From positions 1 through 60,071 of IMG/VR virus record IMGVR_UViG_3300012202_000001: 60,071 nt of DNA; one strand, 5' to 3'. Shown here piece by piece: positions 1 to 60,071 of the stretch (its first letter is position 1; every line of letters starts with the position of its first letter). The notes beneath the pieces are model-generated. The model did no database searches. It was given only the letters and a program-made list of their open reading frames with translations, and was not told where the DNA came from. The DNA comes from a virus. Both the position numbers and the translations under genes were made by a program.

Positions 1-123
1 CCCCCGCATCTCATGCAGTTTCCACCCTGCTTGTAAAACAACTCGCGCCGGAACTCACTGTAGTCCCTTCCCGTCCGCTTCGTCCTTTTGTCCTTTGTCT
101 TGATGATCGGCATGTAGGGTCCA
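1..123. repeat. Terminal direct repeat, left copy
   Basis: Bases 1-123 are identical to 59949-60071. An exact repeat at both ends of a contig is the usual sign of a circular or circularly permuted assembly, so one copy is redundant. It holds the 3' end of the gene at 55-693 and, at 1-113, a second partial copy of the start of the HNH gene at 59780-60061. A true short terminal repeat of a linear virion genome cannot be excluded. Confidence 0.95.
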
Positions 124-693
124 TTCGTTAACCTCTGAACAGAGGAATTCTATAAACGTTTCCAGACTACACTCACCTTCCATGACTTTGTATTTCTCAA
201 ACGTTGCCTCAATCACCGACCAAGCCGACTCCTGAAAGTCGAGTGTGACCCTGTGCCGGAGTTCCAAGTGTTGATCGGGCGCCGTATCATGCACATCTTT
301 CAGGAAGTCCGCTGGCTTCTTCTTGGCGGACTTGCGCACAGCCGGATCCTGGCGCTTACTCTTCGACATCTGGACCAAGACGCCAGCAGAGCCCAAGGGA
401 ATCTCGGCTAACTCTTCGTGCGATATGTCGGGCGCGAGTTCCCGATAGCGGCCAATCACGAGGTACAGGTACGACCGGCTGGCCGGCGCCGCATCGAGGA
501 GCCATGCGTGGAAGGAATGAAAGCCTAAGATTTGCCAGTCCCGATCTTTGTCGACGTCGATACAGCATTTCGCAATGTCGGACCAGTCGCGGAATTGCCG
601 GTCAAAGTTGCGGACATACGAGTCTCGCGCTTCGGCCCTTTCTTTTGGGCTAAGCGTGACTTCTCTAATTTCCGGACACGTAATCGTTCCCAT
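55..693 (-). CDS. Hypothetical early protein, 212 aa
   Basis: Soluble, charged protein with no domain I recognise. It has a Trp/Phe-rich stretch around residues 50-75 (DWQILGFHSFHAWLL), a basic KSAKKKP segment near residue 125, and an acidic C-terminus. The ATG at 693 has a purine-rich site (AGGATGAGG) just upstream. Its 3' end overlaps the start of the HNH gene by about 59 bp once the genome is circularised. It is the fifth gene of a leftward operon that starts at 2020. Confidence 0.8.
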   Translation of the reverse strand: MGTITCPEIREVTLSPKERAEARDSYVRNFDRQFRDWSDIAKCCIDVDKDRDWQILGFHSFHAWLLDAAPASRSYLYLVIGRYRELAPDISHEELAEIPLGSAGVLVQMSKSKRQDPAVRKSAKKKPADFLKDVHDTAPDQHLELRHRVTLDFQESAWSVIEATFEKYKVMEGECSLETFIEFLCSEVNEWTLHADHQDKGQKDEADGKGLQ

Positions 694-944
694 AACCTCA
701 TCCTTTCGATGGCGTAATCCTTTCGGTTTTGTATATAGCGCACGGCAATGCTAGGCAACAGCGGTTTTTTCCCTGATCGGTGTGCGTACTTCGCCGGCAC
801 AAGTTGACTGTCCGCCCATCTTTCAGCTTGCTCTTGCGAATTACATATCCAAGAAGAAACAGCGAGAGCGGAAAACGGCACTGACGTGAGATAGCACAAC
901 AAATCAGCGATGCATCCCGGCGCGAGTGTGGGGCTCTTACTCAT
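525..944 (-). CDS. Possible small protein coupled to its upstream neighbour
   Basis: The ATG at 944 overlaps the stop of the preceding gene as ATGA, which suggests translational coupling. The first 80 residues look protein-like (a short hydrophobic start, then charged helical sequence). The last 55 residues lie in another frame over the start of the 212-aa gene, an overlap of 169 bp. Either the overlap is real or this frame decays at its 3' end. Without it, 694-940 would be empty. Confidence 0.45.
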   Translation of the reverse strand: MSKSPTLAPGCIADLLCYLTSVPFSALAVSSWICNSQEQAERWADSQLVPAKYAHRSGKKPLLPSIAVRYIQNRKDYAIERMRLWERLRVRKLEKSRLAQKKGPKRETRMSATLTGNSATGPTLRNAVSTSTKIGTGKS

Positions 945-1417
945 CTTCGAAACTCAGGTGGACCGTCTTTCCGCTTGGAATCGAGTTCAGTCAGGAGCGC
1001 ATCGGAGTCAGGAGTATTCCCCCCGGCATAGATTTGCTCCATGCGTCGAAACAGCCACTTCATATCGTTCTCGTTGTAGCCTTTGCCGTGGCGCGACAGG
1101 CAGACGGCATCGCATCGCGCGTTGGTTCTGACTCGCAGTTCAGGGGGATCGTAGGAGATGCAGAGATCGATAATTTGCCCGTACATGGGGAAAAAGATTG
1201 CCATCGTGCGATGTTTCTCAAAAGCAAAATCAATCGCCTCCAGGGAGAAGTTGGCGAGATCCCTGTGCCAGTCGTTTATTTCCTCCGGCGTGATTGCCCC
1301 CTTGGCCGGGAAGGCGTTCAGCATCTTCTGAAGGTACTTGTCGATTGCGTCTTGCTTCTGCGAAGACGGCATCATTGTGTACGCGGGTCTGGTCTTGCTT
1401 CGTGAGGATCGGGGCAT
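941..1417 (-). CDS. Hypothetical protein, 158 aa, possible replication accessory
   Basis: The ATG at 1417 follows an ideal AAGGAG with a five-base spacer, although it lies 188 bp inside the upstream reading frame. The protein is largely helical, with EEINDWHRDLANFSLEAID and a hydrophobic YGQIIDLCIS segment. It sits with the 163-aa and 100-aa genes in a compact early operon near the control region, a position typical of replication initiators or helicase loaders. That role is inferred from place only. Confidence 0.75.
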   Translation of the reverse strand: MPRSSRSKTRPAYTMMPSSQKQDAIDKYLQKMLNAFPAKGAITPEEINDWHRDLANFSLEAIDFAFEKHRTMAIFFPMYGQIIDLCISYDPPELRVRTNARCDAVCLSRHGKGYNENDMKWLFRRMEQIYAGGNTPDSDALLTELDSKRKDGPPEFRR

Positions 1418-1721
1418 TCACACTCCTTCCGAAACGATCAAGCGGTTCTACGCTGTAGTTGCTGAGACGGGAAAGGAAACTGCGAGGACGCTCGCCTGGG
1501 GGATGATCATGCGACAGCATGTAATGTTTCAGCCAGTGAGCAAATTCCACTTCAGACAATCTTGGGTTAGCTTCTAGGAATATCTTGAGATGTCGAGCTT
1601 CACTGCCGTCCCATGTACAAGGTTTCTGGTATCGCCAGTAGTAGGCTCTCTCGATCCATCCGCGAAACTTCGAGAATCGATTGTCGAACAACGGCGGGGG
1701 AGTGAGTTCGAAATCACTCAT
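1230..1721 (-). CDS. Hypothetical early protein, 163 aa
   Basis: The N-terminal 110 residues are aromatic and well ordered (WIERAYYWRYQKPC, then an ARHLKIFLEANP helix and a PGERPRSFLSRLSNY segment). They look like a small helical domain found before phage replication proteins. The last 50 residues overlap the next gene in another frame and are Gly/Arg-rich, so the functional part is probably the first two thirds. The start overlaps the previous stop as ATGA at 1718-1721. Role unknown. Confidence 0.7.
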   Translation of the reverse strand: MSDFELTPPPLFDNRFSKFRGWIERAYYWRYQKPCTWDGSEARHLKIFLEANPRLSEVEFAHWLKHYMLSHDHPPGERPRSFLSRLSNYSVEPLDRFGRSVNAPILTKQDQTRVHNDAVFAEARRNRQVPSEDAERLPGQGGNHAGGNKRLAQGSRQLLPGGD

Positions 1722-2020
1722 GGTTTCGGCACCGGCTGTATCGTGACCGGCTGCTTTTTATTCTCTTCCGCCATCATCTTCCCGTACATCACCCGGCGCA
1801 GACGACCGGACTCCCTCATGCAGTCGGTTAAGCTCATGGTCTTGGATGAATCGAATAAGACGGCTTGCTTTGGAGTTTTCGGGGCTAGCTGGGGAACTTT
1901 CTTGACTCTTTTCACTGCCTCTCGATACTCGTGCTTGGATACCAGTTCTGCACTTCCATCCGCCCACTCTGCACCCGAAAACCATCGCGGGAGAATGCCA
2001 AGCTCTCTCTCTGAGTACAT
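1718..2020 (-). CDS. Hypothetical first gene of the leftward early operon, 100 aa
   Basis: Basic protein of 100 residues with no recognised domain. A GGAG lies about 11 bases before the ATG at 2020. It is the first gene leftward of the control region at 2021-2679, so an early regulator or replication accessory is plausible by position only. Confidence 0.75.
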   Translation of the reverse strand: MYSERELGILPRWFSGAEWADGSAELVSKHEYREAVKRVKKVPQLAPKTPKQAVLFDSSKTMSLTDCMRESGRLRRVMYGKMMAEENKKQPVTIQPVPKP

Positions 2021-2348
2021 AAACTTATCTCCATAGGTGGGACATTCCCTTTTGGTTCTAAGGGGATTTGCCTCTCCTGCGAGGGAGAGAGCAAGCTTTC
2101 ATGTTTAGCTGAGTGTTTACGTTCTTGAACGCACGTCTGCTTAGTCTCTTTACAGTCTCTCGACTGCACCAATGAGGACCGGGGCGCATGTCCCTTTTGC
2201 CAGATCTACCACTGGCGCGGAGCCCGGATTTCGCAGATTTGTGGATTCTTCCTGTGCCTTGCAGGTAACGTTTTGAGAGCGGCCCGTTGTTTTTCGGAAA
2301 AGCGACTTGCCGCGAAGCAACCGTCTGGGGTAGGATTCGGGCAGTCCC

Positions 2349-2413
2349 GTTTCTGACCCAGAAACACTCAGATCAAGCAAGAAGCCCACGCGCTTAACGT
2401 GGGCTGTTTTTTT
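2349..2413 (+). terminator. Rho-independent terminator with a preceding hairpin
   Basis: AGCCCACG (2383-2390) pairs with CGTGGGCT (2398-2405), followed by G and seven T residues, so it acts on rightward transcription. Just upstream, GTTTCTG (2349-2355) pairs with CAGAAAC (2359-2365) across a three-base loop. No rightward gene lies before it, so a short non-coding transcript from within 2021-2349 is the simplest explanation. Confidence 0.8.
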
Positions 2414-2466
2414 GCAAAAATTATTCCGTGTTGAATTAAGCAGTGTCATGAGGAGATCGGGAGATC

Positions 2467-2501
2467 GCCCTAGGCATCCGGATCTCTACGGCGCCTAGGG
2501 C
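2467..2501. promoter_or_regulatory. 9-bp inverted repeat, possible operator or hairpin
   Basis: GCCCTAGGC (2467-2475) and GCCTAGGGC (2493-2501) are perfect reverse complements 17 bases apart. Each half carries CCTAGG, itself a palindrome. There is no T-run, so it is not a terminator. The place between divergent operons suggests an operator. Confidence 0.5.
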
Positions 2502-2509
2502 AATTATTT

Positions 2510-2527
2510 CGTTCACGGATGTGAACG
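2510..2527. promoter_or_regulatory. 7-bp inverted repeat, possible operator
   Basis: CGTTCAC and GTGAACG are perfect inverted arms around GGAT. The size and spacing suit a dimeric repressor, possibly the ribbon-helix-helix protein encoded 380 bp downstream. Confidence 0.5.
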
Positions 2528-2679
2528 TCACCGTTTGTACGATACCGAACGAATCCTGTCAATAGCCTTCTCAGGCACTCTTGCACAGGATTTCCACAGG
2601 AATGGGTACGCTAACGGACTGTCAATGGTCGGCCTGTTCTAATACCATCCCTACCCGAGAAAGGATTTCATACTTGCCT

Positions 2680-2859
2680 ATGAACTCCCCACGTCCCAGT
2701 TACGAGTATTGGCGCATGACTCTCCGTATCGATGCCCGACGCCACGGCAAGCTAACCGTTGTGGATAACTTGGGCGACTTCGTGCTCATGATGTTTTACG
2801 AAGAAGGCGCCGAGCCCAGCATTGACGGGCTTCTCCGCGCATCTGAAGGACCAGCCTAA
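2680..2859 (+). CDS. Small hypothetical protein, 59 aa
   Basis: The ATG at 2680 was chosen over a TTG at 2581. The N-terminal extension from 2581 is Cys/Thr-rich and unlike the rest, and an AAAGGA lies about 14 bases before this ATG. The protein has a predicted strand-helix-strand pattern (RMTLRIDARR, LTVVDNLGDFVLMMFYEEG) and no recognised family. It is the first gene of the rightward operon. Confidence 0.55.
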   Translation: MNSPRPSYEYWRMTLRIDARRHGKLTVVDNLGDFVLMMFYEEGAEPSIDGLLRASEGPA

Positions 2860-2904
2860 ACTCACGGTTGACAGCGCGGTAATCTTGGCGTACGTTTGCC
2901 AACG

Positions 2905-3075
2905 ATGACCGCGCACGGCACACAATTTCCTGAAAACATCAATCTTCGGGTTACGACCATCCTCTACCGAGCCGTAGAGAAACTGGCCAAGGACGAAAAA
3001 CGGCCTATCGGGATGATGGCGCGGATCCTTGTGGAAGAAGCTGTCGAAAGTCGAAACGGAAAGAAGAAACGGTGA
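2905..3075 (+). CDS. Ribbon-helix-helix regulator, 56 aa
   Basis: Residues 10-20 form a likely beta strand (NINLRVTTIL). They are followed by two helices (RAVEKLAKDEK and IGMMARILVEEAVESR) split by a short turn, which is the Arc/CopG ribbon-helix-helix pattern. Such proteins bind operators as dimers. The stop overlaps the GTG start of the next gene as GTGA. Autoregulation at the inverted repeats near 2467-2527 is a reasonable guess. Confidence 0.75.
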   Translation: MTAHGTQFPENINLRVTTILYRAVEKLAKDEKRPIGMMARILVEEAVESRNGKKKR

Positions 3076-3533
3076 GTTACGAGGATACGCGCGTCTCCGT
3101 TGCTGATTCCCAGGGTGGAATCAGGAAGATTGTCTACGCTCACAAGGGGACCGGGATTAGCTTTGTCTCGCAGCCGCCGCGCGAGGGCTTCGAAGCGTTG
3201 GTGACGATGAAGGACCAGTCGTACCACATTCGGGTCATGGCGACTTGCCAGGATGCGCGCACTCACACAAGAGCGGGATTCAGACGTCGCACGCAAAACA
3301 TGATTGACAGCGACAAACTGCAAGAGGAGCGGCGAGTGTGGCGTGTCCTCTACTGGCACCTGAAGGCCATGTTTGAAGCCGCGGATTCCGGAGTGATCGC
3401 AGTCGAGGACATCATCATGCCCTACATTGTGACTCCGGACGGGCGCACGATCGCCGAGCACGTTGCTCCCAAGCTGGCCGAGATGCGCGAGTTTACGCAC
3501 GACAAACTACTCACCGCAGGGGGATTAATGTAA
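3072..3533 (+). CDS. Hypothetical protein, 153 aa
   Basis: Starts with GTG at 3072 inside the previous stop. No known domain. It contains a basic central segment (TRAGFRRRTQNMI) and a helical, acidic C-terminal half. Its stop shares one base with the next start (TAATG). It belongs to the recombination module that ends with the Bet-like annealase. Confidence 0.75.
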   Translation: MSYEDTRVSVADSQGGIRKIVYAHKGTGISFVSQPPREGFEALVTMKDQSYHIRVMATCQDARTHTRAGFRRRTQNMIDSDKLQEERRVWRVLYWHLKAMFEAADSGVIAVEDIIMPYIVTPDGRTIAEHVAPKLAEMREFTHDKLLTAGGLM

Positions 3534-3928
3534 TGGCCGTGAAAAAGAAAGCAGCGAAGACTAGCCGCAAAAAGGGAGCCGTCCATAAACCAGCCAAGCG
3601 GATTCCGCGCCAGCAGATTATCCCAGGCGTCGGGGACGAGAAGATTGCAGCCATCGAGAATGCCGCGTTGGACTATGCCGAGATTCGCGACCAGCGGCAA
3701 GCATTGACCGCTCAGGAAGTGGATTTAAAAAAGAAGCTACTCGATCTCATGCACAAGAAAGAACTGACCGAGTACAAGCGAAATGGGATCTCGGTGAAGG
3801 TTGTCTTGGAACAGGAGAACGTAAAGGTGCGCGTGAGAGAGTCGGAGGATGATCTTCCCGCCGACATCGGGCCGGCGCCGGATGCGGATGTGAGTGCAGA
3901 CTCGGTTGCAGTTGATTCAGAAGGGTAG
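3533..3928 (+). CDS. Coiled-coil hypothetical protein, 131 aa
   Basis: Lys/Arg-rich tail at residues 2-28, then a coiled coil (about residues 38-75) and an acidic, Ala/Asp-rich C-terminus. Small coiled-coil proteins of this build commonly accompany single-strand annealing systems in phages. A nucleic-acid-binding accessory role is inferred from composition and neighbours. Confidence 0.75.
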   Translation: MAVKKKAAKTSRKKGAVHKPAKRIPRQQIIPGVGDEKIAAIENAALDYAEIRDQRQALTAQEVDLKKKLLDLMHKKELTEYKRNGISVKVVLEQENVKVRVRESEDDLPADIGPAPDADVSADSVAVDSEG

Positions 3929-4132
3929 ATGCCGTTTCCTAAGATCATTACCGAGCTTACAGCAGCAGGGTACGTATTCCAAAAGACGACTCGCTGTAGT
4001 GCTTGCGGTGTGCCGATTCAGTTCTGGAGAACTCCAAAGGGAAAGAGTATGCCAATGGTCGTATCCCCAGACGGTTCATGCGAGAGCCACTTTGCCACAT
4101 GCCCGAAAGCAAAAGACTTTCGCAAGAAGTAG
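3929..4132 (+). CDS. Small zinc-binding protein, 67 aa
   Basis: CSACG at residues 23-27, followed by the later pair HFATC, gives a CxxC...HxxxC metal-binding set around a TPKGKSMPM loop. This small fold is widespread in phages next to exonuclease or annealase genes. The ATG directly follows the previous TAG. Function unknown. Confidence 0.75.
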   Translation: MPFPKIITELTAAGYVFQKTTRCSACGVPIQFWRTPKGKSMPMVVSPDGSCESHFATCPKAKDFRKK

Positions 4133-4722
4133 ATTTCGATCCTGAGCGCCACGAGTACAGACAGAATGGCATCATTTACCCGCACGTCACGAAGGTCATT
4201 GCGAGATCCGGAAAGTGTGATTGGTCCTGTGTCGATGAAGAACTCAGACTGCATTCGATCAAGCGAGGACAAAGTGTTCACTGGCTCACCCAGCTTGAAG
4301 ACGAAGGCGCCCTCGACTACCGCACCGTTCCCAAGGGTTTGCGCGGTTATCGAAAAGCATATCGAACGTGGAAACGTCAGTCTGGTTTTAACGTCATCTG
4401 GATTGAACGCAAATTCATCAGCCGTTACGGGTTTGCGGGGACTCTCGATCGAGCCGGTTCCTTCCCGGCGACAACCATGTACGGGTCGGGTACGTCAGGC
4501 GTGGTCGATCTCAAAACGGGAGACATCGCGGACTGGGTGCGCTATCAGTTGTGTGCCTACACCCTTGCAGTGGACCCACGTCCCGCCATCGCGCGAACCA
4601 TTCGCAGAATTGCACTGCGATTGTGTGCCGATGGAAAGTACCGCGTAAAAGAGTTTCCCATGCAGACCTGGGACAGCGACTTTGCCGAGTTCATGAAAGA
4701 TTTGAGGAGAGTGAATGCCTGA
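4099..4722 (+). CDS. PD-(D/E)XK exonuclease-like protein (RecB/Cas4-type)
   Basis: The active-site pattern is visible: E103, the GTLD element with D117, D137-L-K139 in VVDLKTG, and Q150xxxY154. This is the RecB/Cas4/YqaJ-type nuclease core that resects DNA ends and feeds a single-strand annealing protein. The start at 4099 is preferred because the upstream frame overlaps the zinc protein gene. The Bet-like annealase lies 1.2 kb downstream in the same operon, which supports a two-component recombination system. Confidence 0.75.
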   Translation: MPESKRLSQEVDFDPERHEYRQNGIIYPHVTKVIARSGKCDWSCVDEELRLHSIKRGQSVHWLTQLEDEGALDYRTVPKGLRGYRKAYRTWKRQSGFNVIWIERKFISRYGFAGTLDRAGSFPATTMYGSGTSGVVDLKTGDIADWVRYQLCAYTLAVDPRPAIARTIRRIALRLCADGKYRVKEFPMQTWDSDFAEFMKDLRRVNA

Positions 4723-5404
4723 AATTATCGAGCAGGAACAGGAACTCAAGCAGCAAGCTTTGACGGTTGTGGAACGCGCTACTCTGGTAAAGATCACCGA
4801 CCAGACGAGCTATGATGCGGCGTGCGACCTATTGCAGAAAGAAATAGTTCCGTTCAGAAAGAAGTGGGCAGACTACTGGAAGCCGCTAACAACTGCGGCC
4901 TGGGGCGCGTACAAAAAGGTTCAGGACAAATTCAAAGAAGGCGATGAGCCGGCAGAGAAAGCCGAGCGCTGGGTCAAACATGCAATCAGGGTGTGGGACG
5001 ATGAACAGATTCGAATTGAGCAGGAACAACAGCGTAAAGCGCAGGAAGCGGCTGAGAAAGTCGCAGAGGAGGAACGTCTACGTGCGGCAATTGTTGCGGA
5101 AGAAGCTGGAGCGAATGAGGCAGAAGTATCCGCAATCGTCGATGCTCCTGTTGTTGTCGTTGCAGAACCTGTCGTTCCTGCGTACAGCCGAACAGCCGGA
5201 ATCAGCCGGCGTGAGAACTTTAAGGCAAAGGTCGTGGATCTCCATGCGCTCGTAAAGGCGGCTGCCAAGGACAAGGCTCTACTGGCCTACTTGGAGCCAA
5301 ATCAGACTGCGCTAAATAATCGCGCTAAAGCTGACCGGCAGACGCTCAATATACCCGGAGTAGTTCCCTACAATGACGCTATTGTGTCCGCGAGAGGGCG
5401 ATGA
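4715..5404 (+). CDS. Helical recombination-module protein, 229 aa
   Basis: Long charged helices (residues 1-130, with runs of Glu/Gln/Arg), a Val/Pro-rich hinge near 145-160, then a small C-terminal domain ending in IPGVVPYNDA. Proteins of this design often stand between exonuclease and annealase genes in siphovirus and podovirus recombination operons. Overlaps its upstream neighbour by 8 bp. Function not established. Confidence 0.75.
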   Translation: MPEIIEQEQELKQQALTVVERATLVKITDQTSYDAACDLLQKEIVPFRKKWADYWKPLTTAAWGAYKKVQDKFKEGDEPAEKAERWVKHAIRVWDDEQIRIEQEQQRKAQEAAEKVAEEERLRAAIVAEEAGANEAEVSAIVDAPVVVVAEPVVPAYSRTAGISRRENFKAKVVDLHALVKAAAKDKALLAYLEPNQTALNNRAKADRQTLNIPGVVPYNDAIVSARGR

Positions 5405-5898
5405 GTTTTACGGCAAAAGATTTAACGGGTCTTGTCTTCGGGCGCTACATAGCCATGTGGCCCGTTGGGCGTCGCGGAAATCCAAGCCGAATCATGTATC
5501 TCTGCGCTTGCAGATGTGGGCAAATTCGTTTAGTGGAAAGTAGCGGTCTGACACTGGGAAGGAATCGCAGTTGTGGCTGTTTACGAATGGATGCACTGAA
5601 GGCCGGCGTGCGTCGGGTACATGGTCATCGTGCTTCTGCGAGCCCGACATACCAGTCTTGGAAAGGAATGATTGGCAGATGCGAGTATCCAAAGCATGTA
5701 GGGTTTAAGAATTACGGAGGTCGTGGGATAAAGGTTTGTACGCGCTGGCGTAATTCGTTCTCTCGATTTTTGTCTGACATGGGACTAAGGCCACGCGGAA
5801 AAACGATCGATCGCATCAACAATAACGGGAATTACGAACCGTCGAATTGCAAGTGGGCCACTCGAAAAGAACAGCGTGCCAACCAGAGGAGGGTGTAG
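5401..5898 (+). CDS. HNH-like homing endonuclease with zinc ribbon
   Basis: N-terminal zinc ribbon (CACRCG, then RSCGC), followed by NYGGRGIKVCTRW and [17 protein letters not shown]. This is the signature of a common phage family usually annotated as HNH or AP2-like endonucleases. Starts at an ATGA overlap with the upstream gene and ends three bases before the annealase start. It thus sits inside the recombination operon without breaking any gene. Related to the gene at 28309-28839. Confidence 0.8.
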   Translation: MSFTAKDLTGLVFGRYIAMWPVGRRGNPSRIMYLCACRCGQIRLVESSGLTLGRNRSCGCLRMDALKAGVRRVHGHRASASPTYQSWKGMIGRCEYPKHVGFKNYGGRGIKVCTRWRNSFSRFLSDMGLRPRGKTIDRINNNGNYEPSNCKWATRKEQRANQRRV

Positions 5899-5900
5899 CG

Positions 5901-6992
5901 ATGCCCAATGAATCGTTAGAAATATCTCACAAACCACAACTAACAGTTACGTCCGAACAGGCAAAGATCGCTCGCAACACAATCGCCAAAGGATTGAGCG
6001 ATGATGAGTTCGCTATCTTCCTCTACAACTGCCAACGTCAAGGCATTCACCCGCTAGATGGCTTACTTGTGCCGATCTCGCGGAACGACAAGGACGAAGG
6101 TAAGCGACTCACCTTCGTAACTACGGTAGATCTACTTCGTTCTCGCGCGGCAGAGAGCAACGAGTATGCCGGCAATGACGACGCGCACTTTGTGTACGGG
6201 CAAGGCGAGTATCCCGAAACGGCCACTGTGACGGTGTGGCGAAACGTTGAGATGTCTCGATGCGCCTTCACTGCATCGGCCCGATGGACCGAATACTACC
6301 CCGGAGACAAACAAGGGTTCATGTGGCGGAATAAACCCCACGTCATGTTAGGAAAATGTGCAGAGGCTCTGGCTCTTCGGAAGGCGTTTCCGAAACAACT
6401 CGCTGGCCTGTATCTAGCAGAAGAATTACAGAGGGAATCGATACAAGGTAATCAGAGTAGACCCCCCGCAAGAAAGCAGGAAAAGCCCGTTGGTGATGTA
6501 GTTTGCGCGGACTGCCGACAGACGAATGGGCATGCCGCGGATTGTAAATATGCCAGTAAAGGGAAATGCCCTGAATGTCGAGCGGAGGGGGGGCATCTTC
6601 CTTCCTGTAAATACCGCAAGACGCAGGAGGCGCAGACGCAGGAAGCCGAACCGGAGAAGAAGCCGGAAACGTTGAAGTGGCTGGTGCAGGTGGAAGCGAT
6701 CGATACGCGGGAGAAGACTGTAAAAGACAAGGCCGGGAAAGAATCCAAGCGCCCGTACCGCATGCTGACCTGCATCAACGCAGCCAACGAGAACGTTACG
6801 CTCTACGCCTGGGACACGAAACATTATGAGCGCATCGACGCGATCAAGGAAAAGACTCGTTGCGTTTTCTCGGTAAAGAGTTCTGTCAGCGGTAACACCA
6901 CGTACTACTCGATCGAGGAGATTATCGAGATCACCGGGGAGAAGAAACAGGCAGAGCCGCAGGATGAGATGCTTCCACCAGAAGAGAAGTAG
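5901..6992 (+). CDS. Bet/RecT-like single-strand annealing protein fused to zinc knuckles
   Basis: Residues 15-175 match the Bet (lambda beta) family: AKGLSDDEFAIFLYNCQRQG, a VDLLRSRAAES segment and the terminal MLGKCAEALALRKAFP. Such proteins anneal complementary strands after end resection. Two tandem knuckles of spacing CxxC-x5-H-x3-C follow (residues 202-215 and 223-236). A C-terminal beta-rich domain (about 250-345) is possibly OB-like. The ATG at 5901 has AGGAGGG upstream. At 363 aa it is longer than typical Bet (about 260 aa). Confidence 0.85.
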   Translation: MPNESLEISHKPQLTVTSEQAKIARNTIAKGLSDDEFAIFLYNCQRQGIHPLDGLLVPISRNDKDEGKRLTFVTTVDLLRSRAAESNEYAGNDDAHFVYGQGEYPETATVTVWRNVEMSRCAFTASARWTEYYPGDKQGFMWRNKPHVMLGKCAEALALRKAFPKQLAGLYLAEELQRESIQGNQSRPPARKQEKPVGDVVCADCRQTNGHAADCKYASKGKCPECRAEGGHLPSCKYRKTQEAQTQEAEPEKKPETLKWLVQVEAIDTREKTVKDKAGKESKRPYRMLTCINAANENVTLYAWDTKHYERIDAIKEKTRCVFSVKSSVSGNTTYYSIEEIIEITGEKKQAEPQDEMLPPEEK

Positions 6993-6994
6993 AG

Positions 6995-7426
6995 ATGCCG
7001 AGAAGGAAGAAGATCAAAGTGACGCGCCGGAAAAACGAATTTAGCCGTGCTCTGCAAGCCGCCAAATCAGTTCTGAAGGCGAAGACCAAGCAGCGCGACC
7101 GCATGATGACGGAGTTACGGCAGTTGAATACCGATATTCCGAGTCTGGAACGCACGGTGAGAGCATTAGAAGCGCAACTTGGGGGCACAGGTGCGGTCGG
7201 TCCGCTTACGTCCCAGACCGACAGTAGGCAAGTGGGTGGAGTGCCCCCAAAGGTCCACATTCGGCCAATGTTGGACTCGGAATCTGGTATTCCGCAAGAA
7301 GTTCTCGCCCAGCTTCCCCCAGAAGACTTCTCCAGGTTTGGATCCCACTTCGGGGAAGAGGCGCCGGAGAAAGAGGATTACCTGCCGGAGATCGTAGGGA
7401 AAGAAGTCATACCGGAGAAAAAGTAA
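6995..7426 (+). CDS. Coiled-coil hypothetical protein, 143 aa
   Basis: Very basic N-terminus, a coiled coil at residues 18-62, then a Gly/Pro linker and an acidic C-terminus. Shares one base with the next start (TAATG). Probably belongs to the recombination module; no family recognised. Confidence 0.7.
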   Translation: MPRRKKIKVTRRKNEFSRALQAAKSVLKAKTKQRDRMMTELRQLNTDIPSLERTVRALEAQLGGTGAVGPLTSQTDSRQVGGVPPKVHIRPMLDSESGIPQEVLAQLPPEDFSRFGSHFGEEAPEKEDYLPEIVGKEVIPEKK

Positions 7427-7743
7427 TGAATCGCAAGCCAAAAGCTAAGTGGATAAAATTCATTCATCCCCTCGGTGGCGGCGACTGGTATCACTGGGGA
7501 GATCTTTCGGTGTGTGTTGCGAAAGAAGAAGGCTTCTGGCATATTTCGATCTCTCTGCCCTATCGCTATCCGACTTGGGATGAAATTTTAGCCGCTTGGT
7601 ACGATCTGGTTCCCGGCGCCTGTGAAGACTTCGAGGGAGCCATCATCCTTCCGCGCAAGAGTGAGTACGTCAACATACATCCCAACTGCTTTCACGTTCA
7701 CCAACTTAATGATTCGGAGATTCCATCCAGCATCATCCTATGA
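7426..7743 (+). CDS. Small conserved phage protein, 105 aa (DUF7694-like)
   Basis: Compact alpha/beta protein with WHISISLPYRYPTWDEI in the middle and a C-terminal EYVNIHPNCFHVHQL segment. I recall this pattern from a small phage family of unknown function (probably DUF7694). ATGA overlap with the glycosyltransferase that follows. Confidence 0.7.
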   Translation: MNRKPKAKWIKFIHPLGGGDWYHWGDLSVCVAKEEGFWHISISLPYRYPTWDEILAAWYDLVPGACEDFEGAIILPRKSEYVNIHPNCFHVHQLNDSEIPSSIIL

Positions 7744-8942
7744 GCCCGACTCCGCTTCTCTTCCTCAGTGACGATCCAACCTCCGGCACCGGCCTAGGCC
7801 GCATCACGCGCGACTTGGCGACTCGCGTTCACAAGTACCTTCCCGACAAGTTCCGCGTGGCGACCTGTGGCTATGGGGGAAACTTTTCCCGCGAACTCGG
7901 CTTCCCGCAGTACTCCATCAAGATGCAGGACTGGGTTTGCTACAACCTGCCCGAGATATGGAAAGACTTTGCCGGCGATGAGCACGGCATCCTCATGCCG
8001 ATTTGGGATTGCTCCCGCTTGCTGTGGCTGGCCCGTCCTGAAAATTGCGAAGACCCTCGCCTGAGAGAATTTCTGCAGGAAAAACATTTCGACACTTGGA
8101 CCTATAGTCCGATGGATGCGCACGGAGTCGACGGCAAGCTTACAGGCGTGCTGAAACACACGCTGGAGGGATTCGATCGCGTGCTGGCGTATTCCAAGTG
8201 GGCTTACGACATTCTGGAAAAGACGCTCGACAAGAGCCGCTTCAACGATATTGACTGGCGCCCACACGGCATCGATACGAGCATCTGGTATCCCCGCAAA
8301 CGTATCGTCGCGCGGCATGGGTTTGGAGACAAGTTGGGAGCCAAGGACTTCCGTAACAAGGTCACGCGTATTCCCGATGACGCTTTCCTGATTGGCATCG
8401 TGGCAACGAATCAGGCACGCAAGGACTGGGGACTAGGAATGTCGGTCATCGCCGAGATCGCGAAGCAGCGCAATACGTGGTGCTGGCTGCATACCGACCG
8501 GCTGGAGAATGCCTGGAGCATCCCGATTTTGAGCCAGTGGGATTTTAAGATTCATGAGAAGGCCATCGTTACTACCGTCGACTATAGCGACGACAAACTC
8601 GCGTGGGCGTACTCAGCGTGTGACCTTACCTTGGGCATCGGCGCAGGGGAAGGCTTCGGTTTTCCGATATTTGAATCACTGGCTTGTGGAACACCATGTC
8701 TCCACGGCAGGTATGGTGGTGCACCGGAACACATGCCAGATTGTATGTTAGTCGATCCTTTCTTCCACCGAATTGATGGGGTTTACAGCTTAATGCGTCC
8801 CTGCTATCGCGTTGAAGACTGGGTCGAAAAAGCAAATGCACTGCTTGGCGTTAAAAGTGCTTTATCGATGCTTCCCGCTCACCTAGATTGGTCTAATCTC
8901 TGGCCGTCATGGGAAGAATGGTTTGAGAAGGGTTTGAAATGA
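7740..8942 (+). CDS. GT-B fold glycosyltransferase (GT4 type), 400 aa
   Basis: N-terminal SGTGLGRITRDLA resembles the acceptor-side loop of GT4 enzymes. The C-terminal half carries EGFGFPIFESLACGTP, with the donor-binding E-x7-E pair (E304/E312), and then GGAPEHMPD. Such enzymes transfer a sugar from a nucleotide donor with retention. It opens the glycan island and overlaps both neighbours by 4 bp. The acceptor (virion protein, DNA or host glycan) is not determined by the sequence. Confidence 0.85.
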   Translation: MSPTPLLFLSDDPTSGTGLGRITRDLATRVHKYLPDKFRVATCGYGGNFSRELGFPQYSIKMQDWVCYNLPEIWKDFAGDEHGILMPIWDCSRLLWLARPENCEDPRLREFLQEKHFDTWTYSPMDAHGVDGKLTGVLKHTLEGFDRVLAYSKWAYDILEKTLDKSRFNDIDWRPHGIDTSIWYPRKRIVARHGFGDKLGAKDFRNKVTRIPDDAFLIGIVATNQARKDWGLGMSVIAEIAKQRNTWCWLHTDRLENAWSIPILSQWDFKIHEKAIVTTVDYSDDKLAWAYSACDLTLGIGAGEGFGFPIFESLACGTPCLHGRYGGAPEHMPDCMLVDPFFHRIDGVYSLMRPCYRVEDWVEKANALLGVKSALSMLPAHLDWSNLWPSWEEWFEKGLK

Positions 8943-9619
8943 GGCCCCTCGTCTACATCGTCGCGTCCCGCGGATGGGCCGGTTTCATGGACTGCATCAG
9001 AACGTGGATTGACACTGCCTCAACTCCCTACAACGTGCATATCTCGATGGGTTTGGATGTGATGCCGGCGCTACAGCAGGGATACGAAAGCACAACGGAA
9101 CCGATTCTTTGTTACCTTCACGACGATTTCAAGATTTTGGAGGACAATTGGGACGCTCGCGTTCTCAAGGAGTTTAATGATCAGTCTGTGGGAATGGTGG
9201 TTACTTGTGGAGCAAGAGGTCACGGAGTTCGACATCTATATGAAACGCCGTATCACCTTCCCAACTTGGCGCGACAGAACTTCATGTCAAACATGGTCGA
9301 TGCCGAAGTGCATGGCGAACGATTCACCGGAGAGCGTGATGTTGTAGTAGGAGACGGAATGGCGTTATTCGTACGGCGGACGATCTTAGACAAGGTAGGT
9401 GGTTGGCCGGTGGATAAACCCGTGGGGTACTGGCTATATGCCGAATGGCTTACTTGTGAGACTCGGCGGCAGGGTTTCAGAATTCGTCTTGTGGGCATTA
9501 AGTGTCAACACTTGGGCGGAAAATCTTCCGGCTTTATCTCGCCTTCGATCTCGTACGAAGAGGCCCACCGATGGTTGTTTGAAAACAATCGGGATGTGTT
9601 ACCAGCATGGGTGGAGTAG
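8939..9619 (+). CDS. GT-A type glycosyltransferase-like protein, 226 aa
   Basis: A YLHDDF motif at about residue 60 fits the metal-binding acidic cluster of GT-A enzymes. A later WLYAEWLTCETRRQGFRI segment resembles their C-terminal acidic motif region. Short for the family, with no membrane segment, so likely cytosolic. Coupled to the GT4 gene by an ATGA overlap. Confidence 0.7.
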   Translation: MRPLVYIVASRGWAGFMDCIRTWIDTASTPYNVHISMGLDVMPALQQGYESTTEPILCYLHDDFKILEDNWDARVLKEFNDQSVGMVVTCGARGHGVRHLYETPYHLPNLARQNFMSNMVDAEVHGERFTGERDVVVGDGMALFVRRTILDKVGGWPVDKPVGYWLYAEWLTCETRRQGFRIRLVGIKCQHLGGKSSGFISPSISYEEAHRWLFENNRDVLPAWVE

Positions 9620-9677
9620 AATCAGGGCCGTCAGGTGTTGAAGCACCGGCAAAGCCTATCGCTACGAAGGAGCGAAT

Positions 9678-10169
9678 ATGACGACCCCGAGCACATCTTA
9701 CCGCACGATCGAACTCACCCAAGGGAAAGTAACAATCGTTAACGAGAAGCACTACGATTGGCTTTCGCAGTGGAAATGGTGTGCTCAACGCAATAATGAC
9801 AATTTTTATGCAGTGAGAACTTTCTGGATCGGTAATCATTGTTTCGGCTTAAAAATGCACCGCGTCATTCTTGGCCTGACTGCCGGTGATAAGCGCCTCG
9901 TCGATCATGTCAATTTAGATGGACTTGATAATCGAGAAGAGAACTTAAGAATCGCGACAACATCCAAGAATGCAATGAATAGACATGTTACGAAAATAAG
10001 TAAAAGCGGTCTTAAGGGAGTATTTTTCTATCGGGGAAAATGGAGAGCATCGATTGGACTGAACAACCGCGACATTTTTCTGGGTGATTATGCAACAACC
10101 GAACTTACTCATGAGGCATACTGCGAAGCAGCAGCAAAATATCACGGCAAGTTCGCGAGGTTTGCATGA
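9678..10169 (+). CDS. HNH/AP2 homing endonuclease
   Basis: Contains the HNH core LVDHVNLDGLDNREENLRIA and a C-terminal AP2-like DNA-binding domain (SGLKGVFFYRGKWRASIGL, FLGDY). GGAG is nine bases before the ATG. Its stop overlaps the start of the radical SAM gene as ATGA. A second HNH gene begins at the other end of that gene, so the radical SAM gene is bracketed by mobile endonucleases. Confidence 0.85.
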   Translation: MTTPSTSYRTIELTQGKVTIVNEKHYDWLSQWKWCAQRNNDNFYAVRTFWIGNHCFGLKMHRVILGLTAGDKRLVDHVNLDGLDNREENLRIATTSKNAMNRHVTKISKSGLKGVFFYRGKWRASIGLNNRDIFLGDYATTELTHEAYCEAAAKYHGKFARFA

Positions 10170-11608
10170 AGGTCTGTTTAGTGACACCCCCGAGCGGATT
10201 TTTGCTAGATCAGCGTGTGTTTATGAGTTTAGGTATTTTGAAGGTGGGGGCAGTTCTGGAACAGGCAGGACACGAGGTCGATCATCTCGATCTCTCAGGA
10301 GTATCGAACTATGAGGATATTTGCCGGGATTATCTGCGCACTGGTAGCAATCCGGCTGGTGTGGTTTACGCGATCACTGCTACGACTCCTCAAATGCCAG
10401 CAGCGATCCGTATTCGTGAAGTCCTCGGAGGCAAGTGTATTATGGGTGGACCACATCCTACCCTGCTCGCTGCCGCCGCCAAGCGAGGGAACGCAAGAGC
10501 CATCAAAGCCCTGGGACATCTACTCGATGCGTTTGACACTATTGTGGCCGGCGATGGAGAAAGAGCCATCTTCCGAGCGCTCAAAGAGTACGGACTGATC
10601 GACGCGGACGATCCGAAGAGTGACCTGTGGCAAACCTCTAAGGATTTCACCGATTCCCCTTGGCCGGCACGTCACCTTGTTGATGTAAAGAGTTATCACT
10701 ACACGATTGACGGAGAGCAAGCCATTCATTTAATCGGGCAATTAGGATGCCCGATGTCATGCACGTTTTGTGCAGGAAGAAACAGTCCGATGCTACGACG
10801 TATGAGACTTCGTACTCCGGAAAACATTGTCGCGGAAGTGCTCCATTTACACGATAAGTACGGATTCAAGGGCTTCAATTTTTTCGATGACGAACTAAAT
10901 ATAAACAAACTGCTTCCCACTCTCTTGCGCGGTTTGATAGAGGCTGCGCGAGATCGAGGAGTGGAGTGGCGGCTGCGAGGTTTTATTAAGGCGGAACTGT
11001 TTACAGAAGAACAAGCTGCGCTCATGTACGAAGCTGGCTTCCGTTGGATACTGATCGGATTCGAGAGTGGATCTGATCGCATTCTCACAAACATCGAGAA
11101 GCGTGCGACGAAAGCGGAGAATACGCATGCCATGCAAATTGCGCACGATCACGGACTGAAGGTTAAGGCACTAATGAGCATTGGCCATGCTGGAGAGTCA
11201 GAACAGACCGTTCGGGATACCTACGATTGGCTTATCGAAACGAGGCCAGATGATCTGGACGTCACGGTAATTACGCCATATCCAGGAAGCCCGTACTGGG
11301 ATGAAGCTGTCGAAGTTGACGGAGGTATGTGGAGGTACAGCGCACACAAGACAGGCGATTATCTCTACATGGAAGAGATCGACTTTAGCGCCGTGGCCGA
11401 TTTTTATAAGGGCGTGCCCGGTGAGTACGTTAGCCATGTGTGGACCGATGCGCTAGCGGCTACTGAATTGTGTGAATTGAGAGACTGGTGCGAGTTCGAT
11501 TCCAAAGCAAGATTAGACATCGCCCTTCCACAGTCGGCAGCAGCGGTAATGTACGACCATTCAACAGGAATGACACCAGCCATCCTTCGTTCGTCGGTGA
11601 GTAAATGA
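10166..11608 (+). CDS. Radical SAM enzyme with N-terminal B12-binding-like domain, 480 aa
   Basis: Residues 1-150 have the Rossmann-like pattern of B12-binding domains (MKVCLVTPPS, GGKCIMGGPHPTLLA, IVAGDGE). The iron-sulfur ligands are C195, C199 and C202 in CPMSCTFC. The TIM-barrel follows, with FFDDELN and IGFESGSD. Relatives methylate unactivated carbon or phosphorus, or build sugars and antibiotics, but many are uncharacterised. In this island, C-methylation or other modification of a glycan is inferred. Confidence 0.85.
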   Translation: MKVCLVTPPSGFLLDQRVFMSLGILKVGAVLEQAGHEVDHLDLSGVSNYEDICRDYLRTGSNPAGVVYAITATTPQMPAAIRIREVLGGKCIMGGPHPTLLAAAAKRGNARAIKALGHLLDAFDTIVAGDGERAIFRALKEYGLIDADDPKSDLWQTSKDFTDSPWPARHLVDVKSYHYTIDGEQAIHLIGQLGCPMSCTFCAGRNSPMLRRMRLRTPENIVAEVLHLHDKYGFKGFNFFDDELNINKLLPTLLRGLIEAARDRGVEWRLRGFIKAELFTEEQAALMYEAGFRWILIGFESGSDRILTNIEKRATKAENTHAMQIAHDHGLKVKALMSIGHAGESEQTVRDTYDWLIETRPDDLDVTVITPYPGSPYWDEAVEVDGGMWRYSAHKTGDYLYMEEIDFSAVADFYKGVPGEYVSHVWTDALAATELCELRDWCEFDSKARLDIALPQSAAAVMYDHSTGMTPAILRSSVSK

Positions 11609-12114
11609 ATATGGGACGACCAAAACTAGATGACAACGGCACGCTGGCGGCGATTTGGGAAAGAACTATTAAAACGAAGCGTTGCTGGCTTTATGGAAAG
11701 ACTGACCGTTATCACTTTTTGAAACATGAAGGCAAGACAACGACCGTACATCGGTTCATCTACAAGATGACTGTCGGATCGGTCCCCGACGAACTAGACG
11801 TTTGTCACCGTTGTGATAATCGTCAATGTATTCGTCCAAGCCATCTCTTCCTTGGCACACCCGCAGAAAATAGTGCCGATATGGTCAAGAAGGGTCGCGC
11901 TGCTACAGGTAGTCGAAACGGAAAATCCACACATCCAGAAGCTACTCCACGCGGAGAAAAAGTAGGGACTGCAAGATTAACCGCACAGGATGTCGTTAAG
12001 ATCAGAGCCCTGCGATCTCAGGGATTGACATATCAAGAGATTGGGAAAACTTTTAACGTGCATCTGAGCACGGTAGCCTACGCTCTCACAAAGAATTGGA
12101 AGCACGTCGCATGA
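11605..12114 (+). CDS. HNH homing endonuclease with C-terminal helix-turn-helix
   Basis: HNH_3-type core: VCHRCDNRQCIRPSHLFLG, then a NUMOD-like linker and a C-terminal helix-turn-helix (GLTYQEIGKTFNVHLSTVAYAL) that presumably recognises the target. It starts inside the stop of the radical SAM gene (ATGA). A 73-bp gap follows before the next glycosyltransferase; I see no further gene there. Confidence 0.85.
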   Translation: MNMGRPKLDDNGTLAAIWERTIKTKRCWLYGKTDRYHFLKHEGKTTTVHRFIYKMTVGSVPDELDVCHRCDNRQCIRPSHLFLGTPAENSADMVKKGRAATGSRNGKSTHPEATPRGEKVGTARLTAQDVVKIRALRSQGLTYQEIGKTFNVHLSTVAYALTKNWKHVA

Positions 12115-12187
12115 ATATTCCATTTTACGAAATACGAACAGCGCTTCTGTAAGTACGTTTGCGGACTGACAAACCAGCGAGGATCAA

Positions 12188-12910
12188 ATGAATGTTAATG
12201 CGACGTTCCTAGTTTGCAATCGTCCCAGACTCACGCAACAAGCACTGCTTTCTCTCGGCCCCACTGACGATGACGTGATGACCGTCACCGTCAGCGAAGA
12301 CAGCAAGTGCAACGATGAGACCCAAAAGGTATTGAGTGATTGGTATCAGTCCAACCCCAAGAATAGACATCTCTGCGGACACACCGCAGAGTACGGAACC
12401 GGATCACTGCGCAATCAAGTCATCGCAGCCAGTGAAAAATACTTTAACCGTGGAAGTCACCTCTACCTCAGTGATAACGACGTGTTCTTCTATCCTGCCA
12501 TTTTCGAAAAGCTGGTTCCGATCTATGAATACGCCTGGACTTTGGGATTTAAGGTACTGGGTGCCTACAATCATCCGTTCCATCAGCCGATAAATTCGAC
12601 TCCGGTCTATGGCGGCGGGAGAGCGATCATCTCGCGGGTCAACGAAGTGCATGCGCTCGCGCTGCAATCCATGCTCATGAAGTGGGAAGTGTGGGACAAG
12701 TACGGGCCTTTTGACGACACTCCAGTGGGACGGGTCCGCATGAGCGAGGACGTTGCTTTCACCAACAAGATCAAAGCTGATGGCGGACGTATCGGAGTGG
12801 TGAGCCCTGCGCTGGCAGTGAACACCGGCATCACCGACAGTTTCGGGGAAAAGATTCCCGGTTGGGAGATTGTCCAGAAGGAAGCACCGTTCGGGGTGTA
12901 CTTCGAATGA
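12188..12910 (+). CDS. GT-A fold glycosyltransferase, family 2 type, 240 aa
   Basis: Starts with NATFLVCNRPRLTQQALLSL, the usual family 2 opening. YLSDNDVFF gives the DxD-type metal site, and MSEDVAFTNKIKADGG gives the acidic motif of the catalytic base. Probably adds a sugar with inversion. AGGATC precedes the ATG. Stop/start overlap (ATGA) with the methyltransferase that follows. Confidence 0.8.
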   Translation: MNVNATFLVCNRPRLTQQALLSLGPTDDDVMTVTVSEDSKCNDETQKVLSDWYQSNPKNRHLCGHTAEYGTGSLRNQVIAASEKYFNRGSHLYLSDNDVFFYPAIFEKLVPIYEYAWTLGFKVLGAYNHPFHQPINSTPVYGGGRAIISRVNEVHALALQSMLMKWEVWDKYGPFDDTPVGRVRMSEDVAFTNKIKADGGRIGVVSPALAVNTGITDSFGEKIPGWEIVQKEAPFGVYFE

Positions 12911-13470
12911 GTCTGCCCACGTTTGATGACGCGATGGTCCTCACGAGCACGATCAGCAATATCTACTGCTTGCAGGTGGTGGAGTGCTTAGCGATGTATG
13001 AAACACTCTGCGAACTGCCGGAAGCAGCGACCGTGGTTGAAGTGGGATGTGACTATGGGCGTTCTTCAAGCCTGATTTTTCAGATGGCGAAAGCGAAAAA
13101 TTTCCTAACCATCCATATCGACCCTTGGCAGTCGAACCCAGACCGCGGAAAAGACTGGATGACGGTCATGTGTGAACGCTGTTCCTACCACCCGTTTATT
13201 TTGCTGCGCATGACCACGGAAGAAGCGGCGCCGTTTATCGAGCAACTGACCCCTCAAGGAATCGATCTCGCTTTCATCGATGGATCTCACGATCAACCTG
13301 TCGTTGAAAACGATATGAAAATAGTCGCCTCTCGCGTCAAGCCAGGGGGATTTCTTACCGCGCACGATTACCCGTCAGGAGGAGTTTCAGAGGCAATCGA
13401 TCCATTCGTTCGAAATGGATGGAGCAAACACAAGCAAGCTGGCGGATTCGGAGTGTGGAAGAGACTGTGA
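12907..13470 (+). CDS. Class I SAM methyltransferase, sugar O-methylation type (copy 1)
   Basis: Motif I is VVEVGCDYGRSSS (residues 43-55). FIDGSHDQ at 123-130 and FLTAHDY near 149-155 match Methyltransf_24-like enzymes such as CmcI and sugar O-methyltransferases. The ATG at 12907 overlaps the previous stop; the longer frame from 12862 is not needed. First of three paralogues in this island (with 13467-14045 and 14713-15273). Confidence 0.8.
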   Translation: MSLPTFDDAMVLTSTISNIYCLQVVECLAMYETLCELPEAATVVEVGCDYGRSSSLIFQMAKAKNFLTIHIDPWQSNPDRGKDWMTVMCERCSYHPFILLRMTTEEAAPFIEQLTPQGIDLAFIDGSHDQPVVENDMKIVASRVKPGGFLTAHDYPSGGVSEAIDPFVRNGWSKHKQAGGFGVWKRL

Positions 13471-14045
13471 ATACTGACGAACTGCTCGCTCTGGCTACTT
13501 CCATTGAAGGCCAGGGCTTCGCCGACGAGCCGAAACAGGTTTGCACTTACACCAGTTTCGAACTGAGATTGATAGCAAACTGCCTTCTGGAACTGCCTTA
13601 TGGCTCGCGCGTGCTGGAGATTGGAGTTTATGGCGGACGCTCAACTTCTCTCCTGTTCCAACTGCAGAAAGAACTCGGACTGGACATTCACCTGATCGAC
13701 AATTGGTCCTGGGATTCTGTGCGAGCGCTGCGCATATTCACCACGATGGTGCTCGAACACTTTAGCGAAGTTCCATTCACGTTGCACAAGATGCGAAGCG
13801 ACTACGCCGGTGCATACAAATGGTGTGAGCCCGTTGGATTTCTTCACATTGACGGCTGGCATGAAATGCCGGGGATTGAGTCCGACTGTCAACTATTTCT
13901 GCCTTGGGTCATATCAGGTGGAACCGTAGCGTTCCATGACTGTGATTATCTGCCGGTTGAGCAGTGTATTGACAAGTACGTACGCAACGCGGGATGGCAG
14001 CAGCTTGAAAGCGCAGGACGTTCGACCACTTGGAGAAAGCCGTGA
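13467..14045 (+). CDS. Class I SAM methyltransferase, sugar O-methylation type (copy 2)
   Basis: Begins with GTG in a GTGA overlap. Motif I is VLEIGVYGGRSTS (residues 49-61). FLHIDGWHEMPGIESD and GGTVAFHDCDY align with the same segments of copies 1 and 3. The histidine and aspartates after the IDG element are typical of metal-assisted O-methyltransferases of this group. Paralogue by duplication, or a separate acquisition; identity looks modest. Confidence 0.8.
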   Translation: MNTDELLALATSIEGQGFADEPKQVCTYTSFELRLIANCLLELPYGSRVLEIGVYGGRSTSLLFQLQKELGLDIHLIDNWSWDSVRALRIFTTMVLEHFSEVPFTLHKMRSDYAGAYKWCEPVGFLHIDGWHEMPGIESDCQLFLPWVISGGTVAFHDCDYLPVEQCIDKYVRNAGWQQLESAGRSTTWRKP

Positions 14046-14716
14046 ACCTAGCGGTAATCACACCTTGCCTGTATCCGGACACGGCGCGCATTCATTACCT
14101 CATAGACTCATGCGCCAAGCATAATGTCTCGCTCTCGTTCCACGGAAGAGGAGAGGTCTTCGGCGGCTGGAGTGCGATGCTCATGCGCTACACGCTCCCG
14201 CACATGCGGTCGTTGGCTGAACAAGGTTACTCCCATGTTCTCTTTGTGGACGCTATCGATTCTTTGTTCGTTGCCGGCATTAACGAGATTGCAGCCAAGT
14301 ATGAACGGCTTTGCGGAGACCACTCAACTTTAATCTCGGGCGATTCCGACCCGACTCCGCGCGGCGTCTACATTGACCCTGGACCGTGGAAATATTTAAA
14401 CGGAGGCGGGTATATCACGCCAATCGCGCCGTGGGTGTGCATGATTGAAAACCTGCACGAACTCTATCCCGAAGAAGGAAACTATCAAGTGTGGCTTGAA
14501 AAGCATTGGCCGCTCCCTGATTCCTATGTCGATTACGATTGCAAAATCTTTCAGCCGATGGACGGGAATCCTGCCGTAATGCCGGTCGGAGGGCGAGTGC
14601 TCAACGCGCTTACCGGATCCTGGCCTTGTATCCTGCATTTCCGCGGCGGCTATTGTGATCCTGTGACCGGGAGAGATGAACGAATGAAACCTTGGGTAGA
14701 GGCGCTTACACGATGA
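14042..14716 (+). CDS. Glycosyltransferase-like protein with PLOD/GT25-like motifs, 224 aa
   Basis: GTG start in a GTGA overlap. The order of motifs HVLFVDAIDSLF (DxD-like metal site) and PWKYLNGGGYITP resembles glycosyltransferase domains of the PLOD/GT25 kind. A C-terminal CILHFRGGY supplies a histidine often used as a metal ligand. Donor and acceptor unknown. Confidence 0.65.
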   Translation: MNLAVITPCLYPDTARIHYLIDSCAKHNVSLSFHGRGEVFGGWSAMLMRYTLPHMRSLAEQGYSHVLFVDAIDSLFVAGINEIAAKYERLCGDHSTLISGDSDPTPRGVYIDPGPWKYLNGGGYITPIAPWVCMIENLHELYPEEGNYQVWLEKHWPLPDSYVDYDCKIFQPMDGNPAVMPVGGRVLNALTGSWPCILHFRGGYCDPVTGRDERMKPWVEALTR

Positions 14717-15273
14717 CCTTCGAACAGGTGATGGAGTTCACGCGCGGAGTAAGCGCTCCGGATGCGTTTCAGGATGTCGAGTGCAAAGCTTTCTACGATG
14801 CTTTGCTGCATGTCCGGCCTGGGGGGATCGTAGTCGAGATCGGATGCCAGCTTGGGCGGTCATCGTCGATCATTGCGCAGATGCAGCCGGTCATCCACTA
14901 TCACGCCATTCATATTGACCCGTACACCGAGCAACCAGATTACCTGCGCGGCTGGACTGACATGATGTGGAGAGTCGGGAACCGGGACCATGAGTTTACC
15001 TTGATGTGTATGCGCACCGAGCAAGCCGAATGGCTTCTCAGCAGGATTGGCGAGATCGATCTAGCGTTTGTCGACGGAGACCACGAGTACCCATCGGTGA
15101 TGATCGATTTGAAGCTGGTCGCGGAGAGAGTGCGGCGGGGCGGGTATCTGACAGCGCATGATTTATCGAATGAAGGCTTGCCGGGAGTGAGCAAGGCTCT
15201 CGGAGAGTATATCGATGCGAAGTGGCACACGGTCGGGACCTTCGGCAGTCTGGGAGTGTGGATCAAAATATGA
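14713..15273 (+). CDS. Class I SAM methyltransferase, sugar O-methylation type (copy 3)
   Basis: Motif I is VVEIGCQLGRSSS (residues 40-52). IDLAFVDGDHEYPSV and GGYLTAHDLS match copy 1 closely in order and spacing. ATGA overlap at the start and another at the end. Likely methylates a hydroxyl on the glycan made by the neighbouring transferases. Confidence 0.8.
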   Translation: MTFEQVMEFTRGVSAPDAFQDVECKAFYDALLHVRPGGIVVEIGCQLGRSSSIIAQMQPVIHYHAIHIDPYTEQPDYLRGWTDMMWRVGNRDHEFTLMCMRTEQAEWLLSRIGEIDLAFVDGDHEYPSVMIDLKLVAERVRRGGYLTAHDLSNEGLPGVSKALGEYIDAKWHTVGTFGSLGVWIKI

Positions 15274-15779
15274 TCGGGCTCAACGTAGGCAGCGGACAGC
15301 GACCCTTTCATTCCACAAAAGAAGTGACGTGGATCAATATCGACTCACAGCCGAAATGGAATCCGGATGTGCTGTGCAGCGGTGTGGATCTTCCCTACTC
15401 CGGCTCTACGGTCGATTACGTTGTCCTGCATCACGTCTTAGAACACTTCGGATGCGGCGAAGGTGAAGGGCTGGTAAAAGAGGCTTACCGCGTGCTCAAG
15501 CCGGGAGGATCGCTACTCGTCTTCGTCCCAGACTTGAAGAAACTCGCGGTGGGATGGCTCAACAGCCAAATATCAACTCAGATCTACATGACGAATCTCT
15601 ACGGCGCCTACATGGGAAGTGAAGACGATCGCCACAAGTGGGGCTTCGACGTCACCAGCCTGTACAACTTTCTAAGGTCTTGTGCTGCATGGAAAGCCGT
15701 ACACGCAGGAACCCCGAACCTCCCCGGCGCCGATATTGCGAGGGATTGGTGGATCCTTGAAATGGAGTGCGTGAAATGA
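15270..15779 (+). CDS. Class I SAM methyltransferase (Methyltransf_11 type), 169 aa
   Basis: Motif I LNVGSGQRPF is at residues 4-13, VVLHHVLEHF in the middle, and VLKPGGSLLVFVPDL after it. This set is typical of small methyltransferases within O-antigen and capsule clusters. The distinct subfamily from copies 1-3 suggests a different site or a dehydratase-like use. A 64-bp gap with a strong stem-loop follows. Confidence 0.75.
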   Translation: MIGLNVGSGQRPFHSTKEVTWINIDSQPKWNPDVLCSGVDLPYSGSTVDYVVLHHVLEHFGCGEGEGLVKEAYRVLKPGGSLLVFVPDLKKLAVGWLNSQISTQIYMTNLYGAYMGSEDDRHKWGFDVTSLYNFLRSCAAWKAVHAGTPNLPGADIARDWWILEMECVK

Positions 15780-15797
15780 CGCTTAGGCTGGAAAAGT

Positions 15798-15828
15798 GTC
15801 CCAAAACTGTCCCAAATAGTTTTGGGAC
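15798..15828. promoter_or_regulatory. 11-bp stem-loop between island genes
   Basis: GTCCCAAAACT (15798-15808) pairs perfectly with AGTTTTGGGAC (15818-15828). The 9-base loop itself repeats GTCCCAAA. No T-run follows on the plus strand; on the minus strand ACTTTT follows. It may be a weak terminator for antisense late transcription, an attenuator or a protein site. Confidence 0.6.
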
Positions 15829-15843
15829 GGGGAAAAGCCCTCG

Positions 15844-16593
15844 ATGAACGGCATTCTGACACTGACCCGCAATAACCTCGCCCTCACCCAGCGAGCAATT
15901 CACTCTTTCTTGCGCCAAGACATCGTGACAGTCGTAATGGCAATCGACAACGGGAGCACAGACGGGACCGTCCCCTGGCTGAAAGCTTACGGCTGCCTTC
16001 TCCGTGCCGAGCCGGAGAATCGCGGGGTGAGTGCCGGCTGGAATTGTGGCCTTAAAATGTTCTTTGAAGCCGGCGCCGAAAATGTTCTTGTCGTAGGCAA
16101 CGATACGTGGCTTCCGCCCTACTTCTACCGGGAACTGCTCTCTTACAACCTGCCGTTCATGACTGGAGTAGCCGTCGACAACATGGAGCAGGTACAGCCG
16201 AAGCCCAGCAAGGCTCCTCTGGACCCGCATCCTGATTTTTCCGCCTACTGCATCCGTAAACGAATCTGGACAGAGGTCGGACCCTTCGATGAGCGCATGA
16301 AGCATTACGCCTCGGATTGCGATTGGCACATTCGGGCTCACCGCAAGTCTTATGGTCTGTGGAAAGCATCGTGTGAGTTTTACCACGAACGGTCGAGCAC
16401 GCTCAGGAATGCGTCTCCGGAAGATGCGCAGCAGATTCAGGAACAGGCGAACAAGGATCGGATGACGTTTCAGGCGCTCTACAATTGCCTACCAGGGCAA
16501 CCGGAGTACGAGGCGATATTCGCACAAAGCCCAGAGCCGCAGAAGGTTCCTTCTCGGGTATCGAATGACAACACTTTAGAAACCGGCACTTAA
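15844..16593 (+). CDS. Family 2 glycosyltransferase, 249 aa
   Basis: Canonical opening (ILTLTRNNLALTQRAIHSFL), AIDNGSTDGT for the nucleotide, GNDTW for the metal site and FDERMKHYASDCDWHIRA for the acidic catalytic region. Rhamnosyltransferase-like enzymes share this layout. Last gene of the rightward operon. Its final 190 bp are overlapped on the other strand by the leftward gene at 16403-17437, with no terminator seen between them. Confidence 0.85.
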   Translation: MNGILTLTRNNLALTQRAIHSFLRQDIVTVVMAIDNGSTDGTVPWLKAYGCLLRAEPENRGVSAGWNCGLKMFFEAGAENVLVVGNDTWLPPYFYRELLSYNLPFMTGVAVDNMEQVQPKPSKAPLDPHPDFSAYCIRKRIWTEVGPFDERMKHYASDCDWHIRAHRKSYGLWKASCEFYHERSSTLRNASPEDAQQIQEQANKDRMTFQALYNCLPGQPEYEAIFAQSPEPQKVPSRVSNDNTLETGT

Positions 16594-17437
16594 CCGGCCA
16601 ATCGCAGCCCGTCAACTGCAGCGGTGGCTTCTCTTTCATATTCTTGATGGTCTCCAACTTGCGCATGGCGATGTCGAGAAAGTACGTGCGCTGCCACTGG
16701 GGAAGCGCCGGCATCTCTACCCGGTAGACCAGATCGCGCATGACATCATCTTTCAGCATGGCATTGAGCCACGTTTCGCGGCTGATTTCTTCGTGATCCT
16801 CGCGCCAGATCTCCACCCAGGACTCTTTGAATCCGGCATTGACCGTACCCACTCGCCGGCGAAAGCGGATGTGGGTGTGCCCGATTACATGCTTGAGCGC
16901 CTTGGTCCAGTAAGAGTGCCGGCGCCCGTTCCGTTCCTGGCCGATCACCAGCACAATCAAACTCATGGGCAGGTTGTAGGCCGCCATTTCCCCCAGCGTG
17001 AACCAGTTGCGGCATTCCGAGTAGTGCCGGTCATCGTTCCAGTGGGAGACCAGTACAATGCGCCGCAGCTTGTCGCCTTCCGGGGACATTAGACAAGAAG
17101 AAGTCCAATTTTGGACTCTTTCTGGAACCACCCAGGGCTTGTCTGCCGCCTTGCGTAAAGTCGTTACCAGAAGGTCGGCTAGGTGGGCATGATTCATGGC
17201 ACAGGCGTAGACCACCTCGCCGTCTACTTCGATTCCAGGGGAAGTAGCCAGATCTAGGACAGTTTCCCCCGCTATCTGCCCCCAGGAAGCCCTCTCCTCG
17301 CATTCCTGTGCCGTCAGGACTCGATATAGGGTTTCGCGTAGGGTTTCGGTCGTGGAGAGCTTATTTCGCTTCCAGCGGCGCCAGAACGGGATGCGGGGGC
17401 AGGTTTCTAAGCCACTTAACAGTTCAGGGGAAGTCAT
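16403..17437 (-). CDS. Hypothetical late protein, 344 aa
   Basis: ATGA overlap with the upstream 843-aa gene supports the start. The central part is ordered (IVLVSHWNDDRHYSECRNWF, SLIVLVIGQERNGRRHSYWTKALKHVIGHT); the last 60 residues, antisense to the glycosyltransferase gene, are Cys/Pro-rich and may not be conserved. Carries one copy of the 16-bp repeated site. Last gene of the late region. No family recognised. Confidence 0.7.
   Translation of the reverse strand: MTSPELLSGLETCPRIPFWRRWKRNKLSTTETLRETLYRVLTAQECEERASWGQIAGETVLDLATSPGIEVDGEVVYACAMNHAHLADLLVTTLRKAADKPWVVPERVQNWTSSCLMSPEGDKLRRIVLVSHWNDDRHYSECRNWFTLGEMAAYNLPMSLIVLVIGQERNGRRHSYWTKALKHVIGHTHIRFRRRVGTVNAGFKESWVEIWREDHEEISRETWLNAMLKDDVMRDLVYRVEMPALPQWQRTYFLDIAMRKLETIKNMKEKPPLQLTGCDWPVKCRFLKCCHSIPEKEPSAALGFVRISPRTPVALVGNCRAPETSSDPCSPVPESAAHLPETHS
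17102..17117. repeat. 16-bp near-palindrome, copy 1
   Basis: AGTCCAATTTTGGACT: 7-bp inverted arms (AGTCCAA/TTGGACT) around TT. The same 16-mer occurs at 50545-50560 and, inverted, at 58582-58597. It lies inside coding sequence. Confidence 0.9.
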
Positions 17438-19965
17438 CGTCCTAAAGCATGCAGCGCTTCCTTCCGGTTGGTGACTACCGGATTGGTTGGTTCCTTTCGC
17501 CTAGCCGCCGCCGCGGCCAGGATCCTAGACACATTCCGGGGACCGAGGAAGGCGCGCACTTCCGGAGTGAGATTCACAGGTTTTCCACGGCCTACGGCTT
17601 TATTGAACCGTTGCTGGCGAGCCGCGATTTCATCCGCATTAAGCTTGCTAGCGCGTTTCGAGATGTCGCTAAGGCTTGAGCCGGGAGGGAGTTCTGCCTT
17701 CGCGCGCGCAAATGCTGTGTTGTCTGTGGAAAAGTCCATCTGCTGCAACGTTTCCACAGCCGATTCCGTTATGCCATTGATAATCTTGACCTTATCAGCG
17801 CCGGGAATGTTCGACAGAGCGCGTATCTCTTCCGGAGGAGCCTTTTCCAGCCAGGAGACTACAGCCGGATTGCGCAGTGCTCGCGAACCAAAGTATTTTC
17901 CGCCCTCGTATCCAAGGGCACCCATAAAAGGCAAACTCGAAGCACCTTGGGCAATCTCACCCCCAGCCCCACCCAGCATCCCGCCGAGATAATGGACGAT
18001 AGACCCCAGAATGACGGACCCGCCGATGATTCCAATATCTCGCGCATTGTAGCTTCCCCAGTTACGCGAACGGTCCTCAAGATCCTTGCGCGCCCGTTCT
18101 ACCGTATTCACTTCCGGCTGTGGAACCTTCTCCGGAAGTGTTTTCAGCGCCGGCCTAGCTGTCGATCCTTCCGGAATCGGCTTCGGTTCGGTCAGTTTCA
18201 CCGGCCCTGGCGCTTTGCCAATAGTTTTCTGGGTCTCGTAAATCTGGGTTACGAGATCAGCCGCCTCGTTGCCGCCGTACTGGGGATACTTGCGCAGGAT
18301 GTCGACTGCCCGGTTCCCGGTTTCGCCTTGCGTCCGCAGCAATTCATTCTTGATGGCGTATGGGTCCACTGCCTGAAGTGTTCCCGCAACCGGCGAGCCC
18401 GATCCCTTCGGACCACTTGGCGTGTGGAAATCTTTGCGCCAGTTGGTATAGAACTCTCGCGCCTCTTGCCACTCAGCGGTTGCGCCTTTCGATTCCGCCA
18501 TCTGCCCCATCATGTCAATGATAGTGTCGTCCACCGCTCCCAGAGCCCGTTTCATGACCGGGGCAATGGAAGGCGAACGCATCGCCGTTTCAGTTGCAGT
18601 CTTCATGCTCTGCAACTTCCCCCAGGTGACCGGATCACCTTTTCCAATATCAGCACCGTAGCGTCTCGCAATATCCATGTTCACAATGCCATCAACCACA
18701 GCTTTATTATTCGCTGGCAGCGCTTCGTAACTTCCCTTCATCCCTTGCGACGTCATCACTTCGCGCCGAATCGTGCTGGTAGCTCCCGCGATCTCTTCCT
18801 GGGGTTCGACCATCTTCGTCATGCGCCGCAATAAACCGGCCTGTTCCGGAGCTAGGCCAGCCTCTTCCGCTTTGATCTTATCCAGCAATACTTGCGACTC
18901 TGCTACCGGCTCTCCCGGTTGATCGACGCCAATCTTTGCTTTCACGGCGTCAAACTTACGGTTGGCTTCCTGCCATATCCCGTTTTCGACTTGCTCAATC
19001 TTTGTTCTCGCCGCTTTACTCGTTTCCTCCACTTTTACGAGTGATTCCTGGCGCTGAGTCTTTCTCGTCTCCGCTTCCTGGGTTTTACGAACGTTCTCTG
19101 CTTCAATTTCCTTGTTCTTCTTCTGCAGCGCAAACCTCTCCTCGCCCTCGCGGAAGCGCGATGCCTGTATTTTTTCCGTGTTGTCTCTGATCGTTTCTTC
19201 GAGCTTGGCTTTATTCTCAGGTACGGCTTTCTGGTAGCCTTCAGCCTGTCGCCTTACCTCTTGTCGCAGACCCGATTCCGGTCCTGTAACCTGTCGACCA
19301 ACCCGCTGTGCTCCCGCCTTAAACCGTCCAATCCGCTCTTTGATGGTTGCGGGGGTCTGCTCTCCTGCCATCGCTGCCGATCCCGACATTCCAGCTAGGC
19401 CCAACAGAAATTTCTGAGCATTCTCTGGACTGATTTGCCCACTTCGAATTGCATCCGCAACCTGCTGCGAACTCTGCAAGCCAAAATAACTAGCCGCGGC
19501 CAACATGCCGGCAGGACTGAGCTTGCTTACAACAAAAACCGCCAGCGTCTTGGGATCCATTAAGCCACCGGCCAGTTGTGCTGCAACCCCCTCCCCTTCG
19601 TAGAACATGGACTGCGCACCGCGGCCCATCTGCTCAAGAAATGGTCTGGTTCCTGCTGGCTTGCCTTGGGTGAATTTCTCTGGAGTCGCTTCTCTCTGGT
19701 ATTCCGTTGCCAGTCGTCCGGCTTCTCCCGCGATCTCTCCGAATCTCTCCTGGGGGTTTTTAACGAAACTCGACACATCGTATGTCGGCAGTGCGCCAGA
19801 TCTCCGCGCTTGCATGTATTTCTGGCCGGCAGTTTGCGGAGTCTGTAGTTGATCGAGGATGCCCTTACGCATCTCCGGAGCTAAGCCCAAGAGAACCTGC
19901 TTCTGCTTGTCTTCAGGTAGATTTCGCAGCTTCTCGATGGCCTGTTCTTTTGTCAGATCTCCCAT
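17434..19965 (-). CDS. Probable internal virion or ejection protein, 843 aa
   Basis: Long, Gln/Ala/Lys-rich protein. It has a hydrophobic stretch (LAVFVVSKLSPAGMLAAASY) near residue 145, coiled-coil segments between about 230 and 330, and a Gly-rich hydrophobic segment (IGIIGGSVILGSIVHYLGGM) near 640. This build and its place at the end of the late operon after tail genes resemble podovirus internal proteins that enter the host with the DNA. Assignment is by architecture only. Confidence 0.6.
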   Translation of the reverse strand: MGDLTKEQAIEKLRNLPEDKQKQVLLGLAPEMRKGILDQLQTPQTAGQKYMQARRSGALPTYDVSSFVKNPQERFGEIAGEAGRLATEYQREATPEKFTQGKPAGTRPFLEQMGRGAQSMFYEGEGVAAQLAGGLMDPKTLAVFVVSKLSPAGMLAAASYFGLQSSQQVADAIRSGQISPENAQKFLLGLAGMSGSAAMAGEQTPATIKERIGRFKAGAQRVGRQVTGPESGLRQEVRRQAEGYQKAVPENKAKLEETIRDNTEKIQASRFREGEERFALQKKNKEIEAENVRKTQEAETRKTQRQESLVKVEETSKAARTKIEQVENGIWQEANRKFDAVKAKIGVDQPGEPVAESQVLLDKIKAEEAGLAPEQAGLLRRMTKMVEPQEEIAGATSTIRREVMTSQGMKGSYEALPANNKAVVDGIVNMDIARRYGADIGKGDPVTWGKLQSMKTATETAMRSPSIAPVMKRALGAVDDTIIDMMGQMAESKGATAEWQEAREFYTNWRKDFHTPSGPKGSGSPVAGTLQAVDPYAIKNELLRTQGETGNRAVDILRKYPQYGGNEAADLVTQIYETQKTIGKAPGPVKLTEPKPIPEGSTARPALKTLPEKVPQPEVNTVERARKDLEDRSRNWGSYNARDIGIIGGSVILGSIVHYLGGMLGGAGGEIAQGASSLPFMGALGYEGGKYFGSRALRNPAVVSWLEKAPPEEIRALSNIPGADKVKIINGITESAVETLQQMDFSTDNTAFARAKAELPPGSSLSDISKRASKLNADEIAARQQRFNKAVGRGKPVNLTPEVRAFLGPRNVSRILAAAAARRKEPTNPVVTNRKEALHALGR

Positions 19966-19971
19966 AGGATT

Positions 19972-21447
19972 TTACTTTGGAGGAGGCGTCGCTTGGTTTT
20001 GCTGGCGAAGCGCTCGCATGATGTCATCAACATCTTGGTCAACCGCTCCTGCCGGGGTGATGCCGGAAGCTTTCAGAGCAGCTTCTTTTTCTCTTTGCAA
20101 TTCATGGGCTCCATCTACCAACTGACGCAAAAGTTCAGGAGGGAAGGCTCCGGTCGTCACATTATTCAAAGCTTGCTCAAGCGAAGTTCCCCAACCAAGT
20201 TTAACGACATACGCCAAGGCTTGACCCGTAAAGCGACCGGCGCTTTCTCTTTCCAGCCTTACCGCAAGACGTTTCTGGTTCACCGCGTCCTCCGGCTTGG
20301 TGGCAACTTCATCGGCAAACTTAACCAGACCAACTGCGGTATCGTATTCCTTCTGCGCGCTCGCTTGCGGTCCAGTGAGACGTCCACCAACCGGCGCACC
20401 TTTTGAAATCACACCGGCCCCAGCCGGAGGCGTGACCCTAGACCGAGCTTCCCCTGGAGTCTTGGGAGGCGCGGCTGTCGGCGCCTCAGGTTGACGCAAG
20501 CCGGGAGGAGTCGCACCTGGGAATGTCTTTCCGCCTGTTCTCTGGATCGTCACCGGAACGATTGTTCCGTTAGGCTGCGTTACCATCGCAACGTATTGCC
20601 CTGTCGTTTCCCCAGCCGTTTGCATGGCCTTCCAGCGGGGAAAGAACGCCTTTTGCTCTGGTTTCATGTCTGCATACTTCACCGGAGGGTCGAAGGCGTT
20701 CTCGTAGGCTTCGAGTGTGGTCTGATTCGCCGTTGGCGGCTTCTGTCCACCCTTCGGCGAGACCGCTTGCCCTTGGAAATCAACTTCTTCAGGAGGTCCA
20801 CCCTGCTCCAGCGGCACCCGCCAGTAATGCTTTTTCCCTGCTTCGTCTGTGGTCTCGGTGAGTTGACCCTGATACTTGGTTGGCGTTTCCTTGGGCTCCA
20901 GTGGCGCCCCACCGTAGGCGTGAGCGAAATACGGTTTCTTTTCCTCAGCGGTCATCGGGCGGCCAAACTGGCGCTCGAAAGAGTTCTCGATCTCGCGCAT
21001 CTTGTCCGGAGTCTGTCCTGGCGCATAGGCCGCGGATTCAATTCCCGCCATCCTGTCGCCGATACTCTTCTTGGCGGCTGCTGGAGTGGCAGGAGCCGCT
21101 TGCCGGCCCTTGTGGCGACCGATATGCGCCTGGATGAATCCACCCAGCTTGCTCAACGCGCCGGGATTATTTTCCGGATGATAGAGATCGGTGAAGACAC
21201 CACGCGCATCGTGCAATGCCTGATCGATGCTTTGTAGATCCTGCTGATACGTGGGCGAGCTTTTATCGAGTTGCGAGCGGCGCTGATTGAGAGTCTGGAC
21301 GTCCCCCAGGATCTGCTGGGTCTGGTTCTGCAGTTCGGCATCAGACAAAGCTTGGCGCCGCTGCTTTTTCTTCTCAATCGATTCGACGCCATAGGTGGAC
21401 CCGGCAGCCGCGGAGAAACCCTGTGCGAGATCTTCAAGAAATGGCAT
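19972..21447 (-). CDS. Hypothetical virion-associated protein, 491 aa
   Basis: Gln/Lys/Pro-rich with an N-terminal coiled coil (KKKQRRQALSDAELQNQTQQ region) and a low-complexity Pro/Ala middle part. Ends six bases before the 843-aa gene and starts after the 211-aa gene. The three together look like an internal-protein set of a short-tailed phage. No catalytic motif seen. Confidence 0.6.
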   Translation of the reverse strand: MPFLEDLAQGFSAAAGSTYGVESIEKKKQRRQALSDAELQNQTQQILGDVQTLNQRRSQLDKSSPTYQQDLQSIDQALHDARGVFTDLYHPENNPGALSKLGGFIQAHIGRHKGRQAAPATPAAAKKSIGDRMAGIESAAYAPGQTPDKMREIENSFERQFGRPMTAEEKKPYFAHAYGGAPLEPKETPTKYQGQLTETTDEAGKKHYWRVPLEQGGPPEEVDFQGQAVSPKGGQKPPTANQTTLEAYENAFDPPVKYADMKPEQKAFFPRWKAMQTAGETTGQYVAMVTQPNGTIVPVTIQRTGGKTFPGATPPGLRQPEAPTAAPPKTPGEARSRVTPPAGAGVISKGAPVGGRLTGPQASAQKEYDTAVGLVKFADEVATKPEDAVNQKRLAVRLERESAGRFTGQALAYVVKLGWGTSLEQALNNVTTGAFPPELLRQLVDGAHELQREKEAALKASGITPAGAVDQDVDDIMRALRQQNQATPPPK

Positions 21448-21453
21448 GATTAT

Positions 21454-22089
21454 TTATCCCACAGCCCCACTAGCGCTGGACTCTCCGATGTTTCCTGTGT
21501 CGAGGCCACCACCACCACCGAATAAGCCTTTGATACCCTTAATGCCACCGCCGCCGATAAAGGCCGAACCAATGTCTGCGATGCTCTTGAAAATATCGTT
21601 CATCTTCGCGGCTTTTTGCTTCTGAATTGTTGCCTCTGCTCCGAAAGCCGCCTCATGCGCGGAGAGACCTGTACTCAGCAGTCCAGAGCCCATACCCCCC
21701 AGGGTGGACGCGGCCCCACCCAGTAATCCGCCTTCGAGTTCGCTGGCTTGCTTTCTTTCCGACTCTCCAATCTGTTGTTGCTGCGCCGCTGTCCCGCCGC
21801 TGCGCGTACCGAACTCCGACAGAGTTTTCAATTCCTGCCCTCCGCGCTCGCTGATATGGGAATAGGCAGGACCGAGGGCGCGGGAGAGTTGGGTTTGATC
21901 GCCGGAGATGATTGCATTCCAGAAATCGGATGCCTTGCTTATATCTTTTTCGCCTTCTGACGTTCCAAAGCTGCCAATGCCCCCGAGCGCTCCGGCTTCG
22001 CGATACTCGCCCTTTGTCGGGCCTTGCCCGATGCCGAAGAAAGACGGCATTAGTAAGTTGATCCAGGGTTGGATGAGAAAGCGAATCAT
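21454..22089 (-). CDS. Probable internal virion protein, 211 aa
   Basis: Contains many Gly/Ser-rich hydrophobic segments (LEGGLLGGAASTLGGMGSGL, then FIGGGGIKGIKGLFGGGG) with an amphipathic Gln/Glu-rich centre. Such membrane-active compositions are typical of small ejection proteins encoded beside larger ones. No motif proves it. Confidence 0.55.
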   Translation of the reverse strand: MIRFLIQPWINLLMPSFFGIGQGPTKGEYREAGALGGIGSFGTSEGEKDISKASDFWNAIISGDQTQLSRALGPAYSHISERGGQELKTLSEFGTRSGGTAAQQQQIGESERKQASELEGGLLGGAASTLGGMGSGLLSTGLSAHEAAFGAEATIQKQKAAKMNDIFKSIADIGSAFIGGGGIKGIKGLFGGGGGLDTGNIGESSASGAVG

Positions 22090-22110
22090 GTTGTTCTCCC
22101 GCGAATCATA

Positions 22111-22893
22111 CTACGGCTCAAACATCGCCATAATAGGGTTGATGGTGTCAATCGCCAGTATCAAGGGCAAAGCGATACTCGTCGGACATACGCCCCCGAC
22201 CGTTGCTAGGTTTACGTTTCCAAAACGCATGTTCACAGCATTGAAGAGAAGCCGCATAACCTGGGTAACCGCCACAAACGACGAATACCCCGCAGAAAAC
22301 ACCGATTGCGTTTGCCCGAAATAATAAATGCCAGGAGTCAGCGTCACCGGAGCAATGGTGTTAGTCGACACGAAGTTGATCGAAGTGTCGTAGAGGCCCG
22401 AATACAAAACTTGATTACCACTTGCATCGTAGATTGCGACCGAAGCGTTCCCCACCCCGGTTCCCCCGCCCAGAAACACAGACACCTTCGAAATCGTGAT
22501 GGTGACGTCTAAATTAAATTGCCACGCCCACAGAACATTCGTGTCCGCCAGGGTTATGTTTGAATTACTCGCAATCTGGAGGCCAACCGGGACGCTGAGG
22601 AATCCCGGCCCGACCATATAACCTTGCCCCGGAGTAGAAATCACCAGACCACCGCTGGGAGTGATGACGGTTGTGTTCGTCGTATTGTTATTGACAACCG
22701 TAGTCCCGCCAGCGCCGGCCAGCTTATCGTTCAGCGACACGATGGCTTGATGAGCATCCAGCAAGCCGTTAAAAAGCATGCGCACGTTGTCGCGAATCTG
22801 CGAAGGTAAGGGAATGTTTTTCCCTTCGTGCTCAATCGAGGTTGGGATGGTGTACGCACTCGGCAGTCGAAATGAAGTGGGATTACCGCTCAC
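22111..22893 (-). CDS. Hypothetical tail-associated protein, 260 aa
   Basis: GTG start at 22893 with a perfect GGAGG six bases before. The N-terminal 65 residues are helical; the rest is Asn/Thr/Val-rich beta structure (VVNNNTTNTTVITPSGGLVI onward) ending in a compact hydrophobic C-terminus. This resembles a short fibre or collar protein. A homing endonuclease gene on the other strand begins 23 bp away. Confidence 0.65.
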   Translation of the reverse strand: MSGNPTSFRLPSAYTIPTSIEHEGKNIPLPSQIRDNVRMLFNGLLDAHQAIVSLNDKLAGAGGTTVVNNNTTNTTVITPSGGLVISTPGQGYMVGPGFLSVPVGLQIASNSNITLADTNVLWAWQFNLDVTITISKVSVFLGGGTGVGNASVAIYDASGNQVLYSGLYDTSINFVSTNTIAPVTLTPGIYYFGQTQSVFSAGYSSFVAVTQVMRLLFNAVNMRFGNVNLATVGGVCPTSIALPLILAIDTINPIMAMFEP

Positions 22894-22916
22894 ACCAAAG
22901 CCTCCGTAGTGGTATC

Positions 22917-23447
22917 ATGCCACGCATGAAGAACCTGCAGGAAGAATGGCGTCCAGTAATAGGGTATGAAGGACAATATGAAGTGTCCAACTCTGGACGC
23001 GTAAAAAGCCTTAAACGTAATGCTCAAATGGGTCTTTACGTAACCAAACCGCGCGGCTATCTCGGTGTCGTTCTTCATAACAACGGAGTTCGGAAAGCAC
23101 ACTTCGTCCATACTCTTGTAGCCGCAAGTTTCATCGGACCCAAGCCCAAGGGTAATTTCGTCAACCATAAGGACGGGAAAAAGCCGAACAACGTTCCCTT
23201 GAATCTGGAATATGTAACAGCCAGCGAGAATGCGCGTCATGCTTGGCGTTTGGGCTTGTACACACCGCACACACCTAAAGGAGAAGCGAGCCATTTTTCG
23301 AAGCTCACCGAAAAAGACGTCAGAGATATTCTGGAAAAAACCAAAGAAGGATGGTCCCTCAATCAACTCAAAAGACACTTCAACGTGAGTCGCGTTACAA
23401 TCTGCCGCATTCGCACTCGCAAAACGTGGACTCATCTCAGACCTTAG
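22917..23447 (+). CDS. NUMOD4/HNH homing endonuclease, inserted against the late operon
   Basis: EEWRPVIGYEGQYEVSNSGR is a clear NUMOD4 element. The HNH core is VNHKDGKKPNNVPLNLEYVT, and a C-terminal helix-turn-helix follows (NQLKRHFNVSRVTICRI). The ATG may be 22917 or 22926; the frame upstream of 22917 is antisense to the neighbouring gene. It runs on the plus strand within minus-strand genes, and its stop overlaps the end of the NHL gene by 11 bp. Confidence 0.85.
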   Translation: MPRMKNLQEEWRPVIGYEGQYEVSNSGRVKSLKRNAQMGLYVTKPRGYLGVVLHNNGVRKAHFVHTLVAASFIGPKPKGNFVNHKDGKKPNNVPLNLEYVTASENARHAWRLGLYTPHTPKGEASHFSKLTEKDVRDILEKTKEGWSLNQLKRHFNVSRVTICRIRTRKTWTHLRP

Positions 23448-25539
23448 CCCCTATGCCGCTTGGACCTCCAACGATTTTCAATATACTGAATGCTTCTGTG
23501 CTCCCCCACTGCTTGCATTTCACTTCCAAGTCATTTTCAAACAGATAGAACGGCCCTGTTGAAAACACCCGCAGACTCATCAGTTTGAATTTGTTTACTG
23601 GAACTGTAACTTTTATCTTCGCTTGAACCAAAGCTCCACCAGAACTAGAGAGCGTTAAGGTGATCGAAGGCCAAGCATCAAAACTCAGCACCACCGTTAA
23701 AGGAGTTGCAGAAGCATAGGCAATGTTAAGTTCTCGGATGTGTCCCCATCCCGTTAATCCCAGAGAGGTAAGCTCACATTGCCAGTTGGTCGTTTGCTCC
23801 GGCCAAGGCTCGAAGACAATGTGACTGTCCCATACGCGCCATGCCACCGAGTCAGTCACGAGCACGCGCACGCTATGCGAGACGAAAGGCGTCACACAGG
23901 AAAACGCAATCGTTGTCTGCTTGGGAAACGTTGCCGGAATCTCATTCAAAGCATGCAACGAAAGATCGTCCGAACTCTGTAGTTGGAACGTCTTTGCAGC
24001 ACCAAAGCTATCAGCCGTGATAATCACGCCTTGAACGAACTTATTTCCTTTCGTTCCTCCGTCATCCCAGTCAGTCGGGCGGTTGAACTGATTCTCTGGC
24101 TCCTGAATCAGCGAAGGTTGCCATACCCGGATGGCGTAGCGGCTCGAAAGAGACCACGCGAACATGGTTTCGATGTCGCGCGAATAAATGCCGTCTCCCG
24201 CGTTGAAATCGATGACCAGCGCCGTCCGGCCTTCAGTAGTGTAGGTCGATGCCACCATTGCCGAACTTGGTACAAAAGCTTGGTAAAGCTCCGTTGCCGG
24301 AGAAATGTTAAGTGTCGATGTGCATCCTCCTCCGGTTCCGGGTCCGCCACCAATGCCGCCACCGCCAACCTGGATCGGAACACCAATGGGCGGCGGCGGG
24401 GGAGCCTGACTTGGCTGATAAGCAATGCCTAGGATCGGCGATGCTATCGCTGCAGTTAAAGCGGACCCGCCATCTCCTGACGTGCCGGATGTCCCATTGC
24501 CGGCAATCGTGCTTATCACGCCTCCACTTGTAATAGCGCGAATCCGAGCTTCGTTTGGCAGATTGATATTGCCGAAGCCCATGCCCAGAGTTCTGGTTAC
24601 TGAGTCGATGGCTAAGCTGTTGTTGAATCCGAGGGTCGCGGCAGTGGCTACTCCTCCATCCCCTGAATACCCTTCGGTCCCCTCAGAACCTGAGCCTTGA
24701 CCGGAAATCCTGCCTACATTTCCATTGGCGATCGACACCCCAAAGATAGTTGCCAATGCTCCGGAAAAGTTAGCAGCCCGAATCAAGTTACTCTGTGCCC
24801 AAATGACGTTTCCCTGGGAATCGCAGACTATGCCAGTGGGAACAAATATGGTTGCACTCGTGGCTGGTCCGCCGTCTCCAGAACTTCCAAATGATCCCGT
24901 CCCCACCACCGTGTTTATGATTCCCGTAACATGATCGATCTTTCTAATGCGGGAAAGGTCCAGCAAAAACACGTCGCCATTCGGGCTAAGAGCCAATTCA
25001 TTACCACGGCTGGAAGTCGCACCGGATTGTATCTTTGCGAGTATTGCCGGCCCTCCATCACCCGAGAATCCAGTCACTCCTGTCCCGCCTATGGCTTTAA
25101 TGTTTCCCGCAGGGATGCTCACGTTGCAGATGGTCTGCGTAGTCGCTTGCATGTTGATGCAGAAGATTTGCGAAGTTAAGCCAATGACGTATAGATTGCC
25201 GGAAGCATCCAGAGCGATGGAAAGACAGTTCAGACTTGCATTGCTAGCAGGGCCGGGAATATTCGTTTGACTAAAAACACCTGCTCTCCCAACGATGTGC
25301 GTAGCCACAAACGATGGAGAGATTTTGTAGAGTGCGGCGCCGCTAAAGTCAGAAACGTAAATGTTTCCGCTGGCATCCAGGCAGATGCCGGCACAGTTTC
25401 CGCTGGGAGCATTCGCACTAAATACTGAATCACCTGAGACCGTTGGACTGTGGATGATGCCCGAGCTATCTACATAGCGAATTCCTCCGCTCGCCGGAGA
25501 GAACCCGCTATTCGGAGTGAAGTAAAAAGCAATCGCCAT
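23437..25539 (-). CDS. NHL-repeat beta-propeller virion protein, 700 aa
   Basis: Residues 45-375 hold about five NHL-type blades, with SGDGG loops near residues 160, 221, 293 and 355 and repeated LDASGNIYVSD-like strands. A Pro/Gly linker (380-405) leads to a C-terminal 295-residue domain. It has WRVWDSHIVFEPW and GWGHIRELNIAYAS, and the build of a structural phage domain. NHL propellers bind proteins or glycans, so the N-terminal part may recognise the host. No signal peptide. Confidence 0.75.
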   Translation of the reverse strand: MAIAFYFTPNSGFSPASGGIRYVDSSGIIHSPTVSGDSVFSANAPSGNCAGICLDASGNIYVSDFSGAALYKISPSFVATHIVGRAGVFSQTNIPGPASNASLNCLSIALDASGNLYVIGLTSQIFCINMQATTQTICNVSIPAGNIKAIGGTGVTGFSGDGGPAILAKIQSGATSSRGNELALSPNGDVFLLDLSRIRKIDHVTGIINTVVGTGSFGSSGDGGPATSATIFVPTGIVCDSQGNVIWAQSNLIRAANFSGALATIFGVSIANGNVGRISGQGSGSEGTEGYSGDGGVATAATLGFNNSLAIDSVTRTLGMGFGNINLPNEARIRAITSGGVISTIAGNGTSGTSGDGGSALTAAIASPILGIAYQPSQAPPPPPIGVPIQVGGGGIGGGPGTGGGCTSTLNISPATELYQAFVPSSAMVASTYTTEGRTALVIDFNAGDGIYSRDIETMFAWSLSSRYAIRVWQPSLIQEPENQFNRPTDWDDGGTKGNKFVQGVIITADSFGAAKTFQLQSSDDLSLHALNEIPATFPKQTTIAFSCVTPFVSHSVRVLVTDSVAWRVWDSHIVFEPWPEQTTNWQCELTSLGLTGWGHIRELNIAYASATPLTVVLSFDAWPSITLTLSSSGGALVQAKIKVTVPVNKFKLMSLRVFSTGPFYLFENDLEVKCKQWGSTEAFSILKIVGGPSGIGAKV

Positions 25540-25541
25540 GA

Positions 25542-28340
25542 TCAGAAACTCGAATCGATTTCTATGTACAGATCGCCCCAGTGCTTTTGATTGCGTGTGT
25601 CCCCCGCGTTATACGCCCCGGTGAGGAAGATCACGCATCCGGTTTCCCCTCCCACCCGAGTGAGCGGTCGCACCGTCCCGTCATTGTTCGAGGTCAGGGT
25701 GCCATTGATGCCAGGGCCTTCTTCCAAGATGTGAAGGATCGTCGGGTACTGATAAACATCCCGCACCCAGCCTTTCGTGAGGGTGCTGTAGACCAACGTC
25801 TGCACCACCGAAATTCCGTTCACCAGCGCAACGTAATCGTAATAGATGTAGCCATTGGCGGCATTCAGTTTTTGCAACAGCGGTTGCGTGTCGTCCGGAG
25901 GATAAACAATGAAAGGACCGCGGACTACCGGAGTGGGAGTAAAGCCTTCGTGGGGAAACAGATTGTAGAGATCTTCATCGGTGATGGACTCTGCCCCTTG
26001 ACCGCCATGCGAGACCGAAATCCCGTCCTTGGTTCTGAAGTACACATCCCGGCCACCGTCCACGCACAAGCAGCGTTGCAGGTAAAGGCCGCGATCGGAG
26101 ATTGATTCCTGCAGGGTCCACGTCGAGCCCAGAGTTCCACTGACCGTGGAGAGCGCATTGAAGAAGTTGGGGAAGATCAGCCATGCGCGCTCGGTCGAGA
26201 ACACCATGCCGATTCCATTTACGATGCAGCCATTCTGCAAGGGCTCACTGGGGCTGGTGACGTCCTGGGAGTTGGTCTCCGGCGCCGAATCTGGGTTGTT
26301 TCCCTTGCACCAGTAAAGCGTTCCCGGTCGCAAGTTGTCGCCACAGGCAAAGAAGAACGAAATGTTGTCAGTCGGCCCCCAGAGATAGGCTAACGGCTGC
26401 GCGGCCAGATTTGGCTGAGTGATGAAGTAAAACAAATTACTGCCTTGTGGTGGAAAGACACTCTGTACCGCGCCACCCACAATCTGCTGGGTCGAGACCA
26501 GCATGTGACGATTGTCACTAGGCCGGTTATAGAGGGTGAAGGCTGTCCCCTGATTCGGATTCGCCCCGCTCGATCCGATAGTGACAATTGTTCCCGGCAG
26601 CCAACGGATATTGAACAGGTCTCCCGAGAACCACGTCACCGCACCATTCGCGCCTACGTTAACCGTTCCACTGCGAGGGAGATCGATAGTTGGGAAAGGT
26701 TCGAAGTTATCGAACTGCAGAACCGGATTCGCGACAATCGCCGCATCCAGCAATTGATCGGAGAAGGGCGCATTCGAGTTTGGTCCTGTCCCCACGTACG
26801 TAAAGTTGGTGAGGGCGCTATCAATGCGATAGAAATCAATCTTGTCGACTTGGGGATCGGTCGAAGCGGTTGCCGAAATCGTGTTAGCCAGGACGGAGGC
26901 CGCCTGTTGCGCGGAGGCTGGCGAAGGATTCGAGGTTGCTCCCGTCGCCGAGGATCTGTAGACATAGCGATACTGCGCGCCGGTGATGACGTTGGTGGCA
27001 ATGGGCAGAAGATTGACCGTATTCCCCGAAACCACCGATTGCACGATGAGGCGCCGCTGCGAGTGGAACCAGTAGTCGTAATCGACTTCGAGCGGATAGT
27101 TCCCGGCTGCCGGAAACGTGACTACCACGGTTGCCGCGTTGGTTTGTCCGCCCCCATCCAGGGTGATGGTTTTCGGCATGAGCGGATAGCCGTTCTTGGC
27201 GGTGAGCGTCTGACCGGAAGAGGACAACTGCTGTCCCCCAGTCGGCGCCGCCCATGTTGGTTGTCCACTAGAATTCGCGCCGATGCCCCAAATGGTCTCG
27301 TCTTTCGAGTTGAGGGTCAGGGTGTAGGCGCCAGGAAATGGAACGTATAACGTCGCTTCCGCAGCGAAGTTGAAGTCCTGATATCCTTCGCTCTCCAGCG
27401 CCGGCTGGAACAAGGCTTTCGATCCCTGCTGAATCGTTGCCTGATAAGAAACGTTGGACTGGACTCCCGCGGTCTGCTGAATGGTCAGCGCGATAGCCGA
27501 AGGCACCGTCGCAACAATAAACTGGCCGGCGCCGATGATGATGGTTTGCCCCGGTTCAATGCCGGTGAATTGCGATCCTGATACCCAACTGACGTTCAAG
27601 CCATTGGTATTGACCGTGCCCGAGATGTTCGAATAGATCGTCCAGGCCATCGGGTTGGCTTGCGTACCAAACGGACTGGCATCAAACAGCAGAGAGCTTC
27701 CGGTGGTTGCTCCGGATGGAGGTACTAGAGCGCGAACCGGCCCCGATCCACTCGAATCTCCAGAATTTTTCCAGATATAGTTTCCGGTTGGTCCGCTATG
27801 TGGCGAATCTCCCCAGTAGGTGACGGTCACATTCCCCAACAGGGACAGTGAAAGCGACGCAGCCACGACGCCGATAACCGGCGCTATTTGCGGCTCTTTG
27901 ATGCCCATCTTGAAGGTCGTCTGATCGGAACGAACCTTGTCCATCTTGTTGCTGTCGCCGACATACATCCAGGGCTGAACGGAAGTGTTGGGGCGGAATG
28001 CAACCAGGGAAATAGGATTGCCGCTGAATCCGCTGTCGACTAGGGTCGTATTCGCGTACAACGTGTTCCCGACTCCCGCCACTAAAATAAAGCCCCCTGC
28101 CGGTCCTGCTGGCGTGAGGTCATTCAAGCGGCGCAAGCTGTGCGCGCCGGGTGGGGGAAGAGTGAGCACCGAGGAATCCTGAGAAGCCCGAGGCGTAATG
28201 CCGCCAACAACGTAGGCGCGGCAATTTTGGCCATAAACGAACTTATTCGTCGGCATCAAATCCATCGGCCTGGACAGATTCATGCCAGCATAATGCAACC
28301 TCGTGCCATCAGTTTCTCTTTGATATTGCTTCTCCGGCAC
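25542..28340 (-). CDS. Large virion structural protein, 932 aa
   Basis: Beta-rich, Ser/Thr/Asn/Gly-rich protein with repeated short strands and no catalytic motif. The C-terminal 300 residues ([36 protein letters not shown]) look like the tail-hub or nozzle type proteins seen in short-tailed phages. GTG start at 28340 after GGGGGG; the first 32 bp overlap the end of the HNH gene upstream. Confidence 0.65.
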
Positions 28341-28839
28341 CAGCCCCCCACTTCCTTCGATTTCTAGACTGCTCTTTTACTGTGGCCCAACAACAGTTGC
28401 TTGGTTCGTAGTTTCCATTGTTGTCAATTCGCTCAATCGACATCCCGTCTGGACGTGGACCCATGTCATCTCGAAAGTTTGGAAAAGAATGCTGCCAGCG
28501 TTTACACATCCGAATTCCACGTCCGCCATACAGGTAATAGTCTTTCGACTTGCGGTTGTAGCATCGACGCTTAATCGCGCTCCACACACCATATAAAGCC
28601 GTGTTCGTTTGCCCATGCACATATTTCCGTCGTGCAGAAAGTTCCCGTCTCAAACACCCGCAACTTTTCGTATGGCCGCCCTTTAATGCAGTCGCAAATA
28701 CTGTCGTCAGCTTTTTGCAATCGCAATGGCATAACCATCTCGCCGGAGATCGTGCGACAAGTTTCTTTACTACCAACCTGCCGAATCTTCGTTTCCGTAA
28801 ATCCTCCGGAACAACATCAGGGCGAGTTCGTTTTTGCAT
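28309..28839 (-). CDS. HNH-like homing endonuclease with zinc ribbon (second copy of family)
   Basis: Same family as 5401-5898: CHCDCKK...CGCLRRE zinc ribbon, [16 protein letters not shown] and [17 protein letters not shown]. Inserted between structural genes in the direction of the operon. The two copies are diverged in their N-terminal halves, so separate acquisitions are as likely as duplication. Confidence 0.8.
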
Positions 28840-28870
28840 CGCCCTAATATACGATACAATCTTTTGTCCA

Positions 28871-29029
28871 TTACCTTCTCGTTGCAGTCTTTTTGTATCT
28901 CACGGTTTTGTGCTTCTTGCTCTTGGCGGGAATCGCCATCGGGGTTAGGCTGCTTTTATATCGTCTGCCGGCAACCTGCTTGCCTTTCGGTTTCGTATGA
29001 CCGCCACCCATTTTCTTCTTGGTCTTCAT
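28871..29029 (-). CDS. Small highly basic protein, 52 aa
   Basis: Start at 29029 fits an AGGAG six bases before the ATG; a GTG at 29068 coupled to the previous stop is the alternative. About one third Lys/Arg, with [15 protein letters not shown] and a C-terminus of YKKTATRR. One of five tiny basic proteins placed next to virion genes in this genome. Nucleic-acid binding inferred from charge. Confidence 0.65.
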
Positions 29030-29064
29030 CATGCTCTCCTGATTCGAAGATTCAATTTCATTCA

Positions 29065-30372
29065 TCACTGTCTCGGTTTCGTTATGTCTTGCCTTTTTCC
29101 CTCTAAATGAACGGTGTCACTAAACAGTCCCATTTGCGACAGGCGCTTGTTCTGCGCTACGCAGAGACGCAAAAAATCATTTTCCAGATCCTGTGTCGAC
29201 CTGAAATCTTCCCCACCCTGCTTGAAGGCAGCCAGCACTTGCGCGTAGCCCAAGACCACATCGAGAACGTCACGGCTGATTTGCACAAAGTCGGTATCGA
29301 GCATCGGCAATGGCGCATTCCCGACTATGACCACGCTTACCCCAGTAGTCGTCGCCGGAGTCGGACAGACTCCTACCAGATCCATCCCGGCAATGACCAG
29401 AGTCGGCCAAGCCGTCGCATTGTTCTGCCACTCTGGCGAGTAGCCGTCCATCTCTGCCAGGGGAACGGTATCCGCAGGGGATCCGGCGATGGTTCCACTG
29501 ACCAGCCAGTTTGACTGCTGCATGACTTTCAAGCCAGCGGTGTATCGCTTCAGGCAATAGTCGGCGCGCTCGCGATCGGTAGCCTCGCTTTCGCGTCCCA
29601 GGAGATCGGCCAGGGCTCCCCACTTTGCCAACCATACCCAGTCGTCAGGAATGCTCATGGGAGTAGGAGTAGGCGGATTGAACGGTGTCCCGCACTGTAA
29701 CGAGATCACATCGTAGTCAGCCGGAACGTTCGGGATAGCGTCCACTTCCATTTCGAGCGGCGCCCCGGTAATCACGCTCCAATGCTCAGGCGCGGCATGC
29801 GTATTTATATAGCCGGGAGAGAATCGGTCGAAGGCGAGAGTATCCTCGCGAGCTAATGTGACCGGACTTCCGTATCCGGAATTAGGGAAGAATCGCACCC
29901 GGCGCGGTTCCAGGGTTGAGTCAGGGAACACCAGAGAACGGATAAGCGGAGCAGAAGCGAGAAACGGTAGATTTTGCAGATTGCAGCCGGCATATTGAAT
30001 GATCTCGTCACGTCTGCGCTGTAAGGCGCCCTGAAGATCAGCCAAGGCGAATTGCGATGTCCCCGTCCACGTTGCCCCAGTTGGCGGCTCCAGCAAGTGA
30101 TACTCCATGATAGTGTACACGTTCGTGTCGACCGTGGTGCGGATGCGGGGAGAATTGTTCATCTGGCTCGTGTCGTACCACGTTCCAGCATTGGTCGCAG
30201 TGAAGGCGTAGGGCTGGTTCCAGATCTCGGTCAGCGCGTTGAAAGTCTGCAGCGATTCCCAGATGTAGTATTTGATTTCTTGGTCAGTCCAGTAGACGTT
30301 ATTTGGATCAGCCAGCCGCGAGGCGAGGATTTGTCTCGCTTGCAGGAACGTTACCCAAGAGAAGTTCGGCAT
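29065..30372 (-). CDS. Probable head-tail adaptor or tail protein, 435 aa
   Basis: N-terminal helical part (LQARQILASRLADPNNVYWT, DQEIKYYIWESLQTFNA) resembles adaptor proteins that bind beneath the portal. The middle is beta-rich, and the C-terminus has a long helix around VLDVVLGYAQVLAAFKQGG. Related in plan to the gene at 37686-38771. The exact position in the virion is not shown by the sequence. Confidence 0.6.
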   Translation of the reverse strand: MPNFSWVTFLQARQILASRLADPNNVYWTDQEIKYYIWESLQTFNALTEIWNQPYAFTATNAGTWYDTSQMNNSPRIRTTVDTNVYTIMEYHLLEPPTGATWTGTSQFALADLQGALQRRRDEIIQYAGCNLQNLPFLASAPLIRSLVFPDSTLEPRRVRFFPNSGYGSPVTLAREDTLAFDRFSPGYINTHAAPEHWSVITGAPLEMEVDAIPNVPADYDVISLQCGTPFNPPTPTPMSIPDDWVWLAKWGALADLLGRESEATDRERADYCLKRYTAGLKVMQQSNWLVSGTIAGSPADTVPLAEMDGYSPEWQNNATAWPTLVIAGMDLVGVCPTPATTTGVSVVIVGNAPLPMLDTDFVQISRDVLDVVLGYAQVLAAFKQGGEDFRSTQDLENDFLRLCVAQNKRLSQMGLFSDTVHLEGKRQDITKPRQ

Positions 30373-30579
30373 CTATCGTTTGCGGCGAGATCGCTTCTTC
30401 CCCTTCTTGCGCTTCTTCGACTGTCCCGATTCCGAAAGGGCGATGGCAATCGCTTGACGGCGCGAAGTAACTTTCTTCCCACTACTACTGCGCAGCGTTC
30501 CATGCTTGAACTTGTGGAGTTCTTCCCCAGTCCGCTTGCGCTTGGCCCGTTTCGAGGCACTACGTTTCAGCCGAGGCAT
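30373..30579 (-). CDS. DUF6496-like small basic protein, 68 aa
   Basis: HKFKHGTLRSSSGKKVTSRR followed by QAIAIALSES matches the short DUF6496 pattern common in phages and bacteria. It is flanked by KRKR-type tails; net charge is strongly positive. Function of the family unknown; DNA binding is plausible. Sits between the adaptor-like gene and the lysis genes. Confidence 0.75.
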   Translation of the reverse strand: MPRLKRSASKRAKRKRTGEELHKFKHGTLRSSSGKKVTSRRQAIAIALSESGQSKKRKKGKKRSRRKR

Positions 30580-30581
30580 CG

Positions 30582-30794
30582 CTACCGTCCTATTTTTCTG
30601 CCGTTCTTATCCACCACCAGACCAATGTCGGATCGCAGTTTGTCCAGTTCGTCCGTAACATGTTTTTTGGCCACATCGAGTTCATCGCTGATATATTTCT
30701 GCGCGTCCTTGAGTTCAGAAAACACGTAGCGATGCAGAGCCATTCCGCCCACCATGCCCAGCAGAAACGCCAGCACGACATACACGTAATTCAT
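30582..30794 (-). CDS. Single-pass membrane protein with coiled coil, 70 aa
   Basis: Start at 30794, overlapping the previous stop, with AAGGTGGGG upstream. Residues 2-24 form one membrane segment (VYVVLAFLLGMVGGMAL). The rest is a charged coiled coil (DAQKYISDELDVAKKHVTDE). The layout recalls i-spanins or accessory holins, and it follows the holin gene, but no spanin partner is proven. Confidence 0.6.
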   Translation of the reverse strand: MNYVYVVLAFLLGMVGGMALHRYVFSELKDAQKYISDELDVAKKHVTDELDKLRSDIGLVVDKNGRKIGR

Positions 30795-31333
30795 AGAATC
30801 CCCACCTTTCCTTGTTGGGCGAGGATTTGCGTTTTGGCTGCAGATCCCGCCGACGATCCAAAATAGTAGGCCACCACCGAAGTCCATGCGGTGCCGAGAG
30901 CCCCGATCATAACCAGCAACACATCATGTCCAGCATCGGGGATGGAATGAAAAAACATTAAGCTGAGTGTGCCAAAAAATCCCAAGGTTACCCCAATGGC
31001 GAGCATCCCTGGCATGCGATCCTTGACCGCCACTTCTCTTGCGCGCGCGCTGGCTCTATCTGCCGCCGCCACCTCTTCCAGCTTCTCTACACTGTCGTAG
31101 CCCATCTTGGCCATCGTCTCGGCATACTCTTTTTCCGCCGCATCAAGCTTGACGCGCCCCTCTTCAGTGGTCGACAAATTCTGCATTACGCCAGCAATGT
31201 CCGGCGCCTTGACCGTTCCACCAGTAACTTTCGTGAGAATGGAAGCGGCAATCGATCCAGCGGGACCCCCAAACACCTCCGCGGCAGTCGCCAGATACGG
31301 AACCGTTTTTTTGAAAAATGCCCCAACACCCAT
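30791..31333 (-). CDS. Holin-family protein, 180 aa
   Basis: An amphipathic N-terminus and a charged helix (AAADRASARAREVAVKDR) precede two hydrophobic segments (MLAIGVTLGFFGTLSLMFF and LGTAWTSVVAYYFGSSAG). This arrangement, ending in GSSAGSAAKTQ, is that of a common phage holin family that permeabilises the inner membrane at lysis. Flanked by the L,D-transpeptidase-fold gene cluster. Confidence 0.75.
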   Translation of the reverse strand: MGVGAFFKKTVPYLATAAEVFGGPAGSIAASILTKVTGGTVKAPDIAGVMQNLSTTEEGRVKLDAAEKEYAETMAKMGYDSVEKLEEVAAADRASARAREVAVKDRMPGMLAIGVTLGFFGTLSLMFFHSIPDAGHDVLLVMIGALGTAWTSVVAYYFGSSAGSAAKTQILAQQGKVGIL

Positions 31334-31336
31334 GAC

Positions 31337-31654
31337 TTATCTCCCCAAGTGACCCACGAAGAACTCGACCACAAACTTGGCTACTGCCGTCATAAAGCCG
31401 CCAAGCATGGCGTACAGCAACGGTTTCGCCCGATTCGTTAGACTTAATTTCTTATTCAAGCTGGCAATCATCTTGTCGCGCTGGAAAATCGATTCGTGCA
31501 ATTCTGCAATGACTTGATCTCGATCGGATAGTGCCGTTTTGAATAATCTCAGTTGCCGCCAGTTCTCATTCAGTTGATCACGCAGTTTTTCAGGATCCGT
31601 ATCGGTGTAATGCATACTTCTGTCCGGACTTTCCTCCTCATCGCGACCATTCAA
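31337..31654 (-). CDS. Lysis-region membrane protein with coiled coil, 105 aa
   Basis: Coiled coil over residues 18-70 and one C-terminal membrane segment (PLLYAMLGGFMTAVAKFVVE). The TTG at 31654 overlaps the upstream stop; an internal ATG at 31615 is possible. Could be a spanin or holin regulator by position. Not recognised. Confidence 0.55.
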   Translation of the reverse strand: MNGRDEEESPDRSMHYTDTDPEKLRDQLNENWRQLRLFKTALSDRDQVIAELHESIFQRDKMIASLNKKLSLTNRAKPLLYAMLGGFMTAVAKFVVEFFVGHLGR

Positions 31655-31863
31655 AATGTGTCCCCGTAGGACCTTGCCTTGGCATCCACTTGCTGCTGTA
31701 AATCCTTGGTGAGAGCGACCATGCGCCTGATTTCTTTTTGCGCTCTCATCATGTGCCGATACCGGGTGCTGCGATCGGGCTCACCCAGAGCCAATTCCAG
31801 AAAACCGTTGATGGAGGTAAGGATATTCACTTGATCATGAATCAGTCGCCGTATGGCCTTCAC
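31651..31863 (-). CDS. Small two-helix protein resembling a histidine-kinase DHp hairpin, 70 aa
   Basis: GTG start, with AAGGAG upstream, inside the end of the previous gene. Residues 8-23 (IHDQVNILTSINGFLE) look like the H-box of HisKA-type domains (HDxxNxLxxIxGFxEL). A second helix follows, as in a dimerisation hairpin. No ATP-binding domain follows. Whether it binds or mimics a host sensor kinase or is coincidence cannot be decided here. Confidence 0.5.
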   Translation of the reverse strand: MKAIRRLIHDQVNILTSINGFLELALGEPDRSTRYRHMMRAQKEIRRMVALTKDLQQQVDAKARSYGDTF

Positions 31864-32251
31864 TCACGGCTCCTTCCGGACTTTTATTAGCGACCACCTT
31901 CAAATCATGGTCACCACTTTTCCACATCGCCTCTCGTACTCCTCTGCTTTGGATAATGCAACCTTCAGAAGCCGTGCCTGGGAATCCTTTCTTGTCTCCA
32001 TGAATTCCAAAATCTTCCCGGCCCAACATCTCATTCTCTCGATCAGGTTCAAGCCAGAGCACGTATGCACCATGCTTCTCAGTGTCGACAGGTTCCTTCA
32101 TCTTGTAGAGTCCGACCGGAATCGGCCCTTGATCCTTTATGTGCGTCGCGCTGGAATCGTTTTTGTATTGCGGTGATCCGCTGTAGCCGACACCATTAAG
32201 GTCTCCCTTGTCGGAATACATTCTGCCGGTCGAGATCTCGTAGACCCACAT
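31835..32251 (-). CDS. L,D-transpeptidase-fold lysis enzyme (DUF2778/Tlde1-like), 138 aa
   Basis: Contains the active-site pattern FGIHG (H84) and TASEGCII (S95, C98), the HxG...S-x-G-C signature of YkuD-related folds. DUF2778/Tlde1 members act on peptidoglycan peptides. Placed between the holin-region genes and a secreted beta-helix gene, so it is the best candidate endolysin here. It lacks a signal peptide, so the holin would release it. Confidence 0.7.
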   Translation of the reverse strand: MWVYEISTGRMYSDKGDLNGVGYSGSPQYKNDSSATHIKDQGPIPVGLYKMKEPVDTEKHGAYVLWLEPDRENEMLGREDFGIHGDKKGFPGTASEGCIIQSRGVREAMWKSGDHDLKVVANKSPEGAVSEGHTATDS

Positions 32252-34048
32252 CTATTGCACTCCATTGGTAAACAGATTCACCATATCGATATCGGCGCCG
32301 GGATCACGTCCATCAAGTGCTTTGGCGTGCACTGGACTGGTGAGCATGAGATGGTAATCCCCGCCGATGCTGCCGCTGTAGTTGACAAACTGAATGGTTG
32401 ACCAGTCGGCGACAAACAGATTTCCAGCCGGCCAGTCAGCCGGCAAAGGGCGCTGTGAACCTGCGGTAATGAAGGCGTTGCCGGAAAATTTACTGCTGCC
32501 GAAATAACACGCATTCACGATCCGCAGAGGAGTGCTTCTGCCTGATCCAGCCGGCATGACGGCACAGTTATCGGCTCCACCTGCTGAAGCCGACATCCCG
32601 AAAATTCCAGCCAGGGAGATGCTGTTCAAGTAGCTGATGTTTTCGAGTGTCGGGGTGTTCGTAGAATTGCTTTTAGGTACGCCTCTTACCGATAACCATG
32701 CCAGAGGAACGGCTCCCGTTGCCAGCGAAAGCCGACTGACCTGGGTAATGTGGTTAATCAGCACATCCGACATGATTTCTTGTGGGGGTGGGGGATTCGC
32801 CGTGATGTAAGCGCTGGCCAACTGCCCAAGATTCGTAGAACAAGCGAAACAGGTAGCGTACTGAATTCCATCCGCGACCAGATCGTGAATACTGACCCGG
32901 TGTTGGCCTTGACTCCATCCTCCATCGTCGTTAGGTCCACTGTCGATTGCCGCCCAGGCAGCAACGTTTGAAATCTTGCTATAGCGAATCACTAGATCAG
33001 TGATCGTACAAAGGGAACATAAGTTGGTGCCATTCGGCCCAGCTTGGCTCTTGGGACCGCTCAGAATACCGAATCCTACCTGAGTAAAGCCTCCCCAACT
33101 GTTTTCCATGACATTGCCTTCGAGCAGGATGCGACAACCGTTTTTCAATTCGAATAGATTTTTGACGATGTACTTGACGCCGATGAAATTCGGATCATTG
33201 GGATTCCAGGCTTGCGGCTTGTAGAGGTAGTTGCGCCGGATCTCGACATCGTTTGGTCCGCAACCATCTGCCGGCCCCCCGCCAAACAGGATATTTTCGG
33301 CGGCAGCTTCGAGAAAGTTGTTGACGATTTTGAATGGCCCTGACGCCGGTATGCCTGTACCTACGCCGCCGCTGATAGCCTGAGAGTCAATACAGGATCC
33401 GGTAACGGCAATGCAGTGAAACTCTTCGAAATCGGAATCGATGACGGCGACGTACTGGCCGTTATTGAGGGTGAAACCGCGTCTGGTTTCCTCTTTAGGA
33501 TTCCCCAGCATGCGGTTACGGTCAAAGATGATGTACTTCGCGCCGTTTCCCGTAGCGAAGGCAACCAGTTGTGCACCAGCTTTCTTCGTCCAGGCAATGC
33601 CGATGAAGCGCAGGTGATCGCCTAAAGTTGCCGGAGGTTTGCCGGGAGCAAAAGAAAAGACTGCGAGTTCGGCCTGATTCGCAGCCGTTACGCGCGTGCC
33701 TTCGGGCGGCAGGTTGCCATCCGACTTGATCGTAATCCAGTGCTGATCATCACATCCTTTAGCGGAAAAATTAAATGGGGCATCCCAGGACGCGCCATGT
33801 GCCAGCAGTAAAGTTGTTCCACAAGAAATCGTGTTGTAGGCAGTTTGTAAGTTCTGCCCTGCTGCCAGGGGAACCACGGCGCCGGGAGACGGAGTATTCG
33901 CGAGCGCGGTATTGAGGCAGCGCTGGGGAAGCGCAGCCGGTCCATCGCTGGTGTTGCCGATCCAGACATTCGCCGGTGAGCAGTAACGATTATCTTGAGC
34001 ATGCGCGATTCCGACTAGCACGATGGCAGCGTACAGTGCATTTCTCAT
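32252..34048 (-). CDS. Right-handed beta-helix protein with signal peptide, 598 aa
   Basis: Residues 1-18 (MRNALYAAIVLVGIAHAQ) form a Sec signal with cleavage near AHA-Q. The body has repeated short strands with Asn/Asp ladders (NFLEAAAENILFGG, IRRNYLYKP, ILLEGNVMENSWGG), typical of pectate-lyase-like beta-helices. A signal peptide is unusual for a tailspike, so the protein may be a secreted glycan-degrading enzyme taken from the host. It ends where the lysis enzyme begins. Confidence 0.7.
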   Translation of the reverse strand: MRNALYAAIVLVGIAHAQDNRYCSPANVWIGNTSDGPAALPQRCLNTALANTPSPGAVVPLAAGQNLQTAYNTISCGTTLLLAHGASWDAPFNFSAKGCDDQHWITIKSDGNLPPEGTRVTAANQAELAVFSFAPGKPPATLGDHLRFIGIAWTKKAGAQLVAFATGNGAKYIIFDRNRMLGNPKEETRRGFTLNNGQYVAVIDSDFEEFHCIAVTGSCIDSQAISGGVGTGIPASGPFKIVNNFLEAAAENILFGGGPADGCGPNDVEIRRNYLYKPQAWNPNDPNFIGVKYIVKNLFELKNGCRILLEGNVMENSWGGFTQVGFGILSGPKSQAGPNGTNLCSLCTITDLVIRYSKISNVAAWAAIDSGPNDDGGWSQGQHRVSIHDLVADGIQYATCFACSTNLGQLASAYITANPPPPQEIMSDVLINHITQVSRLSLATGAVPLAWLSVRGVPKSNSTNTPTLENISYLNSISLAGIFGMSASAGGADNCAVMPAGSGRSTPLRIVNACYFGSSKFSGNAFITAGSQRPLPADWPAGNLFVADWSTIQFVNYSGSIGGDYHLMLTSPVHAKALDGRDPGADIDMVNLFTNGVQ

Positions 34049-34057
34049 AAACCCCTT

Positions 34058-34294
34058 TCAACGTTTCTTGCCCCCAGGATCGTATGTAGCAGGATTCGGG
34101 CATGGGGGACTTCCGCTATAGGGATAGCCGTTGATCATCGAAGGGCAGGTATGCCGTGTGGCGAGTGCTACTGTGACTCCGACTGTCGCTCCGATAGCTG
34201 CTCCATAAATCAAGGGGTGCCGTCGCATCGAGGCGCATCCAGTGAGACTTAAATAAAACGCGAACACCATCGCTACTCGCATCGAGCTTTTCAT
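34058..34294 (-). CDS. Small lipoprotein, possible o-spanin, 78 aa
   Basis: ATG at 34294 with a perfect AGGAGG six bases upstream; the longer frame is not needed. A short signal ends in the lipobox LTGC, followed by a second hydrophobic stretch (YGAAIGATVGVTVALA) and a Pro/Lys-rich tail. Outer-membrane lipoproteins in lysis regions are often spanins, but this one has no clear partner. Confidence 0.65.
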   Translation of the reverse strand: MKSSMRVAMVFAFYLSLTGCASMRRHPLIYGAAIGATVGVTVALATRHTCPSMINGYPYSGSPPCPNPATYDPGGKKR

Positions 34295-34307
34295 GCTGCC
34301 CTCCTGT

Positions 34308-34664
34308 CTACCAGGGAACCTGAGTTCCAGGCATGACACCGCTACTTCCAGCGGCAAATACTTCCGACAGATTGCGGTCACTCCTCATCTGGTTGTTGAA
34401 ATTTGTGAGCGGTCCGCTAGGAACAATTCCGGACAAGCCATTCGAACTTGTCCATGCGCCGGTCGTCAGGTTGACCGTAATCGTCACGAGCGTACTGTAC
34501 ACGCCGATATTGAACGAGGCCGGTGCGCCCGAGCCAATCTGGAAACTAAAGGTAGCAGTGTTCGCCAGGAAGTCGACCGTAAAGCCAGTGCATGCGCCTT
34601 GCGTGTTGTTCTCCTGCGTGACCCCGTTGATGACTACAAGTTTTCCGGTCGTAAGAGTGATCAT
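34308..34664 (-). CDS. Hypothetical beta-rich virion-associated protein, 118 aa
   Basis: Thr/Asn/Val-rich, with alternating hydrophobic strands (FTVDFLANTATFSFQIGSG, LVTITVNLTTGAW) and no enzyme motif. ATG at 34664 overlaps the HNH stop as ATGA. Probably a fibre or head-decoration accessory by its neighbours. Confidence 0.65.
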   Translation of the reverse strand: MITLTTGKLVVINGVTQENNTQGACTGFTVDFLANTATFSFQIGSGAPASFNIGVYSTLVTITVNLTTGAWTSSNGLSGIVPSGPLTNFNNQMRSDRNLSEVFAAGSSGVMPGTQVPW

Positions 34665-35194
34665 GAGTGCTCGATTCTGCGGTAAATCCGCTTGATTTGC
34701 TCTAGGAACTGCTCGTACGAGGTGTCGCGCTTCATGTAGTTACACTGCTTGCAACATGAAACACAGTTCTCGATCGTGTAATTTTTCTGGCTGTCCTTTC
34801 GATCGATGCCGTTGAAGATGAAATCACCTTTGTTCGTGATTACTTTTGTGTGGCACCGTCGAATACGCGATGGGATGATTCCGCAATAGTGACACTCGCC
34901 TTGAAAGAGAACTTTCGCTTCGTCATCCGCGAGTTCCCATGCGATCTCCCGAATGACAGAGTTGCTTTTGTACTGTCTAAGAATCGCCTTGAATCCCGAA
35001 TCGCCGCGAGTGATGCAGTCTCGACATTTAGTGCTACCGCCACTTCGCAGGTTGTTTTGCTCTACATGTCTTTCATTTCCGCAAGAGCAGCGACAGATCC
35101 ATCGCGTGCGATGGTTCCCTTGCTCCACTCGTCGAAGTACAGTCCACTGCCCAAATTGCATGTTCTTGATTAGCGATGCGTCGAGTAATTTCAC
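34661..35194 (-). CDS. HNH homing endonuclease with N-terminal zinc ribbon
   Basis: N-terminal CRCSCGN...CRDC zinc ribbon; C-terminal HNH nuclease (GECHYCGIIPSRI, NGIDRKDSQKNYTIENCVSC, CKQCN). GTG start overlaps the upstream stop as GTGA, and its own stop overlaps the next start as ATGA. The gene therefore fits into an existing 4-bp coupling point without disturbing either neighbour. Confidence 0.85.
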   Translation of the reverse strand: MKLLDASLIKNMQFGQWTVLRRVEQGNHRTRWICRCSCGNERHVEQNNLRSGGSTKCRDCITRGDSGFKAILRQYKSNSVIREIAWELADDEAKVLFQGECHYCGIIPSRIRRCHTKVITNKGDFIFNGIDRKDSQKNYTIENCVSCCKQCNYMKRDTSYEQFLEQIKRIYRRIEHS

Positions 35195-36240
35195 CCTAAA
35201 AACTCCAACTTTAGACTTAGTTTGAACTGCATGGCCGTGCCAGTGCTCGTGTAATCGAAGCCGTATTGCAGGTTCGTAGAAGCTTTACAGGCAACCACCG
35301 CAGAGGTCACATAAACCGTCGTGGTCGTGTTGCCGTTCAAAGCTTGGCTTGATGAGTCTCCAAACGTGATCGCGGTTGGTGTTGTCGAGTCCGTAGGATC
35401 GGTCCACGTCAACTGAAATCCGCTGGTTCCACCCAGGATCGAAGTTGTGCCGGCAGTTGTAATCTTGGCATAGACCGAGACTCGATAGAGACCGGCACCA
35501 GCGGCGGGAACCGCATAGAGCGCTGTACCAGCAGCAATCGCCGCAGCCTGTGCCGTGAGATCGATCGCGGCAACTAGCGATGGAACCCCGGCACCGACAG
35601 TCGCTACCCCGTTGTACGTCCCAACCTTCCCCTGCAACGTCAAAGTAGTTAGCTTCAGGGCTCCGGTGAAATCACCAGCGGTCCCATTGCCCAGTGCTAG
35701 GGAAGCGGCCCCGAGGCGTGAGATGCCTGCATCAACTGTGTTTCCACCTGCGTTTCCCCAAGCAACTACGGCCACTCCGGCGTTTAGAGAACCAGAGGTA
35801 AAACGGAATGCAGCAGATGAAGCAAAGTCAATCGAGATGGTGGCATTGTTGGCGAACCCTATGGTTGCGTTGCCGCTGTTGCTTGTTATGAAAGCATCGG
35901 CGTTTACCGCTGCTACGATTCGCGGAACACTAATAGCTGCTGTTCCGGATGAACCAGAATGCGTTATGTTCAGTGTGCTTGCACCGTTCGTTCCCGCCGC
36001 GAGACTGGATCCGATCTTCCAGTCATCCGCCGCCGAGGCTGCCCCGGTCCAGTATTGTGCTTGTAAATCCAGAATCGGCGAACCGTTAGTGGTCGCGTTG
36101 GTCGCGGTCGTCGTGTTCTGCAGGATGAGATCTACGTTGGGTGCCGTATCCGAAATCGAGACTGGAGGAGTGAGAGCCCCACCCCCGCCGCCGCCCCCGC
36201 CAGCGTTGCTGGTTCCACCGAAAACTACTTGTCCACCCAT
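35191..36240 (-). CDS. Probable tail fibre or decoration protein, 349 aa
   Basis: N-terminal Gly run (eight glycines) after about 15 residues, then long Ala/Thr/Ser/Asn-rich beta sequence. A C-terminal globular part (LYRVSVYAKITTAG, FQLTWTDPTDSTTP) resembles the receptor-binding domains of fibre proteins. No signal peptide, no enzyme motif. Confidence 0.65.
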   Translation of the reverse strand: MGGQVVFGGTSNAGGGGGGGGALTPPVSISDTAPNVDLILQNTTTATNATTNGSPILDLQAQYWTGAASAADDWKIGSSLAAGTNGASTLNITHSGSSGTAAISVPRIVAAVNADAFITSNSGNATIGFANNATISIDFASSAAFRFTSGSLNAGVAVVAWGNAGGNTVDAGISRLGAASLALGNGTAGDFTGALKLTTLTLQGKVGTYNGVATVGAGVPSLVAAIDLTAQAAAIAAGTALYAVPAAGAGLYRVSVYAKITTAGTTSILGGTSGFQLTWTDPTDSTTPTAITFGDSSSQALNGNTTTTVYVTSAVVACKASTNLQYGFDYTSTGTAMQFKLSLKLEFLG

Positions 36241-36253
36241 GTCACCCCTTGCC

Positions 36254-36667
36254 TTAGCGCGTTAGTTTCGCAGTGAGAGTTACCGGATTGGTAAGCGTCG
36301 GCACGCTCACGCGCGTGTACAGAGCCCAGTACGTCACCATCTCAATTCGTCCCACATTGTTCGAGTTCAGATTGGCCGCGGTCGTGAACTTGGTGTTGGT
36401 CACAAAGAAAGCATCGCTGTCTGTATCCGAGGTTTGGACATCGATTTCGAAAGTTCCTGGCGCCCCGGAGAATTGAAACTCCAGCGAGTACCCTACCGGA
36501 TAGAAGAACCCCGACTTGGTGCGTTCCAGTTGAACCGCGATCGAAGACTGGCCGGCAACGATGGCCTGACTCTGCAGCAACACGGCATATTGACCAGGGC
36601 GCAGCAGTTGAGCTTTCCCCGGTCCCAGATAAATTCCCGGCGCTACTGCAATGGCAGTCGGCAGCAT
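36254..36667 (-). CDS. Small beta-rich structural protein, copy A, 137 aa
   Basis: Shares IAVQLExxKSGFF and FSGAPGTFEIDV with the gene directly upstream (36677-37096), in the same order and spacing, so the two are tandem paralogues. Nine bases separate them. Probably head-decoration or fibre-base proteins. Confidence 0.7.
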   Translation of the reverse strand: MLPTAIAVAPGIYLGPGKAQLLRPGQYAVLLQSQAIVAGQSSIAVQLERTKSGFFYPVGYSLEFQFSGAPGTFEIDVQTSDTDSDAFFVTNTKFTTAANLNSNNVGRIEMVTYWALYTRVSVPTLTNPVTLTAKLTR

Positions 36668-36676
36668 AGAGTGATC

Positions 36677-37096
36677 TCAGTGGGTTGCGATGGCGGAAAT
36701 CGTCACCGGATTAGGCCACGTCTTAGCAAACAGTCGAATGAACTTGGGAAAGAATGCAGCCGGCATATCCCAGCGCGCAAAATTATTCGCGTTCGCCGCT
36801 GTGATCGTCGTCGCACTGGCAACGTAGCTGTTTCCAATGTCCGACTCCGAGAATTCCACGTCTATCTCAAAGGTTCCCGGCGCCCCCGAGAAGGACAATT
36901 CTATGGCGGCTCGCGGCACATAAAAGAAGCCGCTCTTGATCCACTCCAACTGCACCGCGATACTGCGCGTGGTTCCGGCCACGATGGCTTGATTCAACCA
37001 AAGTTGCTGCGACTCTCCGCAACGCAACAGCGAAGCCTTGCCATCGCCCGGATACGGACCTGGAGTAACTGGGGGTGTTGGTGAAAGCGCCATCAC
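36677..37096 (-). CDS. Small beta-rich structural protein, copy B, 139 aa
   Basis: Paralogue of 36254-36667 (shared SIAVQLEWIKSGFF and FSGAPGTFEIDVEF). Copy B has a Pro-rich start (PTPPVTPGPYPGDG). The plus-strand HNH gene begins 65 bp upstream. Role unknown. Confidence 0.7.
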   Translation of the reverse strand: MMALSPTPPVTPGPYPGDGKASLLRCGESQQLWLNQAIVAGTTRSIAVQLEWIKSGFFYVPRAAIELSFSGAPGTFEIDVEFSESDIGNSYVASATTITAANANNFARWDMPAAFFPKFIRLFAKTWPNPVTISAIATH

Positions 37097-37161
37097 ATCC
37101 TCCCTGTTCCTGCTAAAATAACGCTGCGGTCAAACACCGCAATCTCATTCGGAGTGAGATT

Positions 37162-37689
37162 ATGGCCAAACGCAGCGGAAAATATCGCATTTACCGTGCG
37201 CCTGTTGTTCAACCGCTTGATCAATCTATCAGACTGATATCTCTCACCAAAGGCCAAGTCACTACAGTTGACGCCGCGAAGTACGAATGGCTCATGCAGT
37301 GGAACTGGATTGCTCACTGGAATGTCTGCACGAAATCCTTCTACGCATGTCGCAGTAATGGTGGACAAGCTATGCACCGCATGCTTCTCGGACTGAAACG
37401 AGGAGAGTTTGGTGATCACAGTAACCATGACACTTTGGATAATCGCCTCTCGAATATTAGAAGGTGTACGCGAAATCAAAACATGCAGAACCGTCGCTTG
37501 TTTTCTAATAACACGTCGAAGATGACTGGAGTGTCTTACCACGCTCGCGACAAATGTTGGCAAGCCTATATAAACACTGACGGCAGGAGAACATACTTGG
37601 GATACTTTGGCACCAAAGAAGAAGCCGCGAAAGCGCGACTCGCAGCCACCGTTGAACAACATGAAAAGTTTCGCTATATCCATCATTAG
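37162..37689 (+). CDS. HNH/AP2 homing endonuclease, opposite to the late operon
   Basis: HNH core (GDHSNHDTLDNRLSNIRRCT), then an AP2-like C-terminal domain (SKMTGVSYHARDKCWQAYIN, YLGYFGTKEEAAKARL). Plus-strand gene among minus-strand virion genes; its stop overlaps the end of the adaptor gene by 4 bp. Same family as 9678-10169 and 54340-54816. Confidence 0.85.
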   Translation: MAKRSGKYRIYRAPVVQPLDQSIRLISLTKGQVTTVDAAKYEWLMQWNWIAHWNVCTKSFYACRSNGGQAMHRMLLGLKRGEFGDHSNHDTLDNRLSNIRRCTRNQNMQNRRLFSNNTSKMTGVSYHARDKCWQAYINTDGRRTYLGYFGTKEEAAKARLAATVEQHEKFRYIHH

Positions 37690-38771
37690 AATCGGCCTAT
37701 GTTTAAGCCCATCGCCGTGGTACCGAAGCCGTCATCGGAACCAGATCCAGTGTCGCACCGCACTTTATTCAGGTAGAGTTCCAGCAAGCCGGAGTCGGTG
37801 ATTTTAAGCGGCTTGATTTTCCGCTGATAAACTTTCTCTGCAGCCGTCGCCAGAAACTTGTAATCCGCACCCGCCCCGCGCTCGACATTCTCTCCCTTGT
37901 TCGCTTCCTTCCACAGATAAGACTGGACGCGCGCCTGTTCAATCACTATTTCTTCCGTTAGGGGATAGGGCACCGTGTCGCTGGGGTTCTGCAGCCGCGG
38001 CCCACGATAAATGTAGTGGTAGCTGTAGGGAAGAATACTCAAGGGATGCGGCCACAGTTCATAGAGCATGAATCCGAACGTGGGACTCGGTGTAGGCGAA
38101 GGCAAAGTGTTGGGGTTGATGCGATTGTCAATCTCGTAAGGGACCACGTAGGCCGGATCGGTGAAGATAGTCCGCTGCGGATCATCGAAGGTCAGATCGC
38201 GCTGTGACTTGCTCCAGTAATCGAGCGCGTAATTGTTAGTCGTATCGCGCACGTCCATAAAGCGCTTGAAATTGTTGACCGTCGTCTGTCCAGAGACCGC
38301 ACTGACCGGCGCGGGAAAGTATGCCTGATAAATCATGTATGCCTGTCCGGGACCTTGCGGCTCTCCCCAGGCGCGATCGAGAAACAGGGTTCCAAAAGGC
38401 GGATTGCTGGTGGTGTTATAGTCCACGATGTTGTAGAGCGAGTAGGAAGGATTGCGGAACTGGCAGACGGTCAAGGCCGCAAAGGGACTGGAAGCAACAT
38501 AAGTTGCCCAGGCTGCCGAGGCGGTCACATCGCCGATGACTTGCGTACTCCCGATTCGGGTAGTCACCGTCCCGGAACTGTTTGCCACTGCCGCAGTATT
38601 TGAGGGAAACAAGAGCCCCGGAGTGATCCAGTTGGATTCGCGGCACTGGAAGGACCACAACTGTTCATCCTCGATAACGCCCAGCGCCTCATCTAGCAGG
38701 GTACGCGCGTAGATGTCGGAGAGATTCGGAATCTCCAGCGTCATGCGCTTCGACATGGTATTCAAAGACAT
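37686..38771 (-). CDS. Probable head-tail adaptor protein, 361 aa
   Basis: N-terminal helices (LEIPNLSDIYARTLLDEALG) precede a beta-rich centre. The C-terminus is helical (VIEQARVQSYLWKEANKGEN, FLATAAEKVYQRKIK). This is the plan of adaptor proteins in podovirus head completion. It follows the 72-aa basic protein gene and lies just after the capsid block. Confidence 0.6.
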   Translation of the reverse strand: MSLNTMSKRMTLEIPNLSDIYARTLLDEALGVIEDEQLWSFQCRESNWITPGLLFPSNTAAVANSSGTVTTRIGSTQVIGDVTASAAWATYVASSPFAALTVCQFRNPSYSLYNIVDYNTTSNPPFGTLFLDRAWGEPQGPGQAYMIYQAYFPAPVSAVSGQTTVNNFKRFMDVRDTTNNYALDYWSKSQRDLTFDDPQRTIFTDPAYVVPYEIDNRINPNTLPSPTPSPTFGFMLYELWPHPLSILPYSYHYIYRGPRLQNPSDTVPYPLTEEIVIEQARVQSYLWKEANKGENVERGAGADYKFLATAAEKVYQRKIKPLKITDSGLLELYLNKVRCDTGSGSDDGFGTTAMGLNIGRF

Positions 38772-38990
38772 CTAGCGCTTGATCCCTCTCTTTCCCGGCG
38801 CAGTCTTGCCTTTCTTCTTGCTGGTTGTCTGCTTGCCGGTTTTCCTCATAAAGTACGTGCCGGCATCTCCCTTTTCCATTGCCGCTTTTTGTGCATATCG
38901 GTACTTGGGAGTGGGGGCCTTTTGGTCCGCCTTGTCCAACTTCTCATCTGCCGCGTCTGCCATCTTCCAGAATCCGGTTGGGTCTGCCAT
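38772..38990 (-). CDS. Small basic Lys-rich protein, 72 aa
   Basis: AGGAG precedes the ATG at 38990. An N-terminal acidic helix is followed by KTGKQTTSKKKGKTAPGKRG. One of five small basic proteins in the late region. It lies immediately after the terminator at 39011-39052. Function unknown. Confidence 0.7.
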   Translation of the reverse strand: MADPTGFWKMADAADEKLDKADQKAPTPKYRYAQKAAMEKGDAGTYFMRKTGKQTTSKKKGKTAPGKRGIKR

Positions 38991-39010
38991 AAATTCTCCT
39001 GCTCTCCCAT

Positions 39011-39052
39011 AAAAGAAAAGGCGTCTTAGCGCCTTGCCGCGCCAAAGACGCC
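39011..39052 (-). terminator. Rho-independent terminator in the late region
   Basis: GGCGTCTT (39020-39027) pairs with AAGACGCC (39045-39052). On the minus strand the stem is followed by TTTTCTTTT, so it stops leftward transcription after the capsid block. Read-through or a promoter after it must supply the adaptor and lysis genes. Confidence 0.75.
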
Positions 39053-39080
39053 CTAAACTCTCCCCTTAAACAATTCTTCT

Positions 39081-39443
39081 CTAGTATTGGCCCCCAATAA
39101 AGAAGAACTGGAAGTTCTTGGTCGACAAATTTACGGCTGCCGACACTTCCGCGCCGATAGCCGGCGTGCCAGCCGTGAAGTTGAAATAGCGAAACCGCCA
39201 CGTCTGCCTTGGCCCCGTTCCAGTGGCTTGCGGGATGGCAATCGTGGTCCCATCAGTCGAGACCGCCATGCCGGGGATGGAATCAATGTAGGTCTGAAAC
39301 GGCAAGCCAGTGATTACATCTCCCCCCGAGACTGGCGGACCCAATGCAAATTGAACGTAGGACGCAGGACCGGCTCCGAAGGCAACGTATAAGCGGCGTC
39401 TTCCCACCAGATCCGGGTAACCGTGCAGCAGTGTAATTTGCAT
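39081..39443 (-). CDS. Hypothetical capsid-block protein, 120 aa
   Basis: Start at 39443 with GGAGA upstream; the longer frame overlaps the neighbouring gene. Beta-rich (LYVAFGAGPASYVQFALGPP, FRYFNFTAGTPAIGAEVSAA). The downstream hairpin at 39020-39052 marks the end of its transcript. Possibly a head decoration protein. Confidence 0.65.
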   Translation of the reverse strand: MQITLLHGYPDLVGRRRLYVAFGAGPASYVQFALGPPVSGGDVITGLPFQTYIDSIPGMAVSTDGTTIAIPQATGTGPRQTWRFRYFNFTAGTPAIGAEVSAAVNLSTKNFQFFFIGGQY

Positions 39444-39453
39444 TCGAACTCTC

Positions 39454-40134
39454 CTAGTCCTGCACGATCGGCACGTTATCAAGAAGGATGCGGAACAATC
39501 TGCCGGTACTTCCGTTGAAAGGAATATCGAAAGACGTTCCGATGATCTGCCCAAACAGAGCATAGGTTAAGGCCGTGCTCTGGGTAGGATCATCCACCGT
39601 TCCATTGTTGGCAACCGTTGACATTGCGATCATGTCGCCGACCAACGGAGTGGCGTTAGTTAAAGTGGTAGTTGCCAGGACGGAAGCGACTCCAAGCTCC
39701 TGTACCCACCCGAAATTTCCCGGTGTGATCACGTTCAGGAACACGAAGGGACGAATCGGTTTTCCGCCGCCACCAATGGATTTGTCATAGCTTGTGACAA
39801 CGTTCATCGATACTGGTAGCTGGCCGCCGATGTTGCCAATGTCTTGACTTACGGCTGCCTGGGAAGGAATCAGTCCGATGGTTCCCGTCTTTACGTTCGC
39901 AGCCGTCGCACCCGAGTCGACCTGAATGCGGCGATAGCGACCCGCATATAGAATCCCGGTCGATGGTCTGCAGTTGCGGAACGCTTCCAGGCTGGTGCAG
40001 TCGAAGTAGTCGCCGAGATTCAGCCCACCCGCGTTATACGGGAACCCGGTGTACACATCTGCCATGCCCGAAGCAGACGTGTCATTTGCGCCGTTTAGGA
40101 CCACCCAGGCGGGTAACGCTTGTTGCAGAGGCAT
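39454..40134 (-). CDS. Hypothetical virion protein, 226 aa
   Basis: Ala/Gly/Thr-rich with several hydrophobic strands (IPSQAAVSQDIGNIGGQLPV, FGWVQELGVASVLATTTLTN). Directly downstream of the capsid gene, where capsid-stabilising or decoration proteins usually lie. No family recognised. Confidence 0.65.
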   Translation of the reverse strand: MPLQQALPAWVVLNGANDTSASGMADVYTGFPYNAGGLNLGDYFDCTSLEAFRNCRPSTGILYAGRYRRIQVDSGATAANVKTGTIGLIPSQAAVSQDIGNIGGQLPVSMNVVTSYDKSIGGGGKPIRPFVFLNVITPGNFGWVQELGVASVLATTTLTNATPLVGDMIAMSTVANNGTVDDPTQSTALTYALFGQIIGTSFDIPFNGSTGRLFRILLDNVPIVQD

Positions 40135-40173
40135 TGTGATCTCCTTGAGCTAAATCCCAACTTAAAATCTGCC

Positions 40174-41490
40174 TTACGAGCTAAAGCCGAACAGCACGGT
40201 CGAGTGCCGGGGAAGCGGATTGTAGAGATTGGTTCCCAGGCGCATGTACAGCGCATCGATTGAAACGTTGTTCGGGAAGGGCGCGCGTCTCAGACCAAAG
40301 TTCCAGCCCGACTTGTCGGTCGGTCGCAGCTTGAAATCCTTCGAGGTGAGCATGTAGAGCACTTCGCCCACGGTGTTGGTCGCATTCGAAGGCAAGCCGC
40401 TGCCGGTCGGAGAGGTACCCACGTTTACGCCCCCGGCAGTGTACTGCGGAGTGACGATGGTCGAGGTTACGGTCGAGACGCCGGAGCCGTCCACCAACTG
40501 CGTGTTCCCCGCGGCCCCCGAAGCCGGCGCCAGCGGAATGTAATTGCCGGCAATCTGCGATGGTGCCAGGGGATCATCGTAGATGTCGAGAGAATTGAAC
40601 TTCAGGCTGTCCCACTTGATGTCGTGCCGGGAGTTTGATACGTCGCGCCGCTGCGAGTCCAGGGCATTGGCAATGGCGGCGAAGCCAAACACGTTCGTAA
40701 TCCCCAAGTCAACTTCGCCCCCGGTCACTCTGGCCTGTGCCCATCCTTTCATCAGCGCATTGAAATCAATCTGGCCCACGCCGTTGGTCGCGAGCGCTGC
40801 CTGGGAAGCGCCGGAAGTTGTTCCCCCCAGCCAGATCGGAGTCGAGTTCAACGCGATTCCGATTGCGCTGTTACGGGTCGAGCCTCCGTAGGTCGAGTAA
40901 ATATTTCCAAACGGGGAAGGATCGATGCCGTTATTCAGCGACTCATCGAGCCCGTTCGAATTTAGAGTGCGATTGTCCGAGATGCCGACTGCGGATGCTT
41001 GGCCATGCCGGAAGCTATCCATTTCAAGCATGGTATTGATCATGCTCGTCATGTTCTGGATCAGCACTTCGTACATGTCGTAGATGCGCGCGGGTCCGGA
41101 ATTGACCACGCCCCCGCCCGATCCATCATCCAACTCCCAGTCATCGATCGGCACCCAGGAGACATACGCCTTGGGGAAAAACTTCATCCCGGAAGTAATC
41201 TGCTGGCGAAGCACCGTAACCGTCGATCCCGGCGAGAGCGCCGCGCCCTGAACGTGTCCATAGAGGAAGTTCTCGCGCATGGCGGAACCACCCAGGAACG
41301 GGTCCGCGACTCCCTTGCGCCGCAGCACGGCTTGGAATGCTGTGTCCACGAACAGATTGTCGAAGACCACATTTTTGCGGACACTCTCAAGGTTGCTAGC
41401 ATCTATTTCGTTGAAGAGCGGGTCCGTGATGAAGCAGAAGCTCAACGAAAACAACCGTTGGATGAAAAGCACCAGCAACTTGATAATCAT
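40174..41490 (-). CDS. Probable major capsid protein, 438 aa
   Basis: Length, single-domain alpha/beta character (KKNVVFDNLFVDTAF-like start, YDMYEVLIQNMTSMINTMLE helix, GWNFGLRRAPFPNN end) and placement after scaffold and portal genes fit a capsid protein. The ATG at 41490 follows AGGAGC. It adds a hydrophobic stretch (MIIKLLVLFIQRLFSLSFCF) that is odd for a capsid subunit; a start further in is not obvious. Not a proven HK97 match. Confidence 0.7.
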   Translation of the reverse strand: MIIKLLVLFIQRLFSLSFCFITDPLFNEIDASNLESVRKNVVFDNLFVDTAFQAVLRRKGVADPFLGGSAMRENFLYGHVQGAALSPGSTVTVLRQQITSGMKFFPKAYVSWVPIDDWELDDGSGGGVVNSGPARIYDMYEVLIQNMTSMINTMLEMDSFRHGQASAVGISDNRTLNSNGLDESLNNGIDPSPFGNIYSTYGGSTRNSAIGIALNSTPIWLGGTTSGASQAALATNGVGQIDFNALMKGWAQARVTGGEVDLGITNVFGFAAIANALDSQRRDVSNSRHDIKWDSLKFNSLDIYDDPLAPSQIAGNYIPLAPASGAAGNTQLVDGSGVSTVTSTIVTPQYTAGGVNVGTSPTGSGLPSNATNTVGEVLYMLTSKDFKLRPTDKSGWNFGLRRAPFPNNVSIDALYMRLGTNLYNPLPRHSTVLFGFSS

Positions 41491-41541
41491 TTTCGTTCGC
41501 TCCTATGCAATGGACAAAACTTTGTCGGAACTCCTCCGGCC

Positions 41542-42390
41542 TTACTGGACAGTGGAGGAACGTTCTGCAAACTCTTTTTGGATGTTGGCATGAGTGTTGG
41601 CTTTACGCTGCTCAGGCGTCATCTTCAACGGATCCTGGCGCTTGCCTTCGGCGACTGCCTTGCTCACACTGGAAAATTCCGATTCCCGCGGAATGCGCAC
41701 GTTGGGATTGTTGCCAATCTTTTCCGACCATTCCTTGTCGGAAGCCTCGCGCGCTTCTTTGCGGATGGCGTCGTCGTGCTTCTTGGCTTCTTCCGCCTTA
41801 ATGGTGGATTCGCGTGCGGCAAAATCGTATTTCTTGGCCGCCCACTCCGCAGGTGACATGCGATTGGCGGAAGCCTCGCGGATAAGAGCCGTGGGCGAGT
41901 CCGGCATCTCTTTGCCATGCAGTCGGCGATAGTTCCATTGCGTATCGGCGGCAAACGAGAAGGCGTTACCGAGATCAGTCGACAGTTCTTTCTTGATGTC
42001 GACAAAGCCAGGGCTTCCCGGCGTAGTGCCGGCGCCGGCCACAAACTTGCCGTCTGCGGCGCGCGGGGCGGGGGAACCGGCAGTGGGCAGGGCATCGAGA
42101 ATTTCTTTGGGCAGATACCCGGAGTCCTTGACTTTGCCGATAAACGCTTCCGCGGCAGCCAGCTTGGTGGAGAGCACGGTATCGCGATCGGCCCAGTTGG
42201 CCAGCGCCGGCGCGATCGTCCGGTCGTATTCCTCGCGTTGCGCGCGCAGAGCCAGTTCGCCTTTTTCTTGGGCTTCGTTGGCGGATGACACTATCCGCGT
42301 CAGACCTTCCATCTTGGCCTGATCGAAACCCTTGATGTCGTCATCACTCCAGCCGGTTTCCTTCAAAACTTCTGCCACAGTTTTTGCCAT
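41542..42390 (-). CDS. Probable scaffolding protein, 282 aa
   Basis: Ala/Glu/Lys-rich, mostly helical, with a Pro/Gly break near residue 120, and located between portal and capsid genes. This is the place and build of phage scaffolds. The C-terminus is charged (KMTPEQRKANTHANIQKEFA). No protease motif seen. Confidence 0.65.
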   Translation of the reverse strand: MAKTVAEVLKETGWSDDDIKGFDQAKMEGLTRIVSSANEAQEKGELALRAQREEYDRTIAPALANWADRDTVLSTKLAAAEAFIGKVKDSGYLPKEILDALPTAGSPAPRAADGKFVAGAGTTPGSPGFVDIKKELSTDLGNAFSFAADTQWNYRRLHGKEMPDSPTALIREASANRMSPAEWAAKKYDFAARESTIKAEEAKKHDDAIRKEAREASDKEWSEKIGNNPNVRIPRESEFSSVSKAVAEGKRQDPLKMTPEQRKANTHANIQKEFAERSSTVQ

Positions 42391-42407
42391 AGGTGCTCCT
42401 CAGAACT

Positions 42408-42710
42408 CTAATAAGGTGGAGACTGCTGCGGCGCTTCGTTCTTAGGCTGGCTCACCAGCGCAGTTTGGGCTTCCTGAATCCCTTCGGCAGCCTTCGATAG
42501 TCCCGCGGCCATGACCGGGCTTTGTTGGGCCAGCGCCTTGCAAGCCTGATAAAGCTTGGCCAGCATCATGCTCTCCTGGCTGGCTGGCGCCTGGGAGGGC
42601 TGTCCAGCTTCGGGACCACCACCACCGGGGGGAGAGGGTTGCGGCTGTCCGCCGCCTGGACCTGCTGCGCCGGGGCCGGCGCCGGGATCTGGGGTTCCGG
42701 GTGCGCCCAT
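42408..42710 (-). CDS. Pro/Gly-rich protein with helical tail, 100 aa
   Basis: Residues 1-45 are almost all Gly, Pro, Gln and Ala; residues 46-90 form an amphipathic helix (LYQACKALAQQSPVMAAGLS). Shares one base with the previous stop (TAATG). Scaffold-accessory or internal head protein by position only. Confidence 0.65.
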   Translation of the reverse strand: MGAPGTPDPGAGPGAAGPGGGQPQPSPPGGGGPEAGQPSQAPASQESMMLAKLYQACKALAQQSPVMAAGLSKAAEGIQEAQTALVSQPKNEAPQQSPPY

Positions 42711-42853
42711 TATCGCTTTTTCCCTTTTTTGGTGTGCGCCGTCTTCAGCAGATGCTTTCCTTTACCGCCGCCATGCCCACCTTGTTTCGCACTGCGGTGA
42801 TTCTGTGCAGCATGGTGCTTGACCATGCGGAACTTACCTTTTTTACGTGGCAT
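42710..42853 (-). CDS. Small basic protein, 47 aa
   Basis: Lys/His/Gly-rich (KQGGHGGGKGKHLLKTAHTK, ending KKGKKR). Its TAA overlaps the next ATG. A strong hairpin precedes it at 42889-42913. Supported by coupling and composition; too short for domain assignment. Confidence 0.65.
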   Translation of the reverse strand: MPRKKGKFRMVKHHAAQNHRSAKQGGHGGGKGKHLLKTAHTKKGKKR

Positions 42854-42888
42854 CGCCGACCTCTCAGGAATTGGAAAGAGAAGCATGA

Positions 42889-42913
42889 AAGGGGAGCAAA
42901 GGCTGCTCCCCTT
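42889..42913 (-). terminator. 10-bp stem-loop, possible terminator
   Basis: AAGGGGAGCA (42889-42898) and TGCTCCCCTT (42904-42913) pair perfectly around a 5-base loop. On the minus strand only TTTC follows, so termination would be weak. Lies between two tiny basic genes. Confidence 0.5.
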
Positions 42914-42929
42914 AGATTTCTACTCGGGC

Positions 42930-43022
42930 TTACTTGCCCCGACGCTTCCGTCCACCCTTGTGCCGTTTCTTGCCGCCCTTCTTCATGTGGGAACGCTTGC
43001 CGCCGCGATGACGCTTTGCCAT
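42930..43022 (-). CDS. Very small basic protein, 30 aa
   Basis: GGAGGAAAT before the ATG at 43022 is the best ribosome-binding site in the region. The product is Lys/Arg/Gly/His-rich and ends RKRRGK. The start lies just after the T-run of the terminator at 43032-43073, which makes it the first gene of the capsid block. Confidence 0.65.
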   Translation of the reverse strand: MAKRHRGGKRSHMKKGGKKRHKGGRKRRGK

Positions 43023-43031
43023 ATTTCCTCC

Positions 43032-43073
43032 AAAAAAAGACGGCTCTGAAAACCGTCTTAGGTTTCAGAGCCG
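43032..43073 (-). terminator. Rho-independent terminator ahead of the capsid block
   Basis: CGGCTCTGAAA (from 43041) pairs with TTTCAGAGCCG (to 43073), with one bulged base. On the minus strand the stem is followed by TC and seven T residues (43032-43038). It lies between the portal-region genes and the 30-aa gene, just before a perfect ribosome-binding site. It may serve as an attenuator for capsid expression. Confidence 0.8.
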
Positions 43074-43124
43074 CTGGCAATTCCCAAAGTAAAGGCTGTC
43101 GGCGAATCTCGCTGTACGTCTGAA

Positions 43125-43153
43125 GACTTACAGCAACGAAAATTTTAAGTCAA
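43125..43153 (-). promoter_or_regulatory. Possible leftward promoter before the capsid-block terminator
   Basis: On the minus strand, TTGACT (43153-43148) and TAAGTC (43130-43125) are 17 bases apart. The -35 is good, the -10 poor. A start here would give a short leader containing the hairpin at 43041-43073. Confidence 0.3.
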
Positions 43154-43163
43154 GCGAAATCGC

Positions 43164-43625
43164 TTATTGCAGCGCGATGCTAACTGTCGCTGGAGCCGGA
43201 ATCGTGATGGTCAGTATGTCCGGTGTGGTGGTACTAACTGCATCCACCATCGCACTAATAGCGTCTCCGGGGTCGGCGGCAACGCCAGTAACCGGCACGT
43301 CAGCGGATCCATCGGCATTGAACACCGCGGTTCCGAAACTAACATTGGCGGGAGTAGCGGCGCTGAGTACGAGCGTGTCCGCGGTGGTGATGGGAAACAC
43401 CGTGCCATCCGGCTTGGTGGCGGTGACGTGTGCGGTAGCGGTTTCTCCGACAGCGATAGTCTTGGGCATAAGCTTGATCCTCACATGGGTAACGTGTTGG
43501 TGCTTGAACTCGTGTTGCAGTATGACACGGATGCGGCGCAGTTCTTCCGCCGCTTTAGCGATTTCTTCCAGGATCTCAACGAATACCCGGTCCAGACCGT
43601 GATCGAGATTAAGGTAGCGAGCCAT
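43164..43625 (-). CDS. Ig-like domain protein, 153 aa
   Basis: A helical N-terminal part (VEILEEIAKAAEELRRIRVI) and a basic linker are followed by an Ig/BIG2-like domain from residue 60 (TIAVGETATAHVTATKPDGT, FNADGSADVPVTGVAAD). Ig-like modules in phages occur on capsid-decorating and fibre proteins. No stop-start coupling visible with its neighbours. Confidence 0.65.
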   Translation of the reverse strand: MARYLNLDHGLDRVFVEILEEIAKAAEELRRIRVILQHEFKHQHVTHVRIKLMPKTIAVGETATAHVTATKPDGTVFPITTADTLVLSAATPANVSFGTAVFNADGSADVPVTGVAADPGDAISAMVDAVSTTTPDILTITIPAPATVSIALQ

Positions 43626-43628
43626 GCA

Positions 43629-43862
43629 TCACATTCCCAGAACTTCGCGCACTTTTTCCCGCTGCGCCGCTGTGGCGCGAGTCTTTTCCTTGAGCACAAT
43701 CCGCTGTATACCACCTTCGCTAATGTGATAGGTGAGTTCGCCGGTAGTTTTACGTTCGCGAATCACCCGCAGAATAGTTTCCGGGGGGACTTTACCGTCA
43801 ACGAATGTCGTCTCCGTCAAAAGAAAATCAGTGTTGGTCCGTATCAAGTCATCCTCACGCAT
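43629..43862 (-). CDS. Hypothetical protein, 77 aa
   Basis: Small alpha/beta protein (TGELTYHISEGGIQRIVLKE) with a charged C-terminal helix. Lies 3 bp before the Ig-like gene and just after the LAGLIDADG gene. No family recognised. Confidence 0.65.
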   Translation of the reverse strand: MREDDLIRTNTDFLLTETTFVDGKVPPETILRVIRERKTTGELTYHISEGGIQRIVLKEKTRATAAQREKVREVLGM

Positions 43863-43863
43863 G

Positions 43864-44463
43864 TCATTGAACCGTCAACTCCGAACCGTCGTCTGGATTA
43901 TTCAATCGCCTGATCGACGCGGCTAATTCATTACGCGTAGTCAGATTAGGCACTTTCCTTTTCCCGCCACATCGCATCTGCGCCAAAGCATCAGACAGTT
44001 GAATCGCCAGCAATGCTCGTTCTTTTTTTTCGATCATATAGGGGAGAAGGGCGCGAAGAACTGGTCCAACTCGCTGCCCTTGCAATCGCCAGTAAAAGCA
44101 TTCGTGCCGGCGATCTTTCTTTTTGTAAAAATGGAACTCGCCAGCAAATTTCTTATGCAACCACTTGGTAACCGCCTCTGAGTACATCATCACTTGCAAC
44201 CTCAGAGTGGTTTGATTGAAGCCTTTCTTGTTTACAAATATGCGCGCGTAAATCGTGCCTTCACCGTCCACGATGCCAGCCGCGTACGCTAAATCGCTAG
44301 GGGATTCAGGAATTCGGGAGACAACGCGAGCATTCGGAGAGTGCCCTTCGGCATACTTCAACCACGTCTTAAATTCTCCGTTGGTATAAAACCGTTTTGC
44401 TGGTTCACCGCAACCGCACTTGCACAACCTAGGAAGTTTTTTGGACGACTCTCGGTTCTCCAC
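43864..44463 (-). CDS. LAGLIDADG homing endonuclease (free-standing)
   Basis: LAYAAGIVDGEGTIYARIF is the signature motif with catalytic acidic residues; only one is seen, so it would work as a dimer. A CKCGCGEP zinc-type element lies at the N-terminus. GTG at 44463 with AAGGGGG upstream is preferred; an upstream GTG at 44550 would extend it over the portal gene end. Overlaps the portal stop by 35 bp. Confidence 0.8.
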   Translation of the reverse strand: MENRESSKKLPRLCKCGCGEPAKRFYTNGEFKTWLKYAEGHSPNARVVSRIPESPSDLAYAAGIVDGEGTIYARIFVNKKGFNQTTLRLQVMMYSEAVTKWLHKKFAGEFHFYKKKDRRHECFYWRLQGQRVGPVLRALLPYMIEKKERALLAIQLSDALAQMRCGGKRKVPNLTTRNELAASIRRLNNPDDGSELTVQ

Positions 44464-46483
44464 CGGCGCCCCCTTTCTGAGCGGTTTTCGGTGGTTTCTG
44501 CATGCTATTAGGCCGCCCTCCACCTTTTCCTTGACCGGGGCCACCTCCACCTAACCCTAAAGCAGCAGCTAATTGTGCTGCCGCTGCTTTAACTTTTAGC
44601 ATTTCAATTTCCTCGTTCATCCACTTCTCAAACTCTGTGTTACCTTTTGCCTCTCCAAAATTCTCGACGCCAATTTTCGGCATGATTGTGGCCCAACTTA
44701 TTGGTGCTCCCATCTTTTTCAGCAGAATCAATTTCTGCTGTTCGTCGCGCTGCGTGATTTTCAAAAGCGTGGACGGCACCGAGATCAGCCGCAGGTTGGA
44801 CGCAAAACGTTTGGCGCGGTCCATGTGCGAAAAGATGGATGCTTGTTCGGGAGATCTCCACAGCGTTTGATTGTCCGCAGTCGACGGCACCATCTCTTCC
44901 GGCATGTGGGAAGGCACCATCGAAGCCGGATCGAAATCGAAAACTTCCGGTGTGATGTTATCTCCGCCGATGATTTGAATGATGCGCTTAGTGTCGTACC
45001 ACTGGATGATTTGGGTTTTCAGCCGGAAGGCCACTTTAGCGTTAGCCGCTTCCATGCCGGCAGCAATGCCTTTGGCAATTGGTCCAATCTCTTCGAGCGC
45101 CTTATCCATCGTCTCGCCCGACACGTTGAATTTCAAGTTAGCGAGGTTGCCCAGATCCTGAATGCCTAACTGCTGTTCGCGCATCTTCATCAGCAGATCG
45201 AGAAACTTGAAATGCACTTCTTCGACTCGCACTTCATCGGGCAGGATGGATTGCAAAACCTTTTTGGGCTCGCCGTCGACTCCCAGGCGCTGATCCTGCT
45301 TGAAGATGTCGAAATTCTCGATTGTCGGCCCACCCGTTTCTCCGCGGTTATAGCCCATCGGAGGATTCAGGGTGGTACGCAGGACTTGATCCATCTTGCG
45401 CTCAAGTCTCCGCTTGGTCACTTCGATTGAGCCCACATCGCTTACCAGGGAGCGGCCTATGGGCTCCCATGCCCAGTCGTCTACGTCGTACTGCACCGGA
45501 GGCATGGTGCCATCCCAGTCGAAGTTTGGCCCGTCATACATGGGCGCTTCGACGCTGGGAGAGGTAATCAGCAAGCGCAACTGCGGGTAGATGCGGCAGT
45601 CTTCGAGACGCGCCTTGCGATTAAAGGGAGAACCATCCTTGATACCGCCCACAATGTCTTGCCCGACCGAAGGCACTTCATAGAACCATGAAGTACCGGG
45701 ATCACCCATCGGCAGCCGATAGCCGGTAGTGTTGATGCGAATGTCGCGCACGAAGGTATAGCGGATCTCGCAGAACAAATCGCCCCAGTGCCGCGCTTCG
45801 TTTTGTCCATAGCGGAAACGTTGCGCGAGGTCGGCACGCCGGCATTGCACCCGGTTTTTGTAGCTGACATCTGAAATCGGCTGCAGCTTGTCCTGATAAA
45901 GCGGAAAGCGTGCGTGCGCCTCGGCAATCGGCATGTACTCAAAAATGGTATTGGAATACGCATCCTGCACATCGTTCGAGGAAGGGATCTGGACCGGAAT
46001 CACGTCCAGCAGTCCCAGGGGCTCGAAAATCAGGCGGCGCTCGCCGAAGCCGTAATCTAGGGCTTTCACTTTCGGCCAGATGTAGCCCCGTCCCATGACT
46101 GCGGAGAACTGCAAAGCTTTTCTGACCGAGCGCGGGAAAGCCGCTTCGAGATAAACCCCTTTGCACACTTTATTGATCATGGTGGCAAAGGAGCGGTACT
46201 GGGAGGCATCGGTCGAGTAGGAACCAATCTCGCGCACGTCGGAGATGGTCTCAATAAATTTCCGGATGTCGTACTTCAGACCGTTGGTGGTCAGGTTGGA
46301 CCCGACACAATCGTCAATCACGCCATCAAAGATTTTCAGATTGCGCGACAGGTCTTTGTAGGAGCGCTGATCTTCCAGCCAGCCTTCGCCTTCCTGTAGT
46401 TGTTCATCGACCCAGGCGGCGCGGCGGTCGGCTGGTTCTTCGAAGCGCGGAACCTGCCAGTCCATGTGTTCGACATCGCCCAT
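44429..46483 (-). CDS. Portal protein, 684 aa
   Basis: Large subunit after the terminase gene. Contains the podovirus-type portal pattern: helical core with MGRGYIWPKVKALDYGFGER, RRLERKMDQVLRTTLNPPMG near residue 375, and a long C-terminal helix (EIEMLKVKAAAAQLAAALGL) running into a Gly-rich tail. Twelve copies form the DNA entry channel and bind terminase. ATG shares one base with the upstream stop (TGATG). Confidence 0.85.
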   Translation of the reverse strand: MGDVEHMDWQVPRFEEPADRRAAWVDEQLQEGEGWLEDQRSYKDLSRNLKIFDGVIDDCVGSNLTTNGLKYDIRKFIETISDVREIGSYSTDASQYRSFATMINKVCKGVYLEAAFPRSVRKALQFSAVMGRGYIWPKVKALDYGFGERRLIFEPLGLLDVIPVQIPSSNDVQDAYSNTIFEYMPIAEAHARFPLYQDKLQPISDVSYKNRVQCRRADLAQRFRYGQNEARHWGDLFCEIRYTFVRDIRINTTGYRLPMGDPGTSWFYEVPSVGQDIVGGIKDGSPFNRKARLEDCRIYPQLRLLITSPSVEAPMYDGPNFDWDGTMPPVQYDVDDWAWEPIGRSLVSDVGSIEVTKRRLERKMDQVLRTTLNPPMGYNRGETGGPTIENFDIFKQDQRLGVDGEPKKVLQSILPDEVRVEEVHFKFLDLLMKMREQQLGIQDLGNLANLKFNVSGETMDKALEEIGPIAKGIAAGMEAANAKVAFRLKTQIIQWYDTKRIIQIIGGDNITPEVFDFDPASMVPSHMPEEMVPSTADNQTLWRSPEQASIFSHMDRAKRFASNLRLISVPSTLLKITQRDEQQKLILLKKMGAPISWATIMPKIGVENFGEAKGNTEFEKWMNEEIEMLKVKAAAAQLAAALGLGGGGPGQGKGGGRPNSMQKPPKTAQKGGAGGEPRVVQKTS

Positions 46484-46896
46484 CAGGAAGCCACTCCCTC
46501 TTTCTTCTCACACGCCATCACCGGCTCGATCGTCCAGGGCTTGCGCTTGTCTCTTCGTTGCTGGGCTTTTTCGATGGCTCGCGCCATGAATTGCTTGTTG
46601 GTGGAATCGCTCGAATCTCGTAAGCGTTGTCGCAGTTCATCGATGGACGCTCTTTCGATTGCGTCCTCTACTTCTTTTCGCTTTGCCTCTTCCATCTCAT
46701 GCTGCAAGATTTCCTGCTGGCGAAGTCTTTTGCTCCACATCTCTATATCGCTGGCGTGGTAACACAAAATTCGTTCGAAGCCTTGCGGCGGATTATCAAT
46801 CAGCGCAGAAGGGGGATTCCAGATGAAATCGTGGACCCGGTTGTACCAGAAGGCCACTGGCTTGGACATCTGTACTTGATGTTGACGCTCTTTCAT
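46483..46896 (-). CDS. Hypothetical protein between terminase and portal, 137 aa
   Basis: Starts at 46896 by ATGA coupling to the 51-aa gene; the longer TTG frame is antisense-free but lacks support. Aromatic N-terminus (VAFWYNRVHDFIWNPPSALI), then charged helices. Perhaps a packaging or head accessory; no family. Confidence 0.65.
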   Translation of the reverse strand: MKERQHQVQMSKPVAFWYNRVHDFIWNPPSALIDNPPQGFERILCYHASDIEMWSKRLRQQEILQHEMEEAKRKEVEDAIERASIDELRQRLRDSSDSTNKQFMARAIEKAQQRRDKRKPWTIEPVMACEKKEGVAS

Positions 46897-47048
46897 CGCC
46901 AGTGAGCACCCAGTCCGGTAGCGCCTAAAAGCAAGCTGAGAAAGTAGCAAGCCAGCGCGGCCCAGCCCAGAGACCAGCTAGGCGGATTCCAGCGCGCGGC
47001 TACGCATGCCAGCACGAAAGCGAACACCAGCAGAATGATTGAAATCAT
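46893..47048 (-). CDS. Small two-helix membrane protein, 51 aa
   Basis: ATG at 47048 with GAGGG upstream. Two hydrophobic segments (ISIILLVFAFVLACVAA and WAALACYFLSLLLGATGLGA) are joined by a NPPSW turn. Lies nine bases after the terminase stop and is coupled to the next gene by ATGA. Possible superinfection or membrane-attachment protein; function unknown. Confidence 0.6.
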   Translation of the reverse strand: MISIILLVFAFVLACVAARWNPPSWSLGWAALACYFLSLLLGATGLGAHWR

Positions 47049-47057
47049 ATTTTGCCC

Positions 47058-49979
47058 TCAAAAGTCTTCCATCATTTTCTGCGAGAGGTAGTCAGTCAGC
47101 GCCAGTGTAGCAGGTGTACTTATGATTTCCGGCAGCTTGTTAGTGGGAGGCCGGTATCTCCGGTTGGTGCGATCCGCCATAACATCGAAATGATGGCGAG
47201 TGAAATAGCTTTGGGCCGCAGCTCTAATGCGGTCATCAAACTTTCCCGACTGGTGCTCCATCTTGCTTTTGCCGCGATTGGCGGCCAGCTTTCTTTCGAG
47301 CGAACCTAATTCAGCGATGAGGTAGCGCGAGTTCGCCTTGTACCAGCCGTTGACGATGGCGTCGATGAAACGGTTCATCAGCATGGGCACCGACCATGCA
47401 GTCGAATACCAGCCTTCCTTGTTACCTTTGTTTTCGCCAATCTTCTTATTGTCGTAGCGGGTATCGATGTGATGGTGGGTAAAGCCCATCAATTTAAGTT
47501 GTAGTTGGCAGTCGTCACCTGGACGTTCGCGTTGTTCAATGGCAAATTTGCAGCCACGAGGATCAATTGTGTTCTTTCCGTACCAAGCGGCAAGGCAAGC
47601 AGCGAATCCAACCATCTGAGGAGCGTTAAGTCGGTTAGAACAGAGTTCGGCGCATTGTTCATCTACTTCTTCCTTTTTCATGCTGCGAGCCAGAGACATT
47701 ACGCTGCGTTCTTCGTCTTCATGCCCCAGCCCGTCTGCGGTGTCAATGCCAATGGAATAATCTTCGGGCTCGCCTTCATGGTCGGGGCGCCGGTTAGGTT
47801 CTTCGAAGATCAGCAACTTATCCAGAGCTTTTCTTTCATTGGACTCATCGAAAGGCTTCAGCGGGACCAGCATCCAATCGTAGCGTTGCGAGCGATTGGA
47901 AGTCCATTCGACCCGGATGCGCGGGGTATCGTAGTCGATTTCGTCGACATGGGGCTCGAAGCCGTCGTCGATCGAATTACCCACCACCGCGTAGCCTTGA
48001 AATTCTTTCTTGCGGCCAGTGTTCACGGTCTCTACCACGATGGGATCAAACACCAGATCGTTTTTCCCCTGCAGGGCTTCGTAGTCGTCTGCCGGCATCT
48101 GGGAAAACCAGATTTTCTGGGAGTGGGTACGGGCATACTCGCGATACTTAAATTCCCAGAACCACTGCTGGGGACGCGACATCTTCCAGTCTTTACCCAC
48201 TACTCGCTCAAGGTAATCCGTGCTGTGAATGTAGAGTTCAGCGCGGCGAACGTGTTTCCGTGTAATTTCCAGCGCTTGCCAGTCAGCAGGCACCGGATTG
48301 GTGCGCAGCCAGTCGGGCTCGGGATAGAGATCAGGCGCCATCGGCCACGGTATAAAAACAGGTCGTAGACGGGAGAGCCCTTTGGGCCAGTCTTCTTTTG
48401 CGGCACGCCACTTATCGGCTTGCCATCCCACACTTCCATTGCCGGTTCCTTCCAGAATGAGAAAAAGTTTAGCCGAAGAGTGCGCAGCCGGCAGCAAGCC
48501 TTCCTCAATCGTCTTTTTAGGGTTGGGGATGTCGCCAATTTCCGAAAGATGGATCAGGGTCGGAGTCCAGCCTTGCGCGATGCCCGTAGCCTGGGTACCG
48601 GACTGAATCGACATCATGGATCCATTGCCGAAGGCGATCAGCTTCTTGGTGTCTTTGGAGCGTTGCGGGACCAGCCACCAGGGAAGGCGCTGGATGCAGG
48701 TTTCGATGATGTTCTGAATCAGTTCCGACTTATCGAGAATGACCGAACCCATGACCGCCTGGGTATGAGGAACGAACAGGACCCGATGCACGAATTTGAG
48801 TGCAACCTTAGTTGTAACTCCTAACTGCCGCGCTTTGAGAATTAAAAATTCGATCGAGCGGGTAAGGTCATCATGTTCGGCGACCAGATTGTCGAAGACT
48901 TTCTGCGCGACCCGGTTCTGGAATTTAAACACTTCGCCGCGGTGATCGACTACCCAGGCGTAGCGCGACTCGAAATACGAGGAATCGAGAGCGCAATTTT
49001 TGCTTGCATAGCCCCAAGCAACATAGTTGCCAGTCGTTGTTTTCATGGAGATTACTTCGGACTCTCCATCTGGAACGATGTCTACTATTTTGTCGCACGC
49101 GGCACGCATCGTACCCATGACGCGCTTTTCTAGTCGCTGCCGTTTGATTGGCTTACACCACACCAGAAAGCGCGCGTATTCTGACCTTCCGCCGATTATG
49201 TAAAAGCAGCTCGCTTTCCGCGCTCTGCCTGTTTTTCCAGTATTGTCCGCCTGATATGCTGAATACTCAAAACCTAATTTACGAAATGCCGCTTCGATGC
49301 CTGCATGTACCTCGGGATTCGCTTCGAGAGACTGAGTGAAATAGGTTCCGCTTCCCTCTCCATCGTAAATTCCCCCCATCCAGGCGGCTGTTCGTAAATC
49401 AGGAGGATCGTTCGCGTAGACATCAACTACACGCCGCAGAGTGCGTCCAATTTTCGGCGTAATCCATCTGATTTCACTTCGATAAGTTGCCCCGTTGGAC
49501 CAAAGATGGTCCTTGGTGCAACGAATGGTTCTGCCAGATTCGAGTGTTATTCTTACGACCGGAGCACGGCGTCGATGGATTTCAAGAACCTCCGCCGTTT
49601 TTAAGCGTTCAAAATTAGCAGTTCCCTTTTTTGCTTTTGTGAACTGACGTTCTTCTCTTTCCCATCCGATAATTTTGTCTCCCGCCTTCATCTCGCCCAA
49701 CGGTTTGAATGTAAAATCCGCCATCCAAATCGGCGCTTCGGGGGTGTTGCACATCACCTGCTCGTTCTCCACCCAGCGGCGCACATTTCTAGCGCGGCTC
49801 TGGGTGAGGTTGGCTTTCAGGGTGAAGTAGGAACTGCGTTGATTGGATTCGACGGCGGTGATGGACTTGATGTAGGCGATGAACTCGTTGACTTGAGAGA
49901 TGGAATGCGCGACCGGCATCCAGCCTTCGCGCGAGGCAAACGCATCGAGATTGCGCAGGATCACACTTTCTGAATACAT
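47058..49979 (-). CDS. terL: Terminase large subunit with intein, 973-aa precursor
   Basis: ATPase part: Walker A LKARQLGVTT (381-390) and the Walker B region TLIHLSE (474-480). Nuclease part: IGIDTADG (D746), KFAIEQ (E815) and FDDRIRA (D915/D916), all present, so both activities are probably intact. An intein occupies residues 77-328, just before the ATPase core. After splicing the enzyme would be about 721 aa. It packages DNA into the head through the portal encoded downstream. Confidence 0.9.
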   Translation of the reverse strand: MYSESVILRNLDAFASREGWMPVAHSISQVNEFIAYIKSITAVESNQRSSYFTLKANLTQSRARNVRRWVENEQVMCNTPEAPIWMADFTFKPLGEMKAGDKIIGWEREERQFTKAKKGTANFERLKTAEVLEIHRRRAPVVRITLESGRTIRCTKDHLWSNGATYRSEIRWITPKIGRTLRRVVDVYANDPPDLRTAAWMGGIYDGEGSGTYFTQSLEANPEVHAGIEAAFRKLGFEYSAYQADNTGKTGRARKASCFYIIGGRSEYARFLVWCKPIKRQRLEKRVMGTMRAACDKIVDIVPDGESEVISMKTTTGNYVAWGYASKNCALDSSYFESRYAWVVDHRGEVFKFQNRVAQKVFDNLVAEHDDLTRSIEFLILKARQLGVTTKVALKFVHRVLFVPHTQAVMGSVILDKSELIQNIIETCIQRLPWWLVPQRSKDTKKLIAFGNGSMMSIQSGTQATGIAQGWTPTLIHLSEIGDIPNPKKTIEEGLLPAAHSSAKLFLILEGTGNGSVGWQADKWRAAKEDWPKGLSRLRPVFIPWPMAPDLYPEPDWLRTNPVPADWQALEITRKHVRRAELYIHSTDYLERVVGKDWKMSRPQQWFWEFKYREYARTHSQKIWFSQMPADDYEALQGKNDLVFDPIVVETVNTGRKKEFQGYAVVGNSIDDGFEPHVDEIDYDTPRIRVEWTSNRSQRYDWMLVPLKPFDESNERKALDKLLIFEEPNRRPDHEGEPEDYSIGIDTADGLGHEDEERSVMSLARSMKKEEVDEQCAELCSNRLNAPQMVGFAACLAAWYGKNTIDPRGCKFAIEQRERPGDDCQLQLKLMGFTHHHIDTRYDNKKIGENKGNKEGWYSTAWSVPMLMNRFIDAIVNGWYKANSRYLIAELGSLERKLAANRGKSKMEHQSGKFDDRIRAAAQSYFTRHHFDVMADRTNRRYRPPTNKLPEIISTPATLALTDYLSQKMMEDF
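48996..49751 (-). mobile_element. LAGLIDADG intein within terL, 252 aa
   Basis: Begins with Cys (residue 77, CNTPEAPIWMADFTFKPLGE) and ends Asn-328 before Cys-329, the splice residues of a standard intein. Block B is CTKDHLW (TxxH). One LAGLIDADG motif, AAWMGGIYDGEGSG, lies at 199-211; only one is seen. The penultimate residue is Lys (SKN) where His is usual, so splicing chemistry may rely on another residue. Site: VM/CALDSSY. Confidence 0.85.
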
Positions 49980-50837
49980 TCAGCGTTTGGCGTCCAGCAG
50001 TTTTTGCCGGATAGGCTGGATTTTTTCCTGCATCACTTCGCAATCCGGAAAGACAAAGTTTTCGTCCTCCACCATTTCTTCGGCTTGCTGCATGGTTTTG
50101 GCCGGGGCGTCGGTATCAGGTAGATCAGCCTCCGCACTCTCACTTCCGGCATAGAACTTGTCGATAAACGTCGTTTTCGCGCGGGGCAAGGCGCCCAGAA
50201 TAGTATCGATAGCGTCGCGGTCGCGGTAGCCACCGGGGGTTTTGGCATATTCGATTCGCTTCTCCAGAATTTCGGGATGAGCTTCGAGGGCTTTCAGCTT
50301 GTACTTATTGACGCTGTACTCACGCGCCGCCAGCAGGATTTCGCCCAGCAGGGCTCGGGGATCGACGCCGGCAGCCAGGGCGACTACCTCTATGGTCAGG
50401 CATTCCCGGTCTCTTTCCGGGATCTGATCCCATTTCTCAAGGAATTGCTGGCTTATCTCCCCGTCCGACATGCGCATTGCCTCGATGGCGCCGGAGATAC
50501 CGCTTTTTGACTGTTCTTTCAGGAGTTTGTTTATGGGAGGAAGTAGTCCAATTTTGGACTTGTCTACTCCAAGACGCCGCACAGCCTCAACAGAGCGATC
50601 AAGCAGAGGATAGTCAGGAACAACGTCAAGGTTAGGATTTTTTGGCGTCGCGTTTTTCGATAAAGGCTTTTTCTCTGGGTCCGAGGTCTGTCCATTGTTC
50701 AAGGGTCGATTCTGAGCCCTGGATGGTTTCTTCGAGGTCGGCTTGCTGGGGAGTTCGGACGACGGTAAGGGTAGCTTCTCGGACACTGCGCTTCTCCGGG
50801 TAAAGAGCAGCGTAGAACGCCTGTGCCACGTTTGCAA
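49980..50837 (-). CDS. Possible small terminase or packaging accessory, up to 285 aa
   Basis: Directly before terL (TGA-ATG), the usual place of the small terminase. Helical (ISGAIEAMRMSDGEISQQFL, IEVVALAAGVDPRALLGEIL) with an acidic C-terminus; it would bind packaging sites if so. The first 68 residues overlap the 94-aa gene in another frame and start with TTG, so the true start is probably near or below 50632. Carries one copy of the 16-bp repeat. Confidence 0.55.
   Translation of the reverse strand: MQTWHRRSTLLFTRRSAVSEKLPLPSSELPSKPTSKKPSRAQNRPLNNGQTSDPEKKPLSKNATPKNPNLDVVPDYPLLDRSVEAVRRLGVDKSKIGLLPPINKLLKEQSKSGISGAIEAMRMSDGEISQQFLEKWDQIPERDRECLTIEVVALAAGVDPRALLGEILLAAREYSVNKYKLKALEAHPEILEKRIEYAKTPGGYRDRDAIDTILGALPRAKTTFIDKFYAGSESAEADLPDTDAPAKTMQQAEEMVEDENFVFPDCEVMQEKIQPIRQKLLDAKR
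50545..50560. repeat. 16-bp near-palindrome, copy 2
   Basis: AGTCCAATTTTGGACT, same orientation as 17102-17117. Lies in the candidate small-terminase gene. Confidence 0.9.
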
Positions 50838-50916
50838 GGCGATTCAGGGCATCGGCAATCTTCTCCAATGCCCTTTCGTCGCGTTCCAGTCCTTCGAGGG
50901 CGCGGTCCATGTCCAC
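50632..50916 (-). CDS. Hypothetical helical protein, 94 aa
   Basis: Charged helix-rich (ALEGLERDERALEKIADALN) with a mixed C-terminus. GTG at 50916, or ATG six bases later, with AAGTGG before. Overlaps the following 285-aa frame. Function unknown. Confidence 0.65.
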   Translation of the reverse strand: MDMDRALEGLERDERALEKIADALNRLANVAQAFYAALYPEKRSVREATLTVVRTPQQADLEETIQGSESTLEQWTDLGPREKAFIEKRDAKKS

Positions 50917-51330
50917 TTATTTCTCTTTGGTATCGCGCCGGTACTTGACGCTGCTGATGGTATCGCGACCCTGCTTGTCGGTCACGCGCGTAGGAACGGC
51001 TTGGCCTGTTTCGATGCGTGCGGCGGTAGGATCGGTGACATTCATCTCGATCTCGCCTTCAGCCGCATTAAGCGCGGCATACTCTTCGGGATCGGTTGAG
51101 ACCACAAGTTCTCCCTCTTTGCGCAGCGCGCGTTCGCCTTGGCCTTCCTGTTCCACTTCCCGGCCCAGGTCTTTGCCCTTGAAGTGAAAACTGATCTTGA
51201 ACCATGCTCCATCGGGATAGGCGAGGTTATCGTTCAGGTGGCAGCCGCGCATGAGTACATCGAGTTTGTCGTGGGCGGCTTTCTTGATTTCCGCGGCGCT
51301 CAAGGCCAGCGGAAGTATTTGCTCTGGCAT
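50917..51330 (-). CDS. Hypothetical protein, 137 aa
   Basis: Mixed alpha/beta, with HKLDVLMRGCHL-like N-terminus and a long acidic-basic middle region. No domain recognised. Between a DUF2829-like gene and the 94-aa gene; that neighbourhood often holds counter-defence genes in phages, but nothing in this sequence shows it. Confidence 0.65.
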   Translation of the reverse strand: MPEQILPLALSAAEIKKAAHDKLDVLMRGCHLNDNLAYPDGAWFKISFHFKGKDLGREVEQEGQGERALRKEGELVVSTDPEEYAALNAAEGEIEMNVTDPTAARIETGQAVPTRVTDKQGRDTISSVKYRRDTKEK

Positions 51331-51339
51331 CGGTTTCTC

Positions 51340-51603
51340 CTAACGAACGATATGGGTTTTCTCTTTTTCTTGTTCTCGTTCCGGGGGCTCGCATAGCTCC
51401 CAGTCTTCGGAGAGCACGTCGGTTTGCGAGGCCAGCCAGGGCACGAGTTGGTTATCCACCGTTTTCATGTACAGATAAGGGAGCGTCATTTTACTGTTCT
51501 CGTTCGGAATCTGCAGTTTGAGCCACATCCCTTTTCCGTTCCATCCGGATCGGGCTATGACCGCTCCACTCTTCGCCGCTCGGATTGCTTCGCCGAAATC
51601 CAT
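51340..51603 (-). CDS. DUF2829 protein, Tad2-like anti-defence candidate, 87 aa
   Basis: Carries the DUF2829 signature from start to end: MDFGEAIRAAKSGAVIARSG, WNGKGMWLKLQ, YLYMKTVDNQLVPWLASQTD and LSEDWEL. Tad2 of phage SPO1 belongs to this family; Tad2 proteins form tetramers that sequester the signalling molecule of Thoeris and, in some members, cyclic dinucleotides of CBASS. The size fits. Which molecule this one binds is unknown. Confidence 0.8.
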   Translation of the reverse strand: MDFGEAIRAAKSGAVIARSGWNGKGMWLKLQIPNENSKMTLPYLYMKTVDNQLVPWLASQTDVLSEDWELCEPPEREQEKEKTHIVR

Positions 51604-51811
51604 TTTTGTTTTTCCTTTCTGCTTCGTGTCTCGCTTTGAGGGCGAGGAACATTCTGTGGGTCGGAGGATAGATGGATCCGTACTTCATGGTTTCCACGTC
51701 CGAAACAAAATCGCGCGAGCAGCCCAGCAGTCGTCCCAGTTCGGTCTGGGTGAAATGAAAGCGTTTCCGAAACTTCTTAAACTGCCGCGCCAGGATGATC
51801 ATGTCACGCAT
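51491..51811 (-). CDS. Helix-turn-helix (XRE type) regulator, 106 aa
   Basis: Residues 10-48 form an XRE domain (KFRKRFHFTQTELGRLLGCS, then RDFVSDVETMKYG). ATG at 51811 is preferred over the longer frame. The C-terminal third is basic and overlaps the DUF2829 gene by 113 bp in another frame. Probably represses a nearby promoter. Confidence 0.7.
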   Translation of the reverse strand: MRDMIILARQFKKFRKRFHFTQTELGRLLGCSRDFVSDVETMKYGSIYPPTHRMFLALKARHEAERKNKNGFRRSNPSGEEWSGHSPIRMERKRDVAQTADSEREQ

Positions 51812-51875
51812 GGTTTTTTGTGGAGACAGTGGCAGGTGATGCCATCTCAAAGGTTGCCCTTTTTAGGAGTTCCAT
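51804..51875 (-). CDS. Possible 23-aa leader peptide
   Basis: A short frame with AGGAG 12 bases before its ATG ends inside the start of the XRE gene. It could be a leader peptide for coupled translation or chance. The 61 bases up to 51936 hold nothing else I can name. Confidence 0.3.
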   Translation of the reverse strand: MELLKRATFEMASPATVSTKNHA

Positions 51876-51936
51876 TCTCTTGTCTCCTCTCCCGATAAAG
51901 AAACTCTCACCTGCCACCGGATCACCGCACAGCGTA

Positions 51937-52158
51937 CTACACTTGCGAAACGTCTTTTTGCGCTTCTTTAGTCCCAACCGTAAGCCAGCCAACCAGAGCG
52001 ACCGTCACCGCCGAACAACTAAGATTATTTTCCTTGGCCCACTTCATTAACTTCTCGGTAGTCGCGCTCGCCGTCTCGCGCAATTCTGGCTCGATCGCCA
52101 AGGCGCCGCGCACTAATTCATTCACCGTGGTATGGAGCAGGTACTCGATAGTCTGCAT
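51937..52158 (-). CDS. Hypothetical protein, 73 aa
   Basis: Helical, with LHTTVNELVRGALAIEPELR and a small hydrophobic segment near residue 50 (SAVTVALVGWLTVG). GGAAG precedes the ATG. Not recognised. Confidence 0.6.
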   Translation of the reverse strand: MQTIEYLLHTTVNELVRGALAIEPELRETASATTEKLMKWAKENNLSCSAVTVALVGWLTVGTKEAQKDVSQV

Positions 52159-52161
52159 CAG

Positions 52162-52260
52162 TCACTTCCGAAAGCGATACTCATGGATCCACCGCGCCAC
52201 CACCCGCGGCAGCCAGAGGGAATGAATTTTATGCTTCCACGAAAAGTAGAATGTGCTCAT
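52162..52260 (-). CDS. Possible 32-aa basic amphipathic peptide
   Basis: ATG overlaps the stop of the glycosidase-like gene (ATGA). Trp/Arg/Lys-rich sequence with alternating aromatic and basic residues (KHKIHSLWLPRVVARWIH). Coupling supports translation; membrane action is speculation. Confidence 0.45.
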   Translation of the reverse strand: MSTFYFSWKHKIHSLWLPRVVARWIHEYRFRK

Positions 52261-53015
52261 ATCCTTCCCCAAAGTACAGAAGCGAACTTCTCCACGTCCG
52301 TGCCTTCTTTAACGTCGTTCCAGGTAACGAATTGGATGTACTCTCCTGCGCTCGCCGTATCGGCATCGTTCCAGAATGTAGCTCCTGCGAGGGCTGGCGT
52401 GATACGGGCAGGTTTGGTTTGATCCCAAGCTGATTTGTTGCGGTCTGCTCCGGTGCCGTCGTTGAACTCGATGTGCACGCAAGGAAGCTTGGTCTTGTTG
52501 GCTACGGGCGGGATCTTCGGCCAATCATAATCCGGTCCCTGAATCCAGTATTGAATTCCGGGTACGCCGGCTTCGACCGCAGTCTTGTCACAGCCAGTGG
52601 CAAAGTCGAGCACTGGCTTGCCCCTGAGGTAGCAATCCATGTGCAGCAGGAACTGGATATCAGGGCTATTCAAGGCCGTGATCATTCGAGCATTGCGCTC
52701 CGGCACTGGCGGGAATGATCCATCGGGATTCTTAACCGTCCAAGGGTCCATACACAGAGCAAAAGGCGCTCCAGTCGCATTGCATTGGTTCCCCATTTCT
52801 AGAACGGCTTGCCGAATGAAATCGCTGGCAGAGCCATACGATAAGGCGATCACTCCGAAACCTTCACCGCCCAGATTCTTCATGGCTTTAAGTTGGTGGG
52901 TGATTACGTTTGGGTTTCTGCTGTCGTAACCTGTGATTGAGGCGCCATCTTTGCCATGCCACCCCAGCCAGTGGAACATTATAGGTCTGCCGAGTGTTTC
53001 AGTTAAATCCGTCAT
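52257..53015 (-). CDS. Glycoside-hydrolase-like TIM-barrel protein (GH71/GH99 type), 252 aa
   Basis: Starts MFHWLGW... and contains GYDSRNPNVITHQLKAMKNL, FALCMDPW, LHMDCYLRGKPVL and YIQFVTWNDVKEGTDVE. The last fits the TWNDxxEG element of the GH71/GH99-type barrels. Such enzymes cut alpha-glucans or mannans. No signal peptide, so it may act as a virion or lysate-released depolymerase. Confidence 0.5.
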   Translation of the reverse strand: MTDLTETLGRPIMFHWLGWHGKDGASITGYDSRNPNVITHQLKAMKNLGGEGFGVIALSYGSASDFIRQAVLEMGNQCNATGAPFALCMDPWTVKNPDGSFPPVPERNARMITALNSPDIQFLLHMDCYLRGKPVLDFATGCDKTAVEAGVPGIQYWIQGPDYDWPKIPPVANKTKLPCVHIEFNDGTGADRNKSAWDQTKPARITPALAGATFWNDADTASAGEYIQFVTWNDVKEGTDVEKFASVLWGRI

Positions 53016-53043
53016 TTTTCTCCACTCGTGATCTGCTCGATGG

Positions 53044-53292
53044 TCATCGATTCCATTCTTTTGCTTGGAATTGTGGCGACCATGATTTCATTTTCTCCGC
53101 AAACTCAGGTTGAAAATGCTCTGCGATAGGAGTCTGCTTCGGGTCGGTGTAGATAATCTGCGATCCGCAGTCTTGACATTCCCAGAGATCACCCATCCAG
53201 AGTTTGTAGGGCCGATCCTGAGCCATCTCAACAAACGATGTGCCGTTCTTCTTGAGCCGCATCGCCCGGTTACACTTTGCGCATACAATCAT
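53044..53292 (-). CDS. Zinc-ribbon protein, 82 aa
   Basis: CAKC at residues 4-7 and CQDC in the middle form one zinc ribbon (MIVCAKCNRAMRLKKNG, LWECQDCGSQIIYTD). A Pro-rich C-terminus follows. ATGA coupling with the 209-aa gene. Function unknown. Confidence 0.75.
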   Translation of the reverse strand: MIVCAKCNRAMRLKKNGTSFVEMAQDRPYKLWMGDLWECQDCGSQIIYTDPKQTPIAEHFQPEFAEKMKSWSPQFQAKEWNR

Positions 53293-53918
53293 TTTGGTTC
53301 CTCTTTCTCGGTGGGGTGCGAGGTCTGCGCCGGGGGCTGAGCGGCTGTCGCAAATAAGCGTCCGAGATGATACGTTGCCTGCTCTGCTTCGGCAGTTTCT
53401 TCCACCGGATGAGTCGGCCAGAACATCATGGCAACAAGATTTCCCTTCGAGTCCATGATATTTGCGGCTTGATTGTCAGTTTCCGGTTCCACTAGGCGAA
53501 ATGGAGGGACCCAGTATTTCAATTCCGGCGTGGGTGCTACCGGAGACTCCGCCTCTGCCCGTGCTTTCTGAACGTCCTCCCATTTCTGCGGACAGTTCGA
53601 CCAGTCTGCCGCGACCTTCTCCAGGGGTTTCAAGGCAGTGAGTATTTCGCTAATTGCTGCTGCGAATTCAGAATGCCAGCGGTCATCGTCCCACTCGTAT
53701 GAGCCTCGGCCTTCCGTAAGCCATTCTCGGCCATCAATAGCCTTCTTAATTGCTGTTACGCCTTCCGCAACAAGTGTGCGCTCGCGTTCAAGAATCGCGG
53801 GATAGTCCGGGCAGCGGCCCCCCTCCTTCCCTTCCTCCCCATCCCCCACCTTGACATGCTCCAAATTTCCCCCACTCTCCATATATCCCCACTCCCGCCC
53901 CTTCCCTTCGTCACTCAT
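53289..53918 (-). CDS. Hypothetical protein, 209 aa
   Basis: Gly/Glu-rich start, then helices around EGVTAIKKAIDGREWLTEGR and GSYEWDDDRWHSEF, with a Trp-rich C-terminal part (YWVPPFRLVEPETD, MFWPTHPVEETAEAE). Pattern seen in small phage proteins of unknown role. Coupled to genes on both sides. Confidence 0.7.
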   Translation of the reverse strand: MSDEGKGREWGYMESGGNLEHVKVGDGEEGKEGGRCPDYPAILERERTLVAEGVTAIKKAIDGREWLTEGRGSYEWDDDRWHSEFAAAISEILTALKPLEKVAADWSNCPQKWEDVQKARAEAESPVAPTPELKYWVPPFRLVEPETDNQAANIMDSKGNLVAMMFWPTHPVEETAEAEQATYHLGRLFATAAQPPAQTSHPTEKEEPK

Positions 53919-54343
53919 CCCCCACCCCTCGCCGCTTTCCTCTCCCTCATCGCCCTCAACGCCTCCGAAGGCTTCATCGCTATATATTTCTCCATCCGAC
54001 TTACTCCCTCCGACCCCTCTCCACCGTCTTTGCCTTGCTTTCCTCTATCCTTTTTGCCGCCTCCGTCCACTGGATCCCGCTTGCCGGATGATTCCTTACC
54101 CGGTGTATGTCCCACGCTCTTAATATCCCGTCTTTCTCCAGACTTTCCAACTCTTCTGGGCACCCCTCTACCGGACACTTCATCCGGTACATCCCTGCTC
54201 TCCCGTTTGCCCTCTCTGCCATTTTCTACCTTCCTCAATATCCACTCATTCAAACTCAATTGCTCATCCGCCGCTAAATCCTTACAACGTATGTACTGCC
54301 CTTCATCCCGAAATCGTAACTGTACCTGAGGCCGGAATTTCAT
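53915..54343 (-). CDS. Ribbon-helix-helix-like protein with long charged tail, 142 aa
   Basis: The first 45 residues look like a ribbon-helix-helix domain: strand VQLRFRDEG, helix YIRCKDLAADEQL, helix SLNEWILRKVENG. The rest is low-complexity Arg/Gly/Glu/Lys. The last 26 residues (MEKYIAMKPSEALRAMRERK...) follow a good ribosome-binding site, so they may be a separate gene. The middle overlaps the 73-aa zinc gene in another frame. Coupled to the AP2 gene by ATGA. Confidence 0.6.
   Translation of the reverse strand: MKFRPQVQLRFRDEGQYIRCKDLAADEQLSLNEWILRKVENGREGKRESRDVPDEVSGRGVPRRVGKSGERRDIKSVGHTPGKESSGKRDPVDGGGKKDRGKQGKDGGEGSEGVSRMEKYIAMKPSEALRAMRERKAARGGG
54001..54222 (-). CDS. Zinc-finger-like protein nested in another frame, 73 aa
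   Basis: GAGGAAGG is placed for the ATG at 54222, a strong ribosome-binding site. Contains CPVEGC (15-20) and an IHRVRNHP pair of histidines, C-x4-C...H-x4-H, so a small zinc-binding fold is plausible. Nested inside the 53915-54343 frame. Both frames look protein-like, so one may be non-functional. Confidence 0.6.
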   Translation of the reverse strand: MAERANGRAGMYRMKCPVEGCPEELESLEKDGILRAWDIHRVRNHPASGIQWTEAAKRIEESKAKTVERGRRE

Positions 54344-54816
54344 AAGAGCACCGTGTTCGGAGCCGCAAACTCCCCAAAATACCTTACCGCCGCCGCATCA
54401 TACGCTCGCGCTGCCGCTTCCTTCGTCTTAAAGTACCCCAGGCTTACCCGCTTCATGTTTACGTATATCTGTGCGTTCCACTTCTCATGCGGCTTGAAAA
54501 ACGTCACTCCCTTGTAACCACTCGTATTGTCCACCCTCAACCGCCGCTGATTATGCTGATTGTTCGCCTGGGTCGCTATCCTTAAATTCTTGCGCCGATT
54601 ATCAAGCGTTACCCCGCTCTTGTGATCCACTATCTTTCCTTCCGGAAACCCCATAATCTCCCGCGCCATACTTACCCGCTTCCCCTTCTTCCCTTTCCTC
54701 TCCGCATACCAGTCCCGATGCCTCTTCCTCGCCACCCACCTGTACCTCCTCAGCCACTCGTAATCCCTTTCATCTACCGCCACCTTCTTCCCCTTCCCTA
54801 ATTCAATTAACTTCAT
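54340..54816 (-). CDS. HNH/AP2 homing endonuclease
   Basis: HNH core (KIVDHKSGVTLDNRRKNLRI) and AP2 domain (GYKGVTFFKPHEKWNAQIYV, LGYFKTKEAAARAYDAAAV). Stop overlaps the next start as ATGA. First gene of the late region on the minus strand. A direct repeat overlaps its start codon (54810-54847). Confidence 0.85.
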   Translation of the reverse strand: MKLIELGKGKKVAVDERDYEWLRRYRWVARKRHRDWYAERKGKKGKRVSMAREIMGFPEGKIVDHKSGVTLDNRRKNLRIATQANNQHNQRRLRVDNTSGYKGVTFFKPHEKWNAQIYVNMKRVSLGYFKTKEAAARAYDAAAVRYFGEFAAPNTVLL

Positions 54817-54847
54817 ATCATAGCGTCTACTCTTTACTTCATATCAT
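54810..54847. repeat. 12-bp direct repeat at start of the late-strand genes
   Basis: ACTTCATATCAT occurs at 54810-54821 and 54836-54847, 26 bases apart; the first overlaps the ATG of the HNH/AP2 gene. TTGACA lies nearby on the minus strand. Repeats one or two helical turns apart suggest a regulator site. Confidence 0.5.
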
Positions 54848-54980
54848 GTCAAGTTATTATTTCACTTTCCCGCTTTTTTCTAAAAATCAGCACGCCAAAA
54901 GACGTCAGTGACGCCGTGGGACGGGCCACTCTTGGACAACTATTCCACTCCGACATCCTCTAGACGGGACTAACAAAGGC

Positions 54981-55010
54981 TTGGACAGTTGGGGATAACA
55001 TGTTGATAAT
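54981..55010 (+). promoter_or_regulatory. Possible rightward promoter
   Basis: TTGGAC (54981-54986) and GATAAT (55005-55010) are 18 bases apart, a good -10 with a poor -35. The gene at 55062 starts about 45 bases after the expected transcription start. Confidence 0.4.
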
Positions 55011-55061
55011 GCTACACCTATGCTAATTCCAGCCAATAGGCAGGGAACGCGGTACCCTGAT

Positions 55062-55205
55062 ATGAGAATGACGCGCCAAACCCCCGCCAATCGTCCGCGA
55101 ATAGGGGACTACTTCAGAGCCCACGACGGGCGAATATCACACGACGGGCGGACAGGGGAAAAGCTTTCGTCCGCCATCGTGAGAGGCAGAGAAACCAGAC
55201 GATGA
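55062..55205 (+). CDS. Small hypothetical protein, 47 aa
   Basis: ATG at 55062 after AGGGAA; an ATG at 55020 would be nearly leaderless. Arg/Thr-rich (RMTRQTPANRPRIGDYF). The stop overlaps the zinc-ribbon gene start as ATGA. Not recognised. Confidence 0.45.
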   Translation: MRMTRQTPANRPRIGDYFRAHDGRISHDGRTGEKLSSAIVRGRETRR

Positions 55206-55408
55206 TGCGTCAGCGTTGGCGTAAGGTAAACGTTTGTGCATGTGACGTTTGCGGGAAAGAGTGGGAAAGCAAGAAGCAAGCGCGGCAGTGTCCGGAGTGT
55301 GGGACACGTTCATGGAACGGGGCACAGAGGAGCGGGAAGGCGCTGGGGAGAAGGTTGGGGCGAGTGGTGGTACCGGAGAGTGGGAAGGTACGGGAAACGA
55401 GTACGTAG
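55202..55408 (+). CDS. Zinc-ribbon protein, 68 aa
   Basis: One clear zinc ribbon: CDVCGKEWESKKQARQCPEC, then an Arg/Gly-rich tail. Coupled by ATGA to the small gene before. Followed by a 10-bp stem-loop. Function unknown; these small ribbons often help nucleases or primases. Confidence 0.7.
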   Translation: MMRQRWRKVNVCACDVCGKEWESKKQARQCPECGTRSWNGAQRSGKALGRRLGRVVVPESGKVRETST

Positions 55409-55418
55409 GCAAGAGGAA

Positions 55419-55446
55419 AGGCTTCTAGGGTCTATTCTAGAAGCCT
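55419..55446. terminator. Bidirectional stem-loop between convergent genes
   Basis: AGGCTTCTAG (55419-55428) pairs with CTAGAAGCCT (55437-55446) around eight bases. On the minus strand TTCCTCTT follows; on the plus strand no T-run. It separates the rightward zinc-ribbon gene and the leftward DUF3150-like gene. Confidence 0.6.
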
Positions 55447-55483
55447 CTGTGGAACCGTACCGTTCACGGTTGGAATTGGAAGG

Positions 55484-56212
55484 CTAATCCTGTTCAAACC
55501 TAAACTTTCTGCTGGGTTTGTCAGAGACCAGCTTGTCGAGTTCGGTTTTGATGGCGGCGAGATCGGCGGCAACGTTGCGGCGAAGGTTCTCCGACTCGCG
55601 AAACATATCAGCCGAACGTCCGGAGAGAATTGACCGGCACTGATCGGCCAACGTGGCGAGTTCGCTGTCGTTTGTGACGTTGCGCAAGTCGAAAGTCTTC
55701 AAGAAGTCTGTAACGTTGGTGATGGCAGTATCGCGAAGGATCTTCTGCTTACCGTCATCTGTGGGGGCAAGGCGTTCGCGCAAGTGGGAAACGAGATCGG
55801 CCAAAGATTGGCGCATGACGGCGGTAATCTCATCCGAAGCCGATTGCCACTTGGAAACCTGTTTAGCCTTCTCCTCCTCGAATAGATCGCGAGAGATCGA
55901 TTCCAGCGATTCCGGAGTGCCAAAGGACAGGAATTCCCAGTCGCAATAGAACCGCGAGCGCACCACGTCCGCGCTTGGGTAGTCGCGGGAATTGTAGAGC
56001 GAGCGCAGCCGGACACGCGCATCATCCCGCAGCGATTCATACGCGGTAATGAAGGCTTCCACTTGGATAGCGCGTTTTGCTTTGAAGGCGCGCAAACTGG
56101 TCACCACTTGCGGGATGAGTTTGTTGGGTAGCAGGTAGATGCCGACATCAAACGGTAAGCAGAGATCGTAGAGCGCTCGCCGCATTTCGCCGTCTGATTT
56201 CCGCCACTGCAT
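55484..56212 (-). CDS. DUF3150-like protein, 242 aa
   Basis: Long helical protein with LCLPFDVGIYLLPNKLIPQV and EAFITAYESLRDDARVRLRS near the N-terminus and a charged coiled C-terminus. This resembles the DUF3150 family, often found next to MoxR-type AAA ATPases in phages and islands. Starts at ATG 56212 and overlaps the truncated AAA-like frame by 65 bp. Confidence 0.65.
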   Translation of the reverse strand: MQWRKSDGEMRRALYDLCLPFDVGIYLLPNKLIPQVVTSLRAFKAKRAIQVEAFITAYESLRDDARVRLRSLYNSRDYPSADVVRSRFYCDWEFLSFGTPESLESISRDLFEEEKAKQVSKWQSASDEITAVMRQSLADLVSHLRERLAPTDDGKQKILRDTAITNVTDFLKTFDLRNVTNDSELATLADQCRSILSGRSADMFRESENLRRNVAADLAAIKTELDKLVSDKPSRKFRFEQD

Positions 56213-56402
56213 TTTTGCCGATGTCGTTTACTCCGGAAATTCCCCGCATTACGTCCCACTGCATGAGTGGAGTTTGATTCTGTTTTCCGTTCAAGCTTCC
56301 AATGATGGTTTGCACAGTCGAAACCGAATCCGCCGACCGTGCGGAGATTAGAGGAATCGAGCATCCTCTAGCTTTCCGAAACTGCTCTTGAAAGTTATTC
56401 AC
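56148..56402 (-). CDS. Truncated AAA-type ATPase remnant, 84 aa
   Basis: GTG start, coupled to the small membrane gene upstream. Residues 1-62 (IPLISARSADSVSTVQTIIG, PLMQWDVMRGISGVNDIGKN) resemble the N-terminus of phage AAA ATPases that partner DUF3150 genes. The P-loop and later motifs are missing; those families usually have several hundred residues. Probably left by a deletion, which brought the DUF3150-like gene close. Confidence 0.5.
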   Translation of the reverse strand: MNNFQEQFRKARGCSIPLISARSADSVSTVQTIIGSLNGKQNQTPLMQWDVMRGISGVNDIGKNAVAEIRRRNAASALRSLLTV

Positions 56403-56535
56403 CGTTTGCCCCCATGTGCTTAAACAACACAACAATCAAAACAAAACCTGAGATCACTACTCCAACGGGTCCCAGCAAAACCAGAATCGCCACAACTACC
56501 GCCATTGTTACCAGTACGCCTAAGGTCAATTGCAT
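56395..56535 (-). CDS. Small membrane protein, 46 aa
   Basis: GGAGG lies eight bases before the ATG at 56535. Two adjacent hydrophobic segments (LGVLVTMAVVVAILVLLGP and VGVVISGFVLIVVLF) fill most of the protein. First gene of the leftward pair driven by the promoter at 56571-56599. Function unknown. Confidence 0.65.
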   Translation of the reverse strand: MQLTLGVLVTMAVVVAILVLLGPVGVVISGFVLIVVLFKHMGANGE

Positions 56536-56570
56536 GCCCCTGTCCTCCGTCCGGATGTACCGGAGAGATG

Positions 56571-56599
56571 TTTATAGAACGGAATTCAATAGATTGCAA
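56571..56599 (-). promoter_or_regulatory. Leftward sigma70-type promoter
   Basis: On the minus strand, TTGCAA (56599-56594) and TATAAA (56576-56571) are exactly 17 bases apart. It would start transcription about 30 bases before the 46-aa gene. Confidence 0.65.
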
Positions 56600-56617
56600 C
56601 AATAAATATTATTTCTA

Positions 56618-56647
56618 TTGACAGATATTCTGCACTCATGCAATATT
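56618..56647 (+). promoter_or_regulatory. Rightward sigma70-type promoter
   Basis: TTGACA (56618-56623) is a perfect -35; AATATT (56642-56647) is an 18-base-spaced -10. Only 18 bases separate the -35 elements of this and the leftward promoter, so one bound protein could block both. Confidence 0.6.
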
Positions 56648-56686
56648 TACTTCGCAATGAAGAACACACAACGGAGTAAAGCGAAA

Positions 56687-56860
56687 ATGCAGAAACGACA
56701 GACGACTAACGACCACAAAACTACGGTGTCGTTTTCGATGTCGCAATTAGTAATCGAACGAGTCAAGACTTTGGCAGCACACGAAGACCGGCCAGTGTCT
56801 TGGATTGCGCAACGACTGATAACCGAAGCCTTGGACGCGCGCGAGGTTCAACGTGCCTAA
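56687..56860 (+). CDS. Ribbon-helix-helix regulator, 57 aa
   Basis: TTVSFSMSQLVIERVKTLAA, then HEDRPVSWIAQRLITEALDA, give the strand-helix-helix of CopG-type repressors. ATG at 56687 has CGGAG upstream; 56657 is possible. Placed directly after a divergent promoter pair, so it is likely to act on it. Distinct from the protein at 2905-3075. Confidence 0.75.
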   Translation: MQKRQTTNDHKTTVSFSMSQLVIERVKTLAAHEDRPVSWIAQRLITEALDAREVQRA

Positions 56861-56914
56861 ACTCAACCCCGATTGTCCGGAATCTAATTTTCGACAAACG
56901 AACTGTCACTGCGA

Positions 56915-57463
56915 ATGAGTCTTGTTCAACGAATCCGCGAGCGAGCAGTAAGAGAACAAAGGTTTGAAATTGACGGAGAACAAACCATGACCACTTTGGC
57001 AATTCCCTTTCCCGAACCTTTGGCTGTACCGGGTTGCGTTGGCAGTGTTAACGCCATTGGACTTTGTTTGTTGGCTCGTGGGGTTCCTCGTGGGGCATAT
57101 AGTAGTCCGCTTTATGGCTGGTTGGAGCTACGGGAAAGATTCTTGAATAAACGTCTGCTCTGGGGAGGGCCGGACAAAATGAAAAATGAAGTATTGCGAA
57201 CAGTTTTGACAAGCAGTGTGGCAGAGCACATTCACGCTTTCCGTGCTCTTAATGAATGCTCACAGCAGGACATCATGCGAGGACGCGAAGCGCTGCGCGA
57301 CTGGATCGGGACACAACGGGAAACCACGTTCAAGGACCTGGGAGACCTCGGCGTGCTGTCTGTCCTACTGGAAGAGTTTGCCAACTTCGCAATCTACGTT
57401 AGCGAAGAGTTAAAAGAGGAGAATCGCGATGTCTACCTGTGCCAACGCGGGGGGAATGCGTAA
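56915..57463 (+). CDS. Hypothetical protein, 182 aa
   Basis: Helical C-terminal half (NECSQQDIMRGREALRDWIG, EFANFAIYVSEELKEEN) after a mixed, hydrophobic N-terminus. No domain recognised. Second gene of the short rightward operon with the RHH regulator and recombinase. Confidence 0.65.
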   Translation: MSLVQRIRERAVREQRFEIDGEQTMTTLAIPFPEPLAVPGCVGSVNAIGLCLLARGVPRGAYSSPLYGWLELRERFLNKRLLWGGPDKMKNEVLRTVLTSSVAEHIHAFRALNECSQQDIMRGREALRDWIGTQRETTFKDLGDLGVLSVLLEEFANFAIYVSEELKEENRDVYLCQRGGNA

Positions 57464-57476
57464 CGACAACTGAGCC

Positions 57477-57623
57477 ATGTCAAACGTAAATTTCGCTTCG
57501 ATTAGAGACTCCATCGTGGACTGGCTGTACACACTCTTTTTAGGGCTGATGTGCGGCTGGGTTCTGTACGGGCTCTATCTCTTGGCGCACATGATTCTGG
57601 AAAGCTTGGGGGTGAGGTGGTGA
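57477..57623 (+). CDS. Small membrane protein coupled to recombinase, 48 aa
   Basis: ATG at 57477; Trp/Leu-rich with a membrane segment (LYTLFLGLMCGWVLYGLYLL). Its TGA overlaps the GTG of the recombinase (GTGA). Function unknown. Confidence 0.6.
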   Translation: MSNVNFASIRDSIVDWLYTLFLGLMCGWVLYGLYLLAHMILESLGVRW

Positions 57624-58315
57624 AAGCGTTCAGCTACCTTCGCGTCAGCGGCTTGGGGCAAGTCGATCGCGACGGCTTCACTCGGCAAAGAGAGACGATC
57701 CAGAAATACGCCGACTCCAACGACATCGAAATTATTGAAGAGTTCCGCGACGAAGGCGTCCCAGGGAAAACAGAAATGGCTGACCGGCCTGGACTCGCTC
57801 TACTGCTCTCACGACTGGAGACTAACGGGGTCCGGCTGGTGATCGTGGAGATCTCCGACCGACTGGCGCGCGACACCGTGGTGAATGAGTTGATCGTGCG
57901 CGAGTTCCAGAAACTAGGCGTTAAGGTCATCTCCGCGTCTGGGGGAGTAGACCTCACGGCTGGCGACGACCAGAATCCTACGGCAAAGCTTATCCGGCAG
58001 ATCCTAGCGGCTGTGGCTGAGTTTGACCGCTGCATCATCATCCTGAAGACGAAGGCCGCACGCGATCGAGTGCGAGCTAAAAATGGGAAATGCGAAGGCC
58101 GATGGGCGTACGGGAAAAAGCCTGGGGAAGAGTTCGTACTGGCGACCATCCTTCAACTTGCTCACAACGGACACTTTGCGGAATACATCGCCCGGTATTT
58201 GAACGACCAAGGCGCCAAGACGCGCTACGGGAAGACATGGAACTCAGGAACCATCTGGAAAATCATCGCGCGCAACAAACAGGCTTCTTTGAAGCAGAAA
58301 GGTTGCTCTTTATGA
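57620..58315 (+). CDS. Small serine recombinase (resolvase/invertase type), 231 aa
   Basis: SYLRVSGLG with catalytic Ser-10 and EISDRLARD (Arg and Asp pair) show the resolvase N-terminal domain. The C-terminal part (ARYLNDQGAKTRYGKTWNSG) is the start of the recombinase domain, followed by only a short tail. It is shorter than large serine integrases (about 450-600 aa), so it may resolve multimers, invert DNA or integrate. No attachment sites were recognised. Confidence 0.85.
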   Translation: MKAFSYLRVSGLGQVDRDGFTRQRETIQKYADSNDIEIIEEFRDEGVPGKTEMADRPGLALLLSRLETNGVRLVIVEISDRLARDTVVNELIVREFQKLGVKVISASGGVDLTAGDDQNPTAKLIRQILAAVAEFDRCIIILKTKAARDRVRAKNGKCEGRWAYGKKPGEEFVLATILQLAHNGHFAEYIARYLNDQGAKTRYGKTWNSGTIWKIIARNKQASLKQKGCSL

Positions 58316-58461
58316 GTCGAGTAAAACTTGTAGCGTTTGGGGTGCTGTTGCTGGCAGGAATGGTGCTGGCAGCGTTCGCACCAGCCTTTGCCGATGGTGG
58401 ACCGCTGATTCTGTGTCCTCCAAGGTCGAAGACCTGCGTGTGCACGCTGCCTCGCTGCTAA
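58312..58461 (+). CDS. Secreted small Cys-rich peptide, 49 aa
   Basis: ATGA overlap with the recombinase. A Sec signal (VKLVAFGVLLLAGMVLAAF) with cleavage near AFA-D leaves about 22 residues with four Cys (PLILCPPRSKTCVCTLPRC). Disulfide-stabilised secreted peptide inferred. Not a family I know. Confidence 0.65.
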   Translation: MSRVKLVAFGVLLLAGMVLAAFAPAFADGGPLILCPPRSKTCVCTLPRC

Positions 58462-58481
58462 AGGGATAGCAAAGCAACACC

Positions 58482-58518
58482 AGCCCCCTTTCGGGTTCCA
58501 GTCCGGAGGGGGCTTTTT
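58482..58518 (+). terminator. Rho-independent terminator of the recombinase operon
   Basis: AGCCCCCT (58482-58489) pairs with AGGGGGCT (58507-58514), with inner pairing of CGG and CCG, followed by TTTTT. It ends the rightward operon before the convergent genes at 58565. Confidence 0.85.
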
Positions 58519-58564
58519 AATTGTATCCATTTCTTCTCCACGATTGAGCCCCCACGACTCCGAA

Positions 58565-59086
58565 CTAGAACGTGGTATCGGAGTCCAAAATTGGACTAAA
58601 AGGCAGCGACGTGCCGGGAGGTAGATCGGGCTTCTTCGCCTTGCGTCGAATCTCCTGCAAAGCTTTTACCGTGTTCGGGTAAGCGAAGGCTTGCTGGAAG
58701 TGTTTTAGGGTGATCTCTTCTTCTCGGATGGTCCAGCGATTCAGCCGTTCGTCTTTCTTCCAAGAATGGATCATGATTCGGGCGCCGGCCAGGAGAACGA
58801 GTTTGGCTTCAAACGACGACAAAACTTTGTTCCGGCGCGTGGCGTGATTGGCTGCGCTGGTCACCTGCACGTAGATGCGCTCTTGCTTCTGGGGATGCTC
58901 TGCGATCAGATCGAAGCAGTTCCACAGATCAACCTTGATTTCGACCAGGGGCGCATGTCCGCACGCTCGACAGGGAACTCGTTTGGCTGGATCCTTTGGC
59001 GGGAATCGTTTGATCGATTCAACCGTGGCGACGAGATAGCCTTCATCGGCGAGGAGTTCGCGCGATCGTACCTGGGGAGTGCTCAT
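58565..59086 (-). CDS. PD-(D/E)XK-like nuclease, 173 aa
   Basis: VDLWNCFDLIAE, then RIYVQVTSAANHATRRNKVL and RIMIHSWKK, resemble phage proteins of the VRR/PD-(D/E)XK type with D-...Q/E-x-x spacing. C-terminus is Pro/Thr-rich and carries one copy of the 16-bp repeat. ATGA overlap with the methyltransferase. Catalytic residues are not all certain. Confidence 0.55.
   Translation of the reverse strand: MSTPQVRSRELLADEGYLVATVESIKRFPPKDPAKRVPCRACGHAPLVEIKVDLWNCFDLIAEHPQKQERIYVQVTSAANHATRRNKVLSSFEAKLVLLAGARIMIHSWKKDERLNRWTIREEEITLKHFQQAFAYPNTVKALQEIRRKAKKPDLPPGTSLPFSPILDSDTTF
58582..58597. repeat. 16-bp near-palindrome, copy 3 (inverted)
   Basis: AGTCCAAAATTGGACT, the exact reverse complement of the 16-mer at 17102 and 50545. 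Lies in the 3' end of the nuclease-like gene. Confidence 0.9.
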
Positions 59087-59790
59087 CGTGCAACCTCGGC
59101 TGGTTTGAACACTCTGGCGATGTGCTGCGCCAGAGGAAAGGGAATCTTGGCTATCTGGGCTGAGGCAGCTTTGCGTTTGGGACTGTTTTTGCCGTGAAGC
59201 CGACCCGGAGAAATCGTTCCGCTTGCTTTCATCTCTGCGTAACTTCCAAACCAGTCACCACTTACCTTTGTGCCTTCTGCGGCTAGGTGCGCCTTTACGG
59301 GTGCCACGCTCACGCCGAATCGCAGATCGCCAGCTACAACACGCCGACCCACCATCCCTACATCGCCCCACAGGTAGTAACTACCGAAATTCGCTCTTGC
59401 TCGCCCTACCCACGGCTGCGCCCCTCTCACATTCTCCACGATCAAGGGAATGTATCGTCCGGCTGCTTCTGAGGCTTCGCGCTGAATTCGAAAACAGGCT
59501 TCGAATAGTGTGTTATCAGGAGGCGGCAGCGCCTTCGCTCGCTGCCATGGCATTGCGCGGTAGGAGTACGCCTGGCACGGCGGACTCGCGACGATCACTG
59601 CCGCGTCTTTGAACTCTGAGCCGTGAATCGAGCGCACGTCGCGCAAAACTAATTCTCCTGGATATCCGCCTGTTCCGTAGTCGTGCGCTTCTATGTCGAA
59701 TCCGATCACGCGGTAACCTTCCGAGAGAAACCCGTCCGCCCATCCGCCGAGACCGCAGTAGAGATCGATGGCCACTGGCTTATTGTCCAT
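59083..59790 (-). CDS. DNA cytosine-C5 methyltransferase, 235 aa
   Basis: Motif I AIDLYCGLGGWADGF, motif IV ASPPCQAYSY with catalytic Cys-72, and motif VI VENVRG are present. Shorter than bacterial enzymes (about 300-400 aa), as in many phages. Probably methylates phage DNA against host restriction. Overlaps the HNH gene by 11 bp. No matching restriction gene here. Confidence 0.85.
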   Translation of the reverse strand: MDNKPVAIDLYCGLGGWADGFLSEGYRVIGFDIEAHDYGTGGYPGELVLRDVRSIHGSEFKDAAVIVASPPCQAYSYRAMPWQRAKALPPPDNTLFEACFRIQREASEAAGRYIPLIVENVRGAQPWVGRARANFGSYYLWGDVGMVGRRVVAGDLRFGVSVAPVKAHLAAEGTKVSGDWFGSYAEMKASGTISPGRLHGKNSPKRKAASAQIAKIPFPLAQHIARVFKPAEVAR

Positions 59791-60061
59791 GTTCCTTCCG
59801 GTGACATTTTCCGCATAGTCCGCCTTCCACCTGTCCGCGCTTCGGTCCTACGACATCATCTCGAATCGCGCCGCCCATTCCGCGGCTTCCCCGGTGCGAG
59901 ACGTGAAACGAGAAGTTCGATTCGATGTCCGCGACGAAGATAGTCACGCCCCCGCATCTCATGCAGTTTCCACCCTGCTTGTAAAACAACTCGCGCCGGA
60001 ACTCACTGTAGTCCCTTCCCGTCCGCTTCGTCCTTTTGTCCTTTGTCTTGATGATCGGCAT
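59780..60061 (-). CDS. HNH endonuclease, small phage type, 93 aa
   Basis: CMRCGG near the N-terminus, FHVSHRGSRGMGGAIRDD and CGKCHRKEHG match a compact HNH protein common in tailed phages. Its start lies in the terminal repeat; the whole gene is intact on the circular map. It may function in DNA processing rather than homing. Confidence 0.75.
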   Translation of the reverse strand: MPIIKTKDKRTKRTGRDYSEFRRELFYKQGGNCMRCGGVTIFVADIESNFSFHVSHRGSRGMGGAIRDDVVGPKRGQVEGGLCGKCHRKEHGQ

Positions 60062-60071
60062 GTAGGGTCCA
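59949..60071. repeat. Terminal direct repeat, right copy
   Basis: Identical to bases 1-123. On a circle of 59,948 bp the two copies are one. Contains the start of the HNH gene (start codon at 60061). Confidence 0.95.

Follow-up and report, generated by a model that had tools for sequence, protein, structure and literature searches.

A conserved phage island of glycosyltransferase, methyltransferase and B12-type radical SAM genes that may build an unusual methylated glycan

Organisation of the island

The window, which is the whole stretch of DNA that was analysed, comprises 60,071 nucleotides of the IMG/VR record IMGVR_UViG_3300012202_000001, the source being an uncultivated soil phage. Positions 7740-16593 hold an island of 12 genes, all on the plus strand, that encode five glycosyltransferases (GTs), four methyltransferases (MTs), one B12-type radical SAM enzyme (rSAM) and two HNH endonucleases. 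A first-pass annotation had recognised the ten enzyme genes and described them as mostly linked by 4-bp ATGA or GTGA overlaps, and both points hold, as all ten are full open frames with the coordinates it had assigned and, counting from the upstream gene g7426, such overlaps are found at 9 of the 12 junctions, with the other three being gaps of 58, 73 and 64 bp. The small gene g7426 itself (7426-7743, plus strand) has no assigned function, matching only PHROG 7839 (unknown function), and is coupled to the island downstream by an ATGA overlap; the operon may start at or near this gene.

Missing from the count of the first-pass annotation were the two HNH endonucleases of the homing type that lie inside the island, at 9678-10169 (PHROG 99, 7.6e-31) and 11605-12114 (PHROG 59, 3.3e-25), and a relative of the latter also sits downstream of the rSAM gene in the contig L004. 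Flanking the island is the convergent gene g16403 (16403-17437, minus strand), which is without a Pfam or PHROG match. It was considered as a virion protein, an assignment that was dropped as it belongs to no recognised family, and from reading of its sequence alone the cysteine pattern hints at a nuclease.

By hydropathy none of the ten island enzymes has a transmembrane helix, and no membrane protein, flippase or acyltransferase was found in the island. No gene for NDP-sugar synthesis was recognised among the scanned proteins of the window.

Glycosyltransferases

The first GT gene (7740-8942) encodes a GT-B, GT4-like enzyme that matches a glycosyltransferase family, PHROG 2170, at 4.8e-21, with its family profile finding the chlorovirus protein B736L as best match in the PDB (8.7e-12) and BshA as the next. 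It is followed by GTA1 (8939-9619), a GT-A enzyme of the Glyco_tranf_2_5 family (5.2e-7) that keeps the HDD motif in its family alignment. When the GTA1 profile was compared with the PDB by sequence no credible relative was found, and it was the predicted fold that decided, with the AlphaFold model matching majastridin (1.2e-9), STIV A197 and GalNAc-T2.

GTA2 (12188-12910) is a further GT-A enzyme, GT2-like, in which the LSDNDV motif is invariant in the family; its match to Pfam GT2 (0.0018) is below the cut-off and its family profile matches GT structures at 7e-4. The last gene of the island encodes GTA3 (15844-16593), a GT2 glycosyltransferase (4.9e-10) with a PDB profile match to the fucosyltransferase WrtF (3.3e-7). 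GTA1 and GTA3 are over the Pfam cut-offs, whereas the single sequences of the GT-B, GTA2 and PLOD-like proteins are below them.

The PLOD-like protein is a PLOD-type GT-A enzyme with a GTG start (14042-14716), and whilst the window sequence alone scores 18.1 bits against a Pfam cut-off of 27, its relative in the contig L067 scores 73.2 bits. Mimivirus R699 (4.5e-31) and human LH3 (2e-28) were found with the family profile; they belong to the same GT-A family and share the same DxxD metal motif. In the island family D74 and D77 of this motif and H203 are invariant in 12 sequences, as is HFxG, and in R699 the Mn2+ ligands are D83 and D86 (PMC11838735). The island protein differs from R699 and LH3 in being a single GT domain of about 224 amino acids without a hydroxylase, and no long collagen repeats were found in the window proteins tested.

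Methyltransferases

Three of the MTs belong to the Methyltransf_24 family, here termed a (12907-13470; Pfam 6.7e-15), b (13467-14045, with a GTG start and GTGA overlap; 8.5e-15) and c (14713-15273; 2e-14), and the fourth is of the Methyltransf_11 type (15270-15779; 2.3e-9), with all four over the Pfam cut-off. Within the Methyltransf_24 family G47, G51, D125, H128, D136, H153 and D154 are invariant in 19 sequences, covering the SAM-binding motif and the Asp/His metal site. The best PDB match of the family profile is 6g7d (2.9e-19), which we take to be MeT1 of Mycobacterium hassiacum, a mannoside O-methyltransferase; protein c found nothing in the PDB as a single sequence, and the family profile was needed. 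The three are putative sugar O-methyltransferases. A PHROG label of 'DNA methyltransferase' for these proteins was rejected, because the match covers only part of a long profile and both the Pfam and the PDB profiles indicate O-methyltransferases. The Methyltransf_11-type protein has class I SAM methyltransferases as its PDB profile matches (4.5e-11).

The radical SAM enzyme

The rSAM gene (10166-11608), which forms the conserved core in this family of cassettes, encodes a protein with a Radical_SAM domain (1e-23) and a B12-binding domain (8e-8), both over the Pfam cut-off, the latter by 0.5 bit only (32.6 against 32.1). Its CxxxCxxC motif (C195, C199 and C202) is invariant across 40 aligned sequences. 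In the AlphaFold model (pLDDT 89.8) the best fold match is AprD4 with paromamine (1.3e-20), followed by TsrM with cobalamin (2.7e-19), and the N-terminal B12-type Rossmann domain matches those of TsrM and OxsB. The same arrangement of a Rossmann B12-type domain and a CxxxCxxC barrel is found in AprD4, TsrM and MgmA, which are B12-domain radical SAM enzymes (class B-like, COG1032), at only 15-21% identity between the island protein and the solved members. All NCBIfam equivalogs are far below their cut-offs. The enzyme is a putative user of cobalamin, although to our knowledge AprD4, its best fold match, works without cobalamin, and a literature search for AprD4 and cobalamin binding found no paper.

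Profile and structure searches therefore bear out what had been read from the letters, namely GT-B, GT-A and PLOD-like transferases, three related sugar-type O-methyltransferases with one of another class, and a B12-type radical SAM enzyme. The folds and active sites that were tested are those of transferases.

At least 111 viral contigs and at least 134 stretches of bacterial species genomes hold relatives of the rSAM, yet no full-length match is present in 50,697 public phage records, though the family is common in uncultivated phages. The window protein falls in a clade of 20, all of them viral (SH-aLRT 99), so it has probably been long resident in phages. When the two neighbours on each side were tallied, GT, MT and NDP-sugar epimerase families were the commonest both in phages (135 proteins) and in bacteria (140 proteins), and as the neighbour families are the same in both settings it is very likely that the rSAM edits a sugar. 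The partner most often kept is the GT-B, which has relatives near the rSAM at 28 of the 81 viral loci. Around the viral rSAM genes island-type enzymes have a share of 21% within 2 kb, which drops to 5% at distances beyond 6 kb. This control is partly circular, since some of these loci also went into the profiles, a limitation that does not apply to the Pfam tallies.

Conservation in other phages

The phage contigs L021 and L067, in which the island genes were located by a non-greedy HMM scan, each hold nine such enzymes whose order is identical or almost so, with nine of nine genes in order in L067 (permutation p about 1e-5) and eight of nine in L021 (about 7.5e-5). This recurrence of gene order excludes a chance arrangement. 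The cassette in L067 is flanked by a polymerase and an integrase, which differ from the flanks in the window. Methyltransf_24 a is 63% identical to its L067 counterpart and b is 58% identical to that of L021, whilst in the contig L010 the GT-B and GTA2 are 84.5% and 82.5% identical to those of the window and the rSAM only 60%. The gene g16403 marks the slot in eight related phages, and a cassette is retained at this place in related phages; Tunturi_1, a distant cultured relative, has the same structural genes and no annotated GT. The island is genuine and is conserved as a unit, in which phage-encoded GTs and MTs form an operon that is kept among phages, and the possibility that no related phage keeps the cluster is answered by L021 and L067.

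Proposed function

On balance we favour, by a modest margin over even odds, a cassette whose enzymes assemble, in the cytoplasm of the infected host, a short glycan that is branched and O-methylated and that most likely ends up on virion proteins. Whilst the enzyme families and folds, the operon, its conservation and its gene neighbourhoods are shown by the data above, for the substrates, radical reaction and acceptor we infer the following. The five soluble GTs would add sugars in sequence, taken from host NDP-sugars, with the GT-B most likely acting at the conserved core and the GT-A enzymes making branches or extending the chain. Methyl caps would be put on sugar hydroxyls by the Methyltransf_24 enzymes, which are metal-dependent, and by the Methyltransf_11 enzyme, giving what may be a methylated branched sugar. 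The rSAM would make one carbon-centred change to a sugar, by C-methylation or by removing or rearranging a hydroxyl in the manner of AprD4. AprD4 itself acts on a sugar ring of an aminoglycoside, and for the key members the nearest proteins of known structure are glycan enzymes (R699, B736L, 6g7d and AprD4). Between phages the outer part of the cassette is swapped and the GT-B and rSAM are retained, which would be expected of a surface under changing selection.

Where the first-pass annotation had left the target as virion, DNA or surface, the evidence narrows it towards virion protein, short of proof. With no transmembrane helix in the ten enzymes, the acceptors must be reachable from the cytoplasm, and by analogy with known systems the product probably decorates head or tail proteins, with a host-surface glycan as second choice. 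Soluble GTs are also able to act on lipid-linked host precursors. That the island instead changes the host surface polysaccharide, by lysogenic conversion or superinfection exclusion, we consider a less probable but serious alternative. The bacterial rSAM relatives adjoin GT2, GT4, PMT_2, epimerase and polysaccharide-synthesis genes, probably in cell-surface glycan loci, and L067, with the same cassette, carries an integrase and is thus probably temperate; GtrB-like genes are also present in acidobacterial vOTUs (PMC11924767). Yet no integrase was recognised among the scanned window proteins, the membrane flippase or membrane-bound GT that is the hallmark of Gtr-type O-antigen conversion has no counterpart in an island whose proteins lack transmembrane segments, and those viral GTs of known structure that are closest to the island's belong to viruses which decorate particles or fibres of their own.

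T4 and other phages glucosylate their own DNA, and with RecT-like and exonuclease recombination genes near the island, the glycan could be placed on phage DNA bases as a hypermodification against restriction. We regard this as improbable. No thymidylate-synthase-family hydroxymethylase (PF00303) was found in 12 phage records with the cassette or its core, several of them possibly fragments, whilst the control was positive in 9 genomes; Tet/JBP (PF12851) also gave no match, but its control was silent, so that this result is weak. The failure to find known DNA-hydroxymethylation genes argues weakly against a DNA target, and the placement of the bacterial rSAM homologues in polysaccharide-type loci also speaks against it. 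A loose assemblage of genes that came from hosts, are unrelated and share no pathway, for which the interspersed HNH genes and the mosaic exchange in L010 might speak, is already disfavoured and very improbable given the tight 4-bp coupling, the gene order kept between different flanks and the all-viral rSAM clade.

Known systems and significance

Glycan clusters are already known from phages and giant viruses. In cluster O mycobacteriophages both the capsid and the tail tube are modified by three GTs encoded downstream of an O-methyltransferase (PMC11600133, which cites Freeman et al. 2023), and these tandem GTs adjoining an O-methyltransferase resemble the island, with fewer enzymes and in other host and phage lineages; that paper mentions neither a radical SAM enzyme nor a PLOD-type GT. 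In chloroviruses A064R and A061L build and methylate a capsid glycan (PMC9614988), and PBCV-1 (A064R, A061L and A546L/B736L; PMC9614988, PMC5408694) is like the island in that cytoplasmic viral GTs and methyltransferases lead to a methylated capsid glycan; unlike the island it is a eukaryotic virus with an N-linked glycan and dispersed or fused genes, and the relevant passages of these papers describe no radical SAM step. None of the precedents compared here is described with such a radical SAM component, and a literature search combining phage, cobalamin, radical SAM and glycosyltransferase found nothing relevant.

It can be suggested, tentatively and at somewhat less than even odds, that within a mobile phage cassette the rSAM alters the carbon backbone of a sugar made by the virus (C-methyl, deoxy or epimerised), which would give virion glycans a chemistry not yet seen in viruses, and that the glycan loci of uncultivated phages and of bacteria include the rSAM family as a standard component that has gone unrecognised. 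No characterised close member of this family was found, and its many viral and bacterial occurrences are tied to glycan synthesis by neighbourhood. The island offers a ten-gene enzyme set for glycan chemistry that is possibly self-contained, and the linkage of sugar-building and methylating enzymes with an rSAM may yield an unusual sugar on the virus particle or host surface. If the product is on virions, it would mean chemically complex phage coats, which could change host recognition.

Organisation of the island and its enzymes

The glycan island (7740-16593) of this IMG/VR virus record, whose 60,071 bases show no end repeats, has 12 genes, all on the + strand, in the order GT-B, GTA1, HNH, rSAM (the B12-type radical SAM enzyme, 10166-11608), HNH, GTA2, MT24a, MT24b, PLOD-like, MT24c, MT11 and GTA3, with GT-B, GTA1-3 and PLOD-like being glycosyltransferases and the MT genes methyltransferases. 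The ten enzyme genes of the first-pass annotation are all real, its count having left out the two HNH endonucleases. Counted from the small coupled gene upstream (7426-7743, +), 9 of 12 junctions are 4-bp ATGA or GTGA overlaps, the others being gaps of 58, 73 and 64 bp. HNH genes are scattered in the phage (5401-5898, 9678-10169, 11605-12114, 28309-28839), two of them within the island, and may help cassette exchange.

The rSAM, its B12 domain, all four methyltransferases, GTA1 and GTA3 score above curated Pfam cut-offs; GT-B, GTA2 and PLOD-like fall under them as single sequences and were tested with family profiles built from phage relatives. The PLOD-like profile matches mimivirus R699 (4.5e-31) and LH3 (2e-28), that of GT-B matches chlorovirus B736L (8.7e-12) and also BshA, and that of GTA2 weakly matches GT structures (7e-4). 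The Methyltransf_24 profile matches 6g7d (2.9e-19), which we take to be MeT1, a mannoside O-methyltransferase. MeT1 is described in PMC9883506. The predicted structure of GTA1 (pLDDT 72.7) has a GT-A fold, matching majastridin (1.2e-9) and STIV A197 (1.2e-6). Active-site-type residues are invariant across relatives, namely DxxD and HF in PLOD-like, LSDNDV in GTA2, HDD in GTA1 and the Asp/His set of Methyltransf_24, and together these lines of evidence back the enzyme types originally assigned.

The radical SAM enzyme

The rSAM retains CxxxCxxC and its model (40 sequences, pLDDT 89.8) matches the folds of paromamine-bound AprD4 (1.3e-20), cobalamin-bound TsrM (2.7e-19) and MgmA, with NCBIfam giving distant equivalogs only, all far below cut-off. 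Its chemistry would be either cobalamin-dependent carbon methylation or an AprD4-like reaction, between which sequence does not discriminate.

Viral contigs yield at least 111 relatives and GTDB species genomes at least 134, the latter from phyla including Nitrospirota, Elusimicrobiota, Patescibacteria, Omnitrophota and Acidobacteriota, and there is no full-length match among 50,697 public phage records. In a tree of 141 sequences the enzyme lies within an all-viral clade of 20 (SH-aLRT 99), and the starred branches require at least 4 virus/genome switches. The viral locus L006 carries a pair of B12-type radical SAM genes separated by about 6 kb (2282-3811 and 9989-11485), of which the former is a distantly related paralogue (26% identity).

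Pfam families within two genes of rSAM were tallied separately for phage and bacterial loci, the most common being GT2, GT4, methyltransferases, Glyco_transf_11, FkbM and epimerases in phages and GT2, GT4, PMT_2, methyltransferases, epimerases and amidotransferases in bacteria. In viral loci, 21% of genes within 2 kb of rSAM match the island profiles, against 5% of those beyond 6 kb, a control that is partly circular as some of these loci also supplied the profiles.

Conservation of the cassette

The search for the same gene order in related phages found it in contig L067, where nine enzymes keep the order of the window (9/9, permutation p about 1e-5), and nearly complete in L021, which has GT-B, GTA1, HNH, rSAM, GTA2, PLOD-like, MT24, PLOD-like, MT11 and GTA3 followed by the same convergent genes as in the window. 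The L067 cassette is flanked by a family A DNA polymerase and an integrase, and the flank proteins of the window used as queries have no match there. An L067 ORF (4382-7249) has a uracil-DNA-glycosylase domain in frame upstream of the polymerase. Partial cassettes are retained in L025, L035 and L010, whilst the slot beside the convergent gene at 16403-17437 (-) holds smaller, different sets in L002, L009, L019, L020, L022, L023 and L024. The identities of L010 to the window (GT-B 84.5%, GTA2 82.5%, rSAM 60%) indicate mosaic exchange. The core of the cassette is GT-B plus rSAM, with other members varying.

Glycan clusters of phages and other viruses are already known; the island is larger than the precedents considered here. 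Open-licence papers yielded nothing relevant uniting phage, radical SAM, cobalamin and glycosyltransferase. Further features of the island are the tight coupling, the recurrence in phages with different flanks and the B12-type radical SAM core.

Related phages and host

Tunturi_1 and 2 are Tunturiibacter phages, podoviruses of soil Acidobacteriota (PMC11924767). They share with the window TerL, portal, major head, scaffold, tail and virion structural proteins at ~27-34% identity, the scaffold likeness being weak, with structural genes in similar order and no glycosyltransferase annotated in either. A host among Acidobacteriota is plausible.

The terminase ORF (47058-49979, -, 973 aa) matches Tunturi_1 TerL over residues 329-969 and, over residues ~64-331, mycobacteriophage proteins annotated portal or hypothetical; it looks as if this gene carries an inserted element, possibly an intein. 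A 700-aa structural-module protein (23437-25539, -) matches an NHL/teneurin-like beta-propeller (7.6e-13) and is possibly a tail or host-binding protein. A DNA methyltransferase gene (PHROG 363, 4.8e-12) lies at 59083-59790 (-).

Possible acceptors of the predicted glycan

Hydropathy found no membrane segments in any of the ten island enzymes, therefore the acceptor must be accessible from the cytoplasm and could be an as yet unassembled virion protein, a lipid-linked precursor or DNA. A thymidylate-synthase-type hydroxymethylase was not found in 12 records, and a Tet/JBP search gave no match, its control being likewise silent. Glycosylation of virion proteins has precedents in cluster O mycobacteriophages (PMC11600133) and chloroviruses (PMC9614988, PMC5408694). 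On this evidence DNA is ranked third as acceptor, the host surface second and a virion glycan first, with precedent favouring virion proteins as the probable target.
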